Shown here one piece after another: positions 1-64,000 of a DNA stretch of 64,000 nucleotides. The notes under the pieces are model-generated. The model was not told where the DNA came from and searched no databases. It saw nothing but the letters and a program-made list of their open reading frames with translations. The position numbers were made by a program, and so were the translations under genes. The first letter of the stretch is position 1; every line of letters starts with the position of its first letter. This stretch comes from Ferrimonas kyonanensis DSM 18153 (GTDB taxonomy: Bacteria; Pseudomonadota; Gammaproteobacteria; Enterobacterales; Shewanellaceae). The stretch is from assembly GCF_000425405.1 (NCBI RefSeq), contig NZ_AUDJ01000015.1:62001-126000 (forward strand), read 5' to 3'.

Positions 1-69
1 GCCTTCGCTGGGAAAACTCACCTTGTTGGTGCCTGGTGTCAGCAGCTCTGAATTCAGTTTCAGTGACAT
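1..69 (-). CDS. 5' end of a minus-strand gene cut by the window edge
   Basis: An ATG at 69 (reverse strand) opens a frame that runs to the window edge and gives 23 residues beginning MSLKLNSELLTPG. A GAGGAATAACAA stretch directly upstream is a good ribosome binding site. The gene diverges from the AraC regulator at 283, so it is a likely target of it. The N-terminus is reminiscent of alpha/beta hydrolases, but the piece is too short to assign a family. Confidence 0.5.
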   Translation of the reverse strand, partial: MSLKLNSELLTPGTNKVSFPSEG

Positions 70-282
70 TTGTTATTCCTCATTCATGGTAGTGGCGCTG
101 CTGCTGGCCAGATGTGCGAGACCCGTTGTGGAGTCCGGAGGTTGATACCAGCAGCGTTTTTGTTGGCGTAATATGACTATATGTCTTGGCGGTGGGGCGT
201 CTCTAGGTGGATTTCTCTTCAATTTTTGCCTATTTGTCTCAGAACGTTGATTTGTACGTTATCGGGATCTAACCTCGTGAAT

Positions 283-1185
283 ATGGAAAACAGTAAGATA
301 AAAGCGTTGATAGAGACGCTGACGCCCTCTGAAGGCCTGACCGAAACCGGCATTGACGGGGTACAGCTGTTCAGGATCTCCAACACCTTTACTCGCTCGC
401 CGGCGGTTTATTCTCCTGGCATATGTTTGCTGGTCAGTGGCAGCAAGGTGGCCTACCTGGGAAGCGAGGCGCACTCCTATGATCAGAGTAACTATTTCTG
501 CTGCACTATGGCGATGCCCATAGAGGCAGAGATCCCCTTTGCCAGCGAACAGGAACCGGTGCTGGGGGTTCTGATCTCTCTGGACTGTGGGGTGCTGACC
601 GAGTTAGCCATAGAGTTCGAAGCGGCGAACCTGCCGACTCAGGTTGCAATGGCCAGCGAATTCGTGCCCGGGTTAGCGGTGGTGAAAAAGGATGCTCGAT
701 TCGATGAGGCAGCCTATCGTCTTTTGCAGCTAGTCGGGGACAGATCTGCGACAGGACTATTGGGGCGGGGACGGCTGCGAGAGCTGTTCTATTTGGTGCT
801 CACTGGAGGAGCAGGGCAGATGGTGCGTCAAGCCTATGGAGTGGGTAATCAGATTGCCAAGTCGATTCGTTATGTGCGTGAGCATTTGAGCAACACCATC
901 ACCATTGATGATATGGCCAGTCAGGCCGGCATGAGCCGAGCCGTATTTCATCGTAAGTTTAAAGGGGCAACCACTCTTTCTCCATTGCAGTTTGTCAAAA
1001 GCCTTAGGCTCAATGATGCGGCCATGCGTGTTGCCTCTGGGGTGACCATTAGCGAAGCGGCAACGTTGAGCGGGTACAGCAGCTCTTCGCAGTTCAGTCG
1101 AGAGTTTAAGCGTCAATATGGCGCGTCGCCTCGGGAATGGATTCAAATCAGTGTCCAACAACTAGGGGATACCCAGTCTATCTAG
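283..1185 (+). CDS. AraC-family transcriptional regulator
   Basis: About 300 residues. The N-terminal half fits the AraC-type regulator N-terminal domain (cupin-like, with the 'SPAVYSPGICLLVSGSK' style segment). The C-terminal ~100 residues carry two helix-turn-helix motifs, IDDMASQAGMSRAVFHRKFK and ISEAATLSGYSSSSQFSREFK, ending in the usual YGASPREW. The frame is open further upstream, but those residues do not look like the family, so the ATG at 283 (MENSKIKALIE) is preferred; its ribosome binding site is weak. Regulators of this subfamily usually control an adjacent oxidoreductase or hydrolase gene. The divergently transcribed gene at the window start is the obvious candidate. Family is clear; target is inferred. 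Confidence 0.85.
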   Translation: MENSKIKALIETLTPSEGLTETGIDGVQLFRISNTFTRSPAVYSPGICLLVSGSKVAYLGSEAHSYDQSNYFCCTMAMPIEAEIPFASEQEPVLGVLISLDCGVLTELAIEFEAANLPTQVAMASEFVPGLAVVKKDARFDEAAYRLLQLVGDRSATGLLGRGRLRELFYLVLTGGAGQMVRQAYGVGNQIAKSIRYVREHLSNTITIDDMASQAGMSRAVFHRKFKGATTLSPLQFVKSLRLNDAAMRVASGVTISEAATLSGYSSSSQFSREFKRQYGASPREWIQISVQQLGDTQSI

Positions 1186-1485
1186 AGCCCTAATTCATAA
1201 TAAGCTCCCCTTTGAAGGCCTATTGATAACAAGCAATCAGAGTTTATTTTGAACTTGAGCCGCTTTAGTGGACACCAAAATCGTTAGAATGGACTGCCCG
1301 CGGTTGATTAGACATCTCCAGGCTATTCGCTGTGATATTGAGTTGCAATCAAATTTGTAAGGGTTAAAAAGTCTGATTGCCACTAATTTTTAGGCATCCA
1401 ATAGGTAAGAGTGATCTGCCGAGAGTCTCATTGCGATCAGAATAGGATCTCTATATGAAGCCAGTTATCTATAGATAAACAGAGT
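1186..1485. other. Intergenic stretch between convergent genes
   Basis: Three hundred bases, AT-rich relative to neighbours, between the AraC gene and the lipoprotein gene. Apart from a 12-bp perfect palindrome (TATCTATAGATA, 1467-1478) I see no gene, terminator or repeat. Confidence 0.5.
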
Positions 1486-2355
1486 TCAACTGCAGGTTGG
1501 ACTGTAATCAAACTGCACGTACAGCGGGGTGTGATCTGAGCTGGTGTACTGGCTGAGTACGTCGGCACTGTCAGCCACTGGTGTCAATTGACAGCTGTAG
1601 AGGATGTGGTCGAGTTCATGGCCAAAAAACTGCTTAATGCCGCTGCTGTCGGCGAACTGCACCGAAGCCAGCCCTTGTCGTTGGGCCAGGGCGTCCAGCA
1701 GAGCCTTGCGGCCATCGGACCAGGTATTGAAATCACCGGCGAAGATTACCGGGCCTCGATGAGCATCGATGGCGCCCTCCAGGGTGTCCAGCTGTCGCCG
1801 GTAATCGGAGTTGGTGACGAAGTTGATGCCGTGAATGTTGATCATCAACAGTGACTGGCCGTCGGCCATGGTCACTTCCGATATTAACGAGGCCTTGGGG
1901 GTGTTGGTGACCGGCTCGGTCGGGGCCGACAGTTGCAGATAAGTAGACTGAATCGGACTGGCGGCCAGGCTCATGACGCCAGACTGATGGCCATCAAACT
2001 GAACCAGGTTAGCCCCAAAGGCATAGTGATAAGGCAACATGGACGGGGCCTGCGCCGGATCGACATTGACCTCCTGCAGGGCCATCAGGTGAGGCGAATA
2101 CTGCTGCTGAAGATCGCTGAACTCTTGCTGCCAGCCGGGCGTACCCAACTGCTTGTGCACGTTCCAGCTCACCAGGTTAAAGCGACTCGGCAGTGGTGGT
2201 TCGGTGGCGGTGGCGGCGGTGGGGGCTGGGACGACCCAGGCCTGCAGCCTTTCGGGAGGCGCACTGGGGCAGCCGGTAAGACTGACAACCAGCAGCGGAA
2301 TCCACAACCAATGAACACGAACCTGATCCAACACACGCCCCCTTTTTTTGCACAA
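1486..2355 (-). CDS. Endonuclease/exonuclease/phosphatase-family lipoprotein
   Basis: The N-terminus has a hydrophobic stretch followed by a lipobox-like VSLTGC, so the protein is probably a lipoprotein. A proline/threonine-rich linker follows. The rest fits the EEP (DNase I/inositol phosphatase) fold: LVSWNVHKQ near residue 60, ALQEVN, INIHGINF, VIFAGDFNTW and a C-terminal SDHTPLYVQF, which together supply the metal- and phosphate-binding residues of the family. Substrate (nucleic acid, phospholipid or phosphoester) cannot be told from sequence. The start is uncertain: the frame opens at a TTG at 2355, but a purine-rich AAAAGGGGG box favours GTG 2334 or TTG 2331. It is followed by the minus-strand XRE gene upstream, 33 bp away, and may be co-transcribed with it. 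Confidence 0.75.
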   Translation of the reverse strand: MCKKRGRVLDQVRVHWLWIPLLVVSLTGCPSAPPERLQAWVVPAPTAATATEPPLPSRFNLVSWNVHKQLGTPGWQQEFSDLQQQYSPHLMALQEVNVDPAQAPSMLPYHYAFGANLVQFDGHQSGVMSLAASPIQSTYLQLSAPTEPVTNTPKASLISEVTMADGQSLLMINIHGINFVTNSDYRRQLDTLEGAIDAHRGPVIFAGDFNTWSDGRKALLDALAQRQGLASVQFADSSGIKQFFGHELDHILYSCQLTPVADSADVLSQYTSSDHTPLYVQFDYSPTCS

Positions 2356-2388
2356 TAACGCACATCTTGGCCGCTGATGACGACGGGG

Positions 2389-3240
2389 TCAATAGGGCAG
2401 CAGTGGGTGTTTCTTGGTGCAGTTGGCCACTCTTTGGTGCCACAACGGGTCGGACTTAGGGTCTTTGGGGTAGATGGTGTAGATCATCAGTTTTGGCTCA
2501 GAGACGAAACTGGTTGCGCCAACTGTATGAAATACGTGCATTTGTTGTTCTCTTGGCTGCCCTGGCAGTTCGGTGGTCGTGACAAATCCGGTCACATTCA
2601 TCTGCTTGGATCCCCGCTGTCGCCAGTCTTTGGGCACCGAACCTTCCGCCAGCACTCTTTGTAACAGTTTGCTGGCACAGCTGTCCTGATACATCAATAC
2701 ATCCTGTTGCAGCGTCAGAATCAGGGCGCAGATGGTGTCTTCCCAGCCGATGAGGTAGGGCTTAAATCCCTTGTCGGTAAAGATCAGGTCGACCAGGTTA
2801 AAGCTATCGCTTTGGGCGGTCTGCGGTGCAAAGCAGCAGATCAGCTCCAGCCAGGCGCGGTTGATCATCTTGGCGTTGCCGTATTGATCGATGATCATGG
2901 TGGGGTAGGGCTCGAGTCCCTTGAGCGTGGCTACCAGAGACTGGTGCAGCCAGCGGTGTTCTTCCGAGTCGGGCCTTAGGGAGAAACTGGTGGCGGCAAA
3001 GCCGGCCGAGGCCAGAAAGTTGTTGGTTTCGCGAACGTTCAACTCTAACAGTTGTGCCAGCTTTTCGACCAGTTCCTGGCTGGGGAGGGATTTCCCTGTC
3101 TCCAGAAAGCTGACGTGACGCAGGGAGGAACCCACCTCCAGCGCTAACGCTTCCTGGCTCAGTCCCCGGGTTTTTCGCCAGAATTTCAGTAGACGCCCGA
3201 AGGCGCCCTTGGGCATTCGTAACCCTGCAGCCTGCATCAT
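2389..3240 (-). CDS. XRE-family regulator with MmyB-like ligand-binding domain
   Basis: The N-terminal ~70 residues form a Cro/C1 type helix-turn-helix (LLKFWRKTRGLSQEALALEVG, then HVSFLETGKSLPS). The C-terminal two thirds match the MmyB-like fold seen in regulators that bind fatty-acyl or other small ligands (FAATSFSLRPD, LEPYPTMIIDQYGN, NRAWLEL). The start at ATG 3240 follows an AAAGGAATTG ribosome binding site. It diverges from the fatty acyl reductase gene with a 39-bp inverted repeat between them (3282-3320). It therefore probably represses or activates that gene and itself. Family firm; the regulatory link is inferred from position. Confidence 0.82.
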   Translation of the reverse strand: MMQAAGLRMPKGAFGRLLKFWRKTRGLSQEALALEVGSSLRHVSFLETGKSLPSQELVEKLAQLLELNVRETNNFLASAGFAATSFSLRPDSEEHRWLHQSLVATLKGLEPYPTMIIDQYGNAKMINRAWLELICCFAPQTAQSDSFNLVDLIFTDKGFKPYLIGWEDTICALILTLQQDVLMYQDSCASKLLQRVLAEGSVPKDWRQRGSKQMNVTGFVTTTELPGQPREQQMHVFHTVGATSFVSEPKLMIYTIYPKDPKSDPLWHQRVANCTKKHPLLPY

Positions 3241-3281
3241 CAATTCCTTTTATGCAGAGATGTGAATTCCATCATGTCGCC

Positions 3282-3320
3282 AGTGGTCAATATTACCTCG
3301 CAGGTAATAGATTGACCACT
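3282..3320. promoter_or_regulatory. 39-bp interrupted inverted repeat, probable operator
   Basis: AGTGGTCAAT (3282-3291) is exactly complementary to ATTGACCACT (3311-3320), and inside these TTACCT (3293-3298) pairs with AGGTAA (3302-3307) around a CGC centre. The dyad lies between the divergent XRE and fatty acyl reductase starts. A repeat this long and symmetric in a divergent promoter is typical of a dimeric or tetrameric regulator site. The XRE protein is the likely binder. Confidence 0.7.
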
Positions 3321-3375
3321 AACTTCCTACCATCATTAAGAAAGTCATTTGTCTATGGATGGAGAAAGGGGCGTT

Positions 3376-5364
3376 ATGAGTTACTTTGTTACTGGCGGTA
3401 CCGGGTTTATCGGCAAGTACATTCTGGCCAATCTGTCGAAGCGAGAAGGCGAGATTTTTGTACTGGTTCGGGAAGGCTCCGAAGATAAGCTCAAGGCACA
3501 CTGTGAAAAGCTGCATCTGGATTTCGAACGCTTTACTCTGATCAGCGGCGACCTGACTCAGCCGATGTTGGGGGTGTCCGACGCCGATAAAGATCGGTTG
3601 TTGAATCAGGTGAAGGAATTCATTCACTCGGCGGCGGTGTACGACATTACCGCCAATGCTCAGGCCAACGGCGACATCAACGTCGAAGGCACCCGTCAGG
3701 CGCTGGCGCTGGCGGAGTTTATCAAGGCCGATTGCTTCAACCACCTTAGCTCCATTGCGGTGGCGGGTTTCTACCCTGGCGTGTTCAATGAGCAGATGTT
3801 TGAGCAGGGTGAGGGGCTGGACATTAACCCCTACCTGCGCACCAAACACGACTCCGAAGCGCTGGTGCGTAAGCAGGAAGCGCTGCCCTACCGAATCTTC
3901 CGCCCCTCCATGGTGGTGGGCCACTCCAAGACCGGTGAAATCGATAAGATCGACGGCCCCTATTATCTGTTTAAGACTCTGCAGAAGCTGCGCAATGTGC
4001 TGCCCAGCTGGATTCCTGCGCTGGGGATCAAAGGCGGAGAGTTCAACATGGTGCCGGTGGATTACGTGGCCGACTCCATCGATCATATCCTGACGGTGCC
4101 GGATACCCAGGGCCAGTGCTACCACCTGGTGGACAACCCTGGCGTGAAGATGATCGAGGCGTTGGACGTGTTCTCCCGTGCCGCTCACGGTTCACGCCTT
4201 TCCGCGGGAATCAGCCCCGGGGTGTTGGACTTCATTCCGGCGCCGGTACGGATGGCGATTTTGAATCTGCCTACCGTCCGCCACTTGATAGACCAGACCC
4301 TGTCCAGCCTGAATATTCCCCGCGAAGCCCTGAAACTGCTGGAACTGAAAACCAAGTATGACGACTCCAATACGCAGCGGGCGCTGGCGGGCACCGGCAT
4401 CTCGGTGCCGCCACTGAAAGACTACGCCGGAGTGTTGTGGGATTACTGGGAGCGCAACATGGATCCCAATCGCATGGGCAGCCGCACCCTGGAGGAGAAC
4501 ATTGAGGGCAAGATTGCCATGGTTACCGGCGCCAGCTCTGGCATCGGCCGTTCACTGGCGATTCGCCTGGCCCAGGCCGGTGCCAAGGTGATTCTGGTGG
4601 CTCGAGGCATGGAGCTGCTGAAAGAGGTGGAAGCCGAGATTCTGGCGGAAGGAGGCGAAGCCTACAGCTACAACTGCGATCTCAACGACCTGGATGCCTG
4701 TGACGCCTTGGTGGACCAGGTGCTGGCCGAGCATCAGGGCATCGACATTTTGGTGAACAACGCCGGTCGTTCCATCCGCCGGTCGTTGAAGCTGACCTAC
4801 GATCGTTTCCACGATTTCGAGCGCACCATGCAGCTGAACTATTTTGCTCCGGTACGGCTGACCATGCGGGCATTGCCGTCCATGGTTGAGCGCGGTGGTG
4901 CCCACGTGGTGAATATCTCTACCATTGCCGTGCTCGGTGGCTATGCGCCGCGCTTCTCGGCCTACGTGGCCTCCAAGTCGGCGCTGGATGCCTGGTCGCA
5001 GTCGGCGGGAGCTGAATACCGCGAGCACAACGTCAACTTCACCAACGTGCATATGCCGCTGGTGCGTACGCCGATGATCGAGGCCTCGCCGATGTACAAC
5101 TTTGCCCCGACCCTGAGTCCGGACGAAGCGGTGGCGATGATCGAAGAAGCGCTGCTGGAGCAGCCGGCCGAAGTGAACACCGGCATCGGCAGTGCCATGC
5201 GCGCCATCAGTGTGCTGGCACCTAAGGTGTACGAGCTGTTGATGAGCACCACCTTCAAGATGTTCCCGGACACTGCGGCCGCCCAGGGGCTGCCGGAAGA
5301 GGAGGTCAAGCCGACGCCGGAGCAGGTGGCGCTGGCGGCGCTGATGTCGGGTAACTATCTGTAA
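3376..5364 (+). CDS. Two-domain fatty acyl-CoA/ACP reductase (alcohol-forming)
   Basis: A 662-residue protein that closely follows the Marinobacter long-chain fatty acyl reductase, which reduces acyl-CoA or acyl-ACP through the aldehyde to fatty alcohol with NADPH. The N-terminal extended-SDR domain has GGTGFIG at residues 7-13 and YLRTK (Y153, K157). The C-terminal classical SDR domain has TGASSGIG from about residue 384, NNAG, and YVASK (Y530, K534). Linker elements such as IWDYWERN-like DYWERNMDP and RSIRRSL, FERTMQLNYF also match what I recall of that enzyme. ATG 3376 is preferred because AAAGGGGCGTT precedes it. It is monocistronic, followed by a strong terminator and regulated probably by the divergent XRE protein. 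The product could feed wax esters, but no wax synthase is in the window. Confidence 0.85.
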   Translation: MSYFVTGGTGFIGKYILANLSKREGEIFVLVREGSEDKLKAHCEKLHLDFERFTLISGDLTQPMLGVSDADKDRLLNQVKEFIHSAAVYDITANAQANGDINVEGTRQALALAEFIKADCFNHLSSIAVAGFYPGVFNEQMFEQGEGLDINPYLRTKHDSEALVRKQEALPYRIFRPSMVVGHSKTGEIDKIDGPYYLFKTLQKLRNVLPSWIPALGIKGGEFNMVPVDYVADSIDHILTVPDTQGQCYHLVDNPGVKMIEALDVFSRAAHGSRLSAGISPGVLDFIPAPVRMAILNLPTVRHLIDQTLSSLNIPREALKLLELKTKYDDSNTQRALAGTGISVPPLKDYAGVLWDYWERNMDPNRMGSRTLEENIEGKIAMVTGASSGIGRSLAIRLAQAGAKVILVARGMELLKEVEAEILAEGGEAYSYNCDLNDLDACDALVDQVLAEHQGIDILVNNAGRSIRRSLKLTYDRFHDFERTMQLNYFAPVRLTMRALPSMVERGGAHVVNISTIAVLGGYAPRFSAYVASKSALDAWSQSAGAEYREHNVNFTNVHMPLVRTPMIEASPMYNFAPTLSPDEAVAMIEEALLEQPAEVNTGIGSAMRAISVLAPKVYELLMSTTFKMFPDTAAAQGLPEEEVKPTPEQVALAALMSGNYL

Positions 5365-5384
5365 GCCTGAAACACCCTGATGAC

Positions 5385-5412
5385 AACGGCCCGATTGTTC
5401 GGGCCGTTTTTT
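5385..5412 (+). terminator. Rho-independent terminator after the acyl reductase
   Basis: AACGGCCCGA and TCGGGCCGTT form a 10-bp stem with a four-base loop, followed by a run of Ts ending at 5412. Confidence 0.85.
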
Positions 5413-5485
5413 ATGGTTGATGCGCTCATGTTGCGGTGGTTGTTGTGGTAGTCTTGCGGGCAACCGCTCAAACACGGACAGTCCA

Positions 5486-6610
5486 ATGAGAATATTCAGT
5501 AATTTTGAAAGCGGCAGCATCAATGTCGTCAAAGCCGAATCCGCCGATGACATTCAGCTGACCATCCCCAATGACAATCAGTCGGAGTTTTATCAGTGGT
5601 TCCATTTCCGTTTGGAGACTACCGCCGGTGAGCCTCACTCCCTGAAACTGCTGAATCTGGCCAAGTCGGCCTACCCGGAAGGCTGGGACGGTTACAGCGT
5701 GGTGGCGTCCTACGATCGGGAGGAGTGGTTCCGCATTCCCGCCGACTTCGACGGTGACACCCTCAGCTTTGAGGTGACTCCGGAGCATGGCTCCATCTAT
5801 TTCGCCTACTTTGCTCCCTACAGCTACGGCCGCCATCAGGATCTGCTGCACCACGCCCAGACCCACCCCCTGTGCCGGCTCGATACTCTGGGCCAGACTC
5901 TGGACGGCAACGACATCAGTCTGCTGACCATCGGCGAACCTGAGCCGGGCAAGAACATTGTCTGGGTCATCGGTCGACAGCACCCGGGCGAGACCATGGC
6001 CGAGTGGTTCATCGAAGGCCTGTTGGCGCGGTTGCTGGATGACACCGACACCGTTGGCCGCGCCTTGTTGGGCAACAGCGTGTTTTATGTGGTGCCGAAC
6101 ATGAACCCGGATGGCTCTATTCGTGGTCATTTGCGCACCAACGCCATTGGGGTGAACTTGAACCGGGAATGGCAGACGCCATCGATGGAGAAAAGCCCGG
6201 AAGTGTTCCTGGTGCGTGAAAAGATGCTGGAAACCGGCATCGATCTGTTCCTGGATGTGCACGGGGATGAAGCGATCCCCTACAACTTTGTTGCCGGCAG
6301 TGAAGGCACCCCCTCCTACGATGAGTGTCGCCAGGAGCTGGAGCAGGCGTTTAAGCAGGCGCTGACCACCATCACGCCCGAGTTTCAGGATGAATACGGT
6401 TACGACAAAGATAAGCCCGGTGAGGCCAACCTGACGGTGTGCTCCAACTGGGTTGCGGAGCAGTTCCGCTGCCTGTCCTACACCGTAGAGATGCCGTTCA
6501 AAGACCATAACTTCCAGCCCGATGAGCTGTATGGCTGGTCGCCGGAGCGCAGTGGCGTGTTTGGACGCGACACTCTCGCCGCCATCCATGCGGTGATCGA
6601 TCAGGTCTGA
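5486..6610 (+). CDS. M14-family cytosolic-type zinc carboxypeptidase
   Basis: About 374 residues. An N-terminal beta-rich domain (FSNFESGSINVV, FYQWFHFRL) matches the M14 N-terminal domain of cytosolic carboxypeptidases. The catalytic domain carries HPGE (H166, E169), the NMNPDGSIRG and LNREW substrate segments, the third zinc ligand in DVHGDE (H259) and the catalytic glutamate in YTVEMPF (E335), so the active site is intact. There is no signal peptide, so it acts in the cytoplasm, probably removing C-terminal residues from peptides or proteins. ATG 5486 is chosen because the upstream residues of the open frame are cysteine-rich and unlike the family. It is flanked by terminators and so is a single-gene unit. 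Confidence 0.85.
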   Translation: MRIFSNFESGSINVVKAESADDIQLTIPNDNQSEFYQWFHFRLETTAGEPHSLKLLNLAKSAYPEGWDGYSVVASYDREEWFRIPADFDGDTLSFEVTPEHGSIYFAYFAPYSYGRHQDLLHHAQTHPLCRLDTLGQTLDGNDISLLTIGEPEPGKNIVWVIGRQHPGETMAEWFIEGLLARLLDDTDTVGRALLGNSVFYVVPNMNPDGSIRGHLRTNAIGVNLNREWQTPSMEKSPEVFLVREKMLETGIDLFLDVHGDEAIPYNFVAGSEGTPSYDECRQELEQAFKQALTTITPEFQDEYGYDKDKPGEANLTVCSNWVAEQFRCLSYTVEMPFKDHNFQPDELYGWSPERSGVFGRDTLAAIHAVIDQV

Positions 6611-6629
6611 GTGCCGGCACTACAACGAT

Positions 6630-6658
6630 AAAAAGCGCGCCGACCGGCGCGCTTTTTT
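6630..6658. terminator. Bidirectional terminator between convergent genes
   Basis: A perfect GC-rich stem (AAAAAGCGCGCC ... GGCGCGCTTTTTT) has A-run and T-run flanks. It can stop transcription from both the carboxypeptidase gene and the opposing deaminase gene. Confidence 0.88.
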
Positions 6659-6690
6659 GGTTTGAGGGGTTCCCCCCTGTTTCTGACGGG

Positions 6691-7140
6691 TTAGGACTTA
6701 CCCAGGTAGGGTGTCAGAAACTCGCTGACTGCCTGCTGATGGACGCCCACCTCTACGCTGACCCCGGCCTGTTCCAGAATGGCGATGCCTTTGCCGCTGT
6801 TTCTCGGATCCGGATCCAGCATCGCCACCACCACGTTCTTAATGCCGGTTTGCACCAAAGTGCGGGCACAGGCCGGCGTTCGCCCCACAAAGGAGCAGGG
6901 TTCCAGTGTGACGTAGGCGGTCACCCCTTCCATTGAGCCGGCATAGCGATTCAGCGCTTCCACTTCGGCATGATTGCCACCGATGGCCTGAGTAAATCCT
7001 TCGGAGACGATCTGGTCGTCCTTTACCAGTACGCAGCCGACCGGTGGGTTGGGCTGGCACTGGGGCAGGGCTTGTTTTGACAGCGCCAGGGCGCGCAGCA
7101 TCGGGTGGATCTCGGTGGGTGTTTTCATTGATTCAGACAT
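6691..7140 (-). CDS. Stand-alone RibD-like cytidine/pyrimidine deaminase domain
   Basis: 149 residues, only the deaminase half of RibD. Zinc ligands and catalytic glutamate are in HAEVEAL and in PCSFVGRTPAC, the spacing typical of riboflavin-type deaminases, preceded by NPPVGCVLV. Bifunctional RibD proteins are about 360 residues, so the reductase domain is absent here. Two ATGs (7140 and 7128) are possible starts; neither has a strong ribosome binding site. It is the last gene of a minus-strand series containing cytochromes and a SCO protein, 6 bp from the previous stop. Function may be riboflavin synthesis or deamination of another pyrimidine or purine; I cannot decide which. Confidence 0.8.
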   Translation of the reverse strand: MSESMKTPTEIHPMLRALALSKQALPQCQPNPPVGCVLVKDDQIVSEGFTQAIGGNHAEVEALNRYAGSMEGVTAYVTLEPCSFVGRTPACARTLVQTGIKNVVVAMLDPDPRNSGKGIAILEQAGVSVEVGVHQQAVSEFLTPYLGKS

Positions 7141-7146
7141 GGAGAC

Positions 7147-7548
7147 TCATGAATTGATGGGCGGCCTCTGAGCCGCAGACGATTGTTGAGGTGAACACAG
7201 TGCCTGAATGCTGGCACTGACCACCGCGGTGGGAATGTCGGCCTGGGCTTGTTGCTTCGACAGCTTACTGTGCTCAAACCGCAGGCCCGGGCCGGTAACG
7301 GTCAGGGTGCGGGCGGCGCAGTCGACGGCCACCGGCGCCTGCCACTGACCGGACTTGCCTTGCCGTTGCAAAATCAGGCCGGCGTCCGTTGCCCGGTGGC
7401 CGGATATAAACCAGTCATCCACGTAGGGGCCGCCAATGACGTCCTGATAGAGGTACAGTGGTTCGGTGGCGTAGGCGCTGGTCGGCAACATCTGGCTGAC
7501 GGAGAGTGACAGCAGCGACAGTGCCGCCAATGGAGCAAAGAGACGCAT
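7147..7548 (-). CDS. Small exported protein of unknown function
   Basis: About 134 residues starting MRLFAPLAALSLLSLSVS, a good Sec signal peptide with a likely cleavage after AYA. The mature part contains LYLYQDVIGGPYVDDWFISG, a central beta-rich stretch and two cysteines (VDCAAR, ALCSPQ). A longer frame reaches 7803 but its N-terminal portion is arginine/serine rich and overlaps the cytochrome gene, so it is rejected; ATG 7581 is a possible alternative start. I do not recognise the family. Position inside the cytochrome/SCO series suggests a periplasmic accessory role. Confidence 0.6.
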   Translation of the reverse strand: MRLFAPLAALSLLSLSVSQMLPTSAYATEPLYLYQDVIGGPYVDDWFISGHRATDAGLILQRQGKSGQWQAPVAVDCAARTLTVTGPGLRFEHSKLSKQQAQADIPTAVVSASIQALCSPQQSSAAQRPPINS

Positions 7549-7705
7549 CGGCAAGATATGATCGATTGATTTGACGGGCATTATAGCGCGCCTGCCCGGG
7601 TGGGCTGCAAGGAGAGGCAGGCACTGCGGTTGTAAAACAGTGCCAGAACCGGGGAACCCTGAGGGCGTGGATGACCACGCCGTCAAATAAGGGTGCCCCT
7701 GACGG

Positions 7706-8053
7706 CTAAAACGTCCCTCGGGTCGACAGGAAGTCGGCGATGCGCTGAATCTCGTCGTCGGTGTAGGTGTCCATGACGTTCTCCATCGGGATGTAGAGGC
7801 CATTTACCCGGCGCTTGTGATGGTAATCCCGCAGCTGTGAAGCGAGGTAGGGCGATGACTGACCGCCAATTTTCGGGATCAGTGGCATCTTGGGCTGGTT
7901 GCCATCGGCACCGTGGCAGCTAACGCAGCCGCCGCGACCGTAGTCGTTGTACAGTTGTTCGCCGGTCATGGGGGGGGCCGATTCGGCTTGAGCTGCGGCC
8001 TGAAACAGCAGCATGAGGCCTACCAAGACGAGGTTGAACAGAGTGCGAATCAT
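7706..8053 (-). CDS. Small periplasmic monohaem cytochrome c
   Basis: 115 residues: a signal peptide (MIRTLFNLVLVGLMLLF ... AQA), then one haem c site CVSCH (C43, C46, H47) and a class I cytochrome layout with IGGQSSPYLASQL and a C-terminal DDEIQRIADFLST helix. Methionines in YIPMENVMD are candidates for the distal ligand. It resembles cytochrome c553/c4 half-domains that shuttle electrons in the periplasm. The start overlaps the SCO stop by 4 bases, so the two are translationally coupled. Confidence 0.85.
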   Translation of the reverse strand: MIRTLFNLVLVGLMLLFQAAAQAESAPPMTGEQLYNDYGRGGCVSCHGADGNQPKMPLIPKIGGQSSPYLASQLRDYHHKRRVNGLYIPMENVMDTYTDDEIQRIADFLSTRGTF

Positions 8054-8610
8054 AAGGCCTCCTGATTCAGGTACTGGGCTATGCTGGCGGCCATGTGGGA
8101 GGCGCTGGAGCCGTAACCAAACACGTCCAGCAGTGCGCCGTTGCCGTCATAGAGGTAGAAATAGGCGGAGTGGTAGACCTCGTAGCGAGCAGGGAAGGGC
8201 GGGGAGAGCGGCAGTCCGTCCAACTGATAGCCGTAGGTGGCTCCCAGGTTGTCGGCGATGGCCTGGGTCTGATCGGCGGTGCCGATGAGGGCTTCAATAC
8301 CAGGGTGGAAGTAGCCCACGTACTTTTTCAGTTTTTCCGGGGTGTCTCGATTGGGATCAATGGAGACGAATACCGGGGTGAGCTTGTCGGCATCGGCGCC
8401 CAGTTTATGCATTACGCCAGTCATCACCATCAGTGTGGTGGGGCAGACATCGGGGCAGGTGGTATAGCCTACGGCCATCAGCAGGTACTGGCCACGGTAG
8501 TTGTCTTGAGTGACCGCCTTGCCGTCGGCGTTGTGCATGGCAAATTGCAGGGTGTCGCTGGCCCAGCCGGGCAGGCTGAGTACCAGCAGCAGTGAAATCA
8601 GAATACGCAC
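8050..8610 (-). CDS. SCO1/SenC family copper-dependent thioredoxin-fold protein
   Basis: 186 residues with an N-terminal signal peptide (MRILISLLLVLSLPGWA). The copper-binding CPDVCP (C52, C56) and a downstream histidine in YEVYHSAYFYLYD (H147) form the canonical SCO ligand set; FVSIDPNRDTPEKL is the standard SCO core. Family members deliver copper to cupredoxin-type oxidase sites or act as thiol-disulfide reductases. Here no oxidase subunit is adjacent. The partner may instead be the cytochromes or the PCu(A)C protein of the same series. Confidence 0.9.
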   Translation of the reverse strand: MRILISLLLVLSLPGWASDTLQFAMHNADGKAVTQDNYRGQYLLMAVGYTTCPDVCPTTLMVMTGVMHKLGADADKLTPVFVSIDPNRDTPEKLKKYVGYFHPGIEALIGTADQTQAIADNLGATYGYQLDGLPLSPPFPARYEVYHSAYFYLYDGNGALLDVFGYGSSASHMAASIAQYLNQEAL

Positions 8611-8620
8611 GAGCGCCTCC

Positions 8621-9715
8621 TTAGTGGCAGATGGTGTTGGTGAGCCCCATGGCGATGTGATTGGGCTGTTTCAGTTGAGTGACGATGGGGGAGCGGGCTT
8701 TGACCTTACGCAGATCCAGCACTGAGATGGCCTGAGATCCTTCGGTGGTGGAGAACATCGACTTACTGTCCGAGACCACCACCAGATCGATGGCGGCGCC
8801 CTTGGCATCGAAATGGCGTGGGTTAGGATCGCCCGTCAGGTTGAATACATAGAAACCCGAAGGGGCATCGACCACACCGATGCGCTCCAGCCAGCCGGTT
8901 CGAATCTGCCTGATGCCCGCCTCGGTTTGAAACCGATTGACCCATTGGCCGGAGTAAGCGTTGAGAATGGCAATCTCTCCGCGGTCGGAAACAAACAACA
9001 GATGCTCAGAATTGGAGGTCACGTAGGGCCGTTGGACCGGGCTGTTAAAGGTCAGCCAGCGCCAGTCTTTATTCTGAGTGAAATCCCAGATATGGACGCG
9101 ATTGTGGGCTGGCTCTGATACCAGCCCCAGGCGGGAGTCCGGTGACAGGGTAATTTCCGATACCGCCGAGCCACTGCCCATCTGCAGGGTGGAAAGGGTA
9201 TCACGGTGGACACGCCACACCGTGGTATGGCCATTGGGCTCAGAGGTGATCAGCAGGCGGTAGCCATCGGAGGAAAAGTTCAATGACAGTGGCCCACTGA
9301 GTTGGTCGATCTGCTTGATCACTTTCCGGGTCAGAGGCTCCATGATCTCAACCTGACTCTGTCCAGCCACCGCCAGCATGGCGCCGTCGCCATGAAATTT
9401 CAGCGACTGTGGCGAAAATGACAGTGGCAGGGTCCAGGTGCGGTTATCGCTGAGATCCCAGACATACAACTTGGGATCGTCTTTGGCGATGTACACTAAC
9501 AAGCTTTGGACATCGCTGACGGCCATATCAATGGGAATGGCTTTGAGTTGGCGATGCTCGACCAGAGTGTCATTGAAAGTATCGACAATGGCGACGGTGG
9601 GGCTGTCCCGATCGGACACAAAGGCCCAGCGGGCGGCATCGTCATAGGTTTGGGGTTGAGCCAGGGTCAGCGGGCTCAGCAGTGCCAGTACGGCGAAAAT
9701 AAATCGAGCGTTCAT
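8621..9715 (-). CDS. Periplasmic beta-propeller (YncE/WD40-like) protein
   Basis: About 364 residues. A signal peptide (MNARFIFAVLALLSPLTLA) leads into repeated blades with the pattern of YVTN/WD40-like propellers: WAFVSDRDSPTVAIVDT, LYVWDLSDNRTW, RLLITSEPNGHTTVWRV, LGLVSEPAHNRVHIWDF, LLFVSDRGEIAILNA and SMFSTTEGSQAISVLDL. Such proteins bind metals, cofactors or partner proteins. Within this series it may scaffold the cytochrome proteins. ATG 9715 is preferred over 9721. A terminator-like hairpin separates it from the upstream cytochrome/Lcl gene, so expression may be partly uncoupled. Confidence 0.72.
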   Translation of the reverse strand: MNARFIFAVLALLSPLTLAQPQTYDDAARWAFVSDRDSPTVAIVDTFNDTLVEHRQLKAIPIDMAVSDVQSLLVYIAKDDPKLYVWDLSDNRTWTLPLSFSPQSLKFHGDGAMLAVAGQSQVEIMEPLTRKVIKQIDQLSGPLSLNFSSDGYRLLITSEPNGHTTVWRVHRDTLSTLQMGSGSAVSEITLSPDSRLGLVSEPAHNRVHIWDFTQNKDWRWLTFNSPVQRPYVTSNSEHLLFVSDRGEIAILNAYSGQWVNRFQTEAGIRQIRTGWLERIGVVDAPSGFYVFNLTGDPNPRHFDAKGAAIDLVVVSDSKSMFSTTEGSQAISVLDLRKVKARSPIVTQLKQPNHIAMGLTNTICH

Positions 9716-9730
9716 TGGCAAACCTTACAT

Positions 9731-9756
9731 AAAACCTCCGGCCCGAAGGCCGGAGG
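9731..9756 (-). terminator. Intra-operon terminator or attenuator hairpin
   Basis: CCTCCGGCC and GGCCGGAGG form a 9-bp stem with a four-base loop, followed on the minus strand by TTTT. It sits between the cytochrome/Lcl gene and the beta-propeller gene and would reduce read-through. Confidence 0.7.
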
Positions 9757-9768
9757 TGGTGAGGGAAA

Positions 9769-11415
9769 TTACAGGTCACGTACGCAGCGGGTCCAGAAGT
9801 CGGATTGCTTATCCTGGCCCTGGCCATCGCCGATCTGAAAGCCGATGCCCCAGGCCATGACGCCATGCTCATTGCGAATCACCTGCTCCTCTGGGTGTTG
9901 CTGAGGCTTGCGGGCGGTCAGCGGCCGGAAGAATTTCATCGGTCCGCCAATGTCGCTGGTGCTGGACCAGAAATAGTATTTGTATGGCGTGTTGGGGAAA
10001 AACGTCTGCTCGATGGAGGGGTTGACCTCGTTGTAGTTAACGATGGACACCAACTCCTTGATGTTGGGCAGGCGCCAATCCTGCTTGCCCGCCAGGTTGA
10101 GATTCTGGCAGTAATCGATGGAGGCCTCCCAGTTGCGGCGTTGATCGCTGATCACTTGCTGCCACTGCAGTTGGGTGACTTGGTCGGTCACGGTGTTGTC
10201 GCCGTTGTCGACAAAGTCGTTGGCATGGAAGCCGCCATTGTTATCGGCCCGTACGCAGCGAACCAGCTTGGTTGAAGCGGTGTGCTGGCCCATGATGTGG
10301 GCATCGGGAAAGCCGACGTGCCAGACGTGATCCTTGTGATCGGAGATCGGCAGTGCCCAGATTCCGGAATTCATCCGCGGCATGTTTAAGAACACGTCGG
10401 TATTAATGGCCGGGCGGAACTCCCCATAGTCGGCAATGGACACCAGCTCTTTCATAAATGGCAGGCGCCAATCGCTGTAGCCGTCGATTTCCAGCGAGTC
10501 GCAGTGGGCCACCGCTTCGGCGGCGTTCATCCACAGTCGCGAGGTTTTGCGCTCCCAGGTCAGTTTGGTGTTGGTATCGAACGCCGTCAGACCGGAGTCA
10601 CTAATCTGGAACTGCTGCGGGTGTTTAGGGTGATCGCTGTCTTCGCCGCGAGTGTCGGTAAAGTCCTGTACCTGACCGGTGTCGGGCAGCCGGAACCCGG
10701 GAGGTGTTGGCATGCCTTTGCCGGTTGGGAAGTCGATTCGCTCAATGTGTTTAACGAACTCGCCGGCAGTGTAAGCGATCATGTCGCGCCACTGATCTTC
10801 GGTATAGAGTTTGGCGATCCGCTGCATCATTCTGGCTTTGCGGTTGTTGCGAATGCCGTCCCGGTAGGCGCCCATGGTTTCAAACATGTAGGTTGGCATC
10901 TGGCCGCGGATGGTCGGGTTGGCTTTCTTGGTGCTCAGGCCCTGCTCGCCGTGGCACATTTTGCACGCCTTGTCGTACAGTTTTTTGCCGCGCTTGTAGG
11001 CGTCGCTGGCCACCACTTCGGGATTAGGATCAAAGCTCATCTCTTTGTTGGCGTACACCAGGGCTACCTCTTCCATGATGTCGACCGGCCATTTGTACAC
11101 CGTCAGTTTCATCTGTGAGGCGATGCCACCAAAGCGCTCGGCATCAAAGTCAATCCACTGGCTGATGAAGTATTGTGCCGGTAACCCTTCCAGCTTCGGA
11201 CTCAGGGTTTCTACCACGTTCTCCCGCGCCGGCCGGTGGCAGCCCATGTAACAAGTGGCTCCCAGTTTTTCTGCTCGGGCGATCTGCTGAGGCGTCAGAT
11301 CCTGGTAACTGCGGGTCACCTTGAATTCCGGGTAGGCCATTTCGGCCTGGGCGCCCTGGGTTAGCCCCAGAGTCAAGGTGATCATGGCCAGGGAGTGAAG
11401 GAGTTTATTGGTCAT
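9769..11415 (-). CDS. Dihaem cytochrome c fused to two Lcl/DUF1566 domains
   Basis: 548 residues with a signal peptide (MTNKLLHSLAMITLTLGL ... AQA). The N-terminal ~250 residues have two haem attachment sites: an expanded C-x3-C-H, CYMGCH (C55, C59, H60), and a normal CKMCH (C151, C154, H155). The C-terminal ~290 residues hold two copies of the Lcl/DUF1566 module, recognisable by DWRLPFMKELVSI and DWRLPNIKELVSI followed by FWSSTSD and VRCVRA-type endings. Lcl domains are extracellular or periplasmic ligand-binding folds. The fusion suggests a haem protein that docks on a surface or substrate. Codes within the porin/PCu(A)C/SCO series. No specific reaction can be assigned. Confidence 0.78.
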   Translation of the reverse strand: MTNKLLHSLAMITLTLGLTQGAQAEMAYPEFKVTRSYQDLTPQQIARAEKLGATCYMGCHRPARENVVETLSPKLEGLPAQYFISQWIDFDAERFGGIASQMKLTVYKWPVDIMEEVALVYANKEMSFDPNPEVVASDAYKRGKKLYDKACKMCHGEQGLSTKKANPTIRGQMPTYMFETMGAYRDGIRNNRKARMMQRIAKLYTEDQWRDMIAYTAGEFVKHIERIDFPTGKGMPTPPGFRLPDTGQVQDFTDTRGEDSDHPKHPQQFQISDSGLTAFDTNTKLTWERKTSRLWMNAAEAVAHCDSLEIDGYSDWRLPFMKELVSIADYGEFRPAINTDVFLNMPRMNSGIWALPISDHKDHVWHVGFPDAHIMGQHTASTKLVRCVRADNNGGFHANDFVDNGDNTVTDQVTQLQWQQVISDQRRNWEASIDYCQNLNLAGKQDWRLPNIKELVSIVNYNEVNPSIEQTFFPNTPYKYYFWSSTSDIGGPMKFFRPLTARKPQQHPEEQVIRNEHGVMAWGIGFQIGDGQGQDKQSDFWTRCVRDL

Positions 11416-11418
11416 CGT

Positions 11419-11910
11419 TTAATGCCCCTTATGAGGGTGATTGCTGGCACCGAACTGGCTCTGGATCTGCTCCAGGGTTTTCACGGTGGCCTGGCAGGTG
11501 AGGCTAGGGTTGTAGGCAAACATGATGGTCATCGGGTAGTGCTCACCGGCTTTAATGGTCTGTTTCAGGTCCATTACCATGATGTGCTGGGCGCCGGGTT
11601 TCAGTTGCGTGAGCGGCTTGGTCACCATCACTCGAGGGATCTGGAACATCTTCATGGCACCGTCTTGCATCTTGACGTTATGAATCTCCACCCGGTTCGA
11701 TAGGGCCGGAATTTCCACTCGCTGCATCATCTCGGCGCCGGGCAAGCGGAACTTCTTGGCATCGTCACGGTTGTAGCGGATGTCGAAATAGGCGGCAGTG
11801 GCCGAGGCGCCCGGGATGCTCTCGCGAATCACGCAGTTGTCTACTTGAATGCTGTCGGCCAATGCTGGTGCAGACAGCAGCAGGCCTAAGGTCAATAACA
11901 GTTTGTTCAT
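11419..11910 (-). CDS. PCu(A)C-type periplasmic copper chaperone
   Basis: 163 residues with a signal peptide (MNKLLLTLGLLLSAPALA). The copper-binding pattern H-(x)n-M-x-H-x-M is seen as EIHNVKMQDGAMKM followed by KPGAQHIMVMDL, and the C-terminus has extra histidines (SNHPHKGH). Members bind Cu(I) and pass it to CuA centres, often together with SCO proteins, and a SCO gene lies in the same series. The gene is 8 bp from the porin upstream and 3 bp from the cytochrome/Lcl gene downstream, so co-transcription is very likely. Confidence 0.88.
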   Translation of the reverse strand: MNKLLLTLGLLLSAPALADSIQVDNCVIRESIPGASATAAYFDIRYNRDDAKKFRLPGAEMMQRVEIPALSNRVEIHNVKMQDGAMKMFQIPRVMVTKPLTQLKPGAQHIMVMDLKQTIKAGEHYPMTIMFAYNPSLTCQATVKTLEQIQSQFGASNHPHKGH

Positions 11911-11918
11911 GGTGTCCC

Positions 11919-12911
11919 TCAGTATTTGAAGATGAAGCCCAGGTTGATGTTGTTGTCGTTGTTGCTGTTGCCGCTGATGGTGTCCGGATCGTGCTTGTAC
12001 ACGGCACCTTCGGCGAACAGGGTGATGTGCTGGTCGAAGTGGTATTTGACGCTGGCAATGGTCAGGGTTTGATCGTCTTTGTTGGCTTCGGATTCATAGC
12101 GTCGCTGTTGGTAGCTGATGCCAAAATCGATGTTGTCCAGGCTGTAGGTCAGGGCGGTGGCGTAGGTGTCTTTAATTTTCTTGGGTGAGTCTTGGTTGAG
12201 CTCGGCCAGCGCCGCCAGGGTGAAGTTGTGCCAACGGACATCGGACGCGACGGCCCAACGCACGTAGTTGTCGTCGGTGGGAAGCATTTTGTCGTCAACC
12301 TCGGCGCGGTTGATCACCAGGTTGAAATGCTCGCTGTGGTACAAGGCCCGCAGACCCAGGACGTCGGCATCGGCATCGTTGCTGTCGTTCGGGGTAATGA
12401 TGGCGGCCTTGAACCACAGGGTGCCCCAGTCTCCTTTGAATTTTGGGGTGAAGTAAGCCAATTGGTTGTGACCGTATTTGGCCTGTTCAAACAGGTGACC
12501 GTTGCTCGACGGCTCCATGGAGTTGGATTCATGAATGTCGACTTTGGAGTAGAGGTCGACCCAGGTGCCGGTGGTGCCTTCACCGATGAAGAAACCGCCA
12601 AGGTTTTTGTAGGCCACAATCAGGTTGGCATCGATAAGCTCGATGTCATTAAACGCCGAGGCGTCGCCGAAGTTGTCTGAGTATTGCAGCCGGGTGTTGT
12701 AGCGCACCATCAAGCCATTGTTTTTGTAGATCCCTTTCAAGCCAAGGTTGGCCTGATAGATTTCAGTTTCATAGTCGTTGTCGCTTTGAAACTGGGCCTG
12801 GGCACGCAGATCGCCGTACAGTTTTGGGGCCCAGTCATCGGCGGCCAGTGCCGAGGCCAGGGGGAGGGCAGCCAGAATGACCGCGCTGATCAGGGAGGTG
12901 TTTTTCATCAT
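11919..12911 (-). CDS. Outer-membrane porin
   Basis: About 331 residues: signal peptide MKNTSLISAVILAALPLASALA, then alternating amphipathic strands typical of a general porin (APKLYGDLRAQAQF, LMVRYNTRLQYSDNF, YHSEHFNLVINRAEVD) and a final strand ending in an aromatic residue (NINLGFIFKY), as BAM recognition requires. The start at ATG 12911 is set by AGGAATTTTG. It is the first gene of the minus-strand series and faces the LysR gene across a dyad, so the regulator probably controls the whole unit. Substrate unknown. Confidence 0.8.
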   Translation of the reverse strand: MMKNTSLISAVILAALPLASALAADDWAPKLYGDLRAQAQFQSDNDYETEIYQANLGLKGIYKNNGLMVRYNTRLQYSDNFGDASAFNDIELIDANLIVAYKNLGGFFIGEGTTGTWVDLYSKVDIHESNSMEPSSNGHLFEQAKYGHNQLAYFTPKFKGDWGTLWFKAAIITPNDSNDADADVLGLRALYHSEHFNLVINRAEVDDKMLPTDDNYVRWAVASDVRWHNFTLAALAELNQDSPKKIKDTYATALTYSLDNIDFGISYQQRRYESEANKDDQTLTIASVKYHFDQHITLFAEGAVYKHDPDTISGNSNNDNNINLGFIFKY

Positions 12912-12998
12912 CAAAATTCCTGCAACTTCTTGTAGTTAGTGGTTTATTCGTTGGCGATTCTAGGAGTTTGAATGGAGGCTGACCTGCCAGAATTGCTA

Positions 12999-13027
12999 TT
13001 TCCGATATGCAGAATTTGCATCGGGAA
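12999..13027. promoter_or_regulatory. Imperfect dyad in the porin/LysR divergent promoter
   Basis: TTTCCGATATGCA on the left and TGCATCGGGAA on the right are near-complementary arms (TTCC-GAT-TGCA symmetry) around GAATT. Location and symmetry fit a LysR-type binding site controlling both directions. Confidence 0.55.
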
Positions 13028-13100
13028 TTGTGTTCTGGCGCATGGCGAGGATTTGAAATGACGTTAAGATCACCGACGAAAGTCACAGAGAGGAAAAAGA

Positions 13101-14015
13101 GTGGATCTGGATACGTTGCGGATGTTTGTCGCAGTTGCAAAATTTAAAAGCATTACTCAGGCCGCCATCGATCTGGATATCAGTCAGCCGGCATTGAGCC
13201 GTCGCTTAAAGGGTCTGGAGGCTAAGGTGGGGGCGACCTTGATGCAGCGCTCCGGCGGTGGGGTTGAGCTGACGCCTCAGGGACGGCTGTTGCTGGAAAC
13301 CGCGGAAACCATGTTGGAGGAGTTTGAGAAAATTACCGAGGCCATCTCCAGCCATAAGGATGATGTTAAGGGCAGCATCGCGGTGTGCCTACCCCATCCC
13401 ATGAGTCGTTGGTTGACCGAAGAGGTGTTCATTCCGTTTACCACTGATTACCCCGAAGTGCGTCTGGACCTGATCACCACCAACCCGAAAACCATGACCA
13501 AGATGGGCCAGTGTGATGTGATGGTGTCGCCGATCACCCCGGACGATCCCGATTTGATCGCTCGCTATCAGCACACTTTCCGTCGCTATTTCTGTGCCAG
13601 CTCCGAGTACCTGCAGCAGTTTGGCCGGCCGCTGCTGCCACAAGACTTGGCTCGACACCGCTGCATCACCAATGTGTCGGTGCAAAAAGAGGAAAAACAC
13701 TGGGAGTGGCAACATTCGAATGGCAGCTGCGGAAGTCAGCAGATTCAGTCCTTTATCTCAACCGATTCGGTAGACATCGCCATGCAGTGGATGCTGGCGG
13801 GCAAAGGCATTGCGTCGTTGCCGGAGTCGCAGATTCGCCTCTATCGGTCTCAGGACCGCCGGTTTGAGTTGCTGTTTGATTCGCAGATTTATCAGGAGCA
13901 GTCGATGTTTGTTTTGTACCGTTCGCGTAACTTCATTCCTCGACGACAGCGGTTGTTGGTAGAGGCTCTGGTTCGGTTTTTTCACAAGCAATCGAAGTTG
14001 GAAGGAGCGCTTTAG
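13101..14015 (+). CDS. LysR-family transcriptional regulator
   Basis: 304 residues. N-terminal winged helix-turn-helix (MFVAVAKFKSITQAAIDLD, ISQPALSRRLKGLEAKVG) followed by the periplasmic-binding-like effector domain (GSIAVCLPHPMSRWLTEEV, MVSPITPDDPDL, AMQWMLAGKGIASLPE). Translation starts at a GTG preceded by AGAGAGGAAAAAGA. It diverges from the porin-headed unit, which is the likely target. Effector unknown. Confidence 0.88.
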   Translation: MDLDTLRMFVAVAKFKSITQAAIDLDISQPALSRRLKGLEAKVGATLMQRSGGGVELTPQGRLLLETAETMLEEFEKITEAISSHKDDVKGSIAVCLPHPMSRWLTEEVFIPFTTDYPEVRLDLITTNPKTMTKMGQCDVMVSPITPDDPDLIARYQHTFRRYFCASSEYLQQFGRPLLPQDLARHRCITNVSVQKEEKHWEWQHSNGSCGSQQIQSFISTDSVDIAMQWMLAGKGIASLPESQIRLYRSQDRRFELLFDSQIYQEQSMFVLYRSRNFIPRRQRLLVEALVRFFHKQSKLEGAL

Positions 14016-14211
14016 GCAGCCAAGGCGGAGTGCCGCTCTCGAACGTTGCACGAAGCCTCGCCAATTGGCTGCCAAAAGGCCTCACCGACGCCTGGATTTT
14101 CTTGCAAGGCTTTCATTTGTAGTGTCTTATTGTCAGCCATTATGACGCTGATGAAGTTTCGATTGATTGTGTACTGCTTGTTAATTGCCACCCTAGACGG
14201 ACGGCGCTGAG

Positions 14212-15294
14212 ATGAAGGTCTGGTTACTGCGTACCTTGTTGTCTCTGTTTGTGCTGTGCGCTGCTGTAGCCATCTGGGTGGGGCCAAATTCGGCGCATCC
14301 GGAAGACCAGAGGCTGGCGATGTTGTCTCAGCGGCTGCAGGACTCGGAGTTTGATCTGGCCTACGATGAGGTTAAGCGGTTGCTGCCCCGGGTCGAGGAG
14401 CCGGACGTGCGCCGCTACCTGTACGCGGTGAAGGCCGATATCGAGGTCGGCCGTCGTCATTACCATTACGCTATTCACTCGCTGACCCAGGCACAGCAAC
14501 TGGGAGAGCCAAACCGAAAAGTGGATGAGGCGATCCTTAGGCTGCGCAACCACATCGAAAGCATGCAGCAGGAGCGGCAACTGGATAAGCAGTATCGGGA
14601 TGCTCGTGATAACGGCATTGCTGCCAGCCTTACCGGTAAGATCACCATTCTTTACCTTTATCTGGACGACAACCGCTGGAGTCGCTGGTCGGGCAAACAG
14701 CGGCTGTTGAATCGCCACTATCTGCAGCAGGTGGTGGAGTGGTATCAAGCCCGGGCGGCCCAATATGGGGTGGCGAAGCCGCAGATCAGCAGCCGCTTTT
14801 TCTTTTTGAAGGCCCCTAGGGGCATCTCCAAAGAGTGGTTGCGCTCCAAACAGTTCTTCCTCGACGCTCAGGGATTGATCGCCAATCAACTGGGTTATCC
14901 GTCGATGTCGGCATTTGTTGAGGCCAAGGCGCCCAGCGGCCAGGTGGCGATGGTGTTTCACTCCAACGGTGATGCCCGCTCTTTTGCCCTGTCCTGTGGT
15001 AACAAGCAGGTGTCACCGAATTGCCATTACGAGTATGTGATGCTGACCGAGTCGGTGTCGTCGGCCTCAGCGGCGACTTACACCCCACAAGTACAGGCCC
15101 ACGAGATTTTGCATCTGTTTGGTGCCGCCGATCTGTACCGCATCGAGTCGGCTCGGGATTATGCGGTTACCGATCTGATGAACTACTACAGCGATGCGCT
15201 GCGCCATGCCAGCCTGGATCCTATTACCGCCTGGTCTATCGGCTGGTCAGAAGCACCTGATGCGCCTTTTATAATTGAGAACAAAGGAAAATAA
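14212..15294 (+). CDS. Exported metalloprotease-like protein with HEILHxxGxxD motif
   Basis: 360 residues with a single N-terminal hydrophobic anchor or signal (LLRTLLSLFVLCAAVAIWVG). An alpha-helical region (residues ~30-130, TPR-like pairs with basic and acidic residues) precedes a catalytic part with HEILHLFGAAD (H297, E298, H301, G304, D307), a metzincin-type zinc motif with Asp as third ligand, and a downstream LMNYY (M323) that could be the Met-turn. I do not recognise a named family. It is followed after 2 bases by a DUF350 gene with its own AAAGGAAAATAAG ribosome binding site, so the two form an operon. Peptidase activity is inferred from the motif only. Confidence 0.7.
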   Translation: MKVWLLRTLLSLFVLCAAVAIWVGPNSAHPEDQRLAMLSQRLQDSEFDLAYDEVKRLLPRVEEPDVRRYLYAVKADIEVGRRHYHYAIHSLTQAQQLGEPNRKVDEAILRLRNHIESMQQERQLDKQYRDARDNGIAASLTGKITILYLYLDDNRWSRWSGKQRLLNRHYLQQVVEWYQARAAQYGVAKPQISSRFFFLKAPRGISKEWLRSKQFFLDAQGLIANQLGYPSMSAFVEAKAPSGQVAMVFHSNGDARSFALSCGNKQVSPNCHYEYVMLTESVSSASAATYTPQVQAHEILHLFGAADLYRIESARDYAVTDLMNYYSDALRHASLDPITAWSIGWSEAPDAPFIIENKGK

Positions 15295-15296
15295 GA

Positions 15297-15524
15297 ATGG
15301 AAATTACCTCACTGGAGCAGAACGCGGCCTTCATGTTTCTGAACCTCACTTACGCCGTGGTCAGTCTGTTTGTCAGCGTGATCTCACTGGTGATCATCGA
15401 TAAATTTGTGTTTCGCAGCATCGACTTTATCGCCGAGATTAAAAAGGGCAATCTGGCGGTGGCGGTGTTTCAATCCACCATTCTGTTGTTTGTCGGCTTC
15501 GTAGTGTCGTCGGCCATGAGTTAA
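15297..15524 (+). CDS. DUF350-type small membrane protein
   Basis: 75 residues with two hydrophobic segments (FLNLTYAVVSLFVSVISLVII and VAVFQSTILLFVGFVVSSAM) separated by the conserved DKFVFRSIDFIAEIKKGN linker, which fits half of a DUF350 repeat. Function of the family is unknown. The gene begins two bases after the stop of the metalloprotease-like gene and is probably cotranscribed with it. Confidence 0.75.
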   Translation: MEITSLEQNAAFMFLNLTYAVVSLFVSVISLVIIDKFVFRSIDFIAEIKKGNLAVAVFQSTILLFVGFVVSSAMS

Positions 15525-15531
15525 AAAACTC

Positions 15532-15567
15532 ATATCCGCAGTGGCATATATATGCCAATTCGTATAT
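15532..15567. promoter_or_regulatory. 36-bp dyad upstream of the arsenite pump gene
   Basis: A perfect 14-bp palindrome GGCATATATATGCC (15543-15556) is flanked by outer arms ATATCCG and CGTATAT that share the same centre (between 15549 and 15550). Such AT-rich dyads in front of arsenic genes are typical ArsR/SmtB-type operators, but no arsR gene is in the window. Confidence 0.5.
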
Positions 15568-15655
15568 TCTGGCTTCATCGAAATAGCATTTCGTCGTCAC
15601 GGGCTGCGACCAGTCGGTTGCCGGGGCGACGTTTGATCAGTATGAGGCGAGAGTA

Positions 15656-16672
15656 ATGGGAATTTTTGAACGCTATTTGTCACTGTGGGTGGCGCTGAGT
15701 ATTGCCGCCGGCGTATTGCTGGGCAATTGGGCCCCGCAGGCGTTTGCGGCGGTAGCGGCGCTGGAGTGGGCCCACGTCAATCTGGTGGTGGCGGTGCTGA
15801 TCTGGGTCATGATCTACCCGATGATGGTGCAGATCGATTTCAGCGCGGTTAAAGACGTGGGTAAAAAGCCCAAGGGATTACTGTTGACGCTGGTGATCAA
15901 CTGGCTGATCAAACCCTTCACCATGGCAGCCCTGGGGTGGTTGTTCTTCAAAGGCTTTTTTGCCGACTGGGTCGACCCGCAGAGTGCCGGGGAATACATC
16001 GCCGGCATGATTTTGCTGGGCGTGGCGCCCTGTACCGCCATGGTGTTTGTTTGGAGTCAGATGACTAAGGGCGATGCCAATTACACCCTGGTGCAGGTAT
16101 CGGTCAACGACATCATCATGGTGTTTGCCTTCGCACCGATCACCGCATTGTTGCTGGGCGTCAGTGACATTCAGGTTCCCTGGGAGACGCTGTTGCTGTC
16201 GGTGGTCTTGTACGTGATGTTGCCATTGTTGGCCGGGGCCTGGACTCGAGCGCGATTGCAGCGCCGGCGCAATGGCGACGGCATCGAGGCGTTTCTGGCC
16301 AAGACCAAGCCCTGGTCCATTGTCGGTTTGCTCGGGACCGTGGTACTGCTGTTTGGCTTTCAGGCCGAGGTGATCATCGAGCAGCCGCAAACCATTGTCC
16401 TGATCGCCATCCCTTTGATGATCCAAACCTACGGCATCTTTGCCATCGCCTATGCCGCCGCCAAATGGCTGAAGTTACCCCATAACGTTGCCGCGCCGGC
16501 GTGCATGATCGGCACCTCGAACTTCTTTGAATTGGCGGTGGCGGTGGCGATCTCGCTGTTTGGCCTTCACTCTGGCGCAGCATTGGCCACCGTGGTCGGA
16601 GTGTTGGTGGAGGTGCCAGTGATGTTGTCTCTGGTCTATTTTGCCAACCGCACTCGGCACTGGTTTGCCTGA
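15656..16672 (+). CDS. acr3: ACR3-family arsenite efflux transporter
   Basis: 338 residues with about ten membrane segments. The opening [19 protein letters not shown] and the [15 protein letters not shown] segment are hallmarks of ACR3. The conserved cysteine required for arsenite transport lies in [13 protein letters not shown] (C126), and the [13 protein letters not shown] motif is present. It exports As(III) (and sometimes antimonite) driven by the proton-motive force. It is transcribed alone, after a dyad at 15532-15567; no arsC or arsR is adjacent. Confidence 0.9.
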
Positions 16673-16692
16673 TGCCCCTTCGGTGTTAATGT

Positions 16693-16719
16693 CGGGGCGG
16701 CCATCTCGCCGCCCCGTTT
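16693..16719 (+). terminator. Probable terminator after acr3
   Basis: CGGGGCGG and CCGCCCCG form an 8-bp GC stem followed by a short T run (TTTG), so termination may be partial. Confidence 0.55.
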
Positions 16720-17097
16720 GTATTGTTGATGGCCAGCAGGCCCGCTCCCTCCTCGTACCGCTGAATTACAGTTCCCACTTTGAGTCGCAACAATTGTGAT
16801 CTCAGTCACTAACGAATTTCACCAGTCTGTTACCTTCGAACGCAGAAATTGATTTTTAGAGTAATTACTCAGCTGTTGGTTTCTATCAAAGGTATTTCAA
16901 TGCCTTAATTATAAAAATTTTTGAGTTACTGGTAGTGAAACGGCGCTTCGTCGACCTGCATTACCCTTGCCGATACTATGCAATACCGCGCCTTAAGGCG
17001 CCCCTAAAACTAGAAACTGCACCACCCAATTTTTGGATCAGGCCATACACCGTCACGTTGCTATCAGGGAGTCGTTATCGTTACAAAGGAGTAGGGC
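16720..17097. other. Long leader region ahead of the DUF5692 pair
   Basis: Non-coding. It holds a CRP-like site at 16795-16810, an AT-rich tract around 16900-16925 and a perfect 14-bp palindrome GCGCCTTAAGGCGC at 16988-17001. The gene at 17098 has a strong CAAAGGAG ribosome binding site. No convincing gene is present. Confidence 0.5.
16795..16810. promoter_or_regulatory. CRP/FNR-family-like binding site
   Basis: TGTGA-TCTCAG-TCACT matches the CRP consensus TGTGA-N6-TCACA at nine of ten defined positions. It is about 290 bases upstream of the membrane protein operon at 17098. Confidence 0.5.
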
Positions 17098-17991
17098 ATG
17101 GAACCCTCCAACATGACATTGATCATCTCGATCATCGTGTACGCCGCGGCCACCTATGCGCTGACGGAAGTGTTCAGACGCTACCGCACCATAGGCTTCG
17201 CATTTATCGTGCTGTCGCTGTGTACTTTCCCGTTGTGGTCTGAGAACCGCGATACCTGGTTCGAGTGGGCGAAAATTTTCAGCGTGCTGGTGCCGATGGT
17301 CGTGGTCAGCCTGATGCGCATCGCCGTGTACGAAAAGAAAACCGGCCCGTTCTGGGAGATCTTCAAGAAGCCATGGACCCTGTGGTTCCTGTTTTTCATT
17401 CTGGCGCTCAACATCACCGAAGCGTCGATTCACGACTGGCAACTGGGTAACCCCTGGAATGCACTGTCGGGCTTCTGCCTGGTGGCCACCATTCCGTTTG
17501 TTGGCAAGTTCTGGCGGGTGGAAGACAAAACCTGCGGCGACCTGATTGTGGACTTCCCTCTGGGTTGGTGCTTCCTGTACACCACCTGGAACGCCGCCTT
17601 CCTGTTTGGCTGTATTCCCGATGAGTTTGCTGGCGGCCTGGCGATTCTGATTGCCTGTGAGCTGTACTCGGTATTTGGCCGCCACGACCTCTACATCATG
17701 GGTCGTATCTACACCCTGGCGATCTTCGTGGTTCAGTTGGGTGTGACCGATGTATTCCCGTTCATGGACTCCTCCGCCTGGGCCAATCCCGAGTTAGCCA
17801 CCTGGTGGGGCATCGCCAACCTGGCTCTGAGTGTGGTCTATGTCGTCTGGTACAACTGGCAGATGTACACCGGCGGCTGCGACACCAAGTTCCGTCACCC
17901 GGCGTCGGCGCCAGAAGGGGTGTTTACCGAGAAAGAGCGTCAGCAATCGGTGACCGGTATGTGGTCAAACCTGTACTTCCATAAAGCCTGA
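17098..17991 (+). CDS. Multi-pass membrane protein, DUF5692-like
   Basis: 297 residues with about eight hydrophobic segments. Shared features with the next gene (WFEWAKIFSVLVPMVVVSLMR, LALNITEA, the LYTTWNAAFLFG segment, GRIYTLAIF) show that the two are paralogues. The second one fits what I recall of the DUF5692 family, so this is a diverged member. CAAAGGAGTAGGGC precedes the ATG. It lies 9 bp before the paralogue and is cotranscribed. Function unknown. Confidence 0.7.
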   Translation: MEPSNMTLIISIIVYAAATYALTEVFRRYRTIGFAFIVLSLCTFPLWSENRDTWFEWAKIFSVLVPMVVVSLMRIAVYEKKTGPFWEIFKKPWTLWFLFFILALNITEASIHDWQLGNPWNALSGFCLVATIPFVGKFWRVEDKTCGDLIVDFPLGWCFLYTTWNAAFLFGCIPDEFAGGLAILIACELYSVFGRHDLYIMGRIYTLAIFVVQLGVTDVFPFMDSSAWANPELATWWGIANLALSVVYVVWYNWQMYTGGCDTKFRHPASAPEGVFTEKERQQSVTGMWSNLYFHKA

Positions 17992-18000
17992 GGACACAAG

Positions 18001-19215
18001 ATGAATGCATTCACTCACACTCTGCGCTGGGCGCTGGGGTTGATGCTGGCGTGCCTGATGGCGTGCAGTACGCCATTGGCAGCGGCCGACAATGATCCCG
18101 CCGCCGAGGCGCTGGGCACTTATCAGATTCTGCTGGAGGGGGTACCGGGCACCGGTGGCTTGAGCTACCACATCGCCTTTGACCCCGATGGCAGTGTCTA
18201 CATCGAGAAGAAATTCAATGGCCGTGATGAGGCCGAAACTCACCAGTGGCTGCGTCAGGGCGACGCCATCACCATCTTGCCGCTGCAAGGTGGAGTGATC
18301 ACCGACTTCGACCACGCCAGTCTGACGGTGATCGACAGCGAAAACATCGACGTCAACCTCAACGTCACCGGGGCCAGCCTGGATTTACTGGAAAAGGACG
18401 TCACCTTTACCCTGTTCCGCTGGCATGAGACTCAGGCCAAGTTGCACATTTTGCTGACTCTGGTGATTCTGATTGCGTTGAACGAGTTGTTCCGGTTTGT
18501 GAAATGGAGCGGCTTTGCGTTCTTCGTCGGCCTGTCACTGCTGCTGACCATCTTCGTCTGGCCCTATCAGGGGGTGGCGTACTGGTTTAAGTGGGCCAAG
18601 ATCTATTCGGTGGTGTCGGCCTCGGTGTTCTTCCTGCTGATGCGCTTTACCAAGGTGCATCAATACAGCCTGGCCAAGTTGTTCTGCGTCGGCTTTTTGG
18701 CCATCAACATCGCCGAGGCGGTGGCGCAGGACTTTACCATGGGCTTTACCCCGAACCTGCTTAATGGCGTGGCCGGGGTACTGTCGATTCTGACCTGCTA
18801 TTACGGTTGGAAGGGGATTCGAGCCGACGACAGCCCGCAGAAAGACATGGTGTGGCCGAAGATGACCGCGCTGTGGATCATCGCCTACGACGTGTGGAAT
18901 TTCGCCTATGTGTACCTGAACTTCCCGGCGTCGGCATCGGCGCAGCTGATGGTGATTGTGGCGGCCACCATTCCGGCGCTGTTCATTAAAAAGGGCACTT
19001 GGTTGCAGGCCCGCGCTTACACCTTGGCGGCCTGGTTCATGTTCTATTTTACCTTCACCAACTTCTACGAGCGCAACCTGTGGATCTTCCCCAGGAACGA
19101 CATGCTGACCTACTCAGTGGCGGCGTTGAGCCTGGTGCTTAACATTGCCTGTGTATGGCAGCTGGTGAGCTTCTACCGCGCCCGTCAGGCTAAGCAGAAA
19201 CTGGCCACAGCCTGA
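18001..19215 (+). CDS. Signal-anchored protein with C-terminal DUF5692 membrane domain
   Basis: 404 residues. The N-terminus (LRWALGLMLACLMACSTPLAAA) is a signal peptide with a possible lipobox. Residues ~30-140 form a beta-rich extracytoplasmic domain (GTYQILLEGVPGTGG, GSVYIEKKFNGRDEAETHQW). The remaining ~260 residues have about eight membrane segments and match DUF5692: LNELFRFVKWSGFAFFVG, WFKWAKIYSVVSASVFFLLM, WIIAYDVWNFAYVYLNFP, IPALFIKKGTWLQARAYTLA. The extra N-terminal domain is what distinguishes it from the upstream paralogue. A terminator follows. No biochemical role is known to me. Confidence 0.75.
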   Translation: MNAFTHTLRWALGLMLACLMACSTPLAAADNDPAAEALGTYQILLEGVPGTGGLSYHIAFDPDGSVYIEKKFNGRDEAETHQWLRQGDAITILPLQGGVITDFDHASLTVIDSENIDVNLNVTGASLDLLEKDVTFTLFRWHETQAKLHILLTLVILIALNELFRFVKWSGFAFFVGLSLLLTIFVWPYQGVAYWFKWAKIYSVVSASVFFLLMRFTKVHQYSLAKLFCVGFLAINIAEAVAQDFTMGFTPNLLNGVAGVLSILTCYYGWKGIRADDSPQKDMVWPKMTALWIIAYDVWNFAYVYLNFPASASAQLMVIVAATIPALFIKKGTWLQARAYTLAAWFMFYFTFTNFYERNLWIFPRNDMLTYSVAALSLVLNIACVWQLVSFYRARQAKQKLATA

Positions 19216-19234
19216 TTCCTCTGCAGACACACAG

Positions 19235-19262
19235 AAAGGCCGCCATATTGGCGGCCTTTTTT
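19235..19262 (+). terminator. Rho-independent terminator
   Basis: AAAGGCCGCC-ATAT-GGCGGCCTTTTTT: a 10-bp stem, a short loop and a T run at the end of the DUF5692 operon. The mobile-element remnant begins just after it. Confidence 0.88.
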
Positions 19263-19295
19263 ACATTCAACGCGCATAGCACATAGTTATTTTAG

Positions 19296-20327
19296 ATCGA
19301 CCTGGATGGCATCACGTTGTGCACCCTGCGCTCATGGACAAGCAGGCTGGAGACACTGCCGAGGGAAGATGTCTGGGCCTGTGCGCCGATTTGCGAAAAG
19401 GCATTGCAAGTGCTGGCCGCGCTCAATGATGACTACCGCTCGACTCAGGGGGACATTCATCGGTCTCCCCGCTTCAGCTTTGATGCATCTGGTACCGGCG
19501 ACAACATTAACAATCAGTTGTCAGAGACGGACTTAAACAAAGCCAACCTTGCGATGTTGCTCAGCGGTTACTCGAAACACCTTGATATGACTTACGACCT
19601 CGTTGCGATGGATGAGGTATATAAACTGCTTAATCCGGTGGTTCCCGCCCGATACAACCCGATAAAGAAACGGGAGGATAGCACCTTCTACTGGCACTTT
19701 ACTACCCACTTACTGCGGCGTACCTTCGCCCATTTTGTGGTGGGTAATGGGGTGGTGTCACTAGCGGCACTCAAGCATCAGTTCAAGCACATCAGCCTCG
19801 CTATGACGGCTATCTACGCCAGTCACTCTGAGGTGCTTACGCTGATGGGGATAGAAAACCCGGCCAACGTCAAAGAAGCCGTGGAAGATGCCGAAATGGA
19901 AAGCCACAGAGCCTACCTGAAGGACAACCCTGAAGAGCAATCAGGCGGCTATATGAAGCACTTTGAGGGCGACCCCAAGGTGATGACGGACGAACAATTT
20001 GAAGCGCATGTCAAAAGCAGCAAGGGTGCCAACAAATCGACCGGCTATGGCCGATGTTTTGTGGGTGAGAAGTGCAAGATGACCCATCTGTTTGAGCCAT
20101 CCAGTTGCGTCGGGCGTGACTGCGAGAACCTGAACATCAACCAGGCTGAAGCTAGACACTGGCAACAGCGCCATCAACGCCTCGGTGCAAAGTTGCAGCA
20201 GATGAAACAAATGGGCTTTTACAACCGCAACACGCTGGCCCGCGAGCTGACCGACATTCATTCCGCAGAGAGAGTCATGGCAGACCATAACATCGCCTTT
20301 GAGCGGTTTGATTTAGGAGCATTGTGA
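19296..20327 (+). pseudogene. 5'-truncated tyrosine recombinase of a mobile element
   Basis: The frame is open from just after a stop at 19293-19295; no convincing ATG start exists, only a TTG at 19317. The catalytic core of a phage-type integrase is visible: HLLRRTFAHFVVGNG, then LKHQFKHISLAMTAIYASH, which supplies the Arg, His and nucleophilic Tyr. The N-terminal domains and first catalytic Arg are missing. The C-terminal region has a cysteine-rich CFVGEKCKMTH ... SSCVGRDC patch, seen in recombinases of transposon-like elements. It overlaps the next gene by its stop codon, so they were one operon. Probably inactive because the first half is lost. Confidence 0.72.
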
Positions 20328-20725
20328 TGCCAAGTGTAAAGACCGAGCTGGAAAATGCCCTTGAGGCGTTGAAAAAAGAGAAGAAGAAAATCAATCCGTC
20401 TGCGGTAGAAAAACGAGCCGGCGTGGCCAATGGTTCGTTAAAGAACCACTCTGTTCTGCGGGAGATCGTTCTGGCAGAGAAAGCTCGTCAGCAACAGCCA
20501 AATCGTGACCGGGCCCCGGATGCGAAAGGCAAATGCAAGACGGTCGCAAAAGACCGCTTTGACGCCTTGGAGGCGAGGAACAGAAAGCTCAATGCGGAGA
20601 ACAGCCAGTTCAAGGCCGAGATAACAGCGATGGCGGATTCTATTGCACAGCTGACCTGGGAACTGCATCGTTACAAAACCGCGACCAGGAAGGATTCACC
20701 GAATGTGCATAGCATCAAGGGCTAA
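20327..20725 (+). CDS. TnpC-like (DUF6262-type) accessory protein
   Basis: About 132 residues. The N-terminal part, KKKINPSAVEKRAGVANGSLKNH, is a helix-turn-helix of the kind found in small accessory proteins of recombinase trios (TnpC of Tn554-like elements). The C-terminal half is a coiled coil (RFDALEARNRKLNAENSQFKAE, split here only for reading). Translation starts at ATG 20327 after AGGAGCATTGTG, overlapping the recombinase stop. The pairing with a tyrosine recombinase supports the role. The family name is from memory. Confidence 0.65.
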   Translation: MPSVKTELENALEALKKEKKKINPSAVEKRAGVANGSLKNHSVLREIVLAEKARQQQPNRDRAPDAKGKCKTVAKDRFDALEARNRKLNAENSQFKAEITAMADSIAQLTWELHRYKTATRKDSPNVHSIKG

Positions 20726-20781
20726 TCATATTTCAAAAATGACTCATCAAAAATAGTGGGTGACGTTGGGAGGGGATGTAG

Positions 20782-21540
20782 TTAAAGGAAGCAAAAATAC
20801 GATTCAGTGCGGGCCTGTTTAAGGGGGCGGTGATTGTCGAAGCGTTTGTGGTGAAAGGCTATAACCTGCAAGTCCTGGGGAAGAAGCAGTCTGATAATGC
20901 TCTGACTGAGCAGTCAACGGGCTTATAGCGATCCCAAAGTATTCAAAAGCGCTGTCGCAGCCATCAAGGCCGAGACTGTTTTTGAAGCCTTTGCTGCTTC
21001 AAAATTAAGTGGTGCGTATGTAATTAGTGACGGAGACTGCTATCACCCAACGGGTATGCTAGTAATCGAGAGCGTCATTGCAAAGCGATTCAGGCGACTC
21101 GCTGTAGTTCAAGCATGGAGCTGTTTCCATGATGAGGCATATCAAGCTGCCGCTTTTGCGAGCGAATATCCGCTAACTACCAAGTAAGGAGAAGCCGTAT
21201 ACAACGCATTGAGCTTTGGAATATCTGCTGTCTTTGGGGGGAGCAAGTACTGGAAAGACGACCGTGATCAATTCAATCATTAGTGGATTGGAGTACTTTA
21301 GTTACCACATTTATCCAATGGCGTTGGCAGGAAGAGCTGCAAAGAGATTAAGAGAGGCTACAGGTCGAGGTTTAAGTACGATTGCAGCATTTCTGCGAAG
21401 CGAGCCGATCATGTCGGAGAAAACTGCTTTGGTCATCGATGAGGCGGCGATGGTAGATGCAAAGAGGTTGGCTCACAAAATGACGATTATAAATAATAGC
21501 ACACGTTTATCTTGCATGATTTTATTACTAAGGAATAAGT
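20782..21540 (+). pseudogene. Decayed RecD-like superfamily I helicase gene
   Basis: Open frame KEAKIRFSAGLFKGAVIVEAF runs from 20782 to a TAG at 20926. A one-base frame change then gives YSDPKVFKSAVAAIKAE and continues to a TAA at 21185-21187. The same frame continues past that stop with GEAVYNALSFGISAVFGG. In the run of six Gs at 21236-21241 the frame must shift to give the Walker A box GGASTGKTT, then LAGRAAKRLREATGRGLSTI and Walker B LVIDEAAMVD, which are RecD/TraA helicase motifs. Homology ends soon after, where AT-rich DNA begins. A CAA to TAA change and one extra G would explain two of the lesions. No functional product expected. Confidence 0.6.
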
Positions 21541-23298
21541 ATGCCTGGATACATTGATAAATTGCCATTACCGATAAATCAGATACCGCAGGGACTTAAA
21601 GATGTTCTATCTGATGAAAAGGTAGATAATCCGAAGAAAGAAGTCGTAGTAACTCATCGGTACGAGAGAGAACTTTATCAAGATAATCATGAATGCCTTC
21701 AAATGATTATGGCTGTAGTGCCCGAAGAAGATAGTGAAAATCTTAGTATACTCAGAGAGTCTAGCAATGGAGTTGTAGCTTACTCAGTGCCTGATTGTAG
21801 AGTAAAGGGTGGAGCGAGAGAGTACAATTTGTCCGTTTCTGGCAATGGTTACATTGTGGCTTCTTGGGGAGATGGATTACATTACTCATTCTTCTTGGCT
21901 GAGGATGTCTGGATGATCTTGGGGTTGAAGCCTAGGCTGATAGGGGATTCTGGTCAAAAGGTCATTTTTGATAATCCTTCTCTTCCAGATTATGGGGTCG
22001 TACAAGGAGATGTGTCGAGCGAGTACTATTTTGGCAGCAACAAAGATATTAAGTGGACAATGCAGAATGAATACCTGAGAAAATATCTTTGGATGAAAGG
22101 CTGTGTTGGTGCAAGAGCCTTTTACTATGAAAAGTATATACAAAGAACCACTGAGGTTGTTGAATTACTGGCTGGAACTGAACATTATAAATTTCAGGAG
22201 CCGTGGATAGAACTAGATATTGTAGATCAAGGGGATAGAGTGATTATGCAAGTCTGGGGTACAGTGCAAAGTGTTCAGCCAGAACTTTGTGAAGAACTTG
22301 ATATAGATTCGCTGACTTGGCCTGGGCACACTGATCCGATGACTAGAGCAAAAGCTAGTGATATTCGGTTAAGGGAATTTGCCTACATTGATGATTCTTT
22401 TCTAACTAGGTACGAAAAGGATAATTCATTCGATGCGATACCTTATTATGATGGGACATCTTATCGTATAGATCCTAGTTATGGAGGGCAATGGTCATTT
22501 AGGGATTGCATTAGAATTGGAAGAAATATAGTTAGGATACCCTTTTATGAGCTATATCGAGGGATTCCAGATAAGGAAGTGTATCATGTATACGACTACG
22601 CAGTTGATCCAAGTGTAATAGATGCAGAGAAAGAAAAAGAAGAGCATACTGTTTCTAAAACATATCGTTTTCTAGAAGAGTTAATAAAACTAAATGAAAA
22701 TCTCGTGTTACTTGGTCAGGTTGTGGGCGTTGCCTTGTCGGAGTCGGACATTTCAGAGTTTAATCGTCAAGACTTTGAAGCAGAGGGGTTACAGAAGTAT
22801 CCCGTATTGCAAAAGTTATCTCATGTAGCTCGTAGGGATATGCAAGAACATGACTTTTTGTCTAGATGCAAAACTATTAATGAAATTCTGAATAAGATAA
22901 AGGTAGGAAACTTAAAGAAACTACTGGTTGCAATGGGCATAGCCAAGAAAGAAATTAACAATTTTCAGGCATTGAAATTGTTGCAAGGAATTCTAAACTT
23001 CAGCGAAGCTTTACTTGAGTATGGTGAAGATGCATCGGCATTTAGCTATGCTTCAAATTTCTCTGATTTGAATACTAGAAATGAAAAACTTGCTTCATTG
23101 TTCATTAATAATGATCTGCGAAATGCTGAGGCTCACGAAGCAGTTAATAAGTCAATCGAGCACCTGGCAAATATTGGTTTTGATAGTGCAACTCTAAAAT
23201 CTGGATATAGTCAAGCATTAGATTTTGTTTTTGATAGCGTTATCGATAGCTTGAGCTATTTGAACTATAAGTTGAAAGGTGCATTGAGTAACCAATGA
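21541..23298 (+). CDS. Large protein of unknown family with C-terminal HEPN-type motif
   Basis: 585 residues with no signal peptide or membrane segment, starting at an ATG preceded by AAGGAATAAGT. I do not recognise the N-terminal ~370 residues, which are beta-rich and acidic. A mostly helical region follows from about residue 370 (coiled-coil-like near 375-400). Near the C-terminus, NNDLRNAEAHEAVNK carries R527-x4-H532, the catalytic signature of HEPN ribonucleases, in the usual helical setting. Codon use is AT-rich, unlike the flanking core genes, indicating transfer. It is followed after 46 bases by another large gene also ending in an R-x5-H motif. A defence or RNase role is inference. 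Confidence 0.72.
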   Translation: MPGYIDKLPLPINQIPQGLKDVLSDEKVDNPKKEVVVTHRYERELYQDNHECLQMIMAVVPEEDSENLSILRESSNGVVAYSVPDCRVKGGAREYNLSVSGNGYIVASWGDGLHYSFFLAEDVWMILGLKPRLIGDSGQKVIFDNPSLPDYGVVQGDVSSEYYFGSNKDIKWTMQNEYLRKYLWMKGCVGARAFYYEKYIQRTTEVVELLAGTEHYKFQEPWIELDIVDQGDRVIMQVWGTVQSVQPELCEELDIDSLTWPGHTDPMTRAKASDIRLREFAYIDDSFLTRYEKDNSFDAIPYYDGTSYRIDPSYGGQWSFRDCIRIGRNIVRIPFYELYRGIPDKEVYHVYDYAVDPSVIDAEKEKEEHTVSKTYRFLEELIKLNENLVLLGQVVGVALSESDISEFNRQDFEAEGLQKYPVLQKLSHVARRDMQEHDFLSRCKTINEILNKIKVGNLKKLLVAMGIAKKEINNFQALKLLQGILNFSEALLEYGEDASAFSYASNFSDLNTRNEKLASLFINNDLRNAEAHEAVNKSIEHLANIGFDSATLKSGYSQALDFVFDSVIDSLSYLNYKLKGALSNQ

Positions 23299-23344
23299 GC
23301 CTGAAGCAATATGAATCATATAAAAGAAATTGTATTGAAGGAAT

Positions 23345-24919
23345 ATGTCAATGACTATAGTTAGGGCCAAAGGGTTTATAGATTTCGTAGAGGATGAATT
23401 GTTATCTGGAACTTGGATACCGCTATATAAGAATTTGAATGCGGAGGATAAGTCAATAGATGGATCGTTGTATTCTTCTCTAGCTCCGAAGGACGATCGC
23501 TCCTATATGAGTTGCTGTGGCTGGGATCTGTTGTTAGGAGACGGTTCTCCTTCTATAGTTACTTGTGGTGATAAGGTTTGGTATGAACAACATACCTCTA
23601 AGTATATTCCTTTAGTTTATTGTAGGACAAACTTCATTGGTAATAGGCCGAGATATTTTGAAGTATCACAAGAATTAGTCCTTTATCTTCGTCTTTATCA
23701 TGACTTGAAAAACTCGAAGTATATATTGCCAGATATCAATGGTAATGAAATAGAAGTTATTCGATACTGTGATAATTCGTTAGAAATACGGAAGTCTTTC
23801 CTGGATGCTTTTTTGTCAGCTAAGCAAATGGATTTTCTTAGTTATTTTGAATGCACCTTCCATCATAACGAAGACCTAACTTCTTCTAGTAAAATTGAAA
23901 ATGACTTACTGAGATATGACTGTTTTTCATCGAATACTTCATATGTAGATGGATACGATAATATCACGAGGGTGCTGGGTAAGAAGTTGATGCTTTGTGA
24001 GAGCTTAACTGAAGAAAATACTTCTCCTACTGCTTTAGAAGAAGCCTATGAAGAATTCGTTGTAGGAGGTGACTCTCATGAGCCAGTTCTTCATACTTGT
24101 AATCCACGTGAGTTAAATGATTATTTTGGTGCAAACCCTGATGCTCCACACTTTTTAACCCCGATATTCTTTAGTCGGGATGTAATGCAAAGATATTACA
24201 ATTCACCTTCAGAATATGAAGTGTCCGACGGAGCTATCTATAAGAAGGGTTATTGGCATCTTAAGATCGATAATAATCATAGCGATTTCATATGCGTTTT
24301 TCTAGGTGATCTTGGTAGGGATATACCAAATTCAGAGCAAAAGTACTGGAGGTGCTTTAATATTGGCGTGGAAGGTGGTGATATCAGTCAAACTAATTTT
24401 AAGCGAAGTGTGTTGGGGCAGTTCGCTGATCCAGAGAGTCTAGATCTTTTATTTAAATATCGATTCGAATCATTTCAGAAAGCATGGTTTGAGAATTTCG
24501 GTTGGTATTTGTTCCTTCCTCTAGCTCCATCTGACTCACATTGCTTCGATTCTCTGCATCGACTGACAAAGAATGAGACAAAGGAGTTTGATAACCAGAT
24601 ACTTAACTTGGTTAAAATAACAATCGACTCCATTAATGTTAAAAGCATAAAGAGTATCATTACTACAGAATCGAGCGGGTCAATTAAGATTCTTAATGAA
24701 TTTCTAGTATCTCAAGGAAGTGAACTTGACATCTCTCCGCTTCTTGGTGGCGTTCAAGGGCTTCGTTCATCAGGTGTTGCTCACAGGAGAGGCTCTAAGT
24801 ATGAAGGGCAGATTAATAGGTTAGGAATTGATGAAGACGACCTTATTGCTGCCTTTGATGATATTCTTAGCAAGTTTATTTCTTTGCTTGAAGGTTTAAA
24901 AGGGGTTTTGGAAGACTAA
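23345..24919 (+). CDS. Second unknown protein with C-terminal R-x5-H (HEPN-like) motif
   Basis: 524 residues, cytoplasmic. ATG 23345 is listed, but the AAGGA box is better spaced for ATG 23351. A middle block with many aromatic and acidic residues (FFSRDVMQRYYNSPSEYEVSDG, WHLKIDNNHSDFICVFLGDLG) looks like a conserved core, though I cannot name it. The final ~60 residues are helical and contain LRSSGVAHRRGSKYEG with R474 and H480, an HEPN-type spacing. AT-rich like the preceding gene. The pair is probably one operon and one functional unit inside the degraded island. Confidence 0.72.
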   Translation: MSMTIVRAKGFIDFVEDELLSGTWIPLYKNLNAEDKSIDGSLYSSLAPKDDRSYMSCCGWDLLLGDGSPSIVTCGDKVWYEQHTSKYIPLVYCRTNFIGNRPRYFEVSQELVLYLRLYHDLKNSKYILPDINGNEIEVIRYCDNSLEIRKSFLDAFLSAKQMDFLSYFECTFHHNEDLTSSSKIENDLLRYDCFSSNTSYVDGYDNITRVLGKKLMLCESLTEENTSPTALEEAYEEFVVGGDSHEPVLHTCNPRELNDYFGANPDAPHFLTPIFFSRDVMQRYYNSPSEYEVSDGAIYKKGYWHLKIDNNHSDFICVFLGDLGRDIPNSEQKYWRCFNIGVEGGDISQTNFKRSVLGQFADPESLDLLFKYRFESFQKAWFENFGWYLFLPLAPSDSHCFDSLHRLTKNETKEFDNQILNLVKITIDSINVKSIKSIITTESSGSIKILNEFLVSQGSELDISPLLGGVQGLRSSGVAHRRGSKYEGQINRLGIDEDDLIAAFDDILSKFISLLEGLKGVLED

Positions 24920-25452
24920 AGCAAAGTAGAATACTAGACTGGCCCTTGCTGAGAGGGCCAGAAGCACTTGCATATACCAGCTCTGGCCCTCGAATCAATC
25001 ATCAGACTCTCTTGCTGCTTTCCAGATCTCGGATATCCAATCGTGCGGTTTTCCACATCAAGCGGCAAGTCAAGCACGCACCCACCCGGTGCTTGTTTCA
25101 TATGCGGGGGCTTCGGCAGGTTTGTTCTCGATACTGTCCACTGGCTTGCCGCGCTATACAGTCCGCTATGAACTCCTTGCCGGCAGTTCTTACCCACCAA
25201 CAGTCAACGCTAAGAGCACCGTCTGAAGTTAGATGAGTGTCGTTGCGTTACGATCTAACTCTTTACCTTTTCTTAAGAGTCGGATGGACAACAAAAGTAA
25301 CTAAAAATGAGACAAATTGACAAAATGTTAGATAAAAGCCTTGCAGGCCTTACCCTGCAAGGCTTACCTAAAGTTTCGATCTAATTTTTAGTTAGATGTA
25401 CTTTTTTTGTCACGGGATTTAGCAAGGCGTCGAGTCGCGGCGGCGAACTCAA
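24920..25452. other. Non-coding right end of the island
   Basis: No credible gene. A hairpin CTGGCCCT/AGGGCCAG lies at 24939-24961 just after the second unknown gene and could help stop transcription, though it has no T run. GC content rises again after 24960, so this may be debris from the host element. A 12-bp hairpin at 25336-25365 is described separately. Confidence 0.45.
25336..25365. repeat. Perfect 12-bp inverted repeat near the island's right end
   Basis: AAGCCTTGCAGG and CCTGCAAGGCTT flank a six-base loop. It may be a terminator without strong T run, or a recombination/end site of the island, since it lies about 90 bp from the first core gene. Confidence 0.6.
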
Positions 25453-26037
25453 TCAACGGTCAGCGGATTGTTCCTGATAGAAGCTGTCCCTGAACGCCTG
25501 AAGCCCTTCATGCACCAGATTCTGGGTCAGGTCGACGTTGCTCGCGATGTCACCATCGAGCACCTGCAAGCCATCGAGGATGCCGCGGGCCTCATCGATG
25601 CCCTTATCCACCGCACCGCCGATGACGCTCAGAAAGCCGTCCAGCTGCTCATCGAAGGAGAGGGATGAGTTCTGCCCCTGATAGGTGCCGAAAAATTGGG
25701 TGGCGAAGCCGACGATGCGGTCGGCGGTGGCCTGCGGCGAGTAGTCGATGCCTTGCTCCAGCCCCTTCTGGGTCGAGTTTTCGCCCAACGTCGGCGCCAG
25801 GTGCTCATCAATGGCTTCAACGGCGGCGCGGTACAGCAGCGCCAACGAGTCCTGACCGGCGCTCAAGCTGACCGCCTCCATCGCCGTCAACAAGTGGGTG
25901 TTGGTCATCGCCTTTGCCGCCTGGGAGGCACTCTTACTCGTTGCCACCTCAGACACCGCCTGGCCGTGGTTGCCGCCATCGGTGGTTTTGTTCCTGGCGA
26001 CCTGAGACACCTCGGCGCCATGATTACGAACGTCCAT
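25453..26037 (-). CDS. DUF5610-domain protein
   Basis: 194 residues. From about residue 65 the pattern LLYRAAVEAIDEHLAPTLG, IDYSPQATADRIVGFATQFFG, GAVDKGIDEARGIL and LVHEGLQAFRDSF fits the DUF5610 family, all-helical proteins of unknown role. The N-terminal ~60 residues are polar and low-complexity. No signal peptide. It stands alone between the island and the OmpV-like gene and marks return to core base composition. Confidence 0.75.
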   Translation of the reverse strand: MDVRNHGAEVSQVARNKTTDGGNHGQAVSEVATSKSASQAAKAMTNTHLLTAMEAVSLSAGQDSLALLYRAAVEAIDEHLAPTLGENSTQKGLEQGIDYSPQATADRIVGFATQFFGTYQGQNSSLSFDEQLDGFLSVIGGAVDKGIDEARGILDGLQVLDGDIASNVDLTQNLVHEGLQAFRDSFYQEQSADR

Positions 26038-26124
26038 TACTGCTCTGCCTTAATCGAATCTGCCATGATCTCACTATCGGCCAAATGATCAACGTCTTTA
26101 ATTACAACCACGATTAAGTGGGGC

Positions 26125-27414
26125 TTAGAACTGCCACTGCAAATACAGGGTGTTGTAGTTGCTGCCGCCTTTGATGCGGCCAAAGGCGGAGGAGCTCTCA
26201 AACATCGAACTGCGGTGGTGAATGCTCCAGCCCAGCCACAGGTGGGACCACTTGCTGCTCTGAAACAGATCGCCAAGATTGGTATCGATAGAGAAATCCA
26301 GGTAGTTCATTAGTTTGGACGGCCGGTAGCCCTTCTGTTCCAGTTCGCTGCGCTCGATGTAGGTGACCCGGTTGATGTAGGACAACCCTTCGGCCACGCC
26401 AAATCGCCAGCGAATCGGCCAGCTGAAGGTGTAGTAGGCCTTGATGGCCATGACCCCTTCGTAACTGGTTTTTTGTACCTCTGAGCTGTGGTGCAGCACC
26501 ATCCCCGGAGTGGCGTACAGGTCGATGGGAAAACCAAACAGGCTGTCGGTGAGCGGGTACCCGTAAAATACCGAGGTCATCTGGTTGTCGTAGGGGTCTT
26601 TCTCCCAGTCAAAGCTGAGAATCTCCCCCAGGTTGGAGGGCGTGGCCCAACCATGGGCCACACGAAGGTAATGGCCTTCAAAGTCCTCCCGTCGCAGCGG
26701 ATTGGCACTCTGTTCGGCGGTGGGGAAGAACGCAAACCCGGCGTAGCTCTCCAGAGTGAAGCGCTTGTCCAGCGTGTCGAGATCCTCGATGCCACTGCCC
26801 AGTACCGACCCCTGAACCTTGCCGATCAGGTACAGGTTGCTGCCCACGTGGTATTTCAGACCGATGCCGGCAGAGGCACCCACATCGGCGTCGGCACGGG
26901 TGTCGCCCAGGCCGTAGTAATACTCGACAAAGTCCTGGCTACGCCAGTCCAGTTGCAGGGTGGGTTGAAAGCTAAGATTGCCCCACTGGCCGTCGAAGCC
27001 GTATCTCAGGTGGCCGTAACTGCGACCGTTGTTGTCACTGAGCAGTTCGGTGTCGACAAAGTGACGCTCTCTGGGGACATAGCGGTAGCGCAGGCCGAGG
27101 TCAAAACTGTCTTCCTGGATGCTGTTTTGCAGCTCTTTGGGAATGTCGAAGAAGCGATAACGGGTAAACAGCGTGGCTTGGTGTGGCTGGTCCTGCCATA
27201 GGTGGTAGCCGGCCTCCAGTCCGTGCAGATAGAAGTCCTCACCCTGGAGAAACATCAGCGGCACGATGTCGGTGACCTGATCGGTCTCGGTCTTATAGGG
27301 GATGTCGGCAAAGCGCATGCCGATGGCGATGCCCCATTCGGGCTTGTCGCCACTGCCGGGCACCGCCGTGGCCGCGGCGCTGGCCAGGAGTAAAAGTAGG
27401 GTAAGGGATCTCAT
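26125..27414 (-). CDS. MipA/OmpV-family outer-membrane protein
   Basis: About 429 residues from ATG 27414: signal peptide MRSLTLLLLLASAAATA, then many beta strands. WGIAIGMRFADIPYKTE, YFYGLGDT-like YYYGLGDTRADA, and a terminal strand ending LYLQWQF fit the MipA/OmpV family, although this copy is longer than the usual 250-280 residues. The frame extends upstream to 27498 but those residues do not form a signal. Exact role is unknown; MipA members interact with murein enzymes in some bacteria. Divergent from the B12 unit. Confidence 0.72.
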   Translation of the reverse strand: MRSLTLLLLLASAAATAVPGSGDKPEWGIAIGMRFADIPYKTETDQVTDIVPLMFLQGEDFYLHGLEAGYHLWQDQPHQATLFTRYRFFDIPKELQNSIQEDSFDLGLRYRYVPRERHFVDTELLSDNNGRSYGHLRYGFDGQWGNLSFQPTLQLDWRSQDFVEYYYGLGDTRADADVGASAGIGLKYHVGSNLYLIGKVQGSVLGSGIEDLDTLDKRFTLESYAGFAFFPTAEQSANPLRREDFEGHYLRVAHGWATPSNLGEILSFDWEKDPYDNQMTSVFYGYPLTDSLFGFPIDLYATPGMVLHHSSEVQKTSYEGVMAIKAYYTFSWPIRWRFGVAEGLSYINRVTYIERSELEQKGYRPSKLMNYLDFSIDTNLGDLFQSSKWSHLWLGWSIHHRSSMFESSSAFGRIKGGSNYNTLYLQWQF

Positions 27415-27817
27415 GACTATCAGAATGGCAAATCTCAGAAAAATTGCCGCGTAGTTTGCCACAAGTGAGTGAATTTTCTGTGGAAGGAGCGTAACCAACT
27501 GTGTCGAATCTACCTTGCTGGCGATTGCTCAAACGCGGTTACCAGCGGGTTTCACTGCCGTCGAAGCTGGATAATTGAGCAAATTGCCTAGGGGTTGGGG
27601 GACGCGCAAAAAATTTTTTATAGCCGCGGCATCGGAGTCGCGTTCGATGGGATGGGCCTGAATCCCTTGGTGCATCTGGACTGGACGTCTGGACGGCTAA
27701 CTTTGAGGCGGTAACTGCGGGAAACGCTGTGACTATTCACAGACATTTATCGCTGTTCAATGCCTTGTGATCTCTGGCACAATCTTGCGCTGTGGCATGG
27801 TTATCATGGCCACCAAA
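27415..27817. other. Divergent promoter region upstream of the first B12 riboswitch
   Basis: Non-coding. It contains a separated inverted pair TTGCTCAA (near 27527) and TTGAGCAA (near 27573) and an A6T6 tract at 27609-27620. The btuB promoter must lie in the last 100 bases, but I could not pick clear -35/-10 boxes. Confidence 0.45.
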
Positions 27818-27981
27818 TTAAGGTGCAAGGAATCGTTCGACCACGATTCATGCATAACAGGGAACGCGGTGAGAGTCCGCGGCTGTACCTGCAACTGTAA
27901 TCAGAGCGATGTGTTGATAACCACTGGGTAACCGGGAAGGGAACACATTCAGACGCTGAGAGCCAGGAGACCTACCTTGAT
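27818..27981 (+). promoter_or_regulatory. Cobalamin riboswitch 1 (btuB leader)
   Basis: Canonical AdoCbl-type aptamer elements appear in order: AAGGTGCAAGG at the 5' end, a GGTGAGAGTCCGCGGCTGTACCTGC-type core with CTGTAATCAG, AACCGGGAAGG, and the B12 box GCCAGGAGACCTACC at 27962-27976. Downstream hairpins (CTCAAG/CTTGAG at about 27993-28010, GCAAGGTGTACCTTGC at about 28047-28062) are candidates for the expression platform. It should shut off the whole btuB-cobD unit when B12 is plentiful. Confidence 0.92.
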
Positions 27982-28200
27982 TTGCTGATTTGACTCAAGC
28001 GGGTTTCTTGAGCAGATAGCCTGATAAGACCGTTTGACCCGGGTGGCAAGGTGTACCTTGCTTCCATTGTCGCATCGAACTGGCCTTATCCGGTCTTCGT
28101 CTGTTGTACGTGTGAGCACCCCGTCGTGATGACGGATTCACCTACCTCTCTGATGAGAGCATTCCCGCGCTTTTAAAACTCGATTATTCAAGGAAAAACC

Positions 28201-30024
28201 ATGAGTTTAAAAACGCGCCTTTCTGTATTGTCTCTGGCCCTGTGCGCCAGTTACGCAGCGACCGCTGCCCCCGACTATGAAACCATCGTGGTCACCGCCG
28301 ATCGCTTTGATTCCGCCCCTGAGCAGCAGCTGGCGGTGGTTAACACCATCGAACGGGTGGAGATCGAGGAGTTGGCACCCATCTCCGTGGTCGACATTCT
28401 CGAGCGTTTGCCTGGCCTTAGCGTGACCCGTACCGGTGGCGGTGGTCAGAGCGCCAACATCAGCATTCGTGGCTCCGAGTCGGACCACGTACTGGTGCTG
28501 ATCGACGGTGTACGCATCAGCTCCGCCACTCTGGGTAGCGTCAGTTTTTCCAGCCTGGCGCCGGAGCAGGTGGAGCGCATCGAAGTGGTTAAGGGTTCCC
28601 GCGCAGCGGTGTGGGGCAGTGACGCCATCGGTGGCGTGGTGCAGATCTTTACCCGCCGCCTGGAAGGGGGCCAGTGGTACGCCTCCGGTGCCGTGGGCAG
28701 CAACAACTACAGCCGCCTCAGCGCCGGTGCCGGCATCAGCCATGGCGACGGCCGCACCAGCCTGACGATCTCCAGTGATCAGAGTGATGGCTTCGATGTA
28801 AAGCGTGACAGTGAAACCGACGACGACGGCTATGAGCGGATTACAGCCGGTATCACCGGTGAGCAGAGCCTCAGCGAACAGTGGCAGTTGAACTGGAGCG
28901 GCCAGTACAATACCGGCAACTACGAATACGACAACAGTGTCCCGTACAGCAATGAAGCCGACTACGACAACTTCTTCTGGAACCTGGAAGCGCAGTACGA
29001 CAACAACGATTTCAGCTCCAAGCTGTCTGCAGGCCAGGCCCGCGACTACAACGACAACTTCCGTGATGGCCAGCCAGCCCACAGCATCTACGAAACCCGG
29101 CGCGACCAGCTGAGCTGGATCAATCAGTACCAAGCCAGCAGCGGCCTGACCCTGAGTGGCGGCGTGGATTACTACAACGAATCGGTGCGCGGTGACTACG
29201 CCGAGGATGAACGTGACGTGGTGGGGGTGTTTGCCCTGGCTCGCGCCGATCTCGGCGCCTGGTTGCTGGAAGGGGTGGTGCGCTACGACGATGTGGAAAA
29301 CATCGACAGCGAAGTCTCCTACAACACCAGCGTTGCCTACCGTTTCAATGACCAGTGGCGTCTGAGTGCCAGCTATGGCACCGCCTTTAAAGCGCCGACC
29401 TTCAACGACCTGTACTGGCCGGAGCAGGGTAACCCGGAACTGGTGTCGGAAACCTCTGAAAACGTCGACCTGACCCTGAATTACGCCGGTAACGGCTACA
29501 ACGCCTACATCAGCGTGTTCCAGAACAAGGTGGACGATCTCATCAACTGGGCCAAGACCGGTGAACAGGACGACAATGGCTGGGATATCTACAAGCCTTT
29601 CAATGTCGACAAGGCCACCCTCAAGGGACTGGAACTGGGCAGTGACTTCGAGCTGTTTGGGCTGCAACACCAACTGGCGTACACCTACCTGGATGCCGAA
29701 GATGACAGCAAGGGTGAGCAACTGGAGGGGCGCAGTGAGCATGAGTTCGACTATTCCGCCGCTTACGTCCTCAGCCAGTGGGATCTGCGCGTCGATTACC
29801 ACTACCAGGGTAAGCGCAACGATGGTGACACTAACTACGACGGTAACCCCGACTTCATCAGTCCCTACCACAAGGTGGACGTCAGCGTCGGCTACGCCTT
29901 TACTCAGGGCTGGAAGGTGCGCCTGAAAGCCAATAATCTGCTGGATGAAGAGGTGATCTCCAACGGCAGTTATTACGGACCGGGTGCCGAGTGGTACCTG
30001 AGCCTGAGTTACAGCGATTTTTAA
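28201..30024 (+). CDS. btuB: TonB-dependent vitamin B12 receptor BtuB
   Basis: 607 residues, close to the 614 of E. coli BtuB. A signal peptide is followed by the TonB box region (ETIVVTADRF), plug domain (VVDILERLPGLSVTR, ISIRGSESDHVLVLIDGVRI, VERIEVVKGSRAAVWGSDAIGG) and a 22-strand barrel with C-terminal phenylalanine. It binds corrinoids at the cell surface and imports them with TonB energy. It is directly controlled by the riboswitch upstream and is first of a long B12 operon. A GC-rich hairpin without a T run (30033-30060) follows and probably allows read-through. Confidence 0.92.
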   Translation: MSLKTRLSVLSLALCASYAATAAPDYETIVVTADRFDSAPEQQLAVVNTIERVEIEELAPISVVDILERLPGLSVTRTGGGGQSANISIRGSESDHVLVLIDGVRISSATLGSVSFSSLAPEQVERIEVVKGSRAAVWGSDAIGGVVQIFTRRLEGGQWYASGAVGSNNYSRLSAGAGISHGDGRTSLTISSDQSDGFDVKRDSETDDDGYERITAGITGEQSLSEQWQLNWSGQYNTGNYEYDNSVPYSNEADYDNFFWNLEAQYDNNDFSSKLSAGQARDYNDNFRDGQPAHSIYETRRDQLSWINQYQASSGLTLSGGVDYYNESVRGDYAEDERDVVGVFALARADLGAWLLEGVVRYDDVENIDSEVSYNTSVAYRFNDQWRLSASYGTAFKAPTFNDLYWPEQGNPELVSETSENVDLTLNYAGNGYNAYISVFQNKVDDLINWAKTGEQDDNGWDIYKPFNVDKATLKGLELGSDFELFGLQHQLAYTYLDAEDDSKGEQLEGRSEHEFDYSAAYVLSQWDLRVDYHYQGKRNDGDTNYDGNPDFISPYHKVDVSVGYAFTQGWKVRLKANNLLDEEVISNGSYYGPGAEWYLSLSYSDF

Positions 30025-30097
30025 TCGAAACCCGCGCCGCCCTCTGATGAGGGGGGCGCGTTAACGGTGACCGAGTCAATCACACAGAGACGGGATC

Positions 30098-30931
30098 ATG
30101 TTTAAGTCCTTTGATGACAACCAGTATTCCAGCGAGTCCAGCCCCCACCTGCAGGTGGAGGGGCTCAGTTGGGGCTGTCGCGAACGTCAGGTGCTGCATG
30201 ACGTCGGATTTACCGTTAATCACGGAGAATTTGTCGGCTTGCTTGGCCCCAACGGGGTGGGCAAGTCGACGTTGCTGCGGTGCTTGTACCGTTACCTGGT
30301 TCCTCAGCAGGGGCGCATCGCCCTGGCGGGGGCCGAGATCGGCACCATCAGCCGCCGGGCGTTTGCCCGACAGGTGGCGGTGGTGACTCAGCATGGGCCA
30401 TCGGGGTTTTCGATGACCGTGCGTCAATTTTTAACCACCGGCTTGCTGGCTCACAGCAGTTGGTGGCAACGCCTTGACCGCCGGGATGAATCGGCCCGGG
30501 TCGAGGCGGTGTTGCAGCGGGTCAAGCTGGCGTCGCTGGCGGAGCATCATTTTGACTCGTTGTCCGGCGGAGAGCGTCAGCGGGTACTCATTGCCCGGGC
30601 CTTACTGCAACAACCCAAATTGCTGTTACTGGATGAGCCTACCAACCACCTGGATGTACGCTATCAGATTGAAACCTTGAAACTGGTGCGCAGCCTGGGG
30701 GTGACGGTGGTGGCGTCCATCCATGACCTGAACCTGGCCAGTGCCTATTGCGACCGGATACTGCTGCTGAGTGAGGGGACGCTGGTGGCCAGTGGCCGGC
30801 CGCAACAGGTGCTCACCGCCGACCGCATTCGAGCGGTCTATGGGGTGGAGGCCCGGGTGGATATGCACCCCAATGGCCGCTACCCACGCATTACTTACGA
30901 TTACCAAAAGCCTGCCTATGCCCTTGCTTAA
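30098..30931 (+). CDS. btuD: ABC transporter ATPase for corrinoid import
   Basis: 277 residues of the FecE/BtuD type. Walker A LLGPNGVGKSTLL, Q-loop VVTQHGPSG, signature LSGGERQRVLIARAL, Walker B LLLLDEPTNHLD, H-loop ASIHDLN are intact. It energises the BtuC permease encoded immediately downstream, whose start overlaps this stop by 14 bases. The context with btuB and btuF makes vitamin B12 the likely substrate. Confidence 0.88.
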   Translation: MFKSFDDNQYSSESSPHLQVEGLSWGCRERQVLHDVGFTVNHGEFVGLLGPNGVGKSTLLRCLYRYLVPQQGRIALAGAEIGTISRRAFARQVAVVTQHGPSGFSMTVRQFLTTGLLAHSSWWQRLDRRDESARVEAVLQRVKLASLAEHHFDSLSGGERQRVLIARALLQQPKLLLLDEPTNHLDVRYQIETLKLVRSLGVTVVASIHDLNLASAYCDRILLLSEGTLVASGRPQQVLTADRIRAVYGVEARVDMHPNGRYPRITYDYQKPAYALA

Positions 30932-31913
30932 ACCGCAGCTGTTGCTGCTGATGTTGTTTCCCCTGATCGTGGTGTCGCCGATGCTGGCGATCTCCTTCGG
31001 CAGTGCCGACATCGCTGCCGCCGACGTCGGACGCGCCGTTGTCAACGCACTGCTCGGCGCCGATGCCACCAACCTGTCTCAACGGATCATTATCGAGTTG
31101 CGGTTGCCGCGGGTGTTGCTGGCGATGCTGTGCGGCGCAGGTCTGGCGGTGTCCGGCTCGGTGCTGCAAAGCGTGACCCGCAACCCGTTAGCCGACCCCT
31201 ACCTGTTTGGCATCTCCGCCGGTTCCACCCTAGGGGCGGTGATCGCCCTGACCACCGGCCTGGCGGGCTTGAGTCTGCCGTTGTGTGCGTTTCTGGGATC
31301 GCTGATCGCCGTGGCGGTGGTGATGGTGATGGCTCGGGACGGCCAGGTCGAGGGCTTGATTCTGGCCGGGGTGGCGATCTCGTTCCTGCTGTCGTCGCTG
31401 GCCAACCTGGTGCTCTATTTCGGCGACAATCAGGCGATTCAGGCGGTGCTGTTCTGGAACATGGGCAGCTTTAGCCGCGCCACCTGGGGCACCTTGTGGA
31501 TCCCCGCAGTGGTAGTGTTGACGGCACTGATGGTGGTGTACCAGTTTCAAAGGCCGTTGCAGGCGCTGATGGCCGGGGATGAGAGTGCCCACACCCAGGG
31601 GGTGGCGGTGGTGCCGCTGCGCCTGGGAATGTTGCTGCTGACCGCACTGATCACCGCCTCGCTGGTGGCGTACTGCGGCGGCATCGGCTTTGTTGGCCTG
31701 ATGGTGCCGCACATCGTGCGACTGCTCATCGGTGCCGCCAGCGGCGCCACCCTGATCGCCACCGCCCTGTTCGGGGCGATTCTGATGGTGTGGGTGGATC
31801 TGTTGTCCCGGCAATTGCTAGGCAACCAGGAGCTGCCGGTCGGGGTGGTGACCGCCATTCTCGGCAGTGCCTTCTTCATCGGAATTCTAATGAAACGTCG
31901 GGGTCGTTCATGA
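30918..31913 (+). CDS. btuC: FecCD-family permease for corrinoid import
   Basis: About 331 residues with roughly ten membrane helices. LRLPRVLLAMLCGAGLAVSG, QSVTRNPLADPYLFGIS, and GFVGLMVPHIVRLL are family signatures. ATG 30918 (MPLLKPQ) is the start; the longer upstream frame overlaps the ATPase gene and is not used. Stop overlaps the next start by four bases (ATGA). Confidence 0.9.
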   Translation: MPLLKPQLLLLMLFPLIVVSPMLAISFGSADIAAADVGRAVVNALLGADATNLSQRIIIELRLPRVLLAMLCGAGLAVSGSVLQSVTRNPLADPYLFGISAGSTLGAVIALTTGLAGLSLPLCAFLGSLIAVAVVMVMARDGQVEGLILAGVAISFLLSSLANLVLYFGDNQAIQAVLFWNMGSFSRATWGTLWIPAVVVLTALMVVYQFQRPLQALMAGDESAHTQGVAVVPLRLGMLLLTALITASLVAYCGGIGFVGLMVPHIVRLLIGAASGATLIATALFGAILMVWVDLLSRQLLGNQELPVGVVTAILGSAFFIGILMKRRGRS

Positions 31914-32437
31914 AGCAGTTAATCAGCGGCGGCGCCCGCTCCGGAAAAAGCCGGCTGGCCCAGCAACGAGCCCGTGAGTGGCAACAGGCTGGTGGCGGCC
32001 AGGTGGTGGTGATCGCCACCGCCAGAGCCGATGACAGCATGGCCGAGCGCATTGCCCATCATCAGCGTCACCGGCCCGCCGACTGGTCACTGATTGAAGC
32101 CCAGCGGGATCTGGCCCAGGCGCTGGTCAGTGCCTCTGGTGCCGACACCTTGGTATTGGTGGACTGTTTAACCCTGTGGCTGGCCAACGAACTGTTTGCC
32201 GACGACGGCGACTGGCCGGCGGCCAAGGCGGCGCTGTTGCAGTGCCTGTCGACCCTGCCCGGGCCGGTGATCTTCATCGGCAACGAGGTGGGCCAGGGGG
32301 TGGTGCCCCTTGGGGAGTCTAACCGCCGCTTTGTGGATGAGTGTGGCTGGCTGCACCAGCACCTGGGCCAGCGAGTCGACCGGGTTACGTTGACCATTGC
32401 CGGCCTGCCGCTGGAACTGAAAGGGGAGTCACGATGA
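31910..32437 (+). CDS. cobU: Adenosylcobinamide kinase / guanylyltransferase CobU (copy 1)
   Basis: 175 residues. P-loop GGARSGKS at residues 7-14, the guanylylated-histidine region ERIAHHQRHRPADW, LVDCLTLWLANEL and NEVGQGVVPLGESNRRFVD all match CobU. The enzyme phosphorylates adenosylcobinamide and then attaches GMP, preparing the nucleotide loop. Overlaps btuC (ATGA) and btuF. A second CobU paralogue lies two genes downstream. Confidence 0.92.
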   Translation: MKQLISGGARSGKSRLAQQRAREWQQAGGGQVVVIATARADDSMAERIAHHQRHRPADWSLIEAQRDLAQALVSASGADTLVLVDCLTLWLANELFADDGDWPAAKAALLQCLSTLPGPVIFIGNEVGQGVVPLGESNRRFVDECGWLHQHLGQRVDRVTLTIAGLPLELKGESR

Positions 32438-33267
32438 GACGCCTGCTGTGGTGGTGGACCCTGATGCTGTTGGCCCCGTGTGCCCTGGCGGTACCGCAGA
32501 AACTGGTGGCGTTGTCGCCCCATTCGGTGGAGATGCTGTTTGCCATCGGCGCCGGCGATCGTATTGCGGCGACGGTGGATTATGCCGACTACCCCGAAGC
32601 GGCGCAGGCAATCCCGCGCATCGGTCGCTTCGACTATCTGAACATGGAAGCGCTGATGTTGCTGCAGCCAGACTTGGTGGTGCTCAGCGTTGAAGACACC
32701 AGCGCGCCGCTGGTGGAGCGCCTGCAAAGCCTGGGGCTGCCGGTATTTGATACCAGCGTGACCCGCATCGACGAAATTGCCGACCGGCTCGAGCAACTGG
32801 GCCAGGCCCTGGGGTTGGAGGCCGAAGGCCACAAGCAGGCCAGCGAGTTTCGCCAGCGGTTGGCTCAGCTGCGCCAGCAGTACCGGCAACAGGCGCCGGT
32901 CAAGGTGTTCTATCAGGTGTGGCCCGAGCCGCTGACCACGGTGTCAGGCGGCTGGATGAACGGCATTTTGGCCGATTGCGGCGCCGACAATGTGTTTGCC
33001 GATGGTGAGGCGGATTATCCCCAGGTCTCCATGGAGCAGGTGCTGGTGCGCAAGCCGGAGATCATTCTCAAGCCGGAATACCACGGCAACAGCAACCAGG
33101 AAATCGTCGACTGGCGGGTATGGCCGGAGATCCCGGCGGTGGCCAATGGCCAGATCGTCCCCATCGAAGGGGATCTGGTGCATCGCACCGGCCCGCGGGT
33201 GCTTGAGGGCATGGCGCTGGTATGCCGCAAGGTGGATGCCGCCCGTCGGCAACGGGAGGCGTTGTGA
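32434..33267 (+). CDS. btuF: Periplasmic corrinoid-binding protein BtuF
   Basis: 277 residues: signal peptide (MRRLLWWWTLMLLAPCALA) then a class III binding-protein fold with LVALSPHSVEMLFAIGAGDRI, YADYPEAAQAIPRIG, FYQVWPEPLTTVSGGWMNGIL. The tryptophan/tyrosine positions fit BtuF. It hands B12 to BtuCD. Its start overlaps the cobU stop by four bases; its stop overlaps the GTG start of the second cobU. Confidence 0.9.
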   Translation: MRRLLWWWTLMLLAPCALAVPQKLVALSPHSVEMLFAIGAGDRIAATVDYADYPEAAQAIPRIGRFDYLNMEALMLLQPDLVVLSVEDTSAPLVERLQSLGLPVFDTSVTRIDEIADRLEQLGQALGLEAEGHKQASEFRQRLAQLRQQYRQQAPVKVFYQVWPEPLTTVSGGWMNGILADCGADNVFADGEADYPQVSMEQVLVRKPEIILKPEYHGNSNQEIVDWRVWPEIPAVANGQIVPIEGDLVHRTGPRVLEGMALVCRKVDAARRQREAL

Positions 33268-33773
33268 TCAGCCTGTATCTGGGCGGGGCCCGCAGTGGCA
33301 AGTCCGGCCTCGCAGAGGACTGGTGTCTGGCCAGCGATAAGCGGGTGCTGTACGTGGCAACCGCCCGCAGTCACCCCAGCATGGCCGAACGCATCGAACT
33401 GCATCGGCAGCGTCGCCCGGCCCACTGGCGCTGCGTCGAGGAACCGCTGAATCTGGTGCGGCTGTTGCAGCAAGCCAACGCCGACGAGCTGCTGCTGATC
33501 GATTGTCTGACCCTGTGGTTGACCAATCAGCTGTTGGCCGGGGTGGACCTGGACAACGAGATTGACCGGCTTGGCCGCGCCCTGAGCCAGTGCTCGGCCG
33601 AGGTGGTGCTGGTATCCACCGAGGTGGGGCAGGGGCTGATCCCAGATGACAGCCTCAGCCGAAGTTTTGTCTGTGCCAGTGGCCAGATGCATCAGGCCAT
33701 TGCCGCCATTGCCCAGAGGGTGCTGTGGTGCCAGGCGGGCATTGAGCAACCGCTGAAGGACGGCATTCGATGA
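33264..33773 (+). CDS. cobU: CobU paralogue (copy 2)
   Basis: 169 residues beginning at a GTG. P-loop GGARSGKSG, ERIELHRQRRPAHW, LLIDCLTLWLTNQLL and STEVGQGLIPDD are retained, so the kinase/guanylyltransferase active-site pattern is complete. The region after VGQG differs from copy 1 (SRSFVCASGQMHQ). Two CobU-type genes in one operon suggest either redundancy or specialisation, for example for different cobinamide precursors. Confidence 0.85.
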   Translation: MISLYLGGARSGKSGLAEDWCLASDKRVLYVATARSHPSMAERIELHRQRRPAHWRCVEEPLNLVRLLQQANADELLLIDCLTLWLTNQLLAGVDLDNEIDRLGRALSQCSAEVVLVSTEVGQGLIPDDSLSRSFVCASGQMHQAIAAIAQRVLWCQAGIEQPLKDGIR

Positions 33774-34393
33774 CCACCACCGAGTTTCACCTGGTACGCC
33801 ACGGCCAGCCACAGGACGCCGAGCGATTGCTGGGGCGCAGTGACCCCGAGTTAACCGAGCTGGGGTGGCGCCAGTGGCAGAGCAGCTGCGCGCCCCTGAC
33901 ATGGCAACAGTTGTACAGCTCGCCGCTGCGGCGCTGCGCCGAATTTGGCCAGCAACTTGCCCGGCAGCGGCATTGTTCGTTGCAGCTCGACGATCGCCTG
34001 CAAGAGCTGGATTTTGGCGAGTGGGACGGCCAGGCGTTGGCGCAGCTTTGGCAGCGCCCCGAGGGCGACTTTGAAGCCTATTGGCAGCAGCCCTGGCAGC
34101 AGGTGCCGCCGGGAGGGGAGTCCACCGACGCGCTGCTGCAGCGGGTCACCGGCCTGCTGGCTGAGCTGGCCGAACGCCATCGGGGTGAGACGGTGTTGCT
34201 GTTGACCCACTCCGGCGTGATTCGAGTGCTGTTGTCCTGGTTGCTCGGCGGCCAGCAACAGGGCAACGCCCACCTGAGCCGGGTGGCGCTGGGGCATGCG
34301 GCCCGGCTGCATATTCAGATCTACATCGATGAGCAGGGGCTGCACTGGCCCCAGTTGATGGGGCTGTTTCCCGCCCCGACTGACTGTGAGTGA
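33770..34393 (+). CDS. cobC: Alpha-ribazole phosphatase-like histidine phosphatase
   Basis: 207 residues of the histidine phosphatase superfamily: LVRHGQP at residues 8-14 (nucleophilic His), SSPLRRC, ELDFGEWDGQ and LLTHSGVIRVLL. In B12 operons such proteins remove the 5'-phosphate of alpha-ribazole phosphate or adenosylcobalamin phosphate. Overlaps the second cobU by four bases. Confidence 0.87.
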   Translation: MTTTEFHLVRHGQPQDAERLLGRSDPELTELGWRQWQSSCAPLTWQQLYSSPLRRCAEFGQQLARQRHCSLQLDDRLQELDFGEWDGQALAQLWQRPEGDFEAYWQQPWQQVPPGGESTDALLQRVTGLLAELAERHRGETVLLLTHSGVIRVLLSWLLGGQQQGNAHLSRVALGHAARLHIQIYIDEQGLHWPQLMGLFPAPTDCE

Positions 34394-34400
34394 GACCGTC

Positions 34401-35465
34401 ATGACACACCCAAAGCCCACCATTGCGTTCAATATCCTAAACGGCGCGGCCACCCAGTTGCCGCAGCTGCATCAGTTGTCCGACGCCGGTGCCGGCCAGG
34501 ACTTGATGCACCTGACGCCAACACGGGACAGTGAACTGATCGCCAATGGCTCGGCCCTGACGCCGTTCCCAAGCCCGCCTCAGCCGACGCCGTTGACGGC
34601 CAAAGGGCTGCTGGATAACGGTGGCATCAGCCCGGCGGTATTGACCCGGGGAATGCTCAATCGCCTGCATCAGGCCGGGCACAACATTGAGTTTCGCAGT
34701 TACAACTTTCAGGTGCAGTGCCCGCAGCCGGGCAGCAGCGACTGGTTTGCTGATTGTCAGCACCATGGCGGCCTGGAGGCGGACTGTGGCGACTTGATTC
34801 AGCAGCGGCTGCTGCCGGATCTGACCGCCCAGGCAGAACGGGGCTGCATCAGCATCCTGGCCGAGTGTGGCGTTGGCGGTACCACGTTTTCTACCTTGTG
34901 GCTGCGGCTGCTGACCGGTCTGACGCTCAGTCCCGCCGGTAGCACCAAGGACGCGGATAAATTGGCGCAAAAAGCACGACTGCTGGCCCAGTTGGAGCAG
35001 GAGTATCGCCGCGCGCACGCCCAGTTTGACGTGGAGGCGCTGCTGGCCAGTCCGCAGTTTCACGATCAGATTCAGCGAGCCTTGTACGGCTTGCTGTGCC
35101 ATTGGCCGGCCTCGTTGCCTGTGCCGCACCTGGCCGGCGGCATGATGTTCGTGGCGCCGCTGATTGCCGCCGCCCGGGTACGGCCGGATCTTCGCGGCAG
35201 GGTGGATACCACCCGTTGGGTGGTGGCCGCAGACGGCCAGTCGGTGCTGAGCCATCTGCCAGCAGACTGGCGCCTCGGCTTGCACCAAACCGACTTTGGC
35301 CTCAGTGACTTCGATTGTCTGAATCGTTATGAGCAGGGACTGGTGGTGGAGGGCTGTGGCCTGGGAGGCGTGCTGGTACTGGCGGAAGAGCTGGGCCTGG
35401 ACGCCAACGACATTATCACCACGTTGGAGCAGGCGTGCACACGCCACCAATCGCAATTTCAGTAA
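34401..35465 (+). CDS. cobT: CobT-like nicotinate-nucleotide:DMB phosphoribosyltransferase, divergent type
   Basis: About 354 residues. It lacks the usual proteobacterial CobT landmarks but has [12 protein letters not shown] (residues ~155-165), like the GGTT motif of the cyanobacterial/archaeal-type CobT group, and a glycine-rich C-terminus ([16 protein letters not shown]). It would make alpha-ribazole phosphate from a lower-ligand base. ATG 34401 is preferred (GAGTGAGACCGTC upstream); a GTG at 34386 would overlap cobC. Context strongly supports CobT function; the sequence type is unexpected. Confidence 0.75.
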
Positions 35466-35475
35466 GAGAGAGACG

Positions 35476-36942
35476 ATGAGCAGTTATTCGTTAATGGTTC
35501 AGGGCACCACCAGTGATGCCGGAAAAAGCGTGATGGTGGCGGGGTTGTGTCGGGTGTTGGCCCGTCGCGGCGTGCGGGTGGCCCCCTTTAAGCCTCAGAA
35601 CATGGCACTGAACAGCGCCGTGACCAAAGAGGGCGGCGAAATTGGCCGGGCGCAGGCAGTACAGGCCCAGGCCTGTCGGCTCGAGCCCAGCGTGTTGATG
35701 AACCCGGTGTTGCTCAAGCCCAACACCGATACCGGCGCCCAGGTGATTGTACGTGGCAAGGCGTTGTCCGACATGGACGCCCGCGGCTATCACGATTTTA
35801 AGCCCAAGCTGCTGCAACTGGTGGTAGACACCTTTGAGGAGCTGGGCCAGCAGGCGGACGCCCGCCTGGTGGAAGGCGCCGGTAGCCCGGCAGAGATCAA
35901 TCTGCGCGAGCACGACATCGCCAACATGGGCTTTGCCCTGGCAGCAAATGTGCCGGTGGTGATCGTCGCCGACATCGATCGCGGCGGCGTATTTGCCCAC
36001 CTGTACGGCACCTATGAACTGCTGTCGGAACAGGAAAAAAGCCTGGTGAAGGGCTTTATCATCAACCGCTTTCGTGGTGACCCGAGCTTGCTGGACTCTG
36101 GCCTGGAATGGCTGGAACAGAAGACCGGCGTGCCGGTGCTGGGGGTGGTGCCCTACTTAAAGGGGTTATACCTGGAGGCGGAAGACGCCATTAACGTCCA
36201 GCAGACCGATGAGGACGCCCGGTTTCGAGTGGTGGTGCCCGGCCTGCCGCGCATCAGCAATCACACCGATTTCGACGCCCTGCGACTGCATCCCAAGGTG
36301 GACCTGCAGTTTGTGCGTCCCGGCCAGCCGTTGCCGCCGGCGGATCTGATCATCCTTCCGGGCTCCAAAAGCACCCGCGCCGATCTTCAGGCCCTTCGGG
36401 AGCAAGGGTGGGATGCGCAGATCGCCCGTCACCTGCGCTTTGGTGGCAAGGTGATTGGCATCTGTGGCGGCTATCAGATGTTGGGCCAGAGCATCGACGA
36501 TCCCCTGGGGGTCGAAGGCCAGCCCGGCAGCAGTGAGGGCTTAGGGTACCTGGCGACCCGCACTACACTGGCCAGCGCCAAGCAGTTGACCCGGGTTCGG
36601 GGACAACTGACTCTGCTGGGGGAAACCGCCGCAGTGGAAGGCTATGAGATTCATGCCGGCCATACCGAGGTCAGCGGTCAACAACCGTTTGAACTGGATG
36701 GCAGCGCCGATGGCGCCTGCTCGACCGATGGTCAGGTGCTGGGCGGTTACCTCCATGGCGTGTTTGATCAGCCCCAGGCCTGCAATCTGTTGCTGCGCTG
36801 GGCGGGCCTGGAGGCGCCCCATGCCAAGGCTCAGGACATGGCGGCACTGCGGGAGCAGGGCATCGATCGCCTGGCCGATGCCCTGGAAGCGCACCTGGAT
36901 CTGGATACCCTGTTTGCCCCGGTGGCGGGGTGGCGCTCATGA
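35476..36942 (+). CDS. cobQ: Cobyric acid synthase
   Basis: 488 residues. N-terminal ATP-binding GTTSDAGKS (residues ~10-18), [25 protein letters not shown]-terminal glutaminase triad with [10 protein letters not shown] (Cys nucleophile) and [10 protein letters not shown]. It amidates four carboxylates of adenosyl-cobyrinate a,c-diamide. ATG 35476 follows AAGAGAGAG. Also called CbiP in anaerobic-pathway organisms. Confidence 0.93.
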
Positions 36943-38255
36943 CGGTGGCTCATTGCCCGGCGTTGCTGGTGACCGCACCGGCCAGCGACAGCGGTAAAAC
37001 CACGGTGGTGGCGGCCATGGCCCGTTACTGGCGCAATCGCGGCAAACGGGTACGGGTGTTTAAGACCGGCCCGGATTTTATCGACCCCAAGTTTCATGAG
37101 GTGGCCAGCGGCGAGCCCGCCTATCAACTGGATCTGGGCATGATGGGGGAAACCCAGTGCCGCCGCCATCTTCATCGGGCCGCCCAGGAGGCGGACCTTA
37201 TCCTGATCGAGGGAGTGATGGGGATGTTCGATGGCACCACCTCCAGCGCCGATCTGGCGGTGGCCTTCGGGGTGCCGGCGCTGGCGGTGATTCCGGCGGC
37301 CAAGATGGCCCAGACCTTTGGTGCCATTGCCTGTGGCCTGGCCCACTATCGCGAAGACGTGACCCTGTTTGGGGTGGTGGCCAACCAGGTGGGCAGTGCC
37401 GGCCATGCCACCCTGCTACGCCACAGCGTGCCGGACAGCATTGAGTTTTGTGGCTGGTTGCCCCGGGATGAGACGCTGGCGCTGCCAGACCGCCATCTGG
37501 GGCTGGTGCAGGCCGAGGAGTTGCCGGAGCTGGACGCCTGGCTGGATGCCGCCGCCGATACATTGGGTCAAAGCTGCGACATGCCGCTGCCAAAGCCGGT
37601 GGCGTTTCAGCCGGCTCCCGCAGACGCGGCGCTACAGACACTGGGGCGGCCCCTGGCTGGGCAACGCATCGCCGTGGCCCAGGATGCCGCCTTTGCCTTT
37701 GTCTATCACGACAACCTGTCTTTGCTGACGCAACTTGGGGCCGAGGTGGTGACATTCTCGCCCCTGGCCGGGGACGCGCTGCCGAGTTGTGACAGCCTGT
37801 ATTTGCCGGGAGGCTATCCGGAGCTGCACACCGGCGCTCTGGGCGCCAATGCCACCTTGTTGCAGCAGATTCGCGACCACGTCGAGGCCAATAAACCGCT
37901 GGTGGCCGAGTGCGGCGGCATGCTGTACCTGCTGGAACAGCTGATCGATATTGAGGGACAGAGCCATACCATGGTGGGGGCGCTGCCGGGGACCGCGGCC
38001 ATGCAGTCACGACTGCAGGGGATCGGCATCCTGACCGCCGAGCTGGATCAATCTCAGATCAAGGGCCACTGTTTCCATTACTCCAGCAGCGACATTCGCC
38101 TGACTCCGGTCACCGAGGCGGTGCAGAGCGGCCGGGTTCGAGTCGGAGAGCCGGTATACAGTCACCGCCGAGTGGTGGCCTCCTACGTTCACTGGTACTT
38201 TGCCAGTGCCCCGGCGCTGGTGGCGCGCTGGTTTGATGCCAACAAGGAGTCCTAA
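36939..38255 (+). CDS. cbiA: Cobyrinate a,c-diamide synthase
   Basis: 438 residues: [19 protein letters not shown]-loop, [19 protein letters not shown], and a glutaminase domain with LPGGYPEL and [10 protein letters not shown]. It amidates the a and c side chains. Overlaps cobQ by four bases and abuts cobS (TAATG). CbiA is the name in the anaerobic pathway, CobB in the aerobic one; the cbiD/cbiC/cbiK genes elsewhere in the window favour CbiA. Confidence 0.92.
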
Positions 38256-39016
38256 TGCAGCCAAAATTGATTCTGACCGCCCTGGGGTTTCTGACCCGCC
38301 TGCCGATGCCGGCCTGGGTGCCGTTCGATGGCGACAGCGTCGCCCGGGCGGCTCGTTGGTTTGCCTTGGTCGGCCTGTTGATTGGCGCGCTGGCGGCCGG
38401 GTGTCTGTGGCTGCTTGAACCTTATCTTGGTCAGCCGTTGGCGGTGGTTCTGACCTTGGTGCTGGTGCTGCGACTGACCGGCGCCTTCCATGAGGATGGA
38501 CTGGCGGATTGGTGCGATGGCTTTGGCGGTCACTGGCTGCGACAGCGCAAACTTGAAATCATGAAAGACAGCCAGATCGGCACCTACGGCGTACTGGCCC
38601 TGGTGGCGGCCTTTGCCATCAAGGCGGTGGCGTTATCGACGCTGCCACTGGGGCTGGCGATGCTGGCACTGGTGATCTGCCACGCTGGTGGCCGAGCCGT
38701 GGCCGGTCTGGTGCCGGTCTTGCTGCCCTATGCCCGGGATGACGGCAACAGCAAAACGCCGCAGCGGGATCGCGCCCCGGGCTACCTGGCCCAGCTGACG
38801 CTGATGATCTGCGGCGCGGCGCCTCTGTTGGCGCTGCCTTACGAGGCGGCGGCGGTGTTGCTGCTGGCCTGGAGCGCCGCCTTCGCCTTCATGGTGTGGA
38901 ACATGAACCGTCACATTCAGGGCTACACCGGCGATACCCTCGGCGCCACCGAGCAGGTGGTGGAGCTGATGACCCTGCTGGTACTGGTGGCGATGTTCAA
39001 CCAGGGCTACCTATGA
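38255..39016 (+). CDS. cobS: Adenosylcobinamide-GDP ribazoletransferase (cobalamin synthase)
   Basis: 253 residues, integral membrane protein with about six helices. Signature FHEDGLADWCDGFGG, then KLEIMKDSQIGTYGVLAL. It joins adenosylcobinamide-GDP and alpha-ribazole (phosphate) at the inner membrane. Overlaps cbiA (shared A of TAATG) and the next gene. Confidence 0.93.
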   Translation: MQPKLILTALGFLTRLPMPAWVPFDGDSVARAARWFALVGLLIGALAAGCLWLLEPYLGQPLAVVLTLVLVLRLTGAFHEDGLADWCDGFGGHWLRQRKLEIMKDSQIGTYGVLALVAAFAIKAVALSTLPLGLAMLALVICHAGGRAVAGLVPVLLPYARDDGNSKTPQRDRAPGYLAQLTLMICGAAPLLALPYEAAAVLLLAWSAAFAFMVWNMNRHIQGYTGDTLGATEQVVELMTLLVLVAMFNQGYL

Positions 39017-39987
39017 AGCAACTGCTGAATGTGACCGTCAATCCGGCCCCCGGACACCTGCTACAAGACTGGTCTCATGCCCGGCAGTGGCTGCAGGCGG
39101 CGGGGCTGGATGGCTACGAGATCGCGCCCCATGGTCAGTTTGAGGCCAGCCAGGTGCCCATGGATCTGGTAGGGGGGCTGCACCTGACGTTTTTCCCGAT
39201 TCTGACCCCGTTCTGGCAGCAGAATACGACTGCGCTGCTGGCCATGTTTGACGATTGGCAAACCGTGGAGCATTTCTACGGCAGTCGCGATCCCGAGCAT
39301 CTGGTGGCCATCTATGTGCACCAGCTGAACCTGGCCGCCGATCTGGGGGCCCCTTACGTGGTGTTTCATCCAGTCACCTGTGACATGGACAACCTGTTCA
39401 GTCAGCAGTTTCCCTGGCACTGGCGCGACACCCTCAAGGTGTGTGCCGAGCTGATCAACGCCGCCCTGGCCCAGAGTCATTTTTCCGGACGGTTGCTGTT
39501 TGAAAACCTGTGGTGGCCCGGCAGCTTTCGTCTCGACAGCCGCGAGGAGTACGACACCCTGCGTCAGTGGGTCAATTACGACAATTGCGGCCTGTGCTTT
39601 GATGCCGGCCACATGATGGCTACCCATACCGGCCTGCGCAGCGAGCAGGAGGGCGTGGCGTTCTTGCAGCAGCGGTTAAAATCGCTGGATCTGACTGACG
39701 AGATTCATACCCTGCACCTGAATTGCAGCCTCAATGGCGCCTACATTGAGGCGGCCAAGACTCAGACCGACCCGTATCAGGGCTGCCCCGATTTCTGGTA
39801 TCGACTGGAGCGAGCATTGAAACACGTAACACAGATAGACGGTCACCATCCGTTTACCGAAACCGATCTGCGGCCGCTGCTGGCGGCCATCGAGCCCGAG
39901 CACCTGGTGCACGAACTGGCGCAGGACTCGCTGGAACAGTGGCAACGAGCCTGTGAGCAACAGCAGGCCTTGGTGATCTCATGTTGA
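39013..39987 (+). CDS. cbiR: TIM-barrel protein of the AP endonuclease 2 superfamily, CbiR-like
   Basis: 324 residues, no signal peptide. Motifs APYVVFHPVTC, LLFENLWWPG, CGLCFDAGHMMATHTG and IHTLHLNCSLNG give the His/Glu/Asp metal ligands of the sugar-isomerase-like TIM barrel (AP endonuclease 2) superfamily. CbiR, described in Akkermansia as a cobamide-remodelling hydrolase that cuts the nucleotide loop at the phosphoribosyl bond, belongs to this superfamily. The gene sits between cobS and cbiB with start/stop overlaps on both sides, so a corrinoid substrate is very likely. Assignment to CbiR is inference from family plus context. Confidence 0.72.
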   Translation: MKQLLNVTVNPAPGHLLQDWSHARQWLQAAGLDGYEIAPHGQFEASQVPMDLVGGLHLTFFPILTPFWQQNTTALLAMFDDWQTVEHFYGSRDPEHLVAIYVHQLNLAADLGAPYVVFHPVTCDMDNLFSQQFPWHWRDTLKVCAELINAALAQSHFSGRLLFENLWWPGSFRLDSREEYDTLRQWVNYDNCGLCFDAGHMMATHTGLRSEQEGVAFLQQRLKSLDLTDEIHTLHLNCSLNGAYIEAAKTQTDPYQGCPDFWYRLERALKHVTQIDGHHPFTETDLRPLLAAIEPEHLVHELAQDSLEQWQRACEQQQALVISC

Positions 39988-40907
39988 TGGCGGCCGACTG
40001 CTGGCAAGTGGCACTGGTGGTGTGCCTGGCACTGCTGCTGGATCGCCTCCTTGGCGAGCCGACGCGGTTTCATCCATTAATCGGTTTGGGACGCCTTATT
40101 ACTCTGGCAGAGCAGAAACTGTATGGCGATCGACGCTGGCGCGGCGCAGTGGCGCTGGCGGTGCTGACACTGCCGGCACTGTTATTGATGGCCTTGCCCT
40201 GGTCCTGGTGGGTCGAGGCGGTGGTGTTGTACCTGTGCCTCGGTGGCCGCAGCCTCGGCGAGCATGGCCAGGCGGTGGCGGTGGCATTAAAACAGCGGGA
40301 TCTTTCGCTGGCCAGAGAGCGGGTTGGCTACATCGTTAGCCGCAAGACTCAGTCGTTAACGGAGGTCCAGGTGGTCAGTGCCACGGTGGAGTCGATGTTA
40401 GAAAATGGCAATGACGCCGTGTTTGGTACCCTGTTCTGGTATATGGTGGCAGGGGCGCCGGGCGCCATTATCTACCGCATAGCCAATACCTTGGATGCCC
40501 GCTGGGGTTATAAAAACGCCAAGTACCGTCAATTTGGCTGGGCGGCGGCTCGCTGGGATGATCTGCTTAACTACCTGCCAGCGCGGCTGTGCGTGATGAC
40601 CTACGCCATTCAGGGCGCCGGTCAGGGACGGCTGGCCACGGCGCTACGCTGCGCCTGGCAGCAGGGGCGCCAATGTGCCAGCCCCAACGGCGGGCCAGTG
40701 ATGGCCAGTGGCGCTGGCGCCCTGGGCGTGACCATTGGCGGCAGCGCCGAGTACGAGGGTTACCAGTGCGACAAGCCGTTACTGGGCCAGGGGCCGCAGG
40801 CGGATTGGCGTGCCATCGACCAGGCGGTGGCCTTGGTGAACCGGGGCGCCGTGCTGTGGGCGGGTGCCCTGATTTTGTTAGCAGTTGCAGTGGAGGGCGC
40901 CTTATGA
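39981..40907 (+). CDS. cbiB: Adenosylcobinamide-phosphate synthase
   Basis: 308 residues with several membrane helices. LDRLLGEPTRFHPLIGLGRLI, VGYIVSRKTQSLTEVQVVSATVES, ENGNDAVFGTLFWYMVAGAPGA and FGWAAARWDDLLNYLPAR are typical. It attaches the aminopropanol (phosphate) arm to cobyric acid. ATG 39981 or 39987; both overlap the CbiR-like gene. Confidence 0.92.
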   Translation: MLMAADCWQVALVVCLALLLDRLLGEPTRFHPLIGLGRLITLAEQKLYGDRRWRGAVALAVLTLPALLLMALPWSWWVEAVVLYLCLGGRSLGEHGQAVAVALKQRDLSLARERVGYIVSRKTQSLTEVQVVSATVESMLENGNDAVFGTLFWYMVAGAPGAIIYRIANTLDARWGYKNAKYRQFGWAAARWDDLLNYLPARLCVMTYAIQGAGQGRLATALRCAWQQGRQCASPNGGPVMASGAGALGVTIGGSAEYEGYQCDKPLLGQGPQADWRAIDQAVALVNRGAVLWAGALILLAVAVEGAL

Positions 40908-41908
40908 GCGCATTGCACCATGGTGGTCGTCTGAGACAGGCGGTGGCCGAATTTGGCATTGAGCGATCTCAGTGGCTGGACTTGTCCACCGGCGTCAGCC
41001 CCTGGACCTACCCTCTGGAGCCCATTCCTCTGGAGCAGTGGAACCGGCTGCCAGAGGAGGAAGATGGTTTGGAGCGGGTGGCCCGCAGTTATTACGATTG
41101 TCAGTCGCTGCTGCCGGTGGCCGGTTCGCAGGCGGCAATTCAGGCGCTGCCCAGAGTGCTGAAAACCCTTAATGCGTTGCCGTCAGAGCCGGTGGTGGCC
41201 TTGCCCCGAGTCGGCTACAAGGAGCATCAGAAAGCCTGGCTTCGCGCCGGTTGGCGCCCGGAGCTGTACGACAAAGAGCCCGACTCGGCAATGCTGGCTC
41301 AGGTGCAGGCGCTGGTGGTGATCAACCCCAATAATCCCACCGGTTATCGAGTGTCGTCGATGCGGCTGATGCAGTGGCACCGACAGCTGGCCGAGCAGGG
41401 CGGCACCCTGGTGGTGGATGAAGCGTTCGCCGATGTCGACCCTAAGGAGTCCATCAGCCATTGGTGCCCGCAGCCGAACCTGGTGGTGCTGCGATCCATT
41501 GGTAAGTTCTTTGGTTTGGCGGGCATTCGCGCCGGGTTTGTGCTGGCAGAACAGCAAGTGCTGACCGCGCTGACGGATCTGCTGGGCCCGTGGACCGTGG
41601 CCGGACCGTCGCGAGAAGCCTGCCGCCAGGCGCTGGCGGATCGGGCCTGGCAACAGTCTCAACGGGCACGGCTGGAGCGGGCGGCGCTGCGACTGGCGGC
41701 GATGCTGTCGTCGTTGCCGGGTACCCTGTCTGGCACGCCGCTGTTTCAGACCCTGCTCTGCGATCGCGCCGAGCAGTGGCACCGGCAACTGTGTCAGCAG
41801 GGCATTCTGGTGCGCCTGACCGATGAAAAGGACGGCTTGCGGGTCGGTTTGCCCGCCAGTGCCGAACAGTGGCAGCGCCTGCAAGAGGCGCTGCTGACCC
41901 TGAGTTAG
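40904..41908 (+). CDS. cobD: Threonine-phosphate decarboxylase-like aminotransferase (CobD)
   Basis: 334 residues, PLP fold type I. HGGRLRQAVAEFGI and LDLSTGVSPW at the N-terminus, VINPNNPTG, VVDEAFADVDP and the PLP-lysine region SIGKFFGLAGIRAGF are all present. It makes (R)-1-aminopropan-2-ol phosphate for CbiB. Last gene of the B12 unit; its stop overlaps the stop of the convergent lipoprotein gene by four bases, with no terminator between. Confidence 0.88.
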   Translation: MSALHHGGRLRQAVAEFGIERSQWLDLSTGVSPWTYPLEPIPLEQWNRLPEEEDGLERVARSYYDCQSLLPVAGSQAAIQALPRVLKTLNALPSEPVVALPRVGYKEHQKAWLRAGWRPELYDKEPDSAMLAQVQALVVINPNNPTGYRVSSMRLMQWHRQLAEQGGTLVVDEAFADVDPKESISHWCPQPNLVVLRSIGKFFGLAGIRAGFVLAEQQVLTALTDLLGPWTVAGPSREACRQALADRAWQQSQRARLERAALRLAAMLSSLPGTLSGTPLFQTLLCDRAEQWHRQLCQQGILVRLTDEKDGLRVGLPASAEQWQRLQEALLTLS

Positions 41909-43179
41909 TGACCCAATTCCGCCAGTTCTGCCTGATCCAGGCGCTCGTCGGCCGCGGCGATCGCCCCAAACTGGCGATGACTGAAGCCCTGTTGCCACAG
42001 GGTTTCAGGCAAGTGGGCAAAGCTGGCCTGATAGGCCGGGTCGACCTCCAGCCGCAGTTCGCCAATCTCATCCAAAGACAACCCAAACAGAGTGCTGGCC
42101 AGAGACAGCGGCTGGCTCTGTGGCTGGCCGACGTACATCGCCGCCAGCGCCGGCCATTGTGAGTGACTGCGGGCCAGGGCCACTGGCACCCGGTGCGGCT
42201 GCTGGGCGTCGCCCATCAGGTAGTGGCGTTTCAGCACCAGGTATTTTTCCGGAATGGCGCGGCTGGAATCCCACCAGTGGCCGTCGACCACATCAAACAG
42301 GGCATTGGTTTCTTTGGCACTGACCCCGCCGAGCCATTTCAGTGCCTCTTCCAGCCACACCGTCATGCTCTGATCGTACAGCTGGCTGTTGAGCACCAGC
42401 TTGGATTGGATCAGTGCCAGCGACAGCTTGGCGCCCAGCATGTTGGAGTACAGATCTTCCGGGCTGTAGGCGGATACGGTTTCCGGCCAGCTGGCCAGAC
42501 TGGCGTAGCCCCGCCACTGGGCGATTTCGTGGGACTCGGCCTTGAAGTAGGCCAGTCGGGCGGCGAGGGCGGCGGCCAGCTGCCAACGCTGATGGTTGCT
42601 CAGATTGGAGGCGTCGAACGCGTGCAGACGAACGTAACGGCGGCCAATCTCACCGTCTAGCTCAATCACCTGCTGCTGGCCCAGGTGTTTAAAGATCGGG
42701 AAAAACAAACCCATGGTGTCGTCGGCGGTGTCGCGTACGTGGGCCAAATCGATGAAGCCACCGCGCTTGGTGTAGACAATGCCGTTGTTCTCGGTACCCG
42801 CATGACGGGTGGCACTGACGCTGGAGCGGGTAAAACCAAGCATGCCGCCGTCGTAGGTGTGCGGGCCGACATCGTTAACATCGACGGTGTTGCCGAGCCG
42901 GTACAACGGGATCGGCAGGGCACCGACCTTGACCTTCTGCATGTTGCCAAAGGCGCAGCAGGGGCGCAGGCTTTTGGGCAGGGGAAAATCCGGCATGCTG
43001 TCGCTGGGCAGATCCCACAGCTGAATCTCATCGCCAGGGTGGCCGAGGGCGCGGGCGATGGTATTGGCATCGGGTCTCGGGTGTCCCTGCCACTGGGTGG
43101 TGCAGGCGCTCAGCAGCAGCGTTAGACCGACCAGCAGTAAGGTCAGCTTGGGGACGACAATAAGGCGGCACAGAGTCAT
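41905..43179 (-). CDS. DUF4056-like lipoprotein
   Basis: 424 residues with a lipoprotein signal (LLLVGLTLLLSAC). RPCCAFGNMQKVKVG, the GFIDLAHVRDTADDT block and a long helical second half fit DUF4056 as I recall it. Role unknown. It is convergent with the B12 operon, so its mRNA could pair with the cobD end. Confidence 0.7.
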   Translation of the reverse strand: MTLCRLIVVPKLTLLLVGLTLLLSACTTQWQGHPRPDANTIARALGHPGDEIQLWDLPSDSMPDFPLPKSLRPCCAFGNMQKVKVGALPIPLYRLGNTVDVNDVGPHTYDGGMLGFTRSSVSATRHAGTENNGIVYTKRGGFIDLAHVRDTADDTMGLFFPIFKHLGQQQVIELDGEIGRRYVRLHAFDASNLSNHQRWQLAAALAARLAYFKAESHEIAQWRGYASLASWPETVSAYSPEDLYSNMLGAKLSLALIQSKLVLNSQLYDQSMTVWLEEALKWLGGVSAKETNALFDVVDGHWWDSSRAIPEKYLVLKRHYLMGDAQQPHRVPVALARSHSQWPALAAMYVGQPQSQPLSLASTLFGLSLDEIGELRLEVDPAYQASFAHLPETLWQQGFSHRQFGAIAAADERLDQAELAELGH

Positions 43180-43394
43180 GGTTCTGAAACGAATTCCAAC
43201 AAATTAATTGATGATATCTCTGGGTTGAACCGGGATCGATGGCTACAATCAGCGGTTTTCACATGCTTTACACGATTGAAAATACACACTAAGCGTGAGA
43301 GCTTAGGATGTTAGAGAGTAGCCCACATCACTGCAAGGGCAAAACGTATCTCACCTTGAATCAATCGGTGCACCATCTGTTACAGAGAATGTAT

Positions 43395-44279
43395 ATGACG
43401 CGTTTTATCACCACCGTTTTGCTGGCGTCCCTGAGCGGGGCGGCCATCGCCGAAGAGCAGGGCTCGCTGTTTCCCATCTGGGGTGACGAGGCCCGGGCTC
43501 GGGGCTACACCATCCCCAAACCCTACGGCTTGTCGTTGTCCTACATGGATCTCAGCAACCCGGTAGAGGTGAACAGCATCAGTCTGACCGGCACCGATCT
43601 GCTGGAAGCGGTGAGCGTCGATGCTCCCAATGCCAACTTCGATGGCTACAACGTGACCGTACGCGGCGACCTGTGGGTGTTCCCGTTCTGGAACCTGTAC
43701 GGCATCATCGGCTACACCGATGGCGATTCGGTGGCAACCATCGAATCTCTGGGGTGCGACGCCAGTAAAGTCAGCGGCGTGGGTGACAAGTTGCTGTGCG
43801 CCGCCATCGATGCCGTCGGCCCGGCGGTTCAGGGCGCCCCGTTTGCCCTGGAACTGAACGGCGGCTCCTACGGCATCGGCACCACCCTGGCCGGGGGAAT
43901 TGGCAACTGGTTTGCCCTGGTCGACATGAATTACACCTACACCAGCCTCAGTGCCCTTGACGGTGAGATCGGTACCTTTACCGGTGCTCCACGGGTGGGC
44001 TATCGCTGGGAACTGGCCCGTGGCAGCGAGATGCGCGCCTTCATTGGTGGCATGTACATGGCCATGGATCAGGAGTTATCCGGCAACATCTCGGATCTGC
44101 TGCCTGAGGTGGCGGCCATCGCCGGCGATGGCAAGTTTAAAGTCTCTCAGAAGGGCACTTCACGCTGGAATGGCGTGGTTGGTGCCATGTACTCCTGGCG
44201 CGGTGAGTGGGAGTTATTGGGCGAGATTGGCTTTGGCGACCGCGAAACCTACTTTGCCTCTGTATCACGGCGATTCTAA
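43395..44279 (+). CDS. Outer-membrane beta-barrel protein of unknown function
   Basis: About 294 residues from ATG 43395: signal peptide MTRFITTVLLASLSGAAIA, then strands such as PYGLSLSYMDLSN, GYNVTVRGDLWVFPFWNLYGIIGYTDG (read in parts), VGYRWELARG and a final ETYFASVSRRF ending in Phe. Two cysteines (LGCDAS, LLCAAI) may form a loop disulfide. Followed after 3 bases by a second barrel gene, so they form an operon. Confidence 0.68.
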   Translation: MTRFITTVLLASLSGAAIAEEQGSLFPIWGDEARARGYTIPKPYGLSLSYMDLSNPVEVNSISLTGTDLLEAVSVDAPNANFDGYNVTVRGDLWVFPFWNLYGIIGYTDGDSVATIESLGCDASKVSGVGDKLLCAAIDAVGPAVQGAPFALELNGGSYGIGTTLAGGIGNWFALVDMNYTYTSLSALDGEIGTFTGAPRVGYRWELARGSEMRAFIGGMYMAMDQELSGNISDLLPEVAAIAGDGKFKVSQKGTSRWNGVVGAMYSWRGEWELLGEIGFGDRETYFASVSRRF

Positions 44280-44282
44280 TTG

Positions 44283-45446
44283 ATGAAATCAGCATGGATT
44301 GGGGTGGCCTGCTTGCTGGCCGCCCCTGCAGTAACGGCTGCAGAAAATAGTGAGGCCGAAACCGGCCTGGTGCAGCGGGCGTCGCTGTGGATGGATCGGG
44401 TCTTGGAGGAGTTGGGAGCCGATGGCGCCTACGATCCCCACGATGGCATCGACTGGAGCCTGTTGCCGGGGCCGTTCTACACCCCGGAGAAGTCGTTTGG
44501 TATTGGCATCTCGGCGGTGGGTCTGTACCAGGCCGACGACGTAAGCAGCAACATTCAGCCCAGCTCCATTACCATCAACGGTTTTGGCTCGGTTAATGGC
44601 GCCTATGGCGTGCAGGTGCGCAACAAGTCGTTTTTCGACGATGATCGTTACCGCCTCTACATCGAGGGTGAATTCACCTCGTCGCCAGACATCTTCTACG
44701 GCACCGGCATCGATGCCGGCCGCGATGAGTCGCAGTTAACCGATTTTGAACGTAATGCCCTGGGGATCACCCCGCAGTTTCTGATGCGGGTGGCACCGGC
44801 GACCTACGTCGGCGTGGGCTATGAGCTGTCCAGGGCCAAAGCCCGGGATCTGGATGGGGCCTACGAGTCTGGCGGTGGGCCGGCATTTTTCGCCGACACC
44901 ATCGTTAGCTCCGGCGTGACCCTGCATCTGGTTCATGACAGCCGCGATTTTGTCCTCAACGCCAGTGAAGGGCATTTGCTGCAGGCGGATGTGGCGGTAT
45001 TCAGCAAAGCACTGGGATCGGATCAGGACTTTGAGAAATACAGCCTGACCTACAACGACTACCTGTCGCTGACGCAACTGGATGCGGTACTGGCCTGGCA
45101 ATGGCTGGCGGAGTTCAGCAGCGGCGATGTGCCCTGGGATCAGCTCAGCCACCTGGGCGGAAGCCATCGGCTCCGGGGTTATGAAGAGGGCCAGTACCGG
45201 GGCAAACAGATGACCCTGGGCCAGGCGGAGTGGCGTCAGCACCTGCGAGGCCGCCACGGCATGGTGGTGTGGGCCGGGTTGGGGACGGTATCCGACTCCA
45301 TCTCCCAGTTGGGGGACGACAAGTGGTTGCACAGTGTCGGCGTCGGCTATCGGTTTGAGGTGAAGCCACGGGTGAACGTGCGCCTGGACATGGGCTTTGG
45401 CAACGGCGACGGCGGTTTCTACTTCTCGGTTAACGAAGCGTTCTAG
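44283..45446 (+). CDS. BamA/TamA-family (D15-like) outer-membrane barrel without POTRA domains
   Basis: 387 residues: signal peptide MKSAWIGVACLLAAPAVTA, short linker, and a surface-antigen-type barrel with the conserved loop motif LGGSHRLRGYEEGQYRGK and a terminal strand GGFYFSVNEAF. There is no room for POTRA repeats before the barrel, unlike BamA and TamA. It is translationally coupled to the preceding barrel gene, with 3 bases between them. Cargo or function unknown. Confidence 0.75.
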   Translation: MKSAWIGVACLLAAPAVTAAENSEAETGLVQRASLWMDRVLEELGADGAYDPHDGIDWSLLPGPFYTPEKSFGIGISAVGLYQADDVSSNIQPSSITINGFGSVNGAYGVQVRNKSFFDDDRYRLYIEGEFTSSPDIFYGTGIDAGRDESQLTDFERNALGITPQFLMRVAPATYVGVGYELSRAKARDLDGAYESGGGPAFFADTIVSSGVTLHLVHDSRDFVLNASEGHLLQADVAVFSKALGSDQDFEKYSLTYNDYLSLTQLDAVLAWQWLAEFSSGDVPWDQLSHLGGSHRLRGYEEGQYRGKQMTLGQAEWRQHLRGRHGMVVWAGLGTVSDSISQLGDDKWLHSVGVGYRFEVKPRVNVRLDMGFGNGDGGFYFSVNEAF

Positions 45447-45483
45447 CCAAAGTCGTTACTGGTGGTTAAGAAAAATCCCCACT

Positions 45484-45517
45484 TGTGCGGTAAGAGTCAA
45501 TGACTCTTACCGCCACA
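45484..45517. repeat. Near-perfect inverted repeat
   Basis: TGTG-CGGTAAGAGTCA pairs with TGACTCTTACCG-CCACA, one unpaired base in the right arm and a one-base loop. No T run follows. It lies at the junction between core DNA and the cassette array. Confidence 0.6.
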
Positions 45518-45527
45518 AAGGAGTCGT

Positions 45528-45647
45528 TCAGCGACGTAGCACTTGGGGAAAATCAGAATCAAAGAAGCTTGTGATGCCCCGAGCCACATCGACAATACTA
45601 CCCCGCGCTGGCTGTTCTTCTTCTGGCTTCCACCAGAGCCAGTCATA
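45528..45647 (-). pseudogene. Short coding remnant (3' end of a lost gene)
   Basis: On the minus strand a stop at 45648-45650 is followed by 39 codons reading YDWLWWKPEEEQPARG ... DVARGITSFF and FPQVLRR before a TGA at 45528-45530. Composition looks protein-like but no start or family is evident. Confidence 0.3.
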
Positions 45648-45814
45648 TCAAGGGCAGCGAGTTAGTCGGGGACTGTCCTCTGTCGAGTTGTGGTTTAAGT
45701 GAAAAGCCCCTAGCAATACGCCATTAACCAAAATGAAGGACAATTGAGAGTAATAGCACTCCACCTGCGATAATAGCCTGTACAGTTACTATTAAAAACA
45801 TTTGTGCTCTACTT

Positions 45815-46156
45815 TTAGTAACATTTCCTCCGGTATCGATGAGCCAAATATAGAGTTTTTTCTAGATTTTCATTCAGCCATTCACAACAAAAAACACTCA
45901 AATACAACAAAGAAAGTATTAACCCCATAAACAAGACTAGAAGGGCAATCATTAAATTTAAATTCCCGCCTGTTATCCAAGACATAGCCCAAAGCGGAGT
46001 CATGATTAGAACAGGCCTAGGTCCAGAGCCATAACTAATATCCACTATAACCTCTGAGGGAGACTTTCTCTCATTATTATTACAGTAAATCCATAGAGGT
46101 GCATAAAATACAAAACGAAGAAATAGAGCGATCACTAATTTTATGAATTGTAGCAT
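45815..46156 (-). CDS. Small membrane protein, cassette-type gene
   Basis: 113 residues with two hydrophobic segments (FIKLVIALFLRFVFYAPLWIY and LNLMIALLVLFMGLILSLLYL). AT-rich, no recognisable family. It is the last of the series of minus-strand genes, downstream of repeat element 46207-46275. Confidence 0.5.
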   Translation of the reverse strand: MLQFIKLVIALFLRFVFYAPLWIYCNNNERKSPSEVIVDISYGSGPRPVLIMTPLWAMSWITGGNLNLMIALLVLFMGLILSLLYLSVFCCEWLNENLEKTLYLAHRYRRKCY

Positions 46157-46206
46157 TACTTAATTTACACATAATCGAAGATTTAGTCTTCCTGGTTAAT
46201 CAAAGA

Positions 46207-46275
46207 ACAGAAAGGCGCACACTTTAAGAGGTCTATGTAAGTCAATAACTTATTGTTGAGGGTGCCTTCATTAGT
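46207..46275 (-). repeat. Cassette repeat / attC-like element 1
   Basis: It begins 16 bases after the stop of the gene at 46292-47005. Outer arms GAAGGCAC and GTGCGCCTTTC (minus strand) pair, and the inner TTGACTTACATAGACC corresponds to CTGATTTACTAAGATC of element 3. The arm sequences differ from the other copies but still pair. Confidence 0.5.
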
Positions 46276-46291
46276 CATTGATCAATAGAAC

Positions 46292-47005
46292 TTATGCTGT
46301 TCGGCTTGCTTTGGCACAAAAATATAAGTCAGCCACATAAATGTAAAAATATAGGTAGCCACCACAGAATATCCCTAATGCTAGCAACAAAGCCTCAAAA
46401 AAGCCTGGATTACCTATTGAGCGTAAAGAACCAAAAAATAGAGCTCCTAGCGCCGAATATACAGAATTTTTTTTAACCAATATACTAAGTCGATTGCTCT
46501 CAACGTCTTCGCTCATTCCAAGAGCCCTTAAAACAGGGTTGTTTTTAGTCGCATTGCCATAATGGGCTGATGGATTGAACTTGCACGTCTGCAAAGTAAA
46601 TCGGCCTCTTTTTAAGCATGTTTCAAAATTTGCAGATGGTTCGTAAATCCTAGCAAGAATACCTATTGTTGGTCCAAGAAACGAGAGTAGAAGCACCAAT
46701 GCCAACCACCAGTTACTATTACCCCCTGTTAGCCATATGTCAGACAGAGCAAGTGCCATTGAAATTAATGTAAAGCAGGTTATGATGCTGCGGCAAAGGA
46801 GGTATCTAACATCAAGACTTTTTGAAGTCTTAAAATAAAACCATGTGAGTGATGTTGAAATAATTACAAGAGCGGTTACAATCAGCCACTCTCTTCTGTA
46901 TGTTGAGGAGGATATGAGAGTACTACCTAAAATAAATAGAACAGAAATTCCGTGTAAAAATACAAAGCTCTCAAGTTCTTCTCTTACTATACAGTTGATC
47001 TTCAA
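46292..47005 (-). CDS. Multi-pass membrane protein, cassette-type gene
   Basis: 237 residues with about six hydrophobic stretches (VFLHGISVLFILGSTLI, WLIVTALVIISTSLTWFYF, WWLALVLLLSFLGPTIGIL, and two near the C-terminus). A polar loop with four or five basic residues lies at 135-175. No family recognised. AT-rich; flanked on both sides by the repeat elements. Confidence 0.55.
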   Translation of the reverse strand: MKINCIVREELESFVFLHGISVLFILGSTLISSSTYRREWLIVTALVIISTSLTWFYFKTSKSLDVRYLLCRSIITCFTLISMALALSDIWLTGGNSNWWLALVLLLSFLGPTIGILARIYEPSANFETCLKRGRFTLQTCKFNPSAHYGNATKNNPVLRALGMSEDVESNRLSILVKKNSVYSALGALFFGSLRSIGNPGFFEALLLALGIFCGGYLYFYIYVADLYFCAKASRTA

Positions 47006-47070
47006 TTTTTTTATCCGATAATTAAATAGATAGTCGTCTCCAGCTCGAATACTATCTATACTTCATGTCT

Positions 47071-47120
47071 ACAAAGATGAGTAGCTTACCGATGCTGTTA
47101 GCATGGGTGTCTTGATTGGG
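47071..47120 (-). repeat. Cassette repeat element 2 (shortened copy)
   Basis: Shares ACAAAG, GTAGCTTACCGAT and GGGTGTCTTGATT with elements 3 and 4 but lacks the inner ~25 bases, so it is a deleted copy. A second, weaker relative may occupy 47133-47206, right after the stop of the gene at 47212. Confidence 0.45.
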
Positions 47121-47211
47121 CTTATATTGAGATGCCTTCACTTCTCCTGGAGATGGTCATCGACTCAATAAAGTGGAGAGCAATCAGGGGCAGCCATTAA
47201 GTTCAACCACT

Positions 47212-47628
47212 TCACCTCGTATGAAAGAAAAAAAGAACAATCAAAACGAGGACACCCGGAGACATACCAAGAGCGACAACCATTAGGCCACAACGTGCAC
47301 AAATTTCCTCTTGGTCCATATGTTCGAGACCCGCCAAAATTACTTTTGCAAGCTTAAATTTATCATTTTTAACAAAAATAAAGTACGCCGAAATAGCTCC
47401 AATTGTTAAAAACATAATCAATCTAAAGTCGAAACTTATGGGCAAGAAATAACCAGAAAAGATCTCTAATAAGTGGCAGAGCCCGCTAAGGAAGGCAAAG
47501 ACCATCACTGACATGGCGCTAAAAGGGAAAATGTGACAACCTTCATCTTCACATTTTTTAAGCATATCCGTATACAAGTTCCAATAAGAGAGATATAAAA
47601 AGTTTTTTAGAAATTTAAATTCCATCAT
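47212..47628 (-). CDS. Small membrane protein, cassette-type gene
   Basis: About 138 residues from MMEFKFLKNF. Three hydrophobic segments (FPFSAMSVMVFAFLSGLCHLL, LIMFLTIGAISAYFIFV, GLMVVALGMSPGVLVLIVLFFF) and a CARCG pair. The open frame extends to 47700, but the extra residues come from the cassette junction. Unknown family. Confidence 0.5.
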   Translation of the reverse strand: MMEFKFLKNFLYLSYWNLYTDMLKKCEDEGCHIFPFSAMSVMVFAFLSGLCHLLEIFSGYFLPISFDFRLIMFLTIGAISAYFIFVKNDKFKLAKVILAGLEHMDQEEICARCGLMVVALGMSPGVLVLIVLFFFHTR

Positions 47629-47724
47629 ATTAACTGTTCCACCAATCGTATCGTTACCTGCAAACAGCATCACCACGAAGTGACGGGCAGCGCACTCCAC
47701 ATTGCGGTCTTTCAGGAGCTTGGG

Positions 47725-47763
47725 GTGTAACCCCGCCTTAAGCGGAAAAATAGTTAGTTACAC
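47725..47763. repeat. Short attC-like palindromic site
   Basis: GTGTAAC and GTTACAC are complementary seven-base ends like integron core sites, with an inner palindrome CCGCCTTAAGCGG. At 39 bp it is shorter than usual attC sites. Confidence 0.4.
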
Positions 47764-47780
47764 TTGTTGAGGTACGAAAC

Positions 47781-47842
47781 AAAGCCAACTGTTTTTGTTG
47801 ATCCTGATGATCATGAACCGTTTAAAAGACCTTGTTAGCTTT
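47781..47842 (-). repeat. attC-like recombination site, 62 bp
   Basis: Ends AAAGCCAAC and GTTAGCTTT pair over nine bases with one mismatch, close to the RYYYAAC/GTTRRRY core-site pattern. Inner arms GTTGATC and GATCATGAAC are also complementary in part. It abuts the stop codon of the DUF1851-type gene, as an attC should. Confidence 0.58.
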
Positions 47843-48278
47843 AAGTCCCAACAACTTTTTGTGCAATCTGCCCACTCAAAGACAAGTGAACTTCGATATC
47901 TGTTGGTTCAAGATTACTAAGCTCATATTCACCACCTAACAACCAAGGTTTAGTTAAGCTATATATTTGACCACTAGATAGTCTTTTACCTGATTGGATC
48001 AAATCCCCAATCAATTGAACAGCAAAATATTCAACAACAAATTTTTTATCTGACAGAAGTTCGTTAAACTCTTCAGGCGATTCTGCTACCTGTGAAAATT
48101 CAGCCCCACCAGTATCTAACCACCAAACTTGATCATTTCGTATATGTTGTACAAAGGCATCGCCAGACGCTGACAACAAAACAGGCAAATACTCACCATC
48201 TAATAACCACTCCCAATCACATAATATAGTATTTCTATCAAGGTGACTGAAATTTACAGTTAAATCATTTAAAGTCAT
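47841..48278 (-). CDS. DUF1851/Tdi1-like immunity-type protein
   Basis: 145 residues, soluble. LLSASGDAFVQHIRNDQVWWLDTGGAEF (in parts), SPEEFNELLSD, and LLGGEYELSNLEPTDIEVHLSL fit DUF1851, which includes the C-terminal domain of T6SS immunity protein Tdi1 and is common in mobile cassettes. No toxin partner is adjacent. If it is an immunity protein it is an orphan, protecting against incoming effectors. Confidence 0.65.
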   Translation of the reverse strand: MTLNDLTVNFSHLDRNTILCDWEWLLDGEYLPVLLSASGDAFVQHIRNDQVWWLDTGGAEFSQVAESPEEFNELLSDKKFVVEYFAVQLIGDLIQSGKRLSSGQIYSLTKPWLLGGEYELSNLEPTDIEVHLSLSGQIAQKVVGT

Positions 48279-48327
48279 CTAAATTTCCAGAGAAAGCATT
48301 ACGGTGTCCGAGTTTTTAAACGCCTGA

Positions 48328-49323
48328 TTATAAGCCACATGCATCTTTTTTTGCAGCAGATTTTGCGATATTGGGATTGTGAATTTCAGCACTTTGAAAC
48401 ACCTTACATGACTCTTGCTTTTCACCGTTCCTTAAATAAAGTAACGCTAATTCATACAAACTTCTCATGTTTTTCGGGTTCAACCTCAGAGATTCATCAA
48501 AGTATTTTAAACTTTCGTTTTTATTCCCATTATACCCATGGGCGATAGCCAATAATGAAAAACTATCTGAATCAGAAGGATAGTTTTTTGAATCCAACGT
48601 AGCATGTTTTATAGCTGACATAAGATCGTTTTCATTTAAATATATCTGTGCTAAATTGTAGTTAACTCGTCTAAAATTTGGGTTTTGTTCGTAGACCGCT
48701 AAAAATAACTCCCGCGCTTTTGTGTAGTTTTGCTCGTTCATTAAGCAATAGCCTTTGAAATATAAAGCTTCAACATCTCTATTATTGCTTCTTATCGCTT
48801 CGTCAGCCAACGATTTGACTGCCGGACAGTTTCCACTTTTAACCAACTTTTCAAACTCACTTGGTTCTTGATTACTAGTGGTATTTCGGCTCTCTATTTC
48901 CAGTATTTCTTTCGCCAATTCATCGACTATAGGCATAACATGATCTGTAGTTACCATTGTGATTTGTGGCCAAAATTCAGGCATCCTTTTATTCCATTTT
49001 GCCATTACTGGACTTTTCATAATTTCTGCCAGTTGAAGTAGTTCATCGCCGGAAAAATTTTTCGCGACTATTGCAGCTACCTTTCTTTGATATGAACTTG
49101 AAGACAATAACTTTGATACACGCGCTGATATTACTTCTTTGTGTTTTTCCCAGTGCGGCTTTCGCGTTAAGATCATTTGAGTCATAGCATTAGAGTGTTC
49201 TGCTAAATCCAAAACATCTGAACCATAGAATATAGATCTAGCTAACTCTATTTTTTCCTCTTCTACAACGTCAGCTACCGCAGGTAATCCAAGTAAAGCA
49301 AAGAGAAAAAATAAACTTCTCAT
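48328..49323 (-). CDS. Exported DUF2059-like protein with TPR repeats
   Basis: About 331 residues from ATG 49323: signal peptide MRSLFFLFALLGLPAVA; residues ~20-130 resemble DUF2059 (FSGDELLQLAEIMKSPVMAKW). The C-terminal half contains four or five TPR-like repeats (VEALYFKGYCLMNEQNYTKA, RRVNYNLAQIYLNENDL, SFSLLAIAHGYNGNKNES, MRSLYELALLYLRNGEK). Likely periplasmic. It is separated from the DUF1851 gene by only 49 bases without a clear attC site, so these two may be one cassette. Confidence 0.65.
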   Translation of the reverse strand: MRSLFFLFALLGLPAVADVVEEEKIELARSIFYGSDVLDLAEHSNAMTQMILTRKPHWEKHKEVISARVSKLLSSSSYQRKVAAIVAKNFSGDELLQLAEIMKSPVMAKWNKRMPEFWPQITMVTTDHVMPIVDELAKEILEIESRNTTSNQEPSEFEKLVKSGNCPAVKSLADEAIRSNNRDVEALYFKGYCLMNEQNYTKARELFLAVYEQNPNFRRVNYNLAQIYLNENDLMSAIKHATLDSKNYPSDSDSFSLLAIAHGYNGNKNESLKYFDESLRLNPKNMRSLYELALLYLRNGEKQESCKVFQSAEIHNPNIAKSAAKKDACGL

Positions 49324-49404
49324 AAAATAATGTCCTTTTAATTCGCCAAATTTCAAGTGGCTTATAACAGTGTATTAGTGCGAATTCGTACTAAGCCTGA
49401 AAAA

Positions 49405-49482
49405 GATACAAAGACACCCATCTTTTGATCTTAGTAAATCAGTAGCTTACCGATAAGCATAGCGCGGGTGTATTGTTAATCG
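49405..49482 (-). repeat. Cassette repeat / attC-like element 3
   Basis: It directly follows the stop at 49483. Arms ACAAAGACACCC and GGGTGTATTGTT pair with mismatches; the inner CTTATCGGTAAG is a small hairpin. On the minus strand it opens with GATTAAC, one base off the RYYYAAC core. Confidence 0.55.
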
Positions 49483-49860
49483 CTATTGCAAGGCCGAAGT
49501 TTGATTTTCTATACACAGGAGCTCTCCGATACAGAAAAGGGTGGTAGATAAAATCATTGTTCCTAGGTTTCCAGAAAAATATAGTACAAGCGCGCCAACG
49601 GCAATCGCATAAGGAACTCTTGAAGCATTTCTATTTTCTGGCTGCACAGGATTAATAAACCCGATAAATTGTGTCTTAAAATTCAGCTTGAATAAGCTTG
49701 ATGAAATGGCAATTAGTATTGTCATAAACGAAGTCAAGTAAATTGCAGCAGCAATCTCAAGATTTGATGCAACGGCAGGTACACTGTTAATAAGGTCGAA
49801 TCCAAAACCAGCAATAATTGAATAAATTATTAGCGTTGCATATTTTTGTTTTTTTGTCAT
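49483..49860 (-). CDS. Small membrane protein, cassette-type gene
   Basis: 125 residues with three to four hydrophobic segments (ATLIIYSIIAGFGFDLI, IAAAIYLTSFMTILIAISSSLF, AIAVGALVLYFSGNLGTMIL). Family unknown. AT-rich; the repeat element abuts its stop codon. Confidence 0.5.
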   Translation of the reverse strand: MTKKQKYATLIIYSIIAGFGFDLINSVPAVASNLEIAAAIYLTSFMTILIAISSSLFKLNFKTQFIGFINPVQPENRNASRVPYAIAVGALVLYFSGNLGTMILSTTLFCIGELLCIENQTSALQ

Positions 49861-50039
49861 TCATATCCCTTAACATTATTAGTGGTTCTAACTTCTGGCT
49901 ATAGAAATACTCACTTTCTAATTGCTGTAAATTAGTGAATTACTGATACAGTTGTCATAGTTATCCCGTTAATCATCAGAAACTCTTGATGCAACATTAA
50001 GGTCATTGTCTTTTCCAGAAAGCGGGTTACCTTCATAAC

Positions 50040-50648
50040 CTATTTGATTGATTTGTTAGACTTTACGAACGTCTCAAATCGATTTTTAATCTCTTTAGTG
50101 ACTTTAATGCTATCAGATGAGTATTTAAAATCTGTTTGACATATAAACTCAACCACCCATACGTCTTTGTGATCATCTAAAACAACATTAGTGGCTAGAC
50201 AATCTCTAATTTGTTGAGCATTAAGCTGTGATCTACTTGATGCTCTATCAAGCCATCTCTGGCTAATTATCTGGCTTTGGAACTGTCTCAGCAGTTCATT
50301 GACTCCATCAAGTGAAAAATTATGTATATCAGATTTTGATATTTCAACCTTTTGAGGAAATGCTACAGAAAAATGAAAATACTCTTTAAGATCATATCCT
50401 AACTTTCCAGAGATAAAGAAAATAAAATATACTACACAAATGGAAGTGATGGCTCCGTCAAAAACCTTCCTGACTAACGACTTATTCTTACTATTTTGGG
50501 GCTTGTTATCAACTCTATTTTTTGTTGACTTTTTCTTATTATTTTCAGAGATAGAGTTTATCTTTGTGCAAGTTGTGCACTTTACTTCATTACTATGTAT
50601 TGCAAATGGTAATGGTGCCCCACAATTAAAGCAGTTATTTTCATGCAT
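50040..50648 (-). CDS. Zinc-ribbon membrane protein, cassette-type gene
   Basis: 202 residues. N-terminal zinc ribbon with CFNCG (residues 6-10) and CTTC spaced for four-cysteine zinc binding, a basic Asn/Lys-rich linker, one membrane helix (ITSICVVYFIFFISGKLGY), then a soluble C-terminal domain with two cysteines (RDCLATN, EFICQTD). No named family. Its 3' side lacks a clear copy of the repeat. Confidence 0.55.
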   Translation of the reverse strand: MHENNCFNCGAPLPFAIHSNEVKCTTCTKINSISENNKKKSTKNRVDNKPQNSKNKSLVRKVFDGAITSICVVYFIFFISGKLGYDLKEYFHFSVAFPQKVEISKSDIHNFSLDGVNELLRQFQSQIISQRWLDRASSRSQLNAQQIRDCLATNVVLDDHKDVWVVEFICQTDFKYSSDSIKVTKEIKNRFETFVKSNKSIK

Positions 50649-50731
50649 TGTTTATTTTCATCCGTTTGGCTTCGCTGATATTTAATTAAAGGCTACGGAG
50701 ATACCCATCTTATGAAGGATTTACAAGATTT

Positions 50732-50801
50732 ACAAAGACACCCATCTTATGGTCTTTGTAAATCAGTAGTTTGCCAGTTGGCGTGTGTGTCTTGTTAATC
50801 G
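50732..50801 (-). repeat. Cassette repeat / attC-like element 4
   Basis: Located 16 bases from the stop at 50817. Outer arms GATTTACAAAGACAC and GTGTCTTGTTAATC are almost fully complementary, and the inner part has GCCAACTGGC. A partial tandem copy of its left end (ATACCCATCTTATG) precedes it at 50701-50714. Confidence 0.58.
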
Positions 50802-50816
50802 GTATCGAGTAACCAT

Positions 50817-51074
50817 CTAATCGATCTTTTCTTTGCAGTTCCAACAACGCTCGGAGGGCAAAGAGTAGCTATACAATCCTTTCATGACCTGATTTTTTTT
50901 ACACCTAGGGCAGAAATAGTTGAATATCATTATGAATATATAAATTCCGTTGCAGAAACCGACTATCCAAAGCAGAGTATTTAAACTTTCTAATAGATGT
51001 GGTGCAATATTGAATAAAACTGTCAGAGCTACCTGAAAAATTAATGCGAACCTGAATTTCTGGTAACGTCTCAT
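50817..51074 (-). CDS. Small membrane protein with zinc ribbon, cassette-type gene
   Basis: About 85 residues from MRRYQKFRFALIF (the frame is open to 51128 but that end overlaps a repeat element). Two hydrophobic segments, then CPRCKKNQ ... CWNCKEKID, a C-terminal four-cysteine zinc ribbon. Unknown function. Confidence 0.5.
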   Translation of the reverse strand: MRRYQKFRFALIFQVALTVLFNIAPHLLESLNTLLWIVGFCNGIYIFIMIFNYFCPRCKKNQVMKGLYSYSLPSERCWNCKEKID

Positions 51075-51115
51075 AACTATAATACCTTTAGATCTGTATT
51101 TTGTGGTTAATGGAT

Positions 51116-51180
51116 ATAGAGACACCAATATTGTGGTCTTTGTGAATCAGTGGCTTACTGATAAGGTTGGTGTGAGTTTT
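51116..51180 (-). repeat. Cassette repeat / attC-like element 5
   Basis: It begins at the stop of the gene at 51180. Arms ACACCAA and TTGGTGT are exactly complementary although different from the arms of elements 1, 3 and 4; CTGATTCACAAAGACC in the middle is conserved. Confidence 0.55.
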
Positions 51181-51464
51181 TAATAACTGTTTGTTTCGGT
51201 TAAAGAAACCCTGTATTTACCATATGATTCGTTGAGGCTCGAGCTAATGACTAAAATCGCAATGGGTATTACTGCTATTGCAGATGAGATTGAACCTATT
51301 AGATTTGCTAAATTATCGTTTCCACCACTTACAATCGTACCAATCATTGCGCCAGCTATGCCACCAACAAATGAAAATGGGAGGCTAAATAAAATCGTTT
51401 TCCAAGTGATGTTCCACCAAATACGGGTTGCGATTTTGAAAGAGGGTTTTATTTCATGATCCAT
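51180..51464 (-). CDS. Small two-helix membrane protein, cassette-type gene
   Basis: 94 residues: KTILFSLPFSFVGGIAGAMIGTIV and LIGSISSAIAVIPIAILVISSSL are membrane helices rich in glycine and alanine. It starts 24 bases after the stop of the exported protein gene at 51489, so the two may share a cassette. Confidence 0.5.
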   Translation of the reverse strand: MDHEIKPSFKIATRIWWNITWKTILFSLPFSFVGGIAGAMIGTIVSGGNDNLANLIGSISSAIAVIPIAILVISSSLNESYGKYRVSLTETNSY

Positions 51465-51488
51465 TATTTCTATCCTTGTTAAATTAAT

Positions 51489-51941
51489 TTACGGTACCAA
51501 CTCAAACAGTTTGCTCTCTTCATAACCAAAAGCAAAATGATAGAAGGACAGTCCAAATCTATATGTTTCTTCTAAGTTTCCGCCAAGAATAACTCTGTAA
51601 ACAGGTGCTGTTGAAGTTGAGGTGTATTGTGGTTGGTTCCCATAGGTTGTTTGTGAAACATGCAAACCATTTATAGACGCCCATTCCTTAAACTTCTCAG
51701 CAACGTGTTTCTGTGGTTCGACCATCACTTCGAATTCTAGAGAATAAATTCCATTTTCGAAAACAAAATATACACAATCCACACCGTTACTTGTAAGGCC
51801 AAAAAATTCGTATGGCATTTGGCCTAAACTGAGTTTTTTAAGTACCGGTTTAGTATCTTGATAGGATACGAAATTAGATGTGTCAGCATGAGAAGGAGCG
51901 AAACTTAAAAAACTCATGATTAATGCTAGAAATTTCTTCAT
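51489..51941 (-). CDS. Small exported protein, first gene of the cassette array
   Basis: About 150 residues from MKKFLALIMSFLSFAPSHA, a signal peptide. The mature part has one cysteine pair candidate (VDCVYF) and no recognised family. The start lies 14 bases inside a perfect GTTRRRY core site (GTTAAGT, minus strand, 51955-51961), the position expected for the 5' end of an integron cassette. Confidence 0.58.
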   Translation of the reverse strand: MKKFLALIMSFLSFAPSHADTSNFVSYQDTKPVLKKLSLGQMPYEFFGLTSNGVDCVYFVFENGIYSLEFEVMVEPQKHVAEKFKEWASINGLHVSQTTYGNQPQYTSTSTAPVYRVILGGNLEETYRFGLSFYHFAFGYEESKLFELVP

Positions 51942-51954
51942 AACTTCATCTACC

Positions 51955-52118
51955 ACTTAACAACCTATAGTGCGGCCAATGTGAGGTCTTTCCTGCCAAG
52001 GATCCTTGTCGCTTATCTTGGACGTGCAGAGGGCCCGGCCTGTCGCTAGTGTTTTTCTTATGAAAACCAAAGCTGCCTCTTTGCCTTCAGGTCAACAATC
52101 TCGAACAACCGGTTAGGC
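51955..52118 (-). repeat. attC-like site with consensus core sequences
   Basis: On the minus strand it starts with GCCTAAC (52112-52118, perfect RYYYAAC) and ends with GTTAAGT (51955-51961, perfect GTTRRRY). The 164-bp length is longer than most attC sites. It marks the upstream boundary of the first cassette gene. Confidence 0.5.
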
Positions 52119-52656
52119 ACTGACAAATGCGGAGTCATGTAGCTTCGTGCATCTCTACACTATGCTGCTGCATTGCCTGTGTTAGTAGGTGCAAACCTCT
52201 ATGTTGCTGATTTTTATTGATTTAATTTTTTAATGTGTCAAATTTCAGCCAAGCTCCGCCATTGATGAGCCATTGCGCCCACTCGTTACAGCATCATTGG
52301 TTGCATCTTACTGATTTAACGGGGTTATTACGGTACACCTCTGCTGTTGGTGTTTTCTAGGGGACAGGTCACAGTGTGGAGGATTTTGTTGTCACTGATG
52401 ACTGTAATTGGCGTCTCGGCGTTTATTGGTCAACATGCAACAGCCGGACTCTTGGTTATTCAGGGGCCTCGGAGGGAGTGGCAACGGGAGAGTGTGAAGC
52501 TTCGTCTTCGGTAGAACTTAGATCTGATGACTCTGAGCAGCCTTGGTATGGCATCTTGGTAGTGGCGGGGGAGCTCATGCTTTATTTTGGGGCTTCGGCG
52601 TTACTTTACCCTTAGCCCAAGCAGCCGTTGGCTTTCTTAAACCCAGGTAGCAGCAC
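52119..52656. other. Right flank of the cassette array
   Basis: No integron integrase and no intact gene. A frameshifted small membrane gene (52374-52615) and the nrfA terminator occupy the second half. Confidence 0.5.
52374..52615 (+). pseudogene. Possible frameshifted two-helix membrane protein gene
   Basis: Frame 1 from GTG 52374 reads WRILLSLMTVIGVSAFIGQ ... PRREWQRESVKLRLR and stops at 52512. A second frame overlapping it continues with WYGILVVAGELMLYFGASALLYP to 52615. Joined by a one-base shift near 52500 they would make an ~80-residue protein with two membrane helices. Speculative. Confidence 0.3.
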
Positions 52657-52688
52657 AAAAAATCCGGGCCCTGAAACAGGGCCCGGAT
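52657..52688 (-). terminator. Rho-independent terminator of nrfA
   Basis: ATCCGGGCCCTG/CAGGGCCCGGAT gives a 12-bp stem with a three-base loop, followed on the minus strand by TTTTTT. Confidence 0.9.
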
Positions 52689-52718
52689 GGTAAGGGTTGG
52701 TTGAAACTCAGCGGTGGG

Positions 52719-54098
52719 TTAGTGTTCGTACTTCAGGGCTCGCATGGCGGCTTCCGGCCAATGCTTGGACACCTGTTCGTTGATGAACTTGGCCTTCTCT
52801 GATTTCAGCGCTTCCATGTCCAACTTCACCGCCGCCTGGGCCGCTGCTTTGCTGGACAGATCCGGGTAGGCCACTTCGGTCACTTCCAGCTGGGTCAGCA
52901 CCTCGGCCAGTTGAGTGCGCGCCAGTTCGGCCTGAGCCTTGGCCTCGGTCAGCAGCGCCATTGCTTCCTCGGGGTTGTGGGCATGGATGCCGTGGGAAGC
53001 CATGGCGAAATCCCAGCGCCACTGGGCGTGACGAATGGCCATCAGCGGCTCATCCATAAAGTACCACTCGGCACCGGCATCCCAGGCGGCCTTGGCTTCG
53101 TAGTGGGCCTTGACCAGCATCAGTTCAATCTCGGTGCGCAGGGCATCGATGGCGGCCTTGTTGTCAGCCAGGGCCTGGGTTAGCTCGGCTTTGCTGTCGT
53201 GGCAGGCCACGCAGCTCAGATCGAAGTTGTCCAGTGCTCCGCCGACGTTGTGTTCGCTGTAAGCCTGGCCGTCTTCGGTTTGCTTTTGTGGCATGTGGCA
53301 GGTCACGCAGGTGACCCCTTGCTTGGCGTGCTGGCTGCGGCTCCAGTGTTCAAACTCCGGGTGACGGGCTTTGAGCATTGGCGTGCGCGAAATCGGGTGC
53401 AGCCACTCGTAGTAGCGGCGGGTGTCGTAGTAGCGCTCAATCTCGTCGGCGCTGCTGCCGAAGATCCACGGAATGTTGACCCGATTGCTCGATTCCGGCT
53501 GGAAGTAATAGGTCACGTGACATTGGCCACAGGTCTGGGCGCCCTGCATGTTGCTGTTCTGTTCATCGAACGGCAGGCTCACCTTGGCCATGGCCTTTTG
53601 GGCGTGAGGCCGGGTCAGGGTCAGGGCATTGGTGCCTTCCTGGTGGCAGTCGGCGCAGCCGATGGTGTTGGCCATCTCCGGGCCGAGATCGGTAAAGTTG
53701 CTGCCGGCAAACGCCAGTTCACCCATCTCGTTCATCATCCTCGGCACGTCCGGGCCTTTACAGGTCCAGCAGCTGGCCGACATGCCCTTTTCATCGGCCG
53801 AAGCCGGTGCCACGCCGGTGCGCAGGGTGTTGCTGACGTCGCTGATGGCAAAGCGGTGGCCGCGGGGGCTATGGAACTCCTTGGCGTAGGCACTGCCGGC
53901 CCACAAGACGACCATCTGCGGACGCTGCTCCAGCATGTCTTCCCGCTCGACGGTTTCTTCTGTAGTCAGCCAGGACTGGTATTGCAGTGGGGCGCTGTCT
54001 TGCCACTTTTTATTACCCTGTACCTCGGGGGCAGGGGAGCAGGCGCTCAGTAGCAGCGAAGACAGGGCCAGCGCGGCCAGGGGTTTGGGTGTGAGCAT
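52719..54098 (-). CDS. nrfA: Ammonia-forming pentahaem cytochrome c nitrite reductase NrfA
   Basis: About 459 residues. The catalytic haem site has lysine (CWTCK), and four CxxCH sites follow (CADCH, CGQCH, CVTCH, CVACH), the standard NrfA set. HSPRGHRFAISD, ARHPEFEHWSRSQHAKQG and KAHYEAKAAWDAGAEW are family signatures around the active site and calcium. The N-terminus looks like a lipoprotein signal (LLLSAC), unusual for NrfA but possible. ATG 54098 is chosen over 54113. It reduces nitrite to ammonia in the periplasm. No nrfBCD, nrfH or haem lyase genes are adjacent, so its electron donor must be encoded elsewhere. Confidence 0.93.
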   Translation of the reverse strand: MLTPKPLAALALSSLLLSACSPAPEVQGNKKWQDSAPLQYQSWLTTEETVEREDMLEQRPQMVVLWAGSAYAKEFHSPRGHRFAISDVSNTLRTGVAPASADEKGMSASCWTCKGPDVPRMMNEMGELAFAGSNFTDLGPEMANTIGCADCHQEGTNALTLTRPHAQKAMAKVSLPFDEQNSNMQGAQTCGQCHVTYYFQPESSNRVNIPWIFGSSADEIERYYDTRRYYEWLHPISRTPMLKARHPEFEHWSRSQHAKQGVTCVTCHMPQKQTEDGQAYSEHNVGGALDNFDLSCVACHDSKAELTQALADNKAAIDALRTEIELMLVKAHYEAKAAWDAGAEWYFMDEPLMAIRHAQWRWDFAMASHGIHAHNPEEAMALLTEAKAQAELARTQLAEVLTQLEVTEVAYPDLSSKAAAQAAVKLDMEALKSEKAKFINEQVSKHWPEAAMRALKYEH

Positions 54099-54147
54099 GG
54101 TGCCGATTCTCATTATGGGTCTTGGGTTCAGTATAAAAACAAAGTCG

Positions 54148-54172
54148 GCGGCCCGCATTCAAAGCGGGCCGC
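54148..54172 (-). terminator. Hairpin between nnrS and nrfA
   Basis: GCGGCCCGC and GCGGGCCGC form a 9-bp stem eight bases after the nnrS stop. On the minus strand TTTGTTTTTA follows a few bases later, so it may terminate nnrS transcripts partly before nrfA. Confidence 0.55.
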
Positions 54173-54179
54173 TGGCAGG

Positions 54180-55430
54180 CTATCCCGGGCGTCCGTCGAG
54201 TCGAGGGCGACACAGGAAGGCGGTGTAATGCCACAGGAACAAGCCAAAGGCGAAGCTCCACAGGCTGCCGGCCAGCCAGTGCCATAACTGGGTGGACTGG
54301 GGCCAGAGAATGGGGAACAGGGCGCGGACCACGGCAGCGACAATAATGGCGGCAAACGCCGGTGACATCCACGGGCCCTGGTAGATGTTGCGGCCGGTAT
54401 GGCCCAGCGTGACCCGGGAGATCATCGCCAGGCACATGCCGCCGATGGCGCCGACACCCACCAGGTGCAGCAGTTGCCGTTCGGCGTGGGGATCATTGGG
54501 AAACAGCGCCATGCCGATAAGCGCCAGGGCGATGCACAGGTAGCTTAAGTGCAAGGACCACAGCAGCGGCTCTTTGGCGGTTTTGTGGGCCGACCAGCGT
54601 GCCTGGCGCACCAGTTGCAGCAGACCGGTGGCGCCCAGCAGCAGCGACAGGGCTGCGCCGCTGATCACATGGGCCACCGAGTTGACGGCGATCAGCGCCA
54701 GGCCAATAAACACCGGCCAGTCGAGCCACGCCAGAGGCTGGGCCTTGTCCACTTTGAGTCGGAGGGCGGTGAAAAACGGCACCACCCGGCCACCGACGAA
54801 ACTGATCATCAGTGCCATCCACCAGATCATGGCCTGCCACAGGGTGGAGGCGGTCACCATGTCGCGCTGGGCCAGGGCGTAGTAGCTGAACAGGTTGGCA
54901 GCGGCGGCGATGGTCAGCAGCACCGGGAACGCCACGTTGCGCCACTGTTTTACCTTAATGATGCTGTGGGCCAGTTTGGCGGCGGTCAGCAGCAGGAACG
55001 CGGTGTCCGCCAGCGCTGGCAGCCACAGTGGAATTGCCATCGGCAACAGCAGCAGAATGCGGGCGCTGAGCCAGCAGGCCACCACCACGGCCAGCGGCAT
55101 GCCCTTAAGGCCAGGTTGATTGGTCCAGTTCTGTACCGCGGTTAACAGGAAACCGGCGACGATGGCCATGGCAAAGCCGAACAGCATCTCATGGGGGTGC
55201 CACCAGATGGGGATTACCGGGCTGAAGAAGGCGTTGGTCAGTACCGGCGAGTTCTGGGGGCTGTACCAGGCCAGCAGCCAGATTGGGATCAGAATACAGG
55301 CGACGGCGGCACCGCCGAGAAACAGCGGCCGGAATCCCAGTCGTAACAGGGCAGGGGTGGTCTCGATGTGGTTGGGGTCGTCAATGTTCAGCATGCGCTC
55401 GATCTCACAGGGTTGCCGTTGCAGGTCCAT
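54180..55430 (-). CDS. nnrS: NnrS-family haem-copper membrane protein
   Basis: 416 residues with about twelve membrane helices. RLGFRPLFLGGA, WWHPHEMLFGFAMAIVAGFLLTAV, SFVGGRVVPFF, HLVGVGAIGGMCLAMISRVTLGHTGR are NnrS signatures with conserved histidines for haem and copper. Family members protect metabolism against nitric oxide stress. Adjacent nrfA fits a nitrogen-oxide module. Start 55430; Met13 is an alternative. Confidence 0.9.
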   Translation of the reverse strand: MDLQRQPCEIERMLNIDDPNHIETTPALLRLGFRPLFLGGAAVACILIPIWLLAWYSPQNSPVLTNAFFSPVIPIWWHPHEMLFGFAMAIVAGFLLTAVQNWTNQPGLKGMPLAVVVACWLSARILLLLPMAIPLWLPALADTAFLLLTAAKLAHSIIKVKQWRNVAFPVLLTIAAAANLFSYYALAQRDMVTASTLWQAMIWWMALMISFVGGRVVPFFTALRLKVDKAQPLAWLDWPVFIGLALIAVNSVAHVISGAALSLLLGATGLLQLVRQARWSAHKTAKEPLLWSLHLSYLCIALALIGMALFPNDPHAERQLLHLVGVGAIGGMCLAMISRVTLGHTGRNIYQGPWMSPAFAAIIVAAVVRALFPILWPQSTQLWHWLAGSLWSFAFGLFLWHYTAFLCRPRLDGRPG

Positions 55431-55481
55431 AGTGAATGCAACCTGATGAGACGGTGTTCAGCGCTAACTCGAACGGCTCAT

Positions 55482-55500
55482 AAGTTGCATTCAATATGAT
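55482..55500 (-). promoter_or_regulatory. NsrR-like half-site upstream of nnrS
   Basis: AAGTTGCATTCAATATGAT resembles the NsrR box (AAGATGYATTT-type half plus imperfect second half). A second GAATGCAA lies near 55436. NsrR commonly controls nnrS. Match is only moderate. Confidence 0.35.
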
Positions 55501-55539
55501 GGTTTAAACCTTAGTGAATTACTCTGGTATACACAAGCA

Positions 55540-55626
55540 ATAGTAGCGCCTATCCATCGCGCTGTGATCCGAGTCACGACCGGGCTACTCCTAAGTAGGT
55601 AAAGCCCTCTGTCGTGAGGGTTTTTT
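55540..55626 (+). ncRNA. Candidate small RNA between nnrS and the next gene
   Basis: An extended -10 box TGGTATACA (55525-55533) lies upstream of a non-coding stretch of about 87 bases. This ends in a Rho-independent terminator (CCCTC/GAGGG stem, TTTTTT to 55626). No plus-strand gene precedes this terminator, so it needs an independent transcript. A CRP-like TGTGA-N6-TCACG lies at 55563-55578, inside the putative RNA. No known family recognised. Confidence 0.45.
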
Positions 55627-55793
55627 ACTGACTGATGCGGTGGGCCTATGGCCACATTCTGGTCGCTGCCAATCGAGTTGTGACATTTTGGTTAAATGTT
55701 GTACTCTTATTTAAGTAGTTGATTTGTAGTTAGCGAACCGCGCCGGACGGCGCCGTTCTTTTTGGGGCTCTCGCGCTGACAGGGATACGGATC

Positions 55794-56225
55794 ATGACCC
55801 ACATCTTTTGCCATCCGAATGAGGTAAAAAACCGCACTCAACTGGAGTTGCCGCTGCTCGCCGGTGCCGGATTATTGACCTTTGCCTTTCCATTTTGGGT
55901 AGACAGTTCCCACTGGGGGCTGTTTCTGTTCTGCCTGGCCATCAGTGCCGGCTGCATGAAGATGAGCTACCACATCCTACGCTTGATGCCGTTTCTCGAC
56001 AGTGAGATTCAGATCGATCGGGTCGGTTTCACCATTACCGGCAGCGACGGCAACTATACCCGCCACCTGTGGCAGGAGGTCGAAGACGCCCGCTACGACG
56101 CGGTGTCGCAGACCGTGGTGGTGGAGGATGCCATGCATCGGCCGCTGTTGGTGGTCTCAGAGCAGATCAACGACTTTGCCGATCTGGAGAAGGCGATTCG
56201 CAGTTACGCCCTGATACGGCTTTAA
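55794..56225 (+). CDS. Small membrane protein with cytoplasmic domain
   Basis: 143 residues. Two hydrophobic segments near the N-terminus (LPLLAGAGLLTFAFPFW and WGLFLFCLAISAGCMKMSY) are followed by a ~80-residue soluble part (IQIDRVGFTITGSDGNYTRHLWQEVED) suggestive of a small PH-like fold. Family not recognised. GC content is that of the core genome. Confidence 0.6.
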   Translation: MTHIFCHPNEVKNRTQLELPLLAGAGLLTFAFPFWVDSSHWGLFLFCLAISAGCMKMSYHILRLMPFLDSEIQIDRVGFTITGSDGNYTRHLWQEVEDARYDAVSQTVVVEDAMHRPLLVVSEQINDFADLEKAIRSYALIRL

Positions 56226-56286
56226 GAAAAAAGTAACGATTCAAGCAAATTAGCGCTGGATCACAGAGTGAGTAACGCGTTCAATT

Positions 56287-56340
56287 CACTTCAACTTTCC
56301 ACAGTGTTTCCCGAATACTGTGCGTATACACTGGCTCCAG
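56287..56340 (+). promoter_or_regulatory. Conserved box upstream of riboswitch 2
   Basis: Bases 56287-56310 are identical to 61794-61817 (24 bp, containing ACTTTCCACAGTG). After 16 unrelated bases in each case comes TACACTG-R-CTCCAG. The second part is a plausible -10 region; the first is probably a -35/activator site. Confidence 0.6.
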
Positions 56341-56514
56341 CTTACGGTGCTGAGAGGCCACCACGATTGGTGAGGGAACCGGGTGAAATGCCCGGACTGT
56401 ACCCGCAACTGTAACTGACGCTACCCAGGGTAGTGCTCCAATGTCTATGCCACTGGCGAAAGCTGGGAAGGCCGGCGGAGCGACAGTCAGGAGTCAGGAG
56501 ACCTGCCTAAGCTG
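56338..56514 (+). promoter_or_regulatory. Cobalamin riboswitch 2 (cbiK leader)
   Basis: P1 arms CAGCTTA (56338-56344) and TAAGCTG (56508-56514) pair exactly. Between them are GGTGAGGGAACCGGGTGAAATGCCCGG-type core elements, GTACCCGCAACTGTAA, GCTGGGAAGG and the B12 box AGTCAGGAGACCTGCC at 56493-56508. It should repress the cbiK/ABC unit when B12 is abundant. Confidence 0.92.
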
Positions 56515-56685
56515 ACGTGCTGGAATTCGGGCGGGCCTACCCGAACTCATTGATGTCGTATTAACCCGTTTCATCCTGGATGAGACCGGGCGCTTTTGGG
56601 CAACCCAAAAACGACAGAACCAGCAAAGCAGTTACGGACTTTGGCCGTCCAGAGTGCCTGTTTGGCACCCATGGAATGTTGACCT

Positions 56686-57657
56686 ATGAAACGCCTTTCT
56701 GCCGCCTTGGCGGCAACGGTATTAAGTACCCATCTGGCAGCGGCGCCTGCGCCTGTGCAACCTGAACCTTCCGCCATTGTATTGGCCGCGTTTGGCACCA
56801 CCTACGATTCGGCCGTGGACTCGCTGCTTCAGATTCAGCAGGACGTTCAACAGGCGTACCCCGACACCCCGGTTCGCTTTGCCTTTACCTCCAACATCAT
56901 TCGCAAGCGTTGGCACCAGCGCCAGGGCGATCAGGCCTATCAGGCGGCCCACCCCGACATTCCGGCGGAGCTGTACCAGGTGAAAAACGTGCTGGGTACC
57001 CTGGCGGATCTGCAAAACGACGGCTATCGCGACATCGTGGTGCAGACCACACTGCTGACTCACGGCGAAGAGTTCACCGATCTGTTGGCCTACACCGACG
57101 CCCTGGCTGGCATCGACACCCTCAAGGCCAAGTGGAAACCGTTCCAGCGTATTGCCGTTGGCCGCCCCTTGATGGGCACCTGGGGGGCGCAGCAGGAATA
57201 TCGCCATGACCTCGAGGCCCTGACACTGGCCCTGGCCGCCGACGTGGAGCAGGCTCGCAAGAGTGGCGCCGCGCTGGTGTACATGGGCCACGGCAACGAT
57301 CACCTCTCAACCGGTTTGTACTACGAGCTGGATGAGTTGATGAATCAGCACTACCCCGATGTGCCGGTGTACGTGGGCTTGGTAGAGGGCCATCCGGATT
57401 TCGATCGCTTAAGCGCCAGGCTGCAGCAGGATGGGGTGACCAAGGTACAACTGCGTCCGCTGATGGTGGTGGCCGGCGATCACGCCAGCAACGACATGGC
57501 AGGTGATGAGCCGGACTCCTGGAAGATTCAGCTGCAACAGCTGGGCATGGAGGTGGAGCCGGTTCTGTCGGGACTGGGCAACAACCCTCAGGTTCGCCAG
57601 CGTTACCTCACTCACCTCAATGACGCTGCCGCTGCGGCAGGCATTGTTCTGAAGTAA
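56686..57657 (+). CDS. cbiK: Exported sirohydrochlorin cobaltochelatase CbiK
   Basis: 323 residues. A signal peptide (MKRLSAALAATVLSTHLAAA) precedes the chelatase domain: IVLAAFGTTYDSAVDSLL, FAFTSNIIRKRW, VVQTTLLTHGEEF, RPLMGTWGAQQEY, VYMGHGNDHLSTGLYYELD and LRPLMVVAGDHASNDMAG, with the conserved metal-binding and catalytic histidines. CbiK inserts cobalt into sirohydrochlorin. A signal peptide puts it in the periplasm, as for the periplasmic CbiK of Desulfovibrio. Riboswitch 2 controls it. A weak terminator separates it from the transporter genes. Confidence 0.88.
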   Translation: MKRLSAALAATVLSTHLAAAPAPVQPEPSAIVLAAFGTTYDSAVDSLLQIQQDVQQAYPDTPVRFAFTSNIIRKRWHQRQGDQAYQAAHPDIPAELYQVKNVLGTLADLQNDGYRDIVVQTTLLTHGEEFTDLLAYTDALAGIDTLKAKWKPFQRIAVGRPLMGTWGAQQEYRHDLEALTLALAADVEQARKSGAALVYMGHGNDHLSTGLYYELDELMNQHYPDVPVYVGLVEGHPDFDRLSARLQQDGVTKVQLRPLMVVAGDHASNDMAGDEPDSWKIQLQQLGMEVEPVLSGLGNNPQVRQRYLTHLNDAAAAAGIVLK

Positions 57658-57661
57658 CAAT

Positions 57662-57687
57662 CGGGGCGCCGATGCGCCCCGTGTTTT
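57662..57687 (+). terminator. Hairpin after cbiK
   Basis: CGGGGCGC-CGAT-GCGCCCCG followed by TGTTTTT. The transporter genes start 18 bases later, so it probably acts as a partial terminator lowering their expression. Confidence 0.65.
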
Positions 57688-57704
57688 TGAGGTAAGCGAT
57701 AACA

Positions 57705-58571
57705 ATGACTCAATCGACGCAGGTCGTCCTGCAGGGGCGGGGCCTGAAGCGAGCCTTTGGGGCCCGTCAGGCGGTCGCCGACATCAGCTTTGAACTTAAG
57801 GCCGGTGAAATTTGCGCTTTTCTCGGCCCTAATGGCGCCGGAAAAACCACTCTGATCAAGATGCTAACCGGCCTGTTAACTCCGGATGACGGCGAGATCC
57901 ATTATCAGGGCGAAGCCTATCATCCCAATCGACTGGCGCTGAAAAAGCTGATTGGCCTGGTGCCCCAGCACAACAACATCGATCGGGAACTGACTCCAGA
58001 AGAGAACTTGCGGGTACACGGCCTGCTGTATCAGATGCGCGGCGCAGAGCTGACTCAAGCCATCGAAGACAGCCTGGTGTTTGCCGGCCTGGAAGCGCAC
58101 CGGACCACACCGGCAGAGAAGTTGTCCGGTGGCATGAAGCGGCGGTTGGTGATCGCCCGGGCGCTGATGCACAAACCCAAGATTCTGTTTCTGGATGAGC
58201 CGACCGTGGGCCTTGACCCCCACAGTCGCCGCACCATGTGGTCGTTTCTCGGCAAAATCAATCAGCAGCAGGGCTGCACCATCTTTCTGACCACTCACTA
58301 CCTCGAAGAGGCGGAGCGACTGGCGTCGCGGGTGGTGTTCATCGAACAGGGGCGAGTCATTGCCGATGGCAGTTGTCAGTCGCTGAAACAAGCATTAGGA
58401 GCCTATGTGGTGGAGACGGGAACCACAGAGCCGAAACAGGAATTCTTCGACAGCCGGTCTCTGGCGTTGGCCAGATTGGCGCAGATTGAGGAGGCGGCAG
58501 TGATTCGGGAAACCAGCCTGGAAGACGCCTTCTTACAGATGACCGGAACCAGGTTGGTGAACCATGGCTAA
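57705..58571 (+). CDS. ABC-2 type transporter ATPase
   Basis: 288 residues of the DrrA/NodI type: Walker A LGPNGAGKTTLIKML, Q-loop LVPQHNNIDRELTPEENL, signature LSGGMKRRLVIARAL, Walker B ILFLDEPTVGLD, H-loop LTTHYLEEAERLA. The family normally drives export with an ABC-2 permease, encoded next and overlapping by eight bases. Substrate unknown; context points to a tetrapyrrole, corrinoid precursor or cobalt-linked compound. Confidence 0.88.
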   Translation: MTQSTQVVLQGRGLKRAFGARQAVADISFELKAGEICAFLGPNGAGKTTLIKMLTGLLTPDDGEIHYQGEAYHPNRLALKKLIGLVPQHNNIDRELTPEENLRVHGLLYQMRGAELTQAIEDSLVFAGLEAHRTTPAEKLSGGMKRRLVIARALMHKPKILFLDEPTVGLDPHSRRTMWSFLGKINQQQGCTIFLTTHYLEEAERLASRVVFIEQGRVIADGSCQSLKQALGAYVVETGTTEPKQEFFDSRSLALARLAQIEEAAVIRETSLEDAFLQMTGTRLVNHG

Positions 58572-59313
58572 GGCGTCCCTGAGTACCATCACCGGCATCT
58601 ATTATCGCGAGACCCTGGTGCTACGGAAAAAACTGCTGCGGGTGGTGTTGGCGGCCGCGGTACCGCCGTTTCTGTATTTGATGGCCTTCGGCTTTGGGGT
58701 CGGCAACGACACCCAGGTCAACGGCGTCGATTACCTCACCTTCCTGCTGCCGGGGCTGCTGGCGATGGCCAGCATGAATCAGAGCTACAACATCGCCACC
58801 GAGATCAACATCAGCCGTTTCTACCTGAAGATCTTTGAAGAGTTTCTGCTGGCGCCCAATCAGCGCTGGCAGATCGTCGCCGGTGAAGTGATGTACGGCA
58901 TGACTCGCGGCTTGATCCCAGTGGCGATCATCGCCTTGTACGCACTCCTGTGTGGTGTCGGCCTCAACTTTGGCCCGGCGCTGTGGCTGGTGTTGCCTTT
59001 GCACCTGATGGCGTTTTCTCTGATTGGTTTTATCGTGGCGCTGAAGATGAAAAACCACCGCGATCAGGCGTCGATGACCGCCTTTGTGATCACGCCGATG
59101 ATGTTTCTGTCCGGCACCTTTTTCCCGGTGGAACAGATGCCCTGGGTGATTCAGGGGCTGGCGATGGCCTCGCCGCTGACCTATAGCGCCGAACTGCTGC
59201 GATCGGCCTTGTTGGGTCAGCCATTAAGCCAACTGTCGCTGCTGATGATGGTGGTGTTGAACCTGATTTTGCTGGGGCTGGCCCTGCGCACCCTTAACAG
59301 GCTGGAACCATGA
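58564..59313 (+). CDS. ABC-2 type membrane permease
   Basis: 249 residues with six hydrophobic segments, NodJ-like: YYRETLVLRKKLLRVV, FLLPGLLAMASMNQSYN, FEEFLLAPNQRWQIVAGEV, MTAFVITPMMFLSGTFFPVEQMP. Works with the ATPase just upstream. Overlaps the FecCD permease gene downstream by four bases, which ties an exporter-type pair to an importer in one transcript. Confidence 0.86.
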   Translation: MAKASLSTITGIYYRETLVLRKKLLRVVLAAAVPPFLYLMAFGFGVGNDTQVNGVDYLTFLLPGLLAMASMNQSYNIATEINISRFYLKIFEEFLLAPNQRWQIVAGEVMYGMTRGLIPVAIIALYALLCGVGLNFGPALWLVLPLHLMAFSLIGFIVALKMKNHRDQASMTAFVITPMMFLSGTFFPVEQMPWVIQGLAMASPLTYSAELLRSALLGQPLSQLSLLMMVVLNLILLGLALRTLNRLEP

Positions 59314-60260
59314 GGAGTCTGGCCGTTGTTGCCCTGGTGCTGGCGGGCGCGGTGGCGATGCTGGCGGGCCCGCAGTGGCTGGAGCCCTGGTCGTTGTCGC
59401 CGCTGCAGCGGGATATTCTTACCGAACTGAGGCTGCCCAGGGTGCTGTTTGCGGCGTTGATTGGCGCCATGCTTGGGATCAGCGGCAGCGTCTATCAGCT
59501 GACCCTGAAAAATCCGCTGGCGGACAGCTTTACCACCGGCGCGGCGTCGTCGTCGGCGCTGGGGGCGGTGCTGGCCATCGCCCTGGGCGTGCCCGGTTAT
59601 TGGGTGTCGGTGTGCGCCTTTGCCACCGGCATGGCGGGGCTGGTGCTGGTGTACCGCATGTCCCAGCACCGGGGCCGCATCAACCCGGTGACCATGATTC
59701 TGGCCGGGGTGGTGATGAACATCATCGCCTCGGCGGTGATCAGTTTCGCCAAGTATTACTTCGAAGACTCTTTAAACGCCATTGTCTACTGGCTGATGGG
59801 CGGCATCTTCCTGGTTAGCTGGGACAGGTTGGCCCTGTGTGCCGGCCTGCTGGCGTTGACCTATCTGTTCTTAAGCCGACGGGCGGTGGCCCTGAACTTG
59901 CTGGCTCTGGATGAGGCCTCGGCCCAGAGCCTGGGGGTCAATGTGCAGCGGCTTAGGGCCAGTGCCTTTGTGCTGTCGACCCTGTTGGTGGCGGTAGCGG
60001 TGAGCTTTTCCGGCATCATCGGCTTCGTGGGCCTGATTGTGCCTCACGTGGCACGCAGCCTGTTTGGCAGTGACATGCGCAGTAACCTGTTCTATTCCGC
60101 CGTGATGGGCAGTGGCCTGTTGGTGGTGTCCGATGCGGTCTCCCGAGTGGTGATCCCGGGAGGTGCGGAGTTGCCGGTGGGGATCATTACCGCGGTGCTC
60201 GGTGGCGGCTTCTTCTTTTATTTGCTTCACACTCGCAGAGGAAGTTTGTGGAATGGCTGA
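59310..60260 (+). CDS. FecCD/BtuC-type importer permease
   Basis: 316 residues, about nine to ten helices: LRLPRVLFAALIGAMLGISGSV, LKNPLADSFTTGAASSSALGAV, VTMILAGVVMNIIASAV, GIIGFVGLIVPHVARSLFGSD. Second permease of this family in the window; likely substrate a corrinoid, cobalt-tetrapyrrole or haem-like molecule, given riboswitch control. Overlaps both neighbours. Confidence 0.88.
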   Translation: MRSLAVVALVLAGAVAMLAGPQWLEPWSLSPLQRDILTELRLPRVLFAALIGAMLGISGSVYQLTLKNPLADSFTTGAASSSALGAVLAIALGVPGYWVSVCAFATGMAGLVLVYRMSQHRGRINPVTMILAGVVMNIIASAVISFAKYYFEDSLNAIVYWLMGGIFLVSWDRLALCAGLLALTYLFLSRRAVALNLLALDEASAQSLGVNVQRLRASAFVLSTLLVAVAVSFSGIIGFVGLIVPHVARSLFGSDMRSNLFYSAVMGSGLLVVSDAVSRVVIPGGAELPVGIITAVLGGGFFFYLLHTRRGSLWNG

Positions 60261-60990
60261 GATACGAGTGGATCAGTTGGTCTACCAGCGCGATGCGTTT
60301 TCCCTCAAGGTCGATCAGCTGCTGATTGCACCGGGGGAAAAAGTGGCATTGATGGGCGAGAACGGCTGCGGCAAGAGTACCTTGCTGGGCTTGCTGACCG
60401 GGCTGCTGACGCCCGCGAGTGGCGACATAAAGTACGGCAACCAGTCTTTGGCGCAACTGGGGTTTCCACAGCGATCGCGGCTGTTTTCCCTGTTGTCGCA
60501 GTTTTCAGACATTGCGTTTCCTTTCACCGTGGCCGAAGTGGCCCTGATGGGGCGTTTTGCTCACCTCAAGGGCGGTCAGTACAGCGATGAGGACCGGCGC
60601 CAGACTCGGGAACTGCTGGCCTTGCTGGATGTGCTGAGATACCAGGATCGCAGCTATGGCGAACTGTCTGGAGGCGAACAGCGGCGGGTGATGATGGCCC
60701 GGGTGCTGAACCAGGCCACCCCCATCGTCTATTTGGATGAGCCGAACTCCAGCCTGGATGTGCGTCATACGCTGCAGATTTTCGGCCACCTGGCGCAACT
60801 GGAGGCCACCGTGGTGACCTCGGTGCACGACATCAACCTGGCTCATGCGCATTTTGATCGTTTTCTGTTTTTTAAGGCGGGGCGACTGCTGCACGACGTG
60901 CAGCGCCATCAGGTCACGCCACAACTGTTATCCGAGGTTTATGATGTATCGGTCTCTGTGGGTACTGATAGCTTTCGTTTTTGCTGCTAA
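60253..60990 (+). CDS. FecE/BtuD-type importer ATPase
   Basis: 245 residues from ATG 60253. Walker A LMGENGCGKSTLLGLL, signature LSGGEQRRVMMARVL, Walker B IVYLDEPNSSLD, H-loop TSVHDINLAHAHF. Pairs with the FecCD permease before it and the binding protein after it, whose gene overlaps this one by 50 bases. Confidence 0.88.
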   Translation: MAEIRVDQLVYQRDAFSLKVDQLLIAPGEKVALMGENGCGKSTLLGLLTGLLTPASGDIKYGNQSLAQLGFPQRSRLFSLLSQFSDIAFPFTVAEVALMGRFAHLKGGQYSDEDRRQTRELLALLDVLRYQDRSYGELSGGEQRRVMMARVLNQATPIVYLDEPNSSLDVRHTLQIFGHLAQLEATVVTSVHDINLAHAHFDRFLFFKAGRLLHDVQRHQVTPQLLSEVYDVSVSVGTDSFRFCC

Positions 60991-61732
60991 GGCCGCCGCC
61001 TACGACAGAGTGGTGTTGTTGGCTCCGGCGGCCGGGGATCTGTTCCAGCGACTGGGGCAGGCCCATAAAGTGGTGGGCGTGACCCGCTCCAACGACGACT
61101 TTCCCGAGGCGCTGCAGGTTGGCAGTCACATCAAGCCCAATCTCGAGCTGATTAAATCCCTCGATCCGGATCTGATCGTGGTGGCCAGTGAGCGTTTTTT
61201 CAGCGCCGAAATGGCCCGCCTGGTGGGGGCCGAGGTGTTTTGGTACCAGCCGGTGACTCTGGATGGGGTTTTGACTGAGCTGGCGCGGCTGGGAACGGCG
61301 CTGGACTGCCAGCCACAGGCCGAGGCGGTGGCCGAAGAACTGCAACAGCTGCGTTTGCGGCTGCAGCCGTTGTCCGACCGGCCCAAGGTGGTCTACGAGG
61401 TGACCGAAATGCCGCTGACTCTGGCCGGGCAGGGCAACATCGCCGCCGACATTGTCGCTGCCGCCGGAGGCGAGCTGGTGACCCCGTCGACTCGCAAGCT
61501 GGTGAAGTTCAATGTTGAAGGGGTATTGATGAGCCAGCCGGATTACTACCTGTACCAACAGGGGCCGATGAACCCGTCGCCGACGCCGCCGCTGCGTCGT
61601 CCCCACTACCGTCATCTCAATGCCGAGGCGATCAAGGTGGATCAGCTGCGCTTCTCCCGCGCCAATGGCGATTCATTTTCCGTGGCCCTGGACCTGAATC
61701 AGGTCTTTTTGCATCAAGGAGATAACCGTTGA
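60941..61732 (+). CDS. Periplasmic binding protein of the second corrinoid-type importer
   Basis: 263 residues: signal peptide MMYRSLWVLIAFVFAAKAAA, then a class III fold with VVLLAPAAGDLFQRLGQAHKVVGV (in parts), LIKSLDPDLIVVASERFF and VYEVTEMPLTLAGQGNIAADIVAAAGG. GAGG lies just before the ATG at 60941 (or 60944). It resembles haem/B12 binding proteins (BtuF, HmuT) but is clearly distinct from the BtuF at 32434. Substrate not determinable. Confidence 0.82.
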   Translation: MMYRSLWVLIAFVFAAKAAAYDRVVLLAPAAGDLFQRLGQAHKVVGVTRSNDDFPEALQVGSHIKPNLELIKSLDPDLIVVASERFFSAEMARLVGAEVFWYQPVTLDGVLTELARLGTALDCQPQAEAVAEELQQLRLRLQPLSDRPKVVYEVTEMPLTLAGQGNIAADIVAAAGGELVTPSTRKLVKFNVEGVLMSQPDYYLYQQGPMNPSPTPPLRRPHYRHLNAEAIKVDQLRFSRANGDSFSVALDLNQVFLHQGDNR

Positions 61733-61793
61733 TTTAAAAGGTATTTAAGTGAAGTGGCGGACCAAGGTCACATTGATGACTTGTGCTCACAAA

Positions 61794-61847
61794 CACTTCA
61801 ACTTTCCACAGTGTTTCAGGCTCAGGCTGCCTCTACACTGACTCCAG
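61794..61847 (+). promoter_or_regulatory. Conserved box upstream of riboswitch 3
   Basis: Second copy of the 24-bp sequence found at 56287-56310, again followed after 16 bases by TACACTG-A-CTCCAG, just before the aptamer. Confidence 0.6.
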
Positions 61848-62041
61848 ATTAAGGCTCCTCGATTTGAGGGGTTCCGTGGGCGGCAGGGCCGTCACGGGGC
61901 CGGGGAACCGGATGTGAATTCCGGGCTGTACCCGCAACTGTAACCGTTTGTGCCGACAGGCAGGGTTGCTTCCAATGCCACTGGCAAACGCCGGGAAGGG
62001 GGAGTGGACCGAAAACGGAAGCCAGGATACCCACCTTAATC
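61847..62041 (+). promoter_or_regulatory. Cobalamin riboswitch 3 (cbiD leader)
   Basis: P1 arms GATTAAG (61847-61853) and CTTAATC (62035-62041) pair. Core elements GGGGAACCGGATGTGAATTCCGG, GCTGTACCCGCAACTGTAA, CGCCGGGAAGG and the B12 box GCCAGGATACCCACC at 62021-62035 are in order. It should control cbiD, cbiC, cbiE and the rest of the operon beyond the window. Confidence 0.92.
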
Positions 62042-62140
62042 TCCAGACGCTGAACACCGGGCGGGCTTACCCGGTAGTAGTGCATAGTCATTGCTCCTGC
62101 CCGTCTTGTCTCAGCTTCCTGCTACTGTTTGGATGCCGAT

Positions 62141-63298
62141 GTGACAGACCCGAAATACCCGAACACCCGAGCTCCGGCCGACACCGGCGTTACCCGGATT
62201 AAGCGCAGTCGCCATCGAGGCGAGCTGCGAACAGGCTATACCACCGGCGCCTGCGCCACGGCGGCCGCCCTGGCGGCGCTAGAGGCTGTTGTTAGCGGTC
62301 GCCACCCGGACACCGTGGTGATCACCCTGCCCATTGGCGAGCAAGCCGAGTTTGCGGTGCTGGCCCGCCCCGCCGCCGAAGGGGAACGCTGTTGCGCGGT
62401 GATCAAGGATGCCGGCGACGACCCCGATTGCACTCATGGCGCCGCCATCACCGTGACCCTGGCCCTGACTGACGAGCCGGGCATTGTGTTTGCCGCCGGA
62501 GAAGGCGTAGCCACGGTGACCTTGCCGGGGCTGGAGCTGGCGGTAGGGGAGCCGGCCATCAACCCGGTACCCAGAAAGATGATTCGCGAGCACCTGTTGC
62601 CCCTGCTGCAACGTCATGGCCATGTTGGCGCTCGAGTGACGGTGTCGATCCCCGGTGGTGAACAACTGGCGGAGCAGACCATCGGCCGTCGCCTGGGCTT
62701 GATCGGCGGCCTGTCCATTCTTGGTACTCGCGGCACCGTGCATCCGTACTCCACCTCCGCTTACGCCGCCTCGGTACGCCAAAGCATCGAGGTGGCTCGG
62801 GCCCAGGGGCAGCGACAAGTGGTGCTGACTACCGGCAGCCGCACCGAAAAAGCCGCCATGGCGCTGCACGCCAGCTTACCCCAATGCGCCTTCATTCAAG
62901 TGGGGGATTTCAGTGGCGTCGGCCTCAGGGCGTCGGCCCGGCAAGACATGGCCCAGGTGGAACTGGTCACCATGATCGGCAAGCTGTGCAAGATGGTCGG
63001 GGGCACCCTGATGACCCACGTGACCGGACGGCCAATCAATTTTTCGCTGCTGGCTGACCATGCCAGCGGCTTTACTGACGACGCCGAGCTGCTGCAACAG
63101 ATTCGGTCGGCCAATACCGGCCGCCATCTGCTCGAACTTGGCCGTCAGCACCTGCCAGACGACTACTGGCAACTTCTTTGTACCGAAGCGGCGCGCCATT
63201 GCGCTGACTACGCCCACCATTCCTTTTCTGTGGTTGTGCGGCTGGTGGACTTTGACGGGTCCACTCTGGCCCAGGGTCACTATGGAGACCATGTATGA
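62141..63298 (+). CDS. cbiD: Cobalt-precorrin-5B C1-methyltransferase CbiD
   Basis: About 385 residues. RTGYTTGACATAAALAALEA, VIKDAGDDPDCTHGAAI, NPVPRKMIREHLL, LSILGTRGTVHPYSTSAYAASVRQSIEVA (read in parts) and VQVGDFSGVGL-like FIQVGDFSGVGL are CbiD signatures. CbiD belongs to the anaerobic pathway and ring-contracts the macrocycle. The start is ambiguous: GTG 62141 is listed, with TTG 62129 as alternative; neither has a strong ribosome binding site. Confidence 0.93.
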   Translation: MTDPKYPNTRAPADTGVTRIKRSRHRGELRTGYTTGACATAAALAALEAVVSGRHPDTVVITLPIGEQAEFAVLARPAAEGERCCAVIKDAGDDPDCTHGAAITVTLALTDEPGIVFAAGEGVATVTLPGLELAVGEPAINPVPRKMIREHLLPLLQRHGHVGARVTVSIPGGEQLAEQTIGRRLGLIGGLSILGTRGTVHPYSTSAYAASVRQSIEVARAQGQRQVVLTTGSRTEKAAMALHASLPQCAFIQVGDFSGVGLRASARQDMAQVELVTMIGKLCKMVGGTLMTHVTGRPINFSLLADHASGFTDDAELLQQIRSANTGRHLLELGRQHLPDDYWQLLCTEAARHCADYAHHSFSVVVRLVDFDGSTLAQGHYGDHV

Positions 63299-63951
63299 AC
63301 CCCATGTCCCAACTGACGGCCCAGGGGCGTCAGATTGAAACCGATTCTTTCGCCATCATCGATCGGGAGATCGAACTGCATCACGGCGGGCACCTGTTCA
63401 GCGATCTGCAGTGGCCGGTGGTGCGGCGGGCGATCCATACCAGCGGTGATTTCGAATTTGCCCGCCTGTTTCGCTTCAGCCCGTCGGCAATGGAAGCGGG
63501 CATGGAGGCGTTGCGACGTGGGGCGCCCATCGTGTCGGACGTCACCATGATCACCGCCGGCCTCAGTCCCAGTCGTTGTCGCCCGTTTGGTGTTGAAGGT
63601 CACTGTTTTATCAGCGATCCCGAGGTGATTGAACGGGCCAAGGCATCGGGCATTACCCGCGCCATCGAATCGATGCGGCTGGCCCGGGACAAAGGGTTGT
63701 TGGATGGCGGCATTGTTGCCATTGGCAATGCGCCGACGGCGTTGTTTGAGGTGCTGAGAATGGTCGAGGCTGGCGAGGCGATGCCGGCGCTGATCATCGG
63801 TATTCCGGTGGGTTTTGTTCGCGCCGATGAGTCGAAAACCCAGTTGGTCGGTCAGGCTAAGGTGCCGTTTATCAGCTCGCTGGGCCGCAAAGGCGGCAGT
63901 CCGTTGGTGGTTTCCAGTCTGCATGCCTTGATGGTGGAGGCGGCCAAATGA
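63295..63951 (+). CDS. cbiC: Cobalt-precorrin-8 methylmutase CbiC
   Basis: 218 residues. IETDSFAIIDREI, WPVVRRAIHTSGDFEFARLFRF (catalytic His), PIVSDVTMITAGLSP, IGNAPTALFEVLRMVEAG and IIGIPVGFVRADESK match CbiC/CobH. It moves a methyl group to form cobyrinic acid. Overlaps cbiD and cbiE by four bases each. Confidence 0.94.
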   Translation: MNPMSQLTAQGRQIETDSFAIIDREIELHHGGHLFSDLQWPVVRRAIHTSGDFEFARLFRFSPSAMEAGMEALRRGAPIVSDVTMITAGLSPSRCRPFGVEGHCFISDPEVIERAKASGITRAIESMRLARDKGLLDGGIVAIGNAPTALFEVLRMVEAGEAMPALIIGIPVGFVRADESKTQLVGQAKVPFISSLGRKGGSPLVVSSLHALMVEAAK

Positions 63952-64000
63952 CAGGCCGGATTCGCCTCATTGGAATCGGTGACGATGGTTGCCTGAGCCT
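63948..64000 (+). CDS. cbiE: Start of cbiE (precorrin methyltransferase), cut by window edge
   Basis: ATG 63948 overlaps the cbiC stop. The visible residues MTGRIRLIGIGDDGCLS match the N-terminal SAM-binding strand of CbiE/CobL C5,15-methyltransferases. Gene order cbiD-cbiC-cbiE supports this. Confidence 0.75.
   Translation, partial: MTGRIRLIGIGDDGCLS

Follow-up and report, generated by a model that had tools for sequence, protein, structure and literature searches.

Two adjacent genes, P0001 and P0002, within the 64,000-nucleotide stretch of DNA analysed here (the window) raise the question of what two strongly AT-rich reading frames of no recognised family are doing inside mobile-element debris, and whether they act together. 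An earlier note on this DNA had read them as paired HEPN ribonucleases, because each protein has an R-x4-5-H motif near its C-terminus. The tandem ORFs of 585 and 524 residues have the coordinates, strand and lengths that it gave, R527/H532 (R-NAEA-H) and R474/H480 (R-SSGVA-H) sit at the residues claimed, and its G+C counts (20 of 60 at 22621–22680 against 39 of 60 at 31261–31320) were reproduced on recounting, as was its mention of recombinase and helicase debris, here a C-terminal recombinase fragment and a RecD/AAA_30 fragment. G+C over the whole genes is 0.383 for P0001 and 0.374 for P0002, compared with 0.571 and 0.576 flanking the insert that contains them. The features are as follows.

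19263..25400, no strand: inserted element of 6.1 kb (SE remnant), from a BLASTN gap against genome G401 and its end sequences
19317..20327, + strand: P0003, C-terminal part of an SE-type recombinase (IntB) with the 5' part missing, 76% identical to a Vibrio furnissii integrase
20324..20725, + strand: P0004, srap-like, fourth SE core gene, 61% identical to a Vibrio furnissii gene
21216..21557, + strand: P0005, RecD/AAA_30 helicase fragment (Pfam AAA_19 5.8e-15, AAA_30 1.4e-14)
21541..23298, + strand: P0001, 585 aa, mixed alpha/beta N-terminal part followed by a helical, HEPN-like C-terminal part with R527-x4-H532
23345..24919, + strand: P0002, 524 aa, remote homologue of P0001 with the same layout and R474-x5-H480

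Comparison with a genome of the same genus (G401, L033) delimits the insert, as the BLASTN alignment ends at 19262 and restarts at 25401 at a single point in the relative, where 19263–25400 is absent and the target is retained. Alignments to the two sides of the insert also lie close together at L034–L036, and L037 aligned with the left side only. The insert starts directly behind a terminator-like hairpin (identified by eye) that follows the gene at 18001–19215. Its ends read ACAT... and ...ATGT(A), with TTAGATCGA and TCGATCTAA further in, and form imperfect inverted repeats; the ACAT/ATGT repeats are short and stand beside T tracts, and the T run blurs the extent of the 6-bp SE spacer. Strand-biased circularizing integrative elements (SEs) have the core order intA-tfp-intB-srap according to the available part of PMC10214605. 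The gene order of Vibrio alfacsensis plasmid pSEA2, integrase, hypothetical protein, integrase and small protein, corresponds to this, and WP_176703888.1, the second gene in that order, is the second gene of SE-6945 in the same part of that source (PMC10214605). A plasmid of Vibrio furnissii carries an element whose second integrase (634 aa) matches P0003 at 76% identity through its residues 295–634. The gene after that integrase matches P0004 at 61%, and P0004 also has matches below the cut-off to VPA1267_fam and DUF6262.

In tblastn searches of the window (E 1e-3), no match was obtained with three other parts of the Vibrio furnissii element: its first integrase, its second gene and residues 1–287 of the second integrase. 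Only the 3' part of intB and the srap-like gene of the core set were found in the window, so that the element appears to be an SE remnant, probably not mobile by itself. It resembles SEs, as far as these are described in the available part of PMC10214605, in the C-terminal part of IntB, the srap-like gene and the inverted-repeat ends by a T tract, but differs from them in that neither intA nor tfp nor the beginning of intB was found. P0005 covers positions 338–438 of the 713 of the RecD2 model only. The adjoining recombinase and RecD genes are thus broken, and the P0001 and P0002 ORFs are open at the full length of their families; judged by its gene content, the element is what remains of an SE, in which RecD is a fragment and the two cargo genes are intact. 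A Gamma-Mobile-Trio was considered as the carrier and rejected, because the recombinase is matched by an integrase of SE type and by no GmtY model. Near the start of the P0002 ORF, the sequence AAGGAA at 23338–23343 suits the in-frame ATG at 23351 better.

The two proteins prove to be related to each other. BLASTP of P0001 against P0002 gave nothing, and a first profile comparison with a narrow P0001 alignment gave P 0.026 and a probability of 1.9%; the match turned significant only after distant P0001 relatives were added. With 18 P0001-type (family 1) and 72 P0002-type (family 2) sequences, hhalign returns a probability of 97 and an E-value of 8.1e-11 over 461 columns, and places R527/H532 opposite R474/H480. 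When the halves are compared, the N-terminal parts match each other at E 3.6e-6 and the C-terminal parts at E 1.8e-7, as against 0.74 and 0.61 for the cross pairs and 0.30–0.74 for controls with two reversed and ten column-shuffled profiles, all of these E-values being for single comparisons. At the level of profiles, P0001 and P0002 are remote homologues over both halves and belong to one superfamily.

The motif taken by itself carries little weight. For shuffled sequences of either protein's composition the expectation is about 1.5 R-x4-6-H sites each, a site falls within the last 130 residues in 0.28–0.29 of 2000 shuffles, and P0001 has three further sites, so the bare motif is at chance level and not significant. 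It rises above chance because it is conserved in both families. The family-2 alignment of 78 rows (77 matches and P0002), less seven ORF pieces shorter than 380 aa, leaves 71, and in these the position of R474 is R in 69 and a gap in two, while that of H480 is H in 68, a gap in two and A in one (L115, a truncated ORF); among rows that reach the site this is 69/69 and 68/69 respectively. R527 and H532 are present in all 13 rows of family 1 (P0001 and 12 relatives, some near-identical). The initial alignments had likewise kept both residues in 10/10 family-2 rows and in 6/6 family-1 rows, the latter including three alphaproteobacterial relatives at 22–25% identity and omitting the frameshifted relative L017. 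In an alignment of 62 sequences (P0002 and 61 ORFs of at least 500 aa, without L101, L059 and shorter ones) the only invariant columns are P268, F276, V280, W304, R474 and H480, and in 60 family-2 C-terminal fragments R and H are the sole two invariant positions, with a spacing of x5 in most rows of the family and x4 in some. Homologues lacking a conserved R and H, which the earlier note had said would speak against its reading, are therefore not what we find in either family.

Structure prediction provides further insight into where the motif lies. AlphaFold2 gives a confident model of P0002 (mean pLDDT 93.1, pTM 0.82) and a poorer one of P0001 (77.7 and 0.54), in which pLDDT is below 50 at 72–101, 110–114, 162–166 and 544–546. 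Both models have a helical C-terminal third in which the R ends a helix and the H lies in the loop after it: by DSSP, R474 is in helix 464–477 of P0002 and R527 in helix 515–531 of P0001, the mean pLDDT of the P0001 motif blocks 521–530 and 531–540 being only 63 and 52. HEPN domains carry Rx4-6H at the end of a helix or the start of a loop in the available text of PMC3710099, and the predicted placement in P0001 and P0002 corresponds to this position, with low confidence for the P0001 region.

Direct searches for the HEPN fold gave no support. Foldseek with the full-length models found no match in the PDB at E 0.001 and no HEPN chain among the best 50 of 203 matches for P0002 or the best 50 of 515 for P0001, and there was no HEPN in the viral library or in a PDB sequence search. 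Pfam at E up to 10 gave no HEPN family among the best 25 of the 39 families matched by the 60 C-terminal fragments. When profiles of the C-terminal parts were compared with RiboL-PSP HEPN, DUF4145 and Abi_C, of which we take the last two to be HEPN-type, P was 0.089–0.42 compared with 0.03–0.64 for reversed profiles, and the reversed Abi_C control (0.03) beats its forward pair. The alignments with RiboL-PSP are short and have the R..H motifs in register. Among the positive controls the pair Abi_C and DUF4145 was found (P 0.0019), DUF4145 and RiboL-PSP was borderline (0.028) and Abi_C and RiboL-PSP was missed (0.23); HEPN_Apea (PF18739), seen in one genome of 130, was dropped as a control family. 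The three-family test has limited but non-zero power, and the C-terminal parts of P0001 and P0002 fail it. The HEPN-type reading thus stands as regards conservation of R and H in both families and their placement in the models, but the profile and Pfam checks proposed for it matched no HEPN family; we call the C-terminal parts HEPN-like by motif and model, the HEPN fold itself being putative.

The surroundings of the relatives bear on function. By clustering, with names assigned by eye, hsd-type genes occur in the searched flanks of 8 of 74 family-2 loci, which agrees with the type I models that PADLOC matched in the nearest genes, and at three of them (L064, L067 and L074) the family-2 gene overlaps the end of an hsdS-type gene by 4 bases. 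Elsewhere a family-2 gene abuts a type ISP restriction-modification gene (L093), overlaps a Swt1-HEPN gene (L087) or follows a PDC-M46B/LmuB-like ATPase gene at a distance of 6 bases (L113). On plasmids, L009 comes after gmtY, a VPA1269-family gene and gmtX, a Gamma-Mobile-Trio, and L015 has genes of CBASS type (SAVED, nucleotidyltransferase, ThiF and Mov34) close by. An adjacent gene common to five family-2 loci matched nothing at the cut-offs used in the one copy scanned (L059). Most family-2 loci have no recognised defence neighbour. PADLOC shows weak enrichment near the genes: the type I methylase model met most often was matched by 4 of the 136 nearest genes and 1 of 87 genes at least 6 kb away, and mad2 by 5/136 and 2/87, in unequal sets with crude ORF calls. 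Family-1 loci in viral contigs have integrase-, UmuC-, Dam- or tail-like neighbours (by eye, from inspection of 10 of the 12 loci), a setting partly due to the collection searched.

From these observations we infer that P0001 and P0002 are, on balance probably, abortive-infection RNases that act as single proteins and have a controlling N-terminal part, carried as cargo of a decayed SE. In this model, an N-terminal part of about 360 residues, built of both strands and helices, would precede a helical HEPN-type C-terminal domain and hold it silent. The N-terminal part would sense a phage component or the loss of a host function, and the released HEPN-like part, probably as a dimer, would cut RNA by means of the R/H pair and so bring growth to a stop. 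For hsd-embedded relatives only, a fallback role to restriction is plausible by analogy with PrrC.

Whether two such genes side by side form one two-component system, as a toxin with its inhibitor or as an obligate heterodimer, is suggested by their common strand, the 46 bases between the ORFs and their remote homology. However, a P0001 relative was found by profile (A6) in none of 50 genomes holding a P0002 relative (those of 50 of the 71 genome-collection loci), no P0001-type ORF occurs in the searched flanks of family-2 loci (E 1e-4), and G727, the one further genome searched that matches P0001 over its full length, has no P0002-type gene. We consider such a system very unlikely, and P0001 and P0002 are best read, from these distributions, as two independent, remotely homologous cargo genes rather than a conserved pair. 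The co-occurrence that the earlier note expected thus failed to appear; its anti-phage setting stands insofar as the genes travel as mobile cargo and defence genes adjoin some of their relatives, but not as one two-gene system. It is a little easier to suppose, and still quite unlikely, that the genes serve the mobile element itself, through its stability or the exclusion of competitors, instead of defence against phages. They are SE cargo here, and relatives are found behind a Gamma-Mobile-Trio, on plasmids and in viral contigs; against this, the carriers are of several kinds and some other relatives lie in hsd-type operons. The two ideas also overlap, since mobile elements commonly carry defence genes.

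A different objection concerns catalysis, as R and H may be kept for structure or for binding of nucleotide or RNA, in a C-terminal bundle that is a non-catalytic dimerisation or regulatory domain. That Pfam, profile and Foldseek tests gave no HEPN family agrees with this, as does the equal invariance of P268, F276, V280 and W304. R and H, however, are polar, remain the only invariant positions in the 60 C-terminal fragments in spite of the x4/x5 change in spacing, and occupy in the P0002 model the HEPN active-site position described in the available text of PMC3710099, and we regard the non-catalytic reading as possible but doubtful. A further variant, which we think unlikely, is a superfamily of single-protein immune receptors, in which the N-terminal domain would directly recognise a phage protein and trigger the fused HEPN-type RNase, the tandem then representing two specificities side by side. 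The phage protein would perhaps be a packaging protein, because a structural match to Avs3 is common to both models. The Avs3 chains concerned (PDB 8dgc, bound to phage terminase) match over 189–208 columns, at ranks 1–2 for P0002 (probability 1.00, E 0.013–0.021) and, behind low-probability matches, at ranks 4–5 for P0001 (0.95–0.97, E 0.073–0.081). The likeness is limited by these E-values (0.013–0.081), a query-normalised TM of 0.18–0.21 and an rmsd of 5.9–11.9; the P0002 profile has no sequence match to Avs3, and the Avs4 sequence compared gave partial weak matches only, none over the cut-off.

Known systems resemble the single-protein arrangement that we favour in part. ApeA has its own N-terminal domain followed by a HEPN part, and such one-protein HEPN families, with AbiJ among them, share with P0001 and P0002 the layout of a distinct N-terminal domain before a HEPN-like part. 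Family 2 nevertheless has no convincing match in Pfam (E 0.01) or PADLOC (E 0.001) among 62 sequences, and the Pfam model HEPN_Apea did not match, a separation made by Pfam and PADLOC scans. AbiJ has several novel N-terminal domains, according to the available part of PMC3710099. PrrC, an anticodon nuclease embedded in restriction-modification (hsdMSR) loci, is described in the same part of that source as a second line of defence within the hsd locus (PMC3710099), and shares the HEPN-type motif and, with three P0002 relatives, the association with hsdS-type genes; the present families differ in having no NTPase domain match in Pfam, and most relatives, like P0001 and P0002, lie outside restriction loci. 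DS-11 is a CBS-HEPN one-protein system in which the HEPN catalytic residues are needed for defence, as stated in the accessible portion of PMC13092281 (DefensePredictor), and by that description it is similar in combining a regulatory domain and a HEPN part in one protein, but no CBS domain was matched in the P0001 and P0002 families.

The superfamily has no name in the libraries searched; it would be a known kind of effector, and may have been described earlier in the literature. Pfam at E 0.01 gave the 62 family-2 sequences two stray single-member matches (P0002 itself has a weak match to Casein_kappa, 0.26), PADLOC-DB 2.0.0 matched 0/62 at E 0.001 and neither P0001 nor P0002 at E 1, and all 12 family-1 sequences were without a Pfam (E 0.1) or PHROG (E 0.001) match. 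Of 369 genomes of the class, 4 have P0001 relatives (counting its own genome), which were also found in 8 plasmid records and at 12 viral-contig loci; one scan of viral sequences with the alphaproteobacterial subfamily gave no relative, and phage records matched neither protein at E 1e-3. P0002 relatives occur in 6 of 398 genomes of the phylum (again including its own), in 11 plasmid records, at 71 loci in the genome collection and at three viral-contig loci. As read from record titles, the P0002 family is present in about 13 bacterial phyla, including Pseudomonadota, Cyanobacteriota, Actinomycetota, Planctomycetota, Chloroflexota, Bacillota, Patescibacteria and Nitrospirota. One 3.3-kb Methanosaeta MAG contig also has a member, and could be contamination.

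A superfamily of some 13 phyla, which has an unvarying two-residue site and whose scanned members are not named by Pfam or PADLOC, would be a source of candidate anti-phage RNases, and connects the cargo of SEs and of Gamma-Mobile-Trios with restriction operons and viral contigs. Its members have diverged to 17–63% identity to the window proteins, and pS exceeds pN in two pairs of loci (0.37 vs 0.07 for L120/L122; 0.60 vs 0.07 for L009/L054), by which measure these genes are under coding constraint.

Foldseek matches both AlphaFold2 models, m0649d6ff611a and m71f987a0f73c, one for each of the window proteins P0001 and P0002, to the defence protein Avs3 in its terminase-bound structure (PDB 8dgc), with a high probability and a weak E-value.

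In one branch of the P0002 family, at five loci in other records (L051, L055, L058, L059 and L092), mutually related genes lie 26–47 bases away from the P0002 relative, and it is possible that this adjoining gene acts as its partner within that branch. At the cut-offs used, the L059 copy of this neighbour has no Pfam or PADLOC match.

The P0002 relative in L101 is contained in a larger ORF of 937 residues (8816–11629 of that locus), which has approximately 390 additional residues at the N-terminal side, a segment for which no Pfam or PADLOC family was matched. The relatives in L113 and L116 are divergent; the neighbour gene in L113 has a near-full-length match to PDC-M46B (E = 6.6e-134) and a weak one to LmuB. 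A DUF4238 gene adjoins the P0002 relative in L012 and L016, which are Rhodococcus and Streptomyces plasmids.

There is also a second AT-rich island in the window, at 45900–52100, where G+C is 0.34–0.39 in 1-kb steps. Its ORFs, as judged by eye, are as follows:

45900–52100, minus strand, ORFs of the island, several of them membrane-protein-like
48328–49356, minus strand, TPR-like ORF
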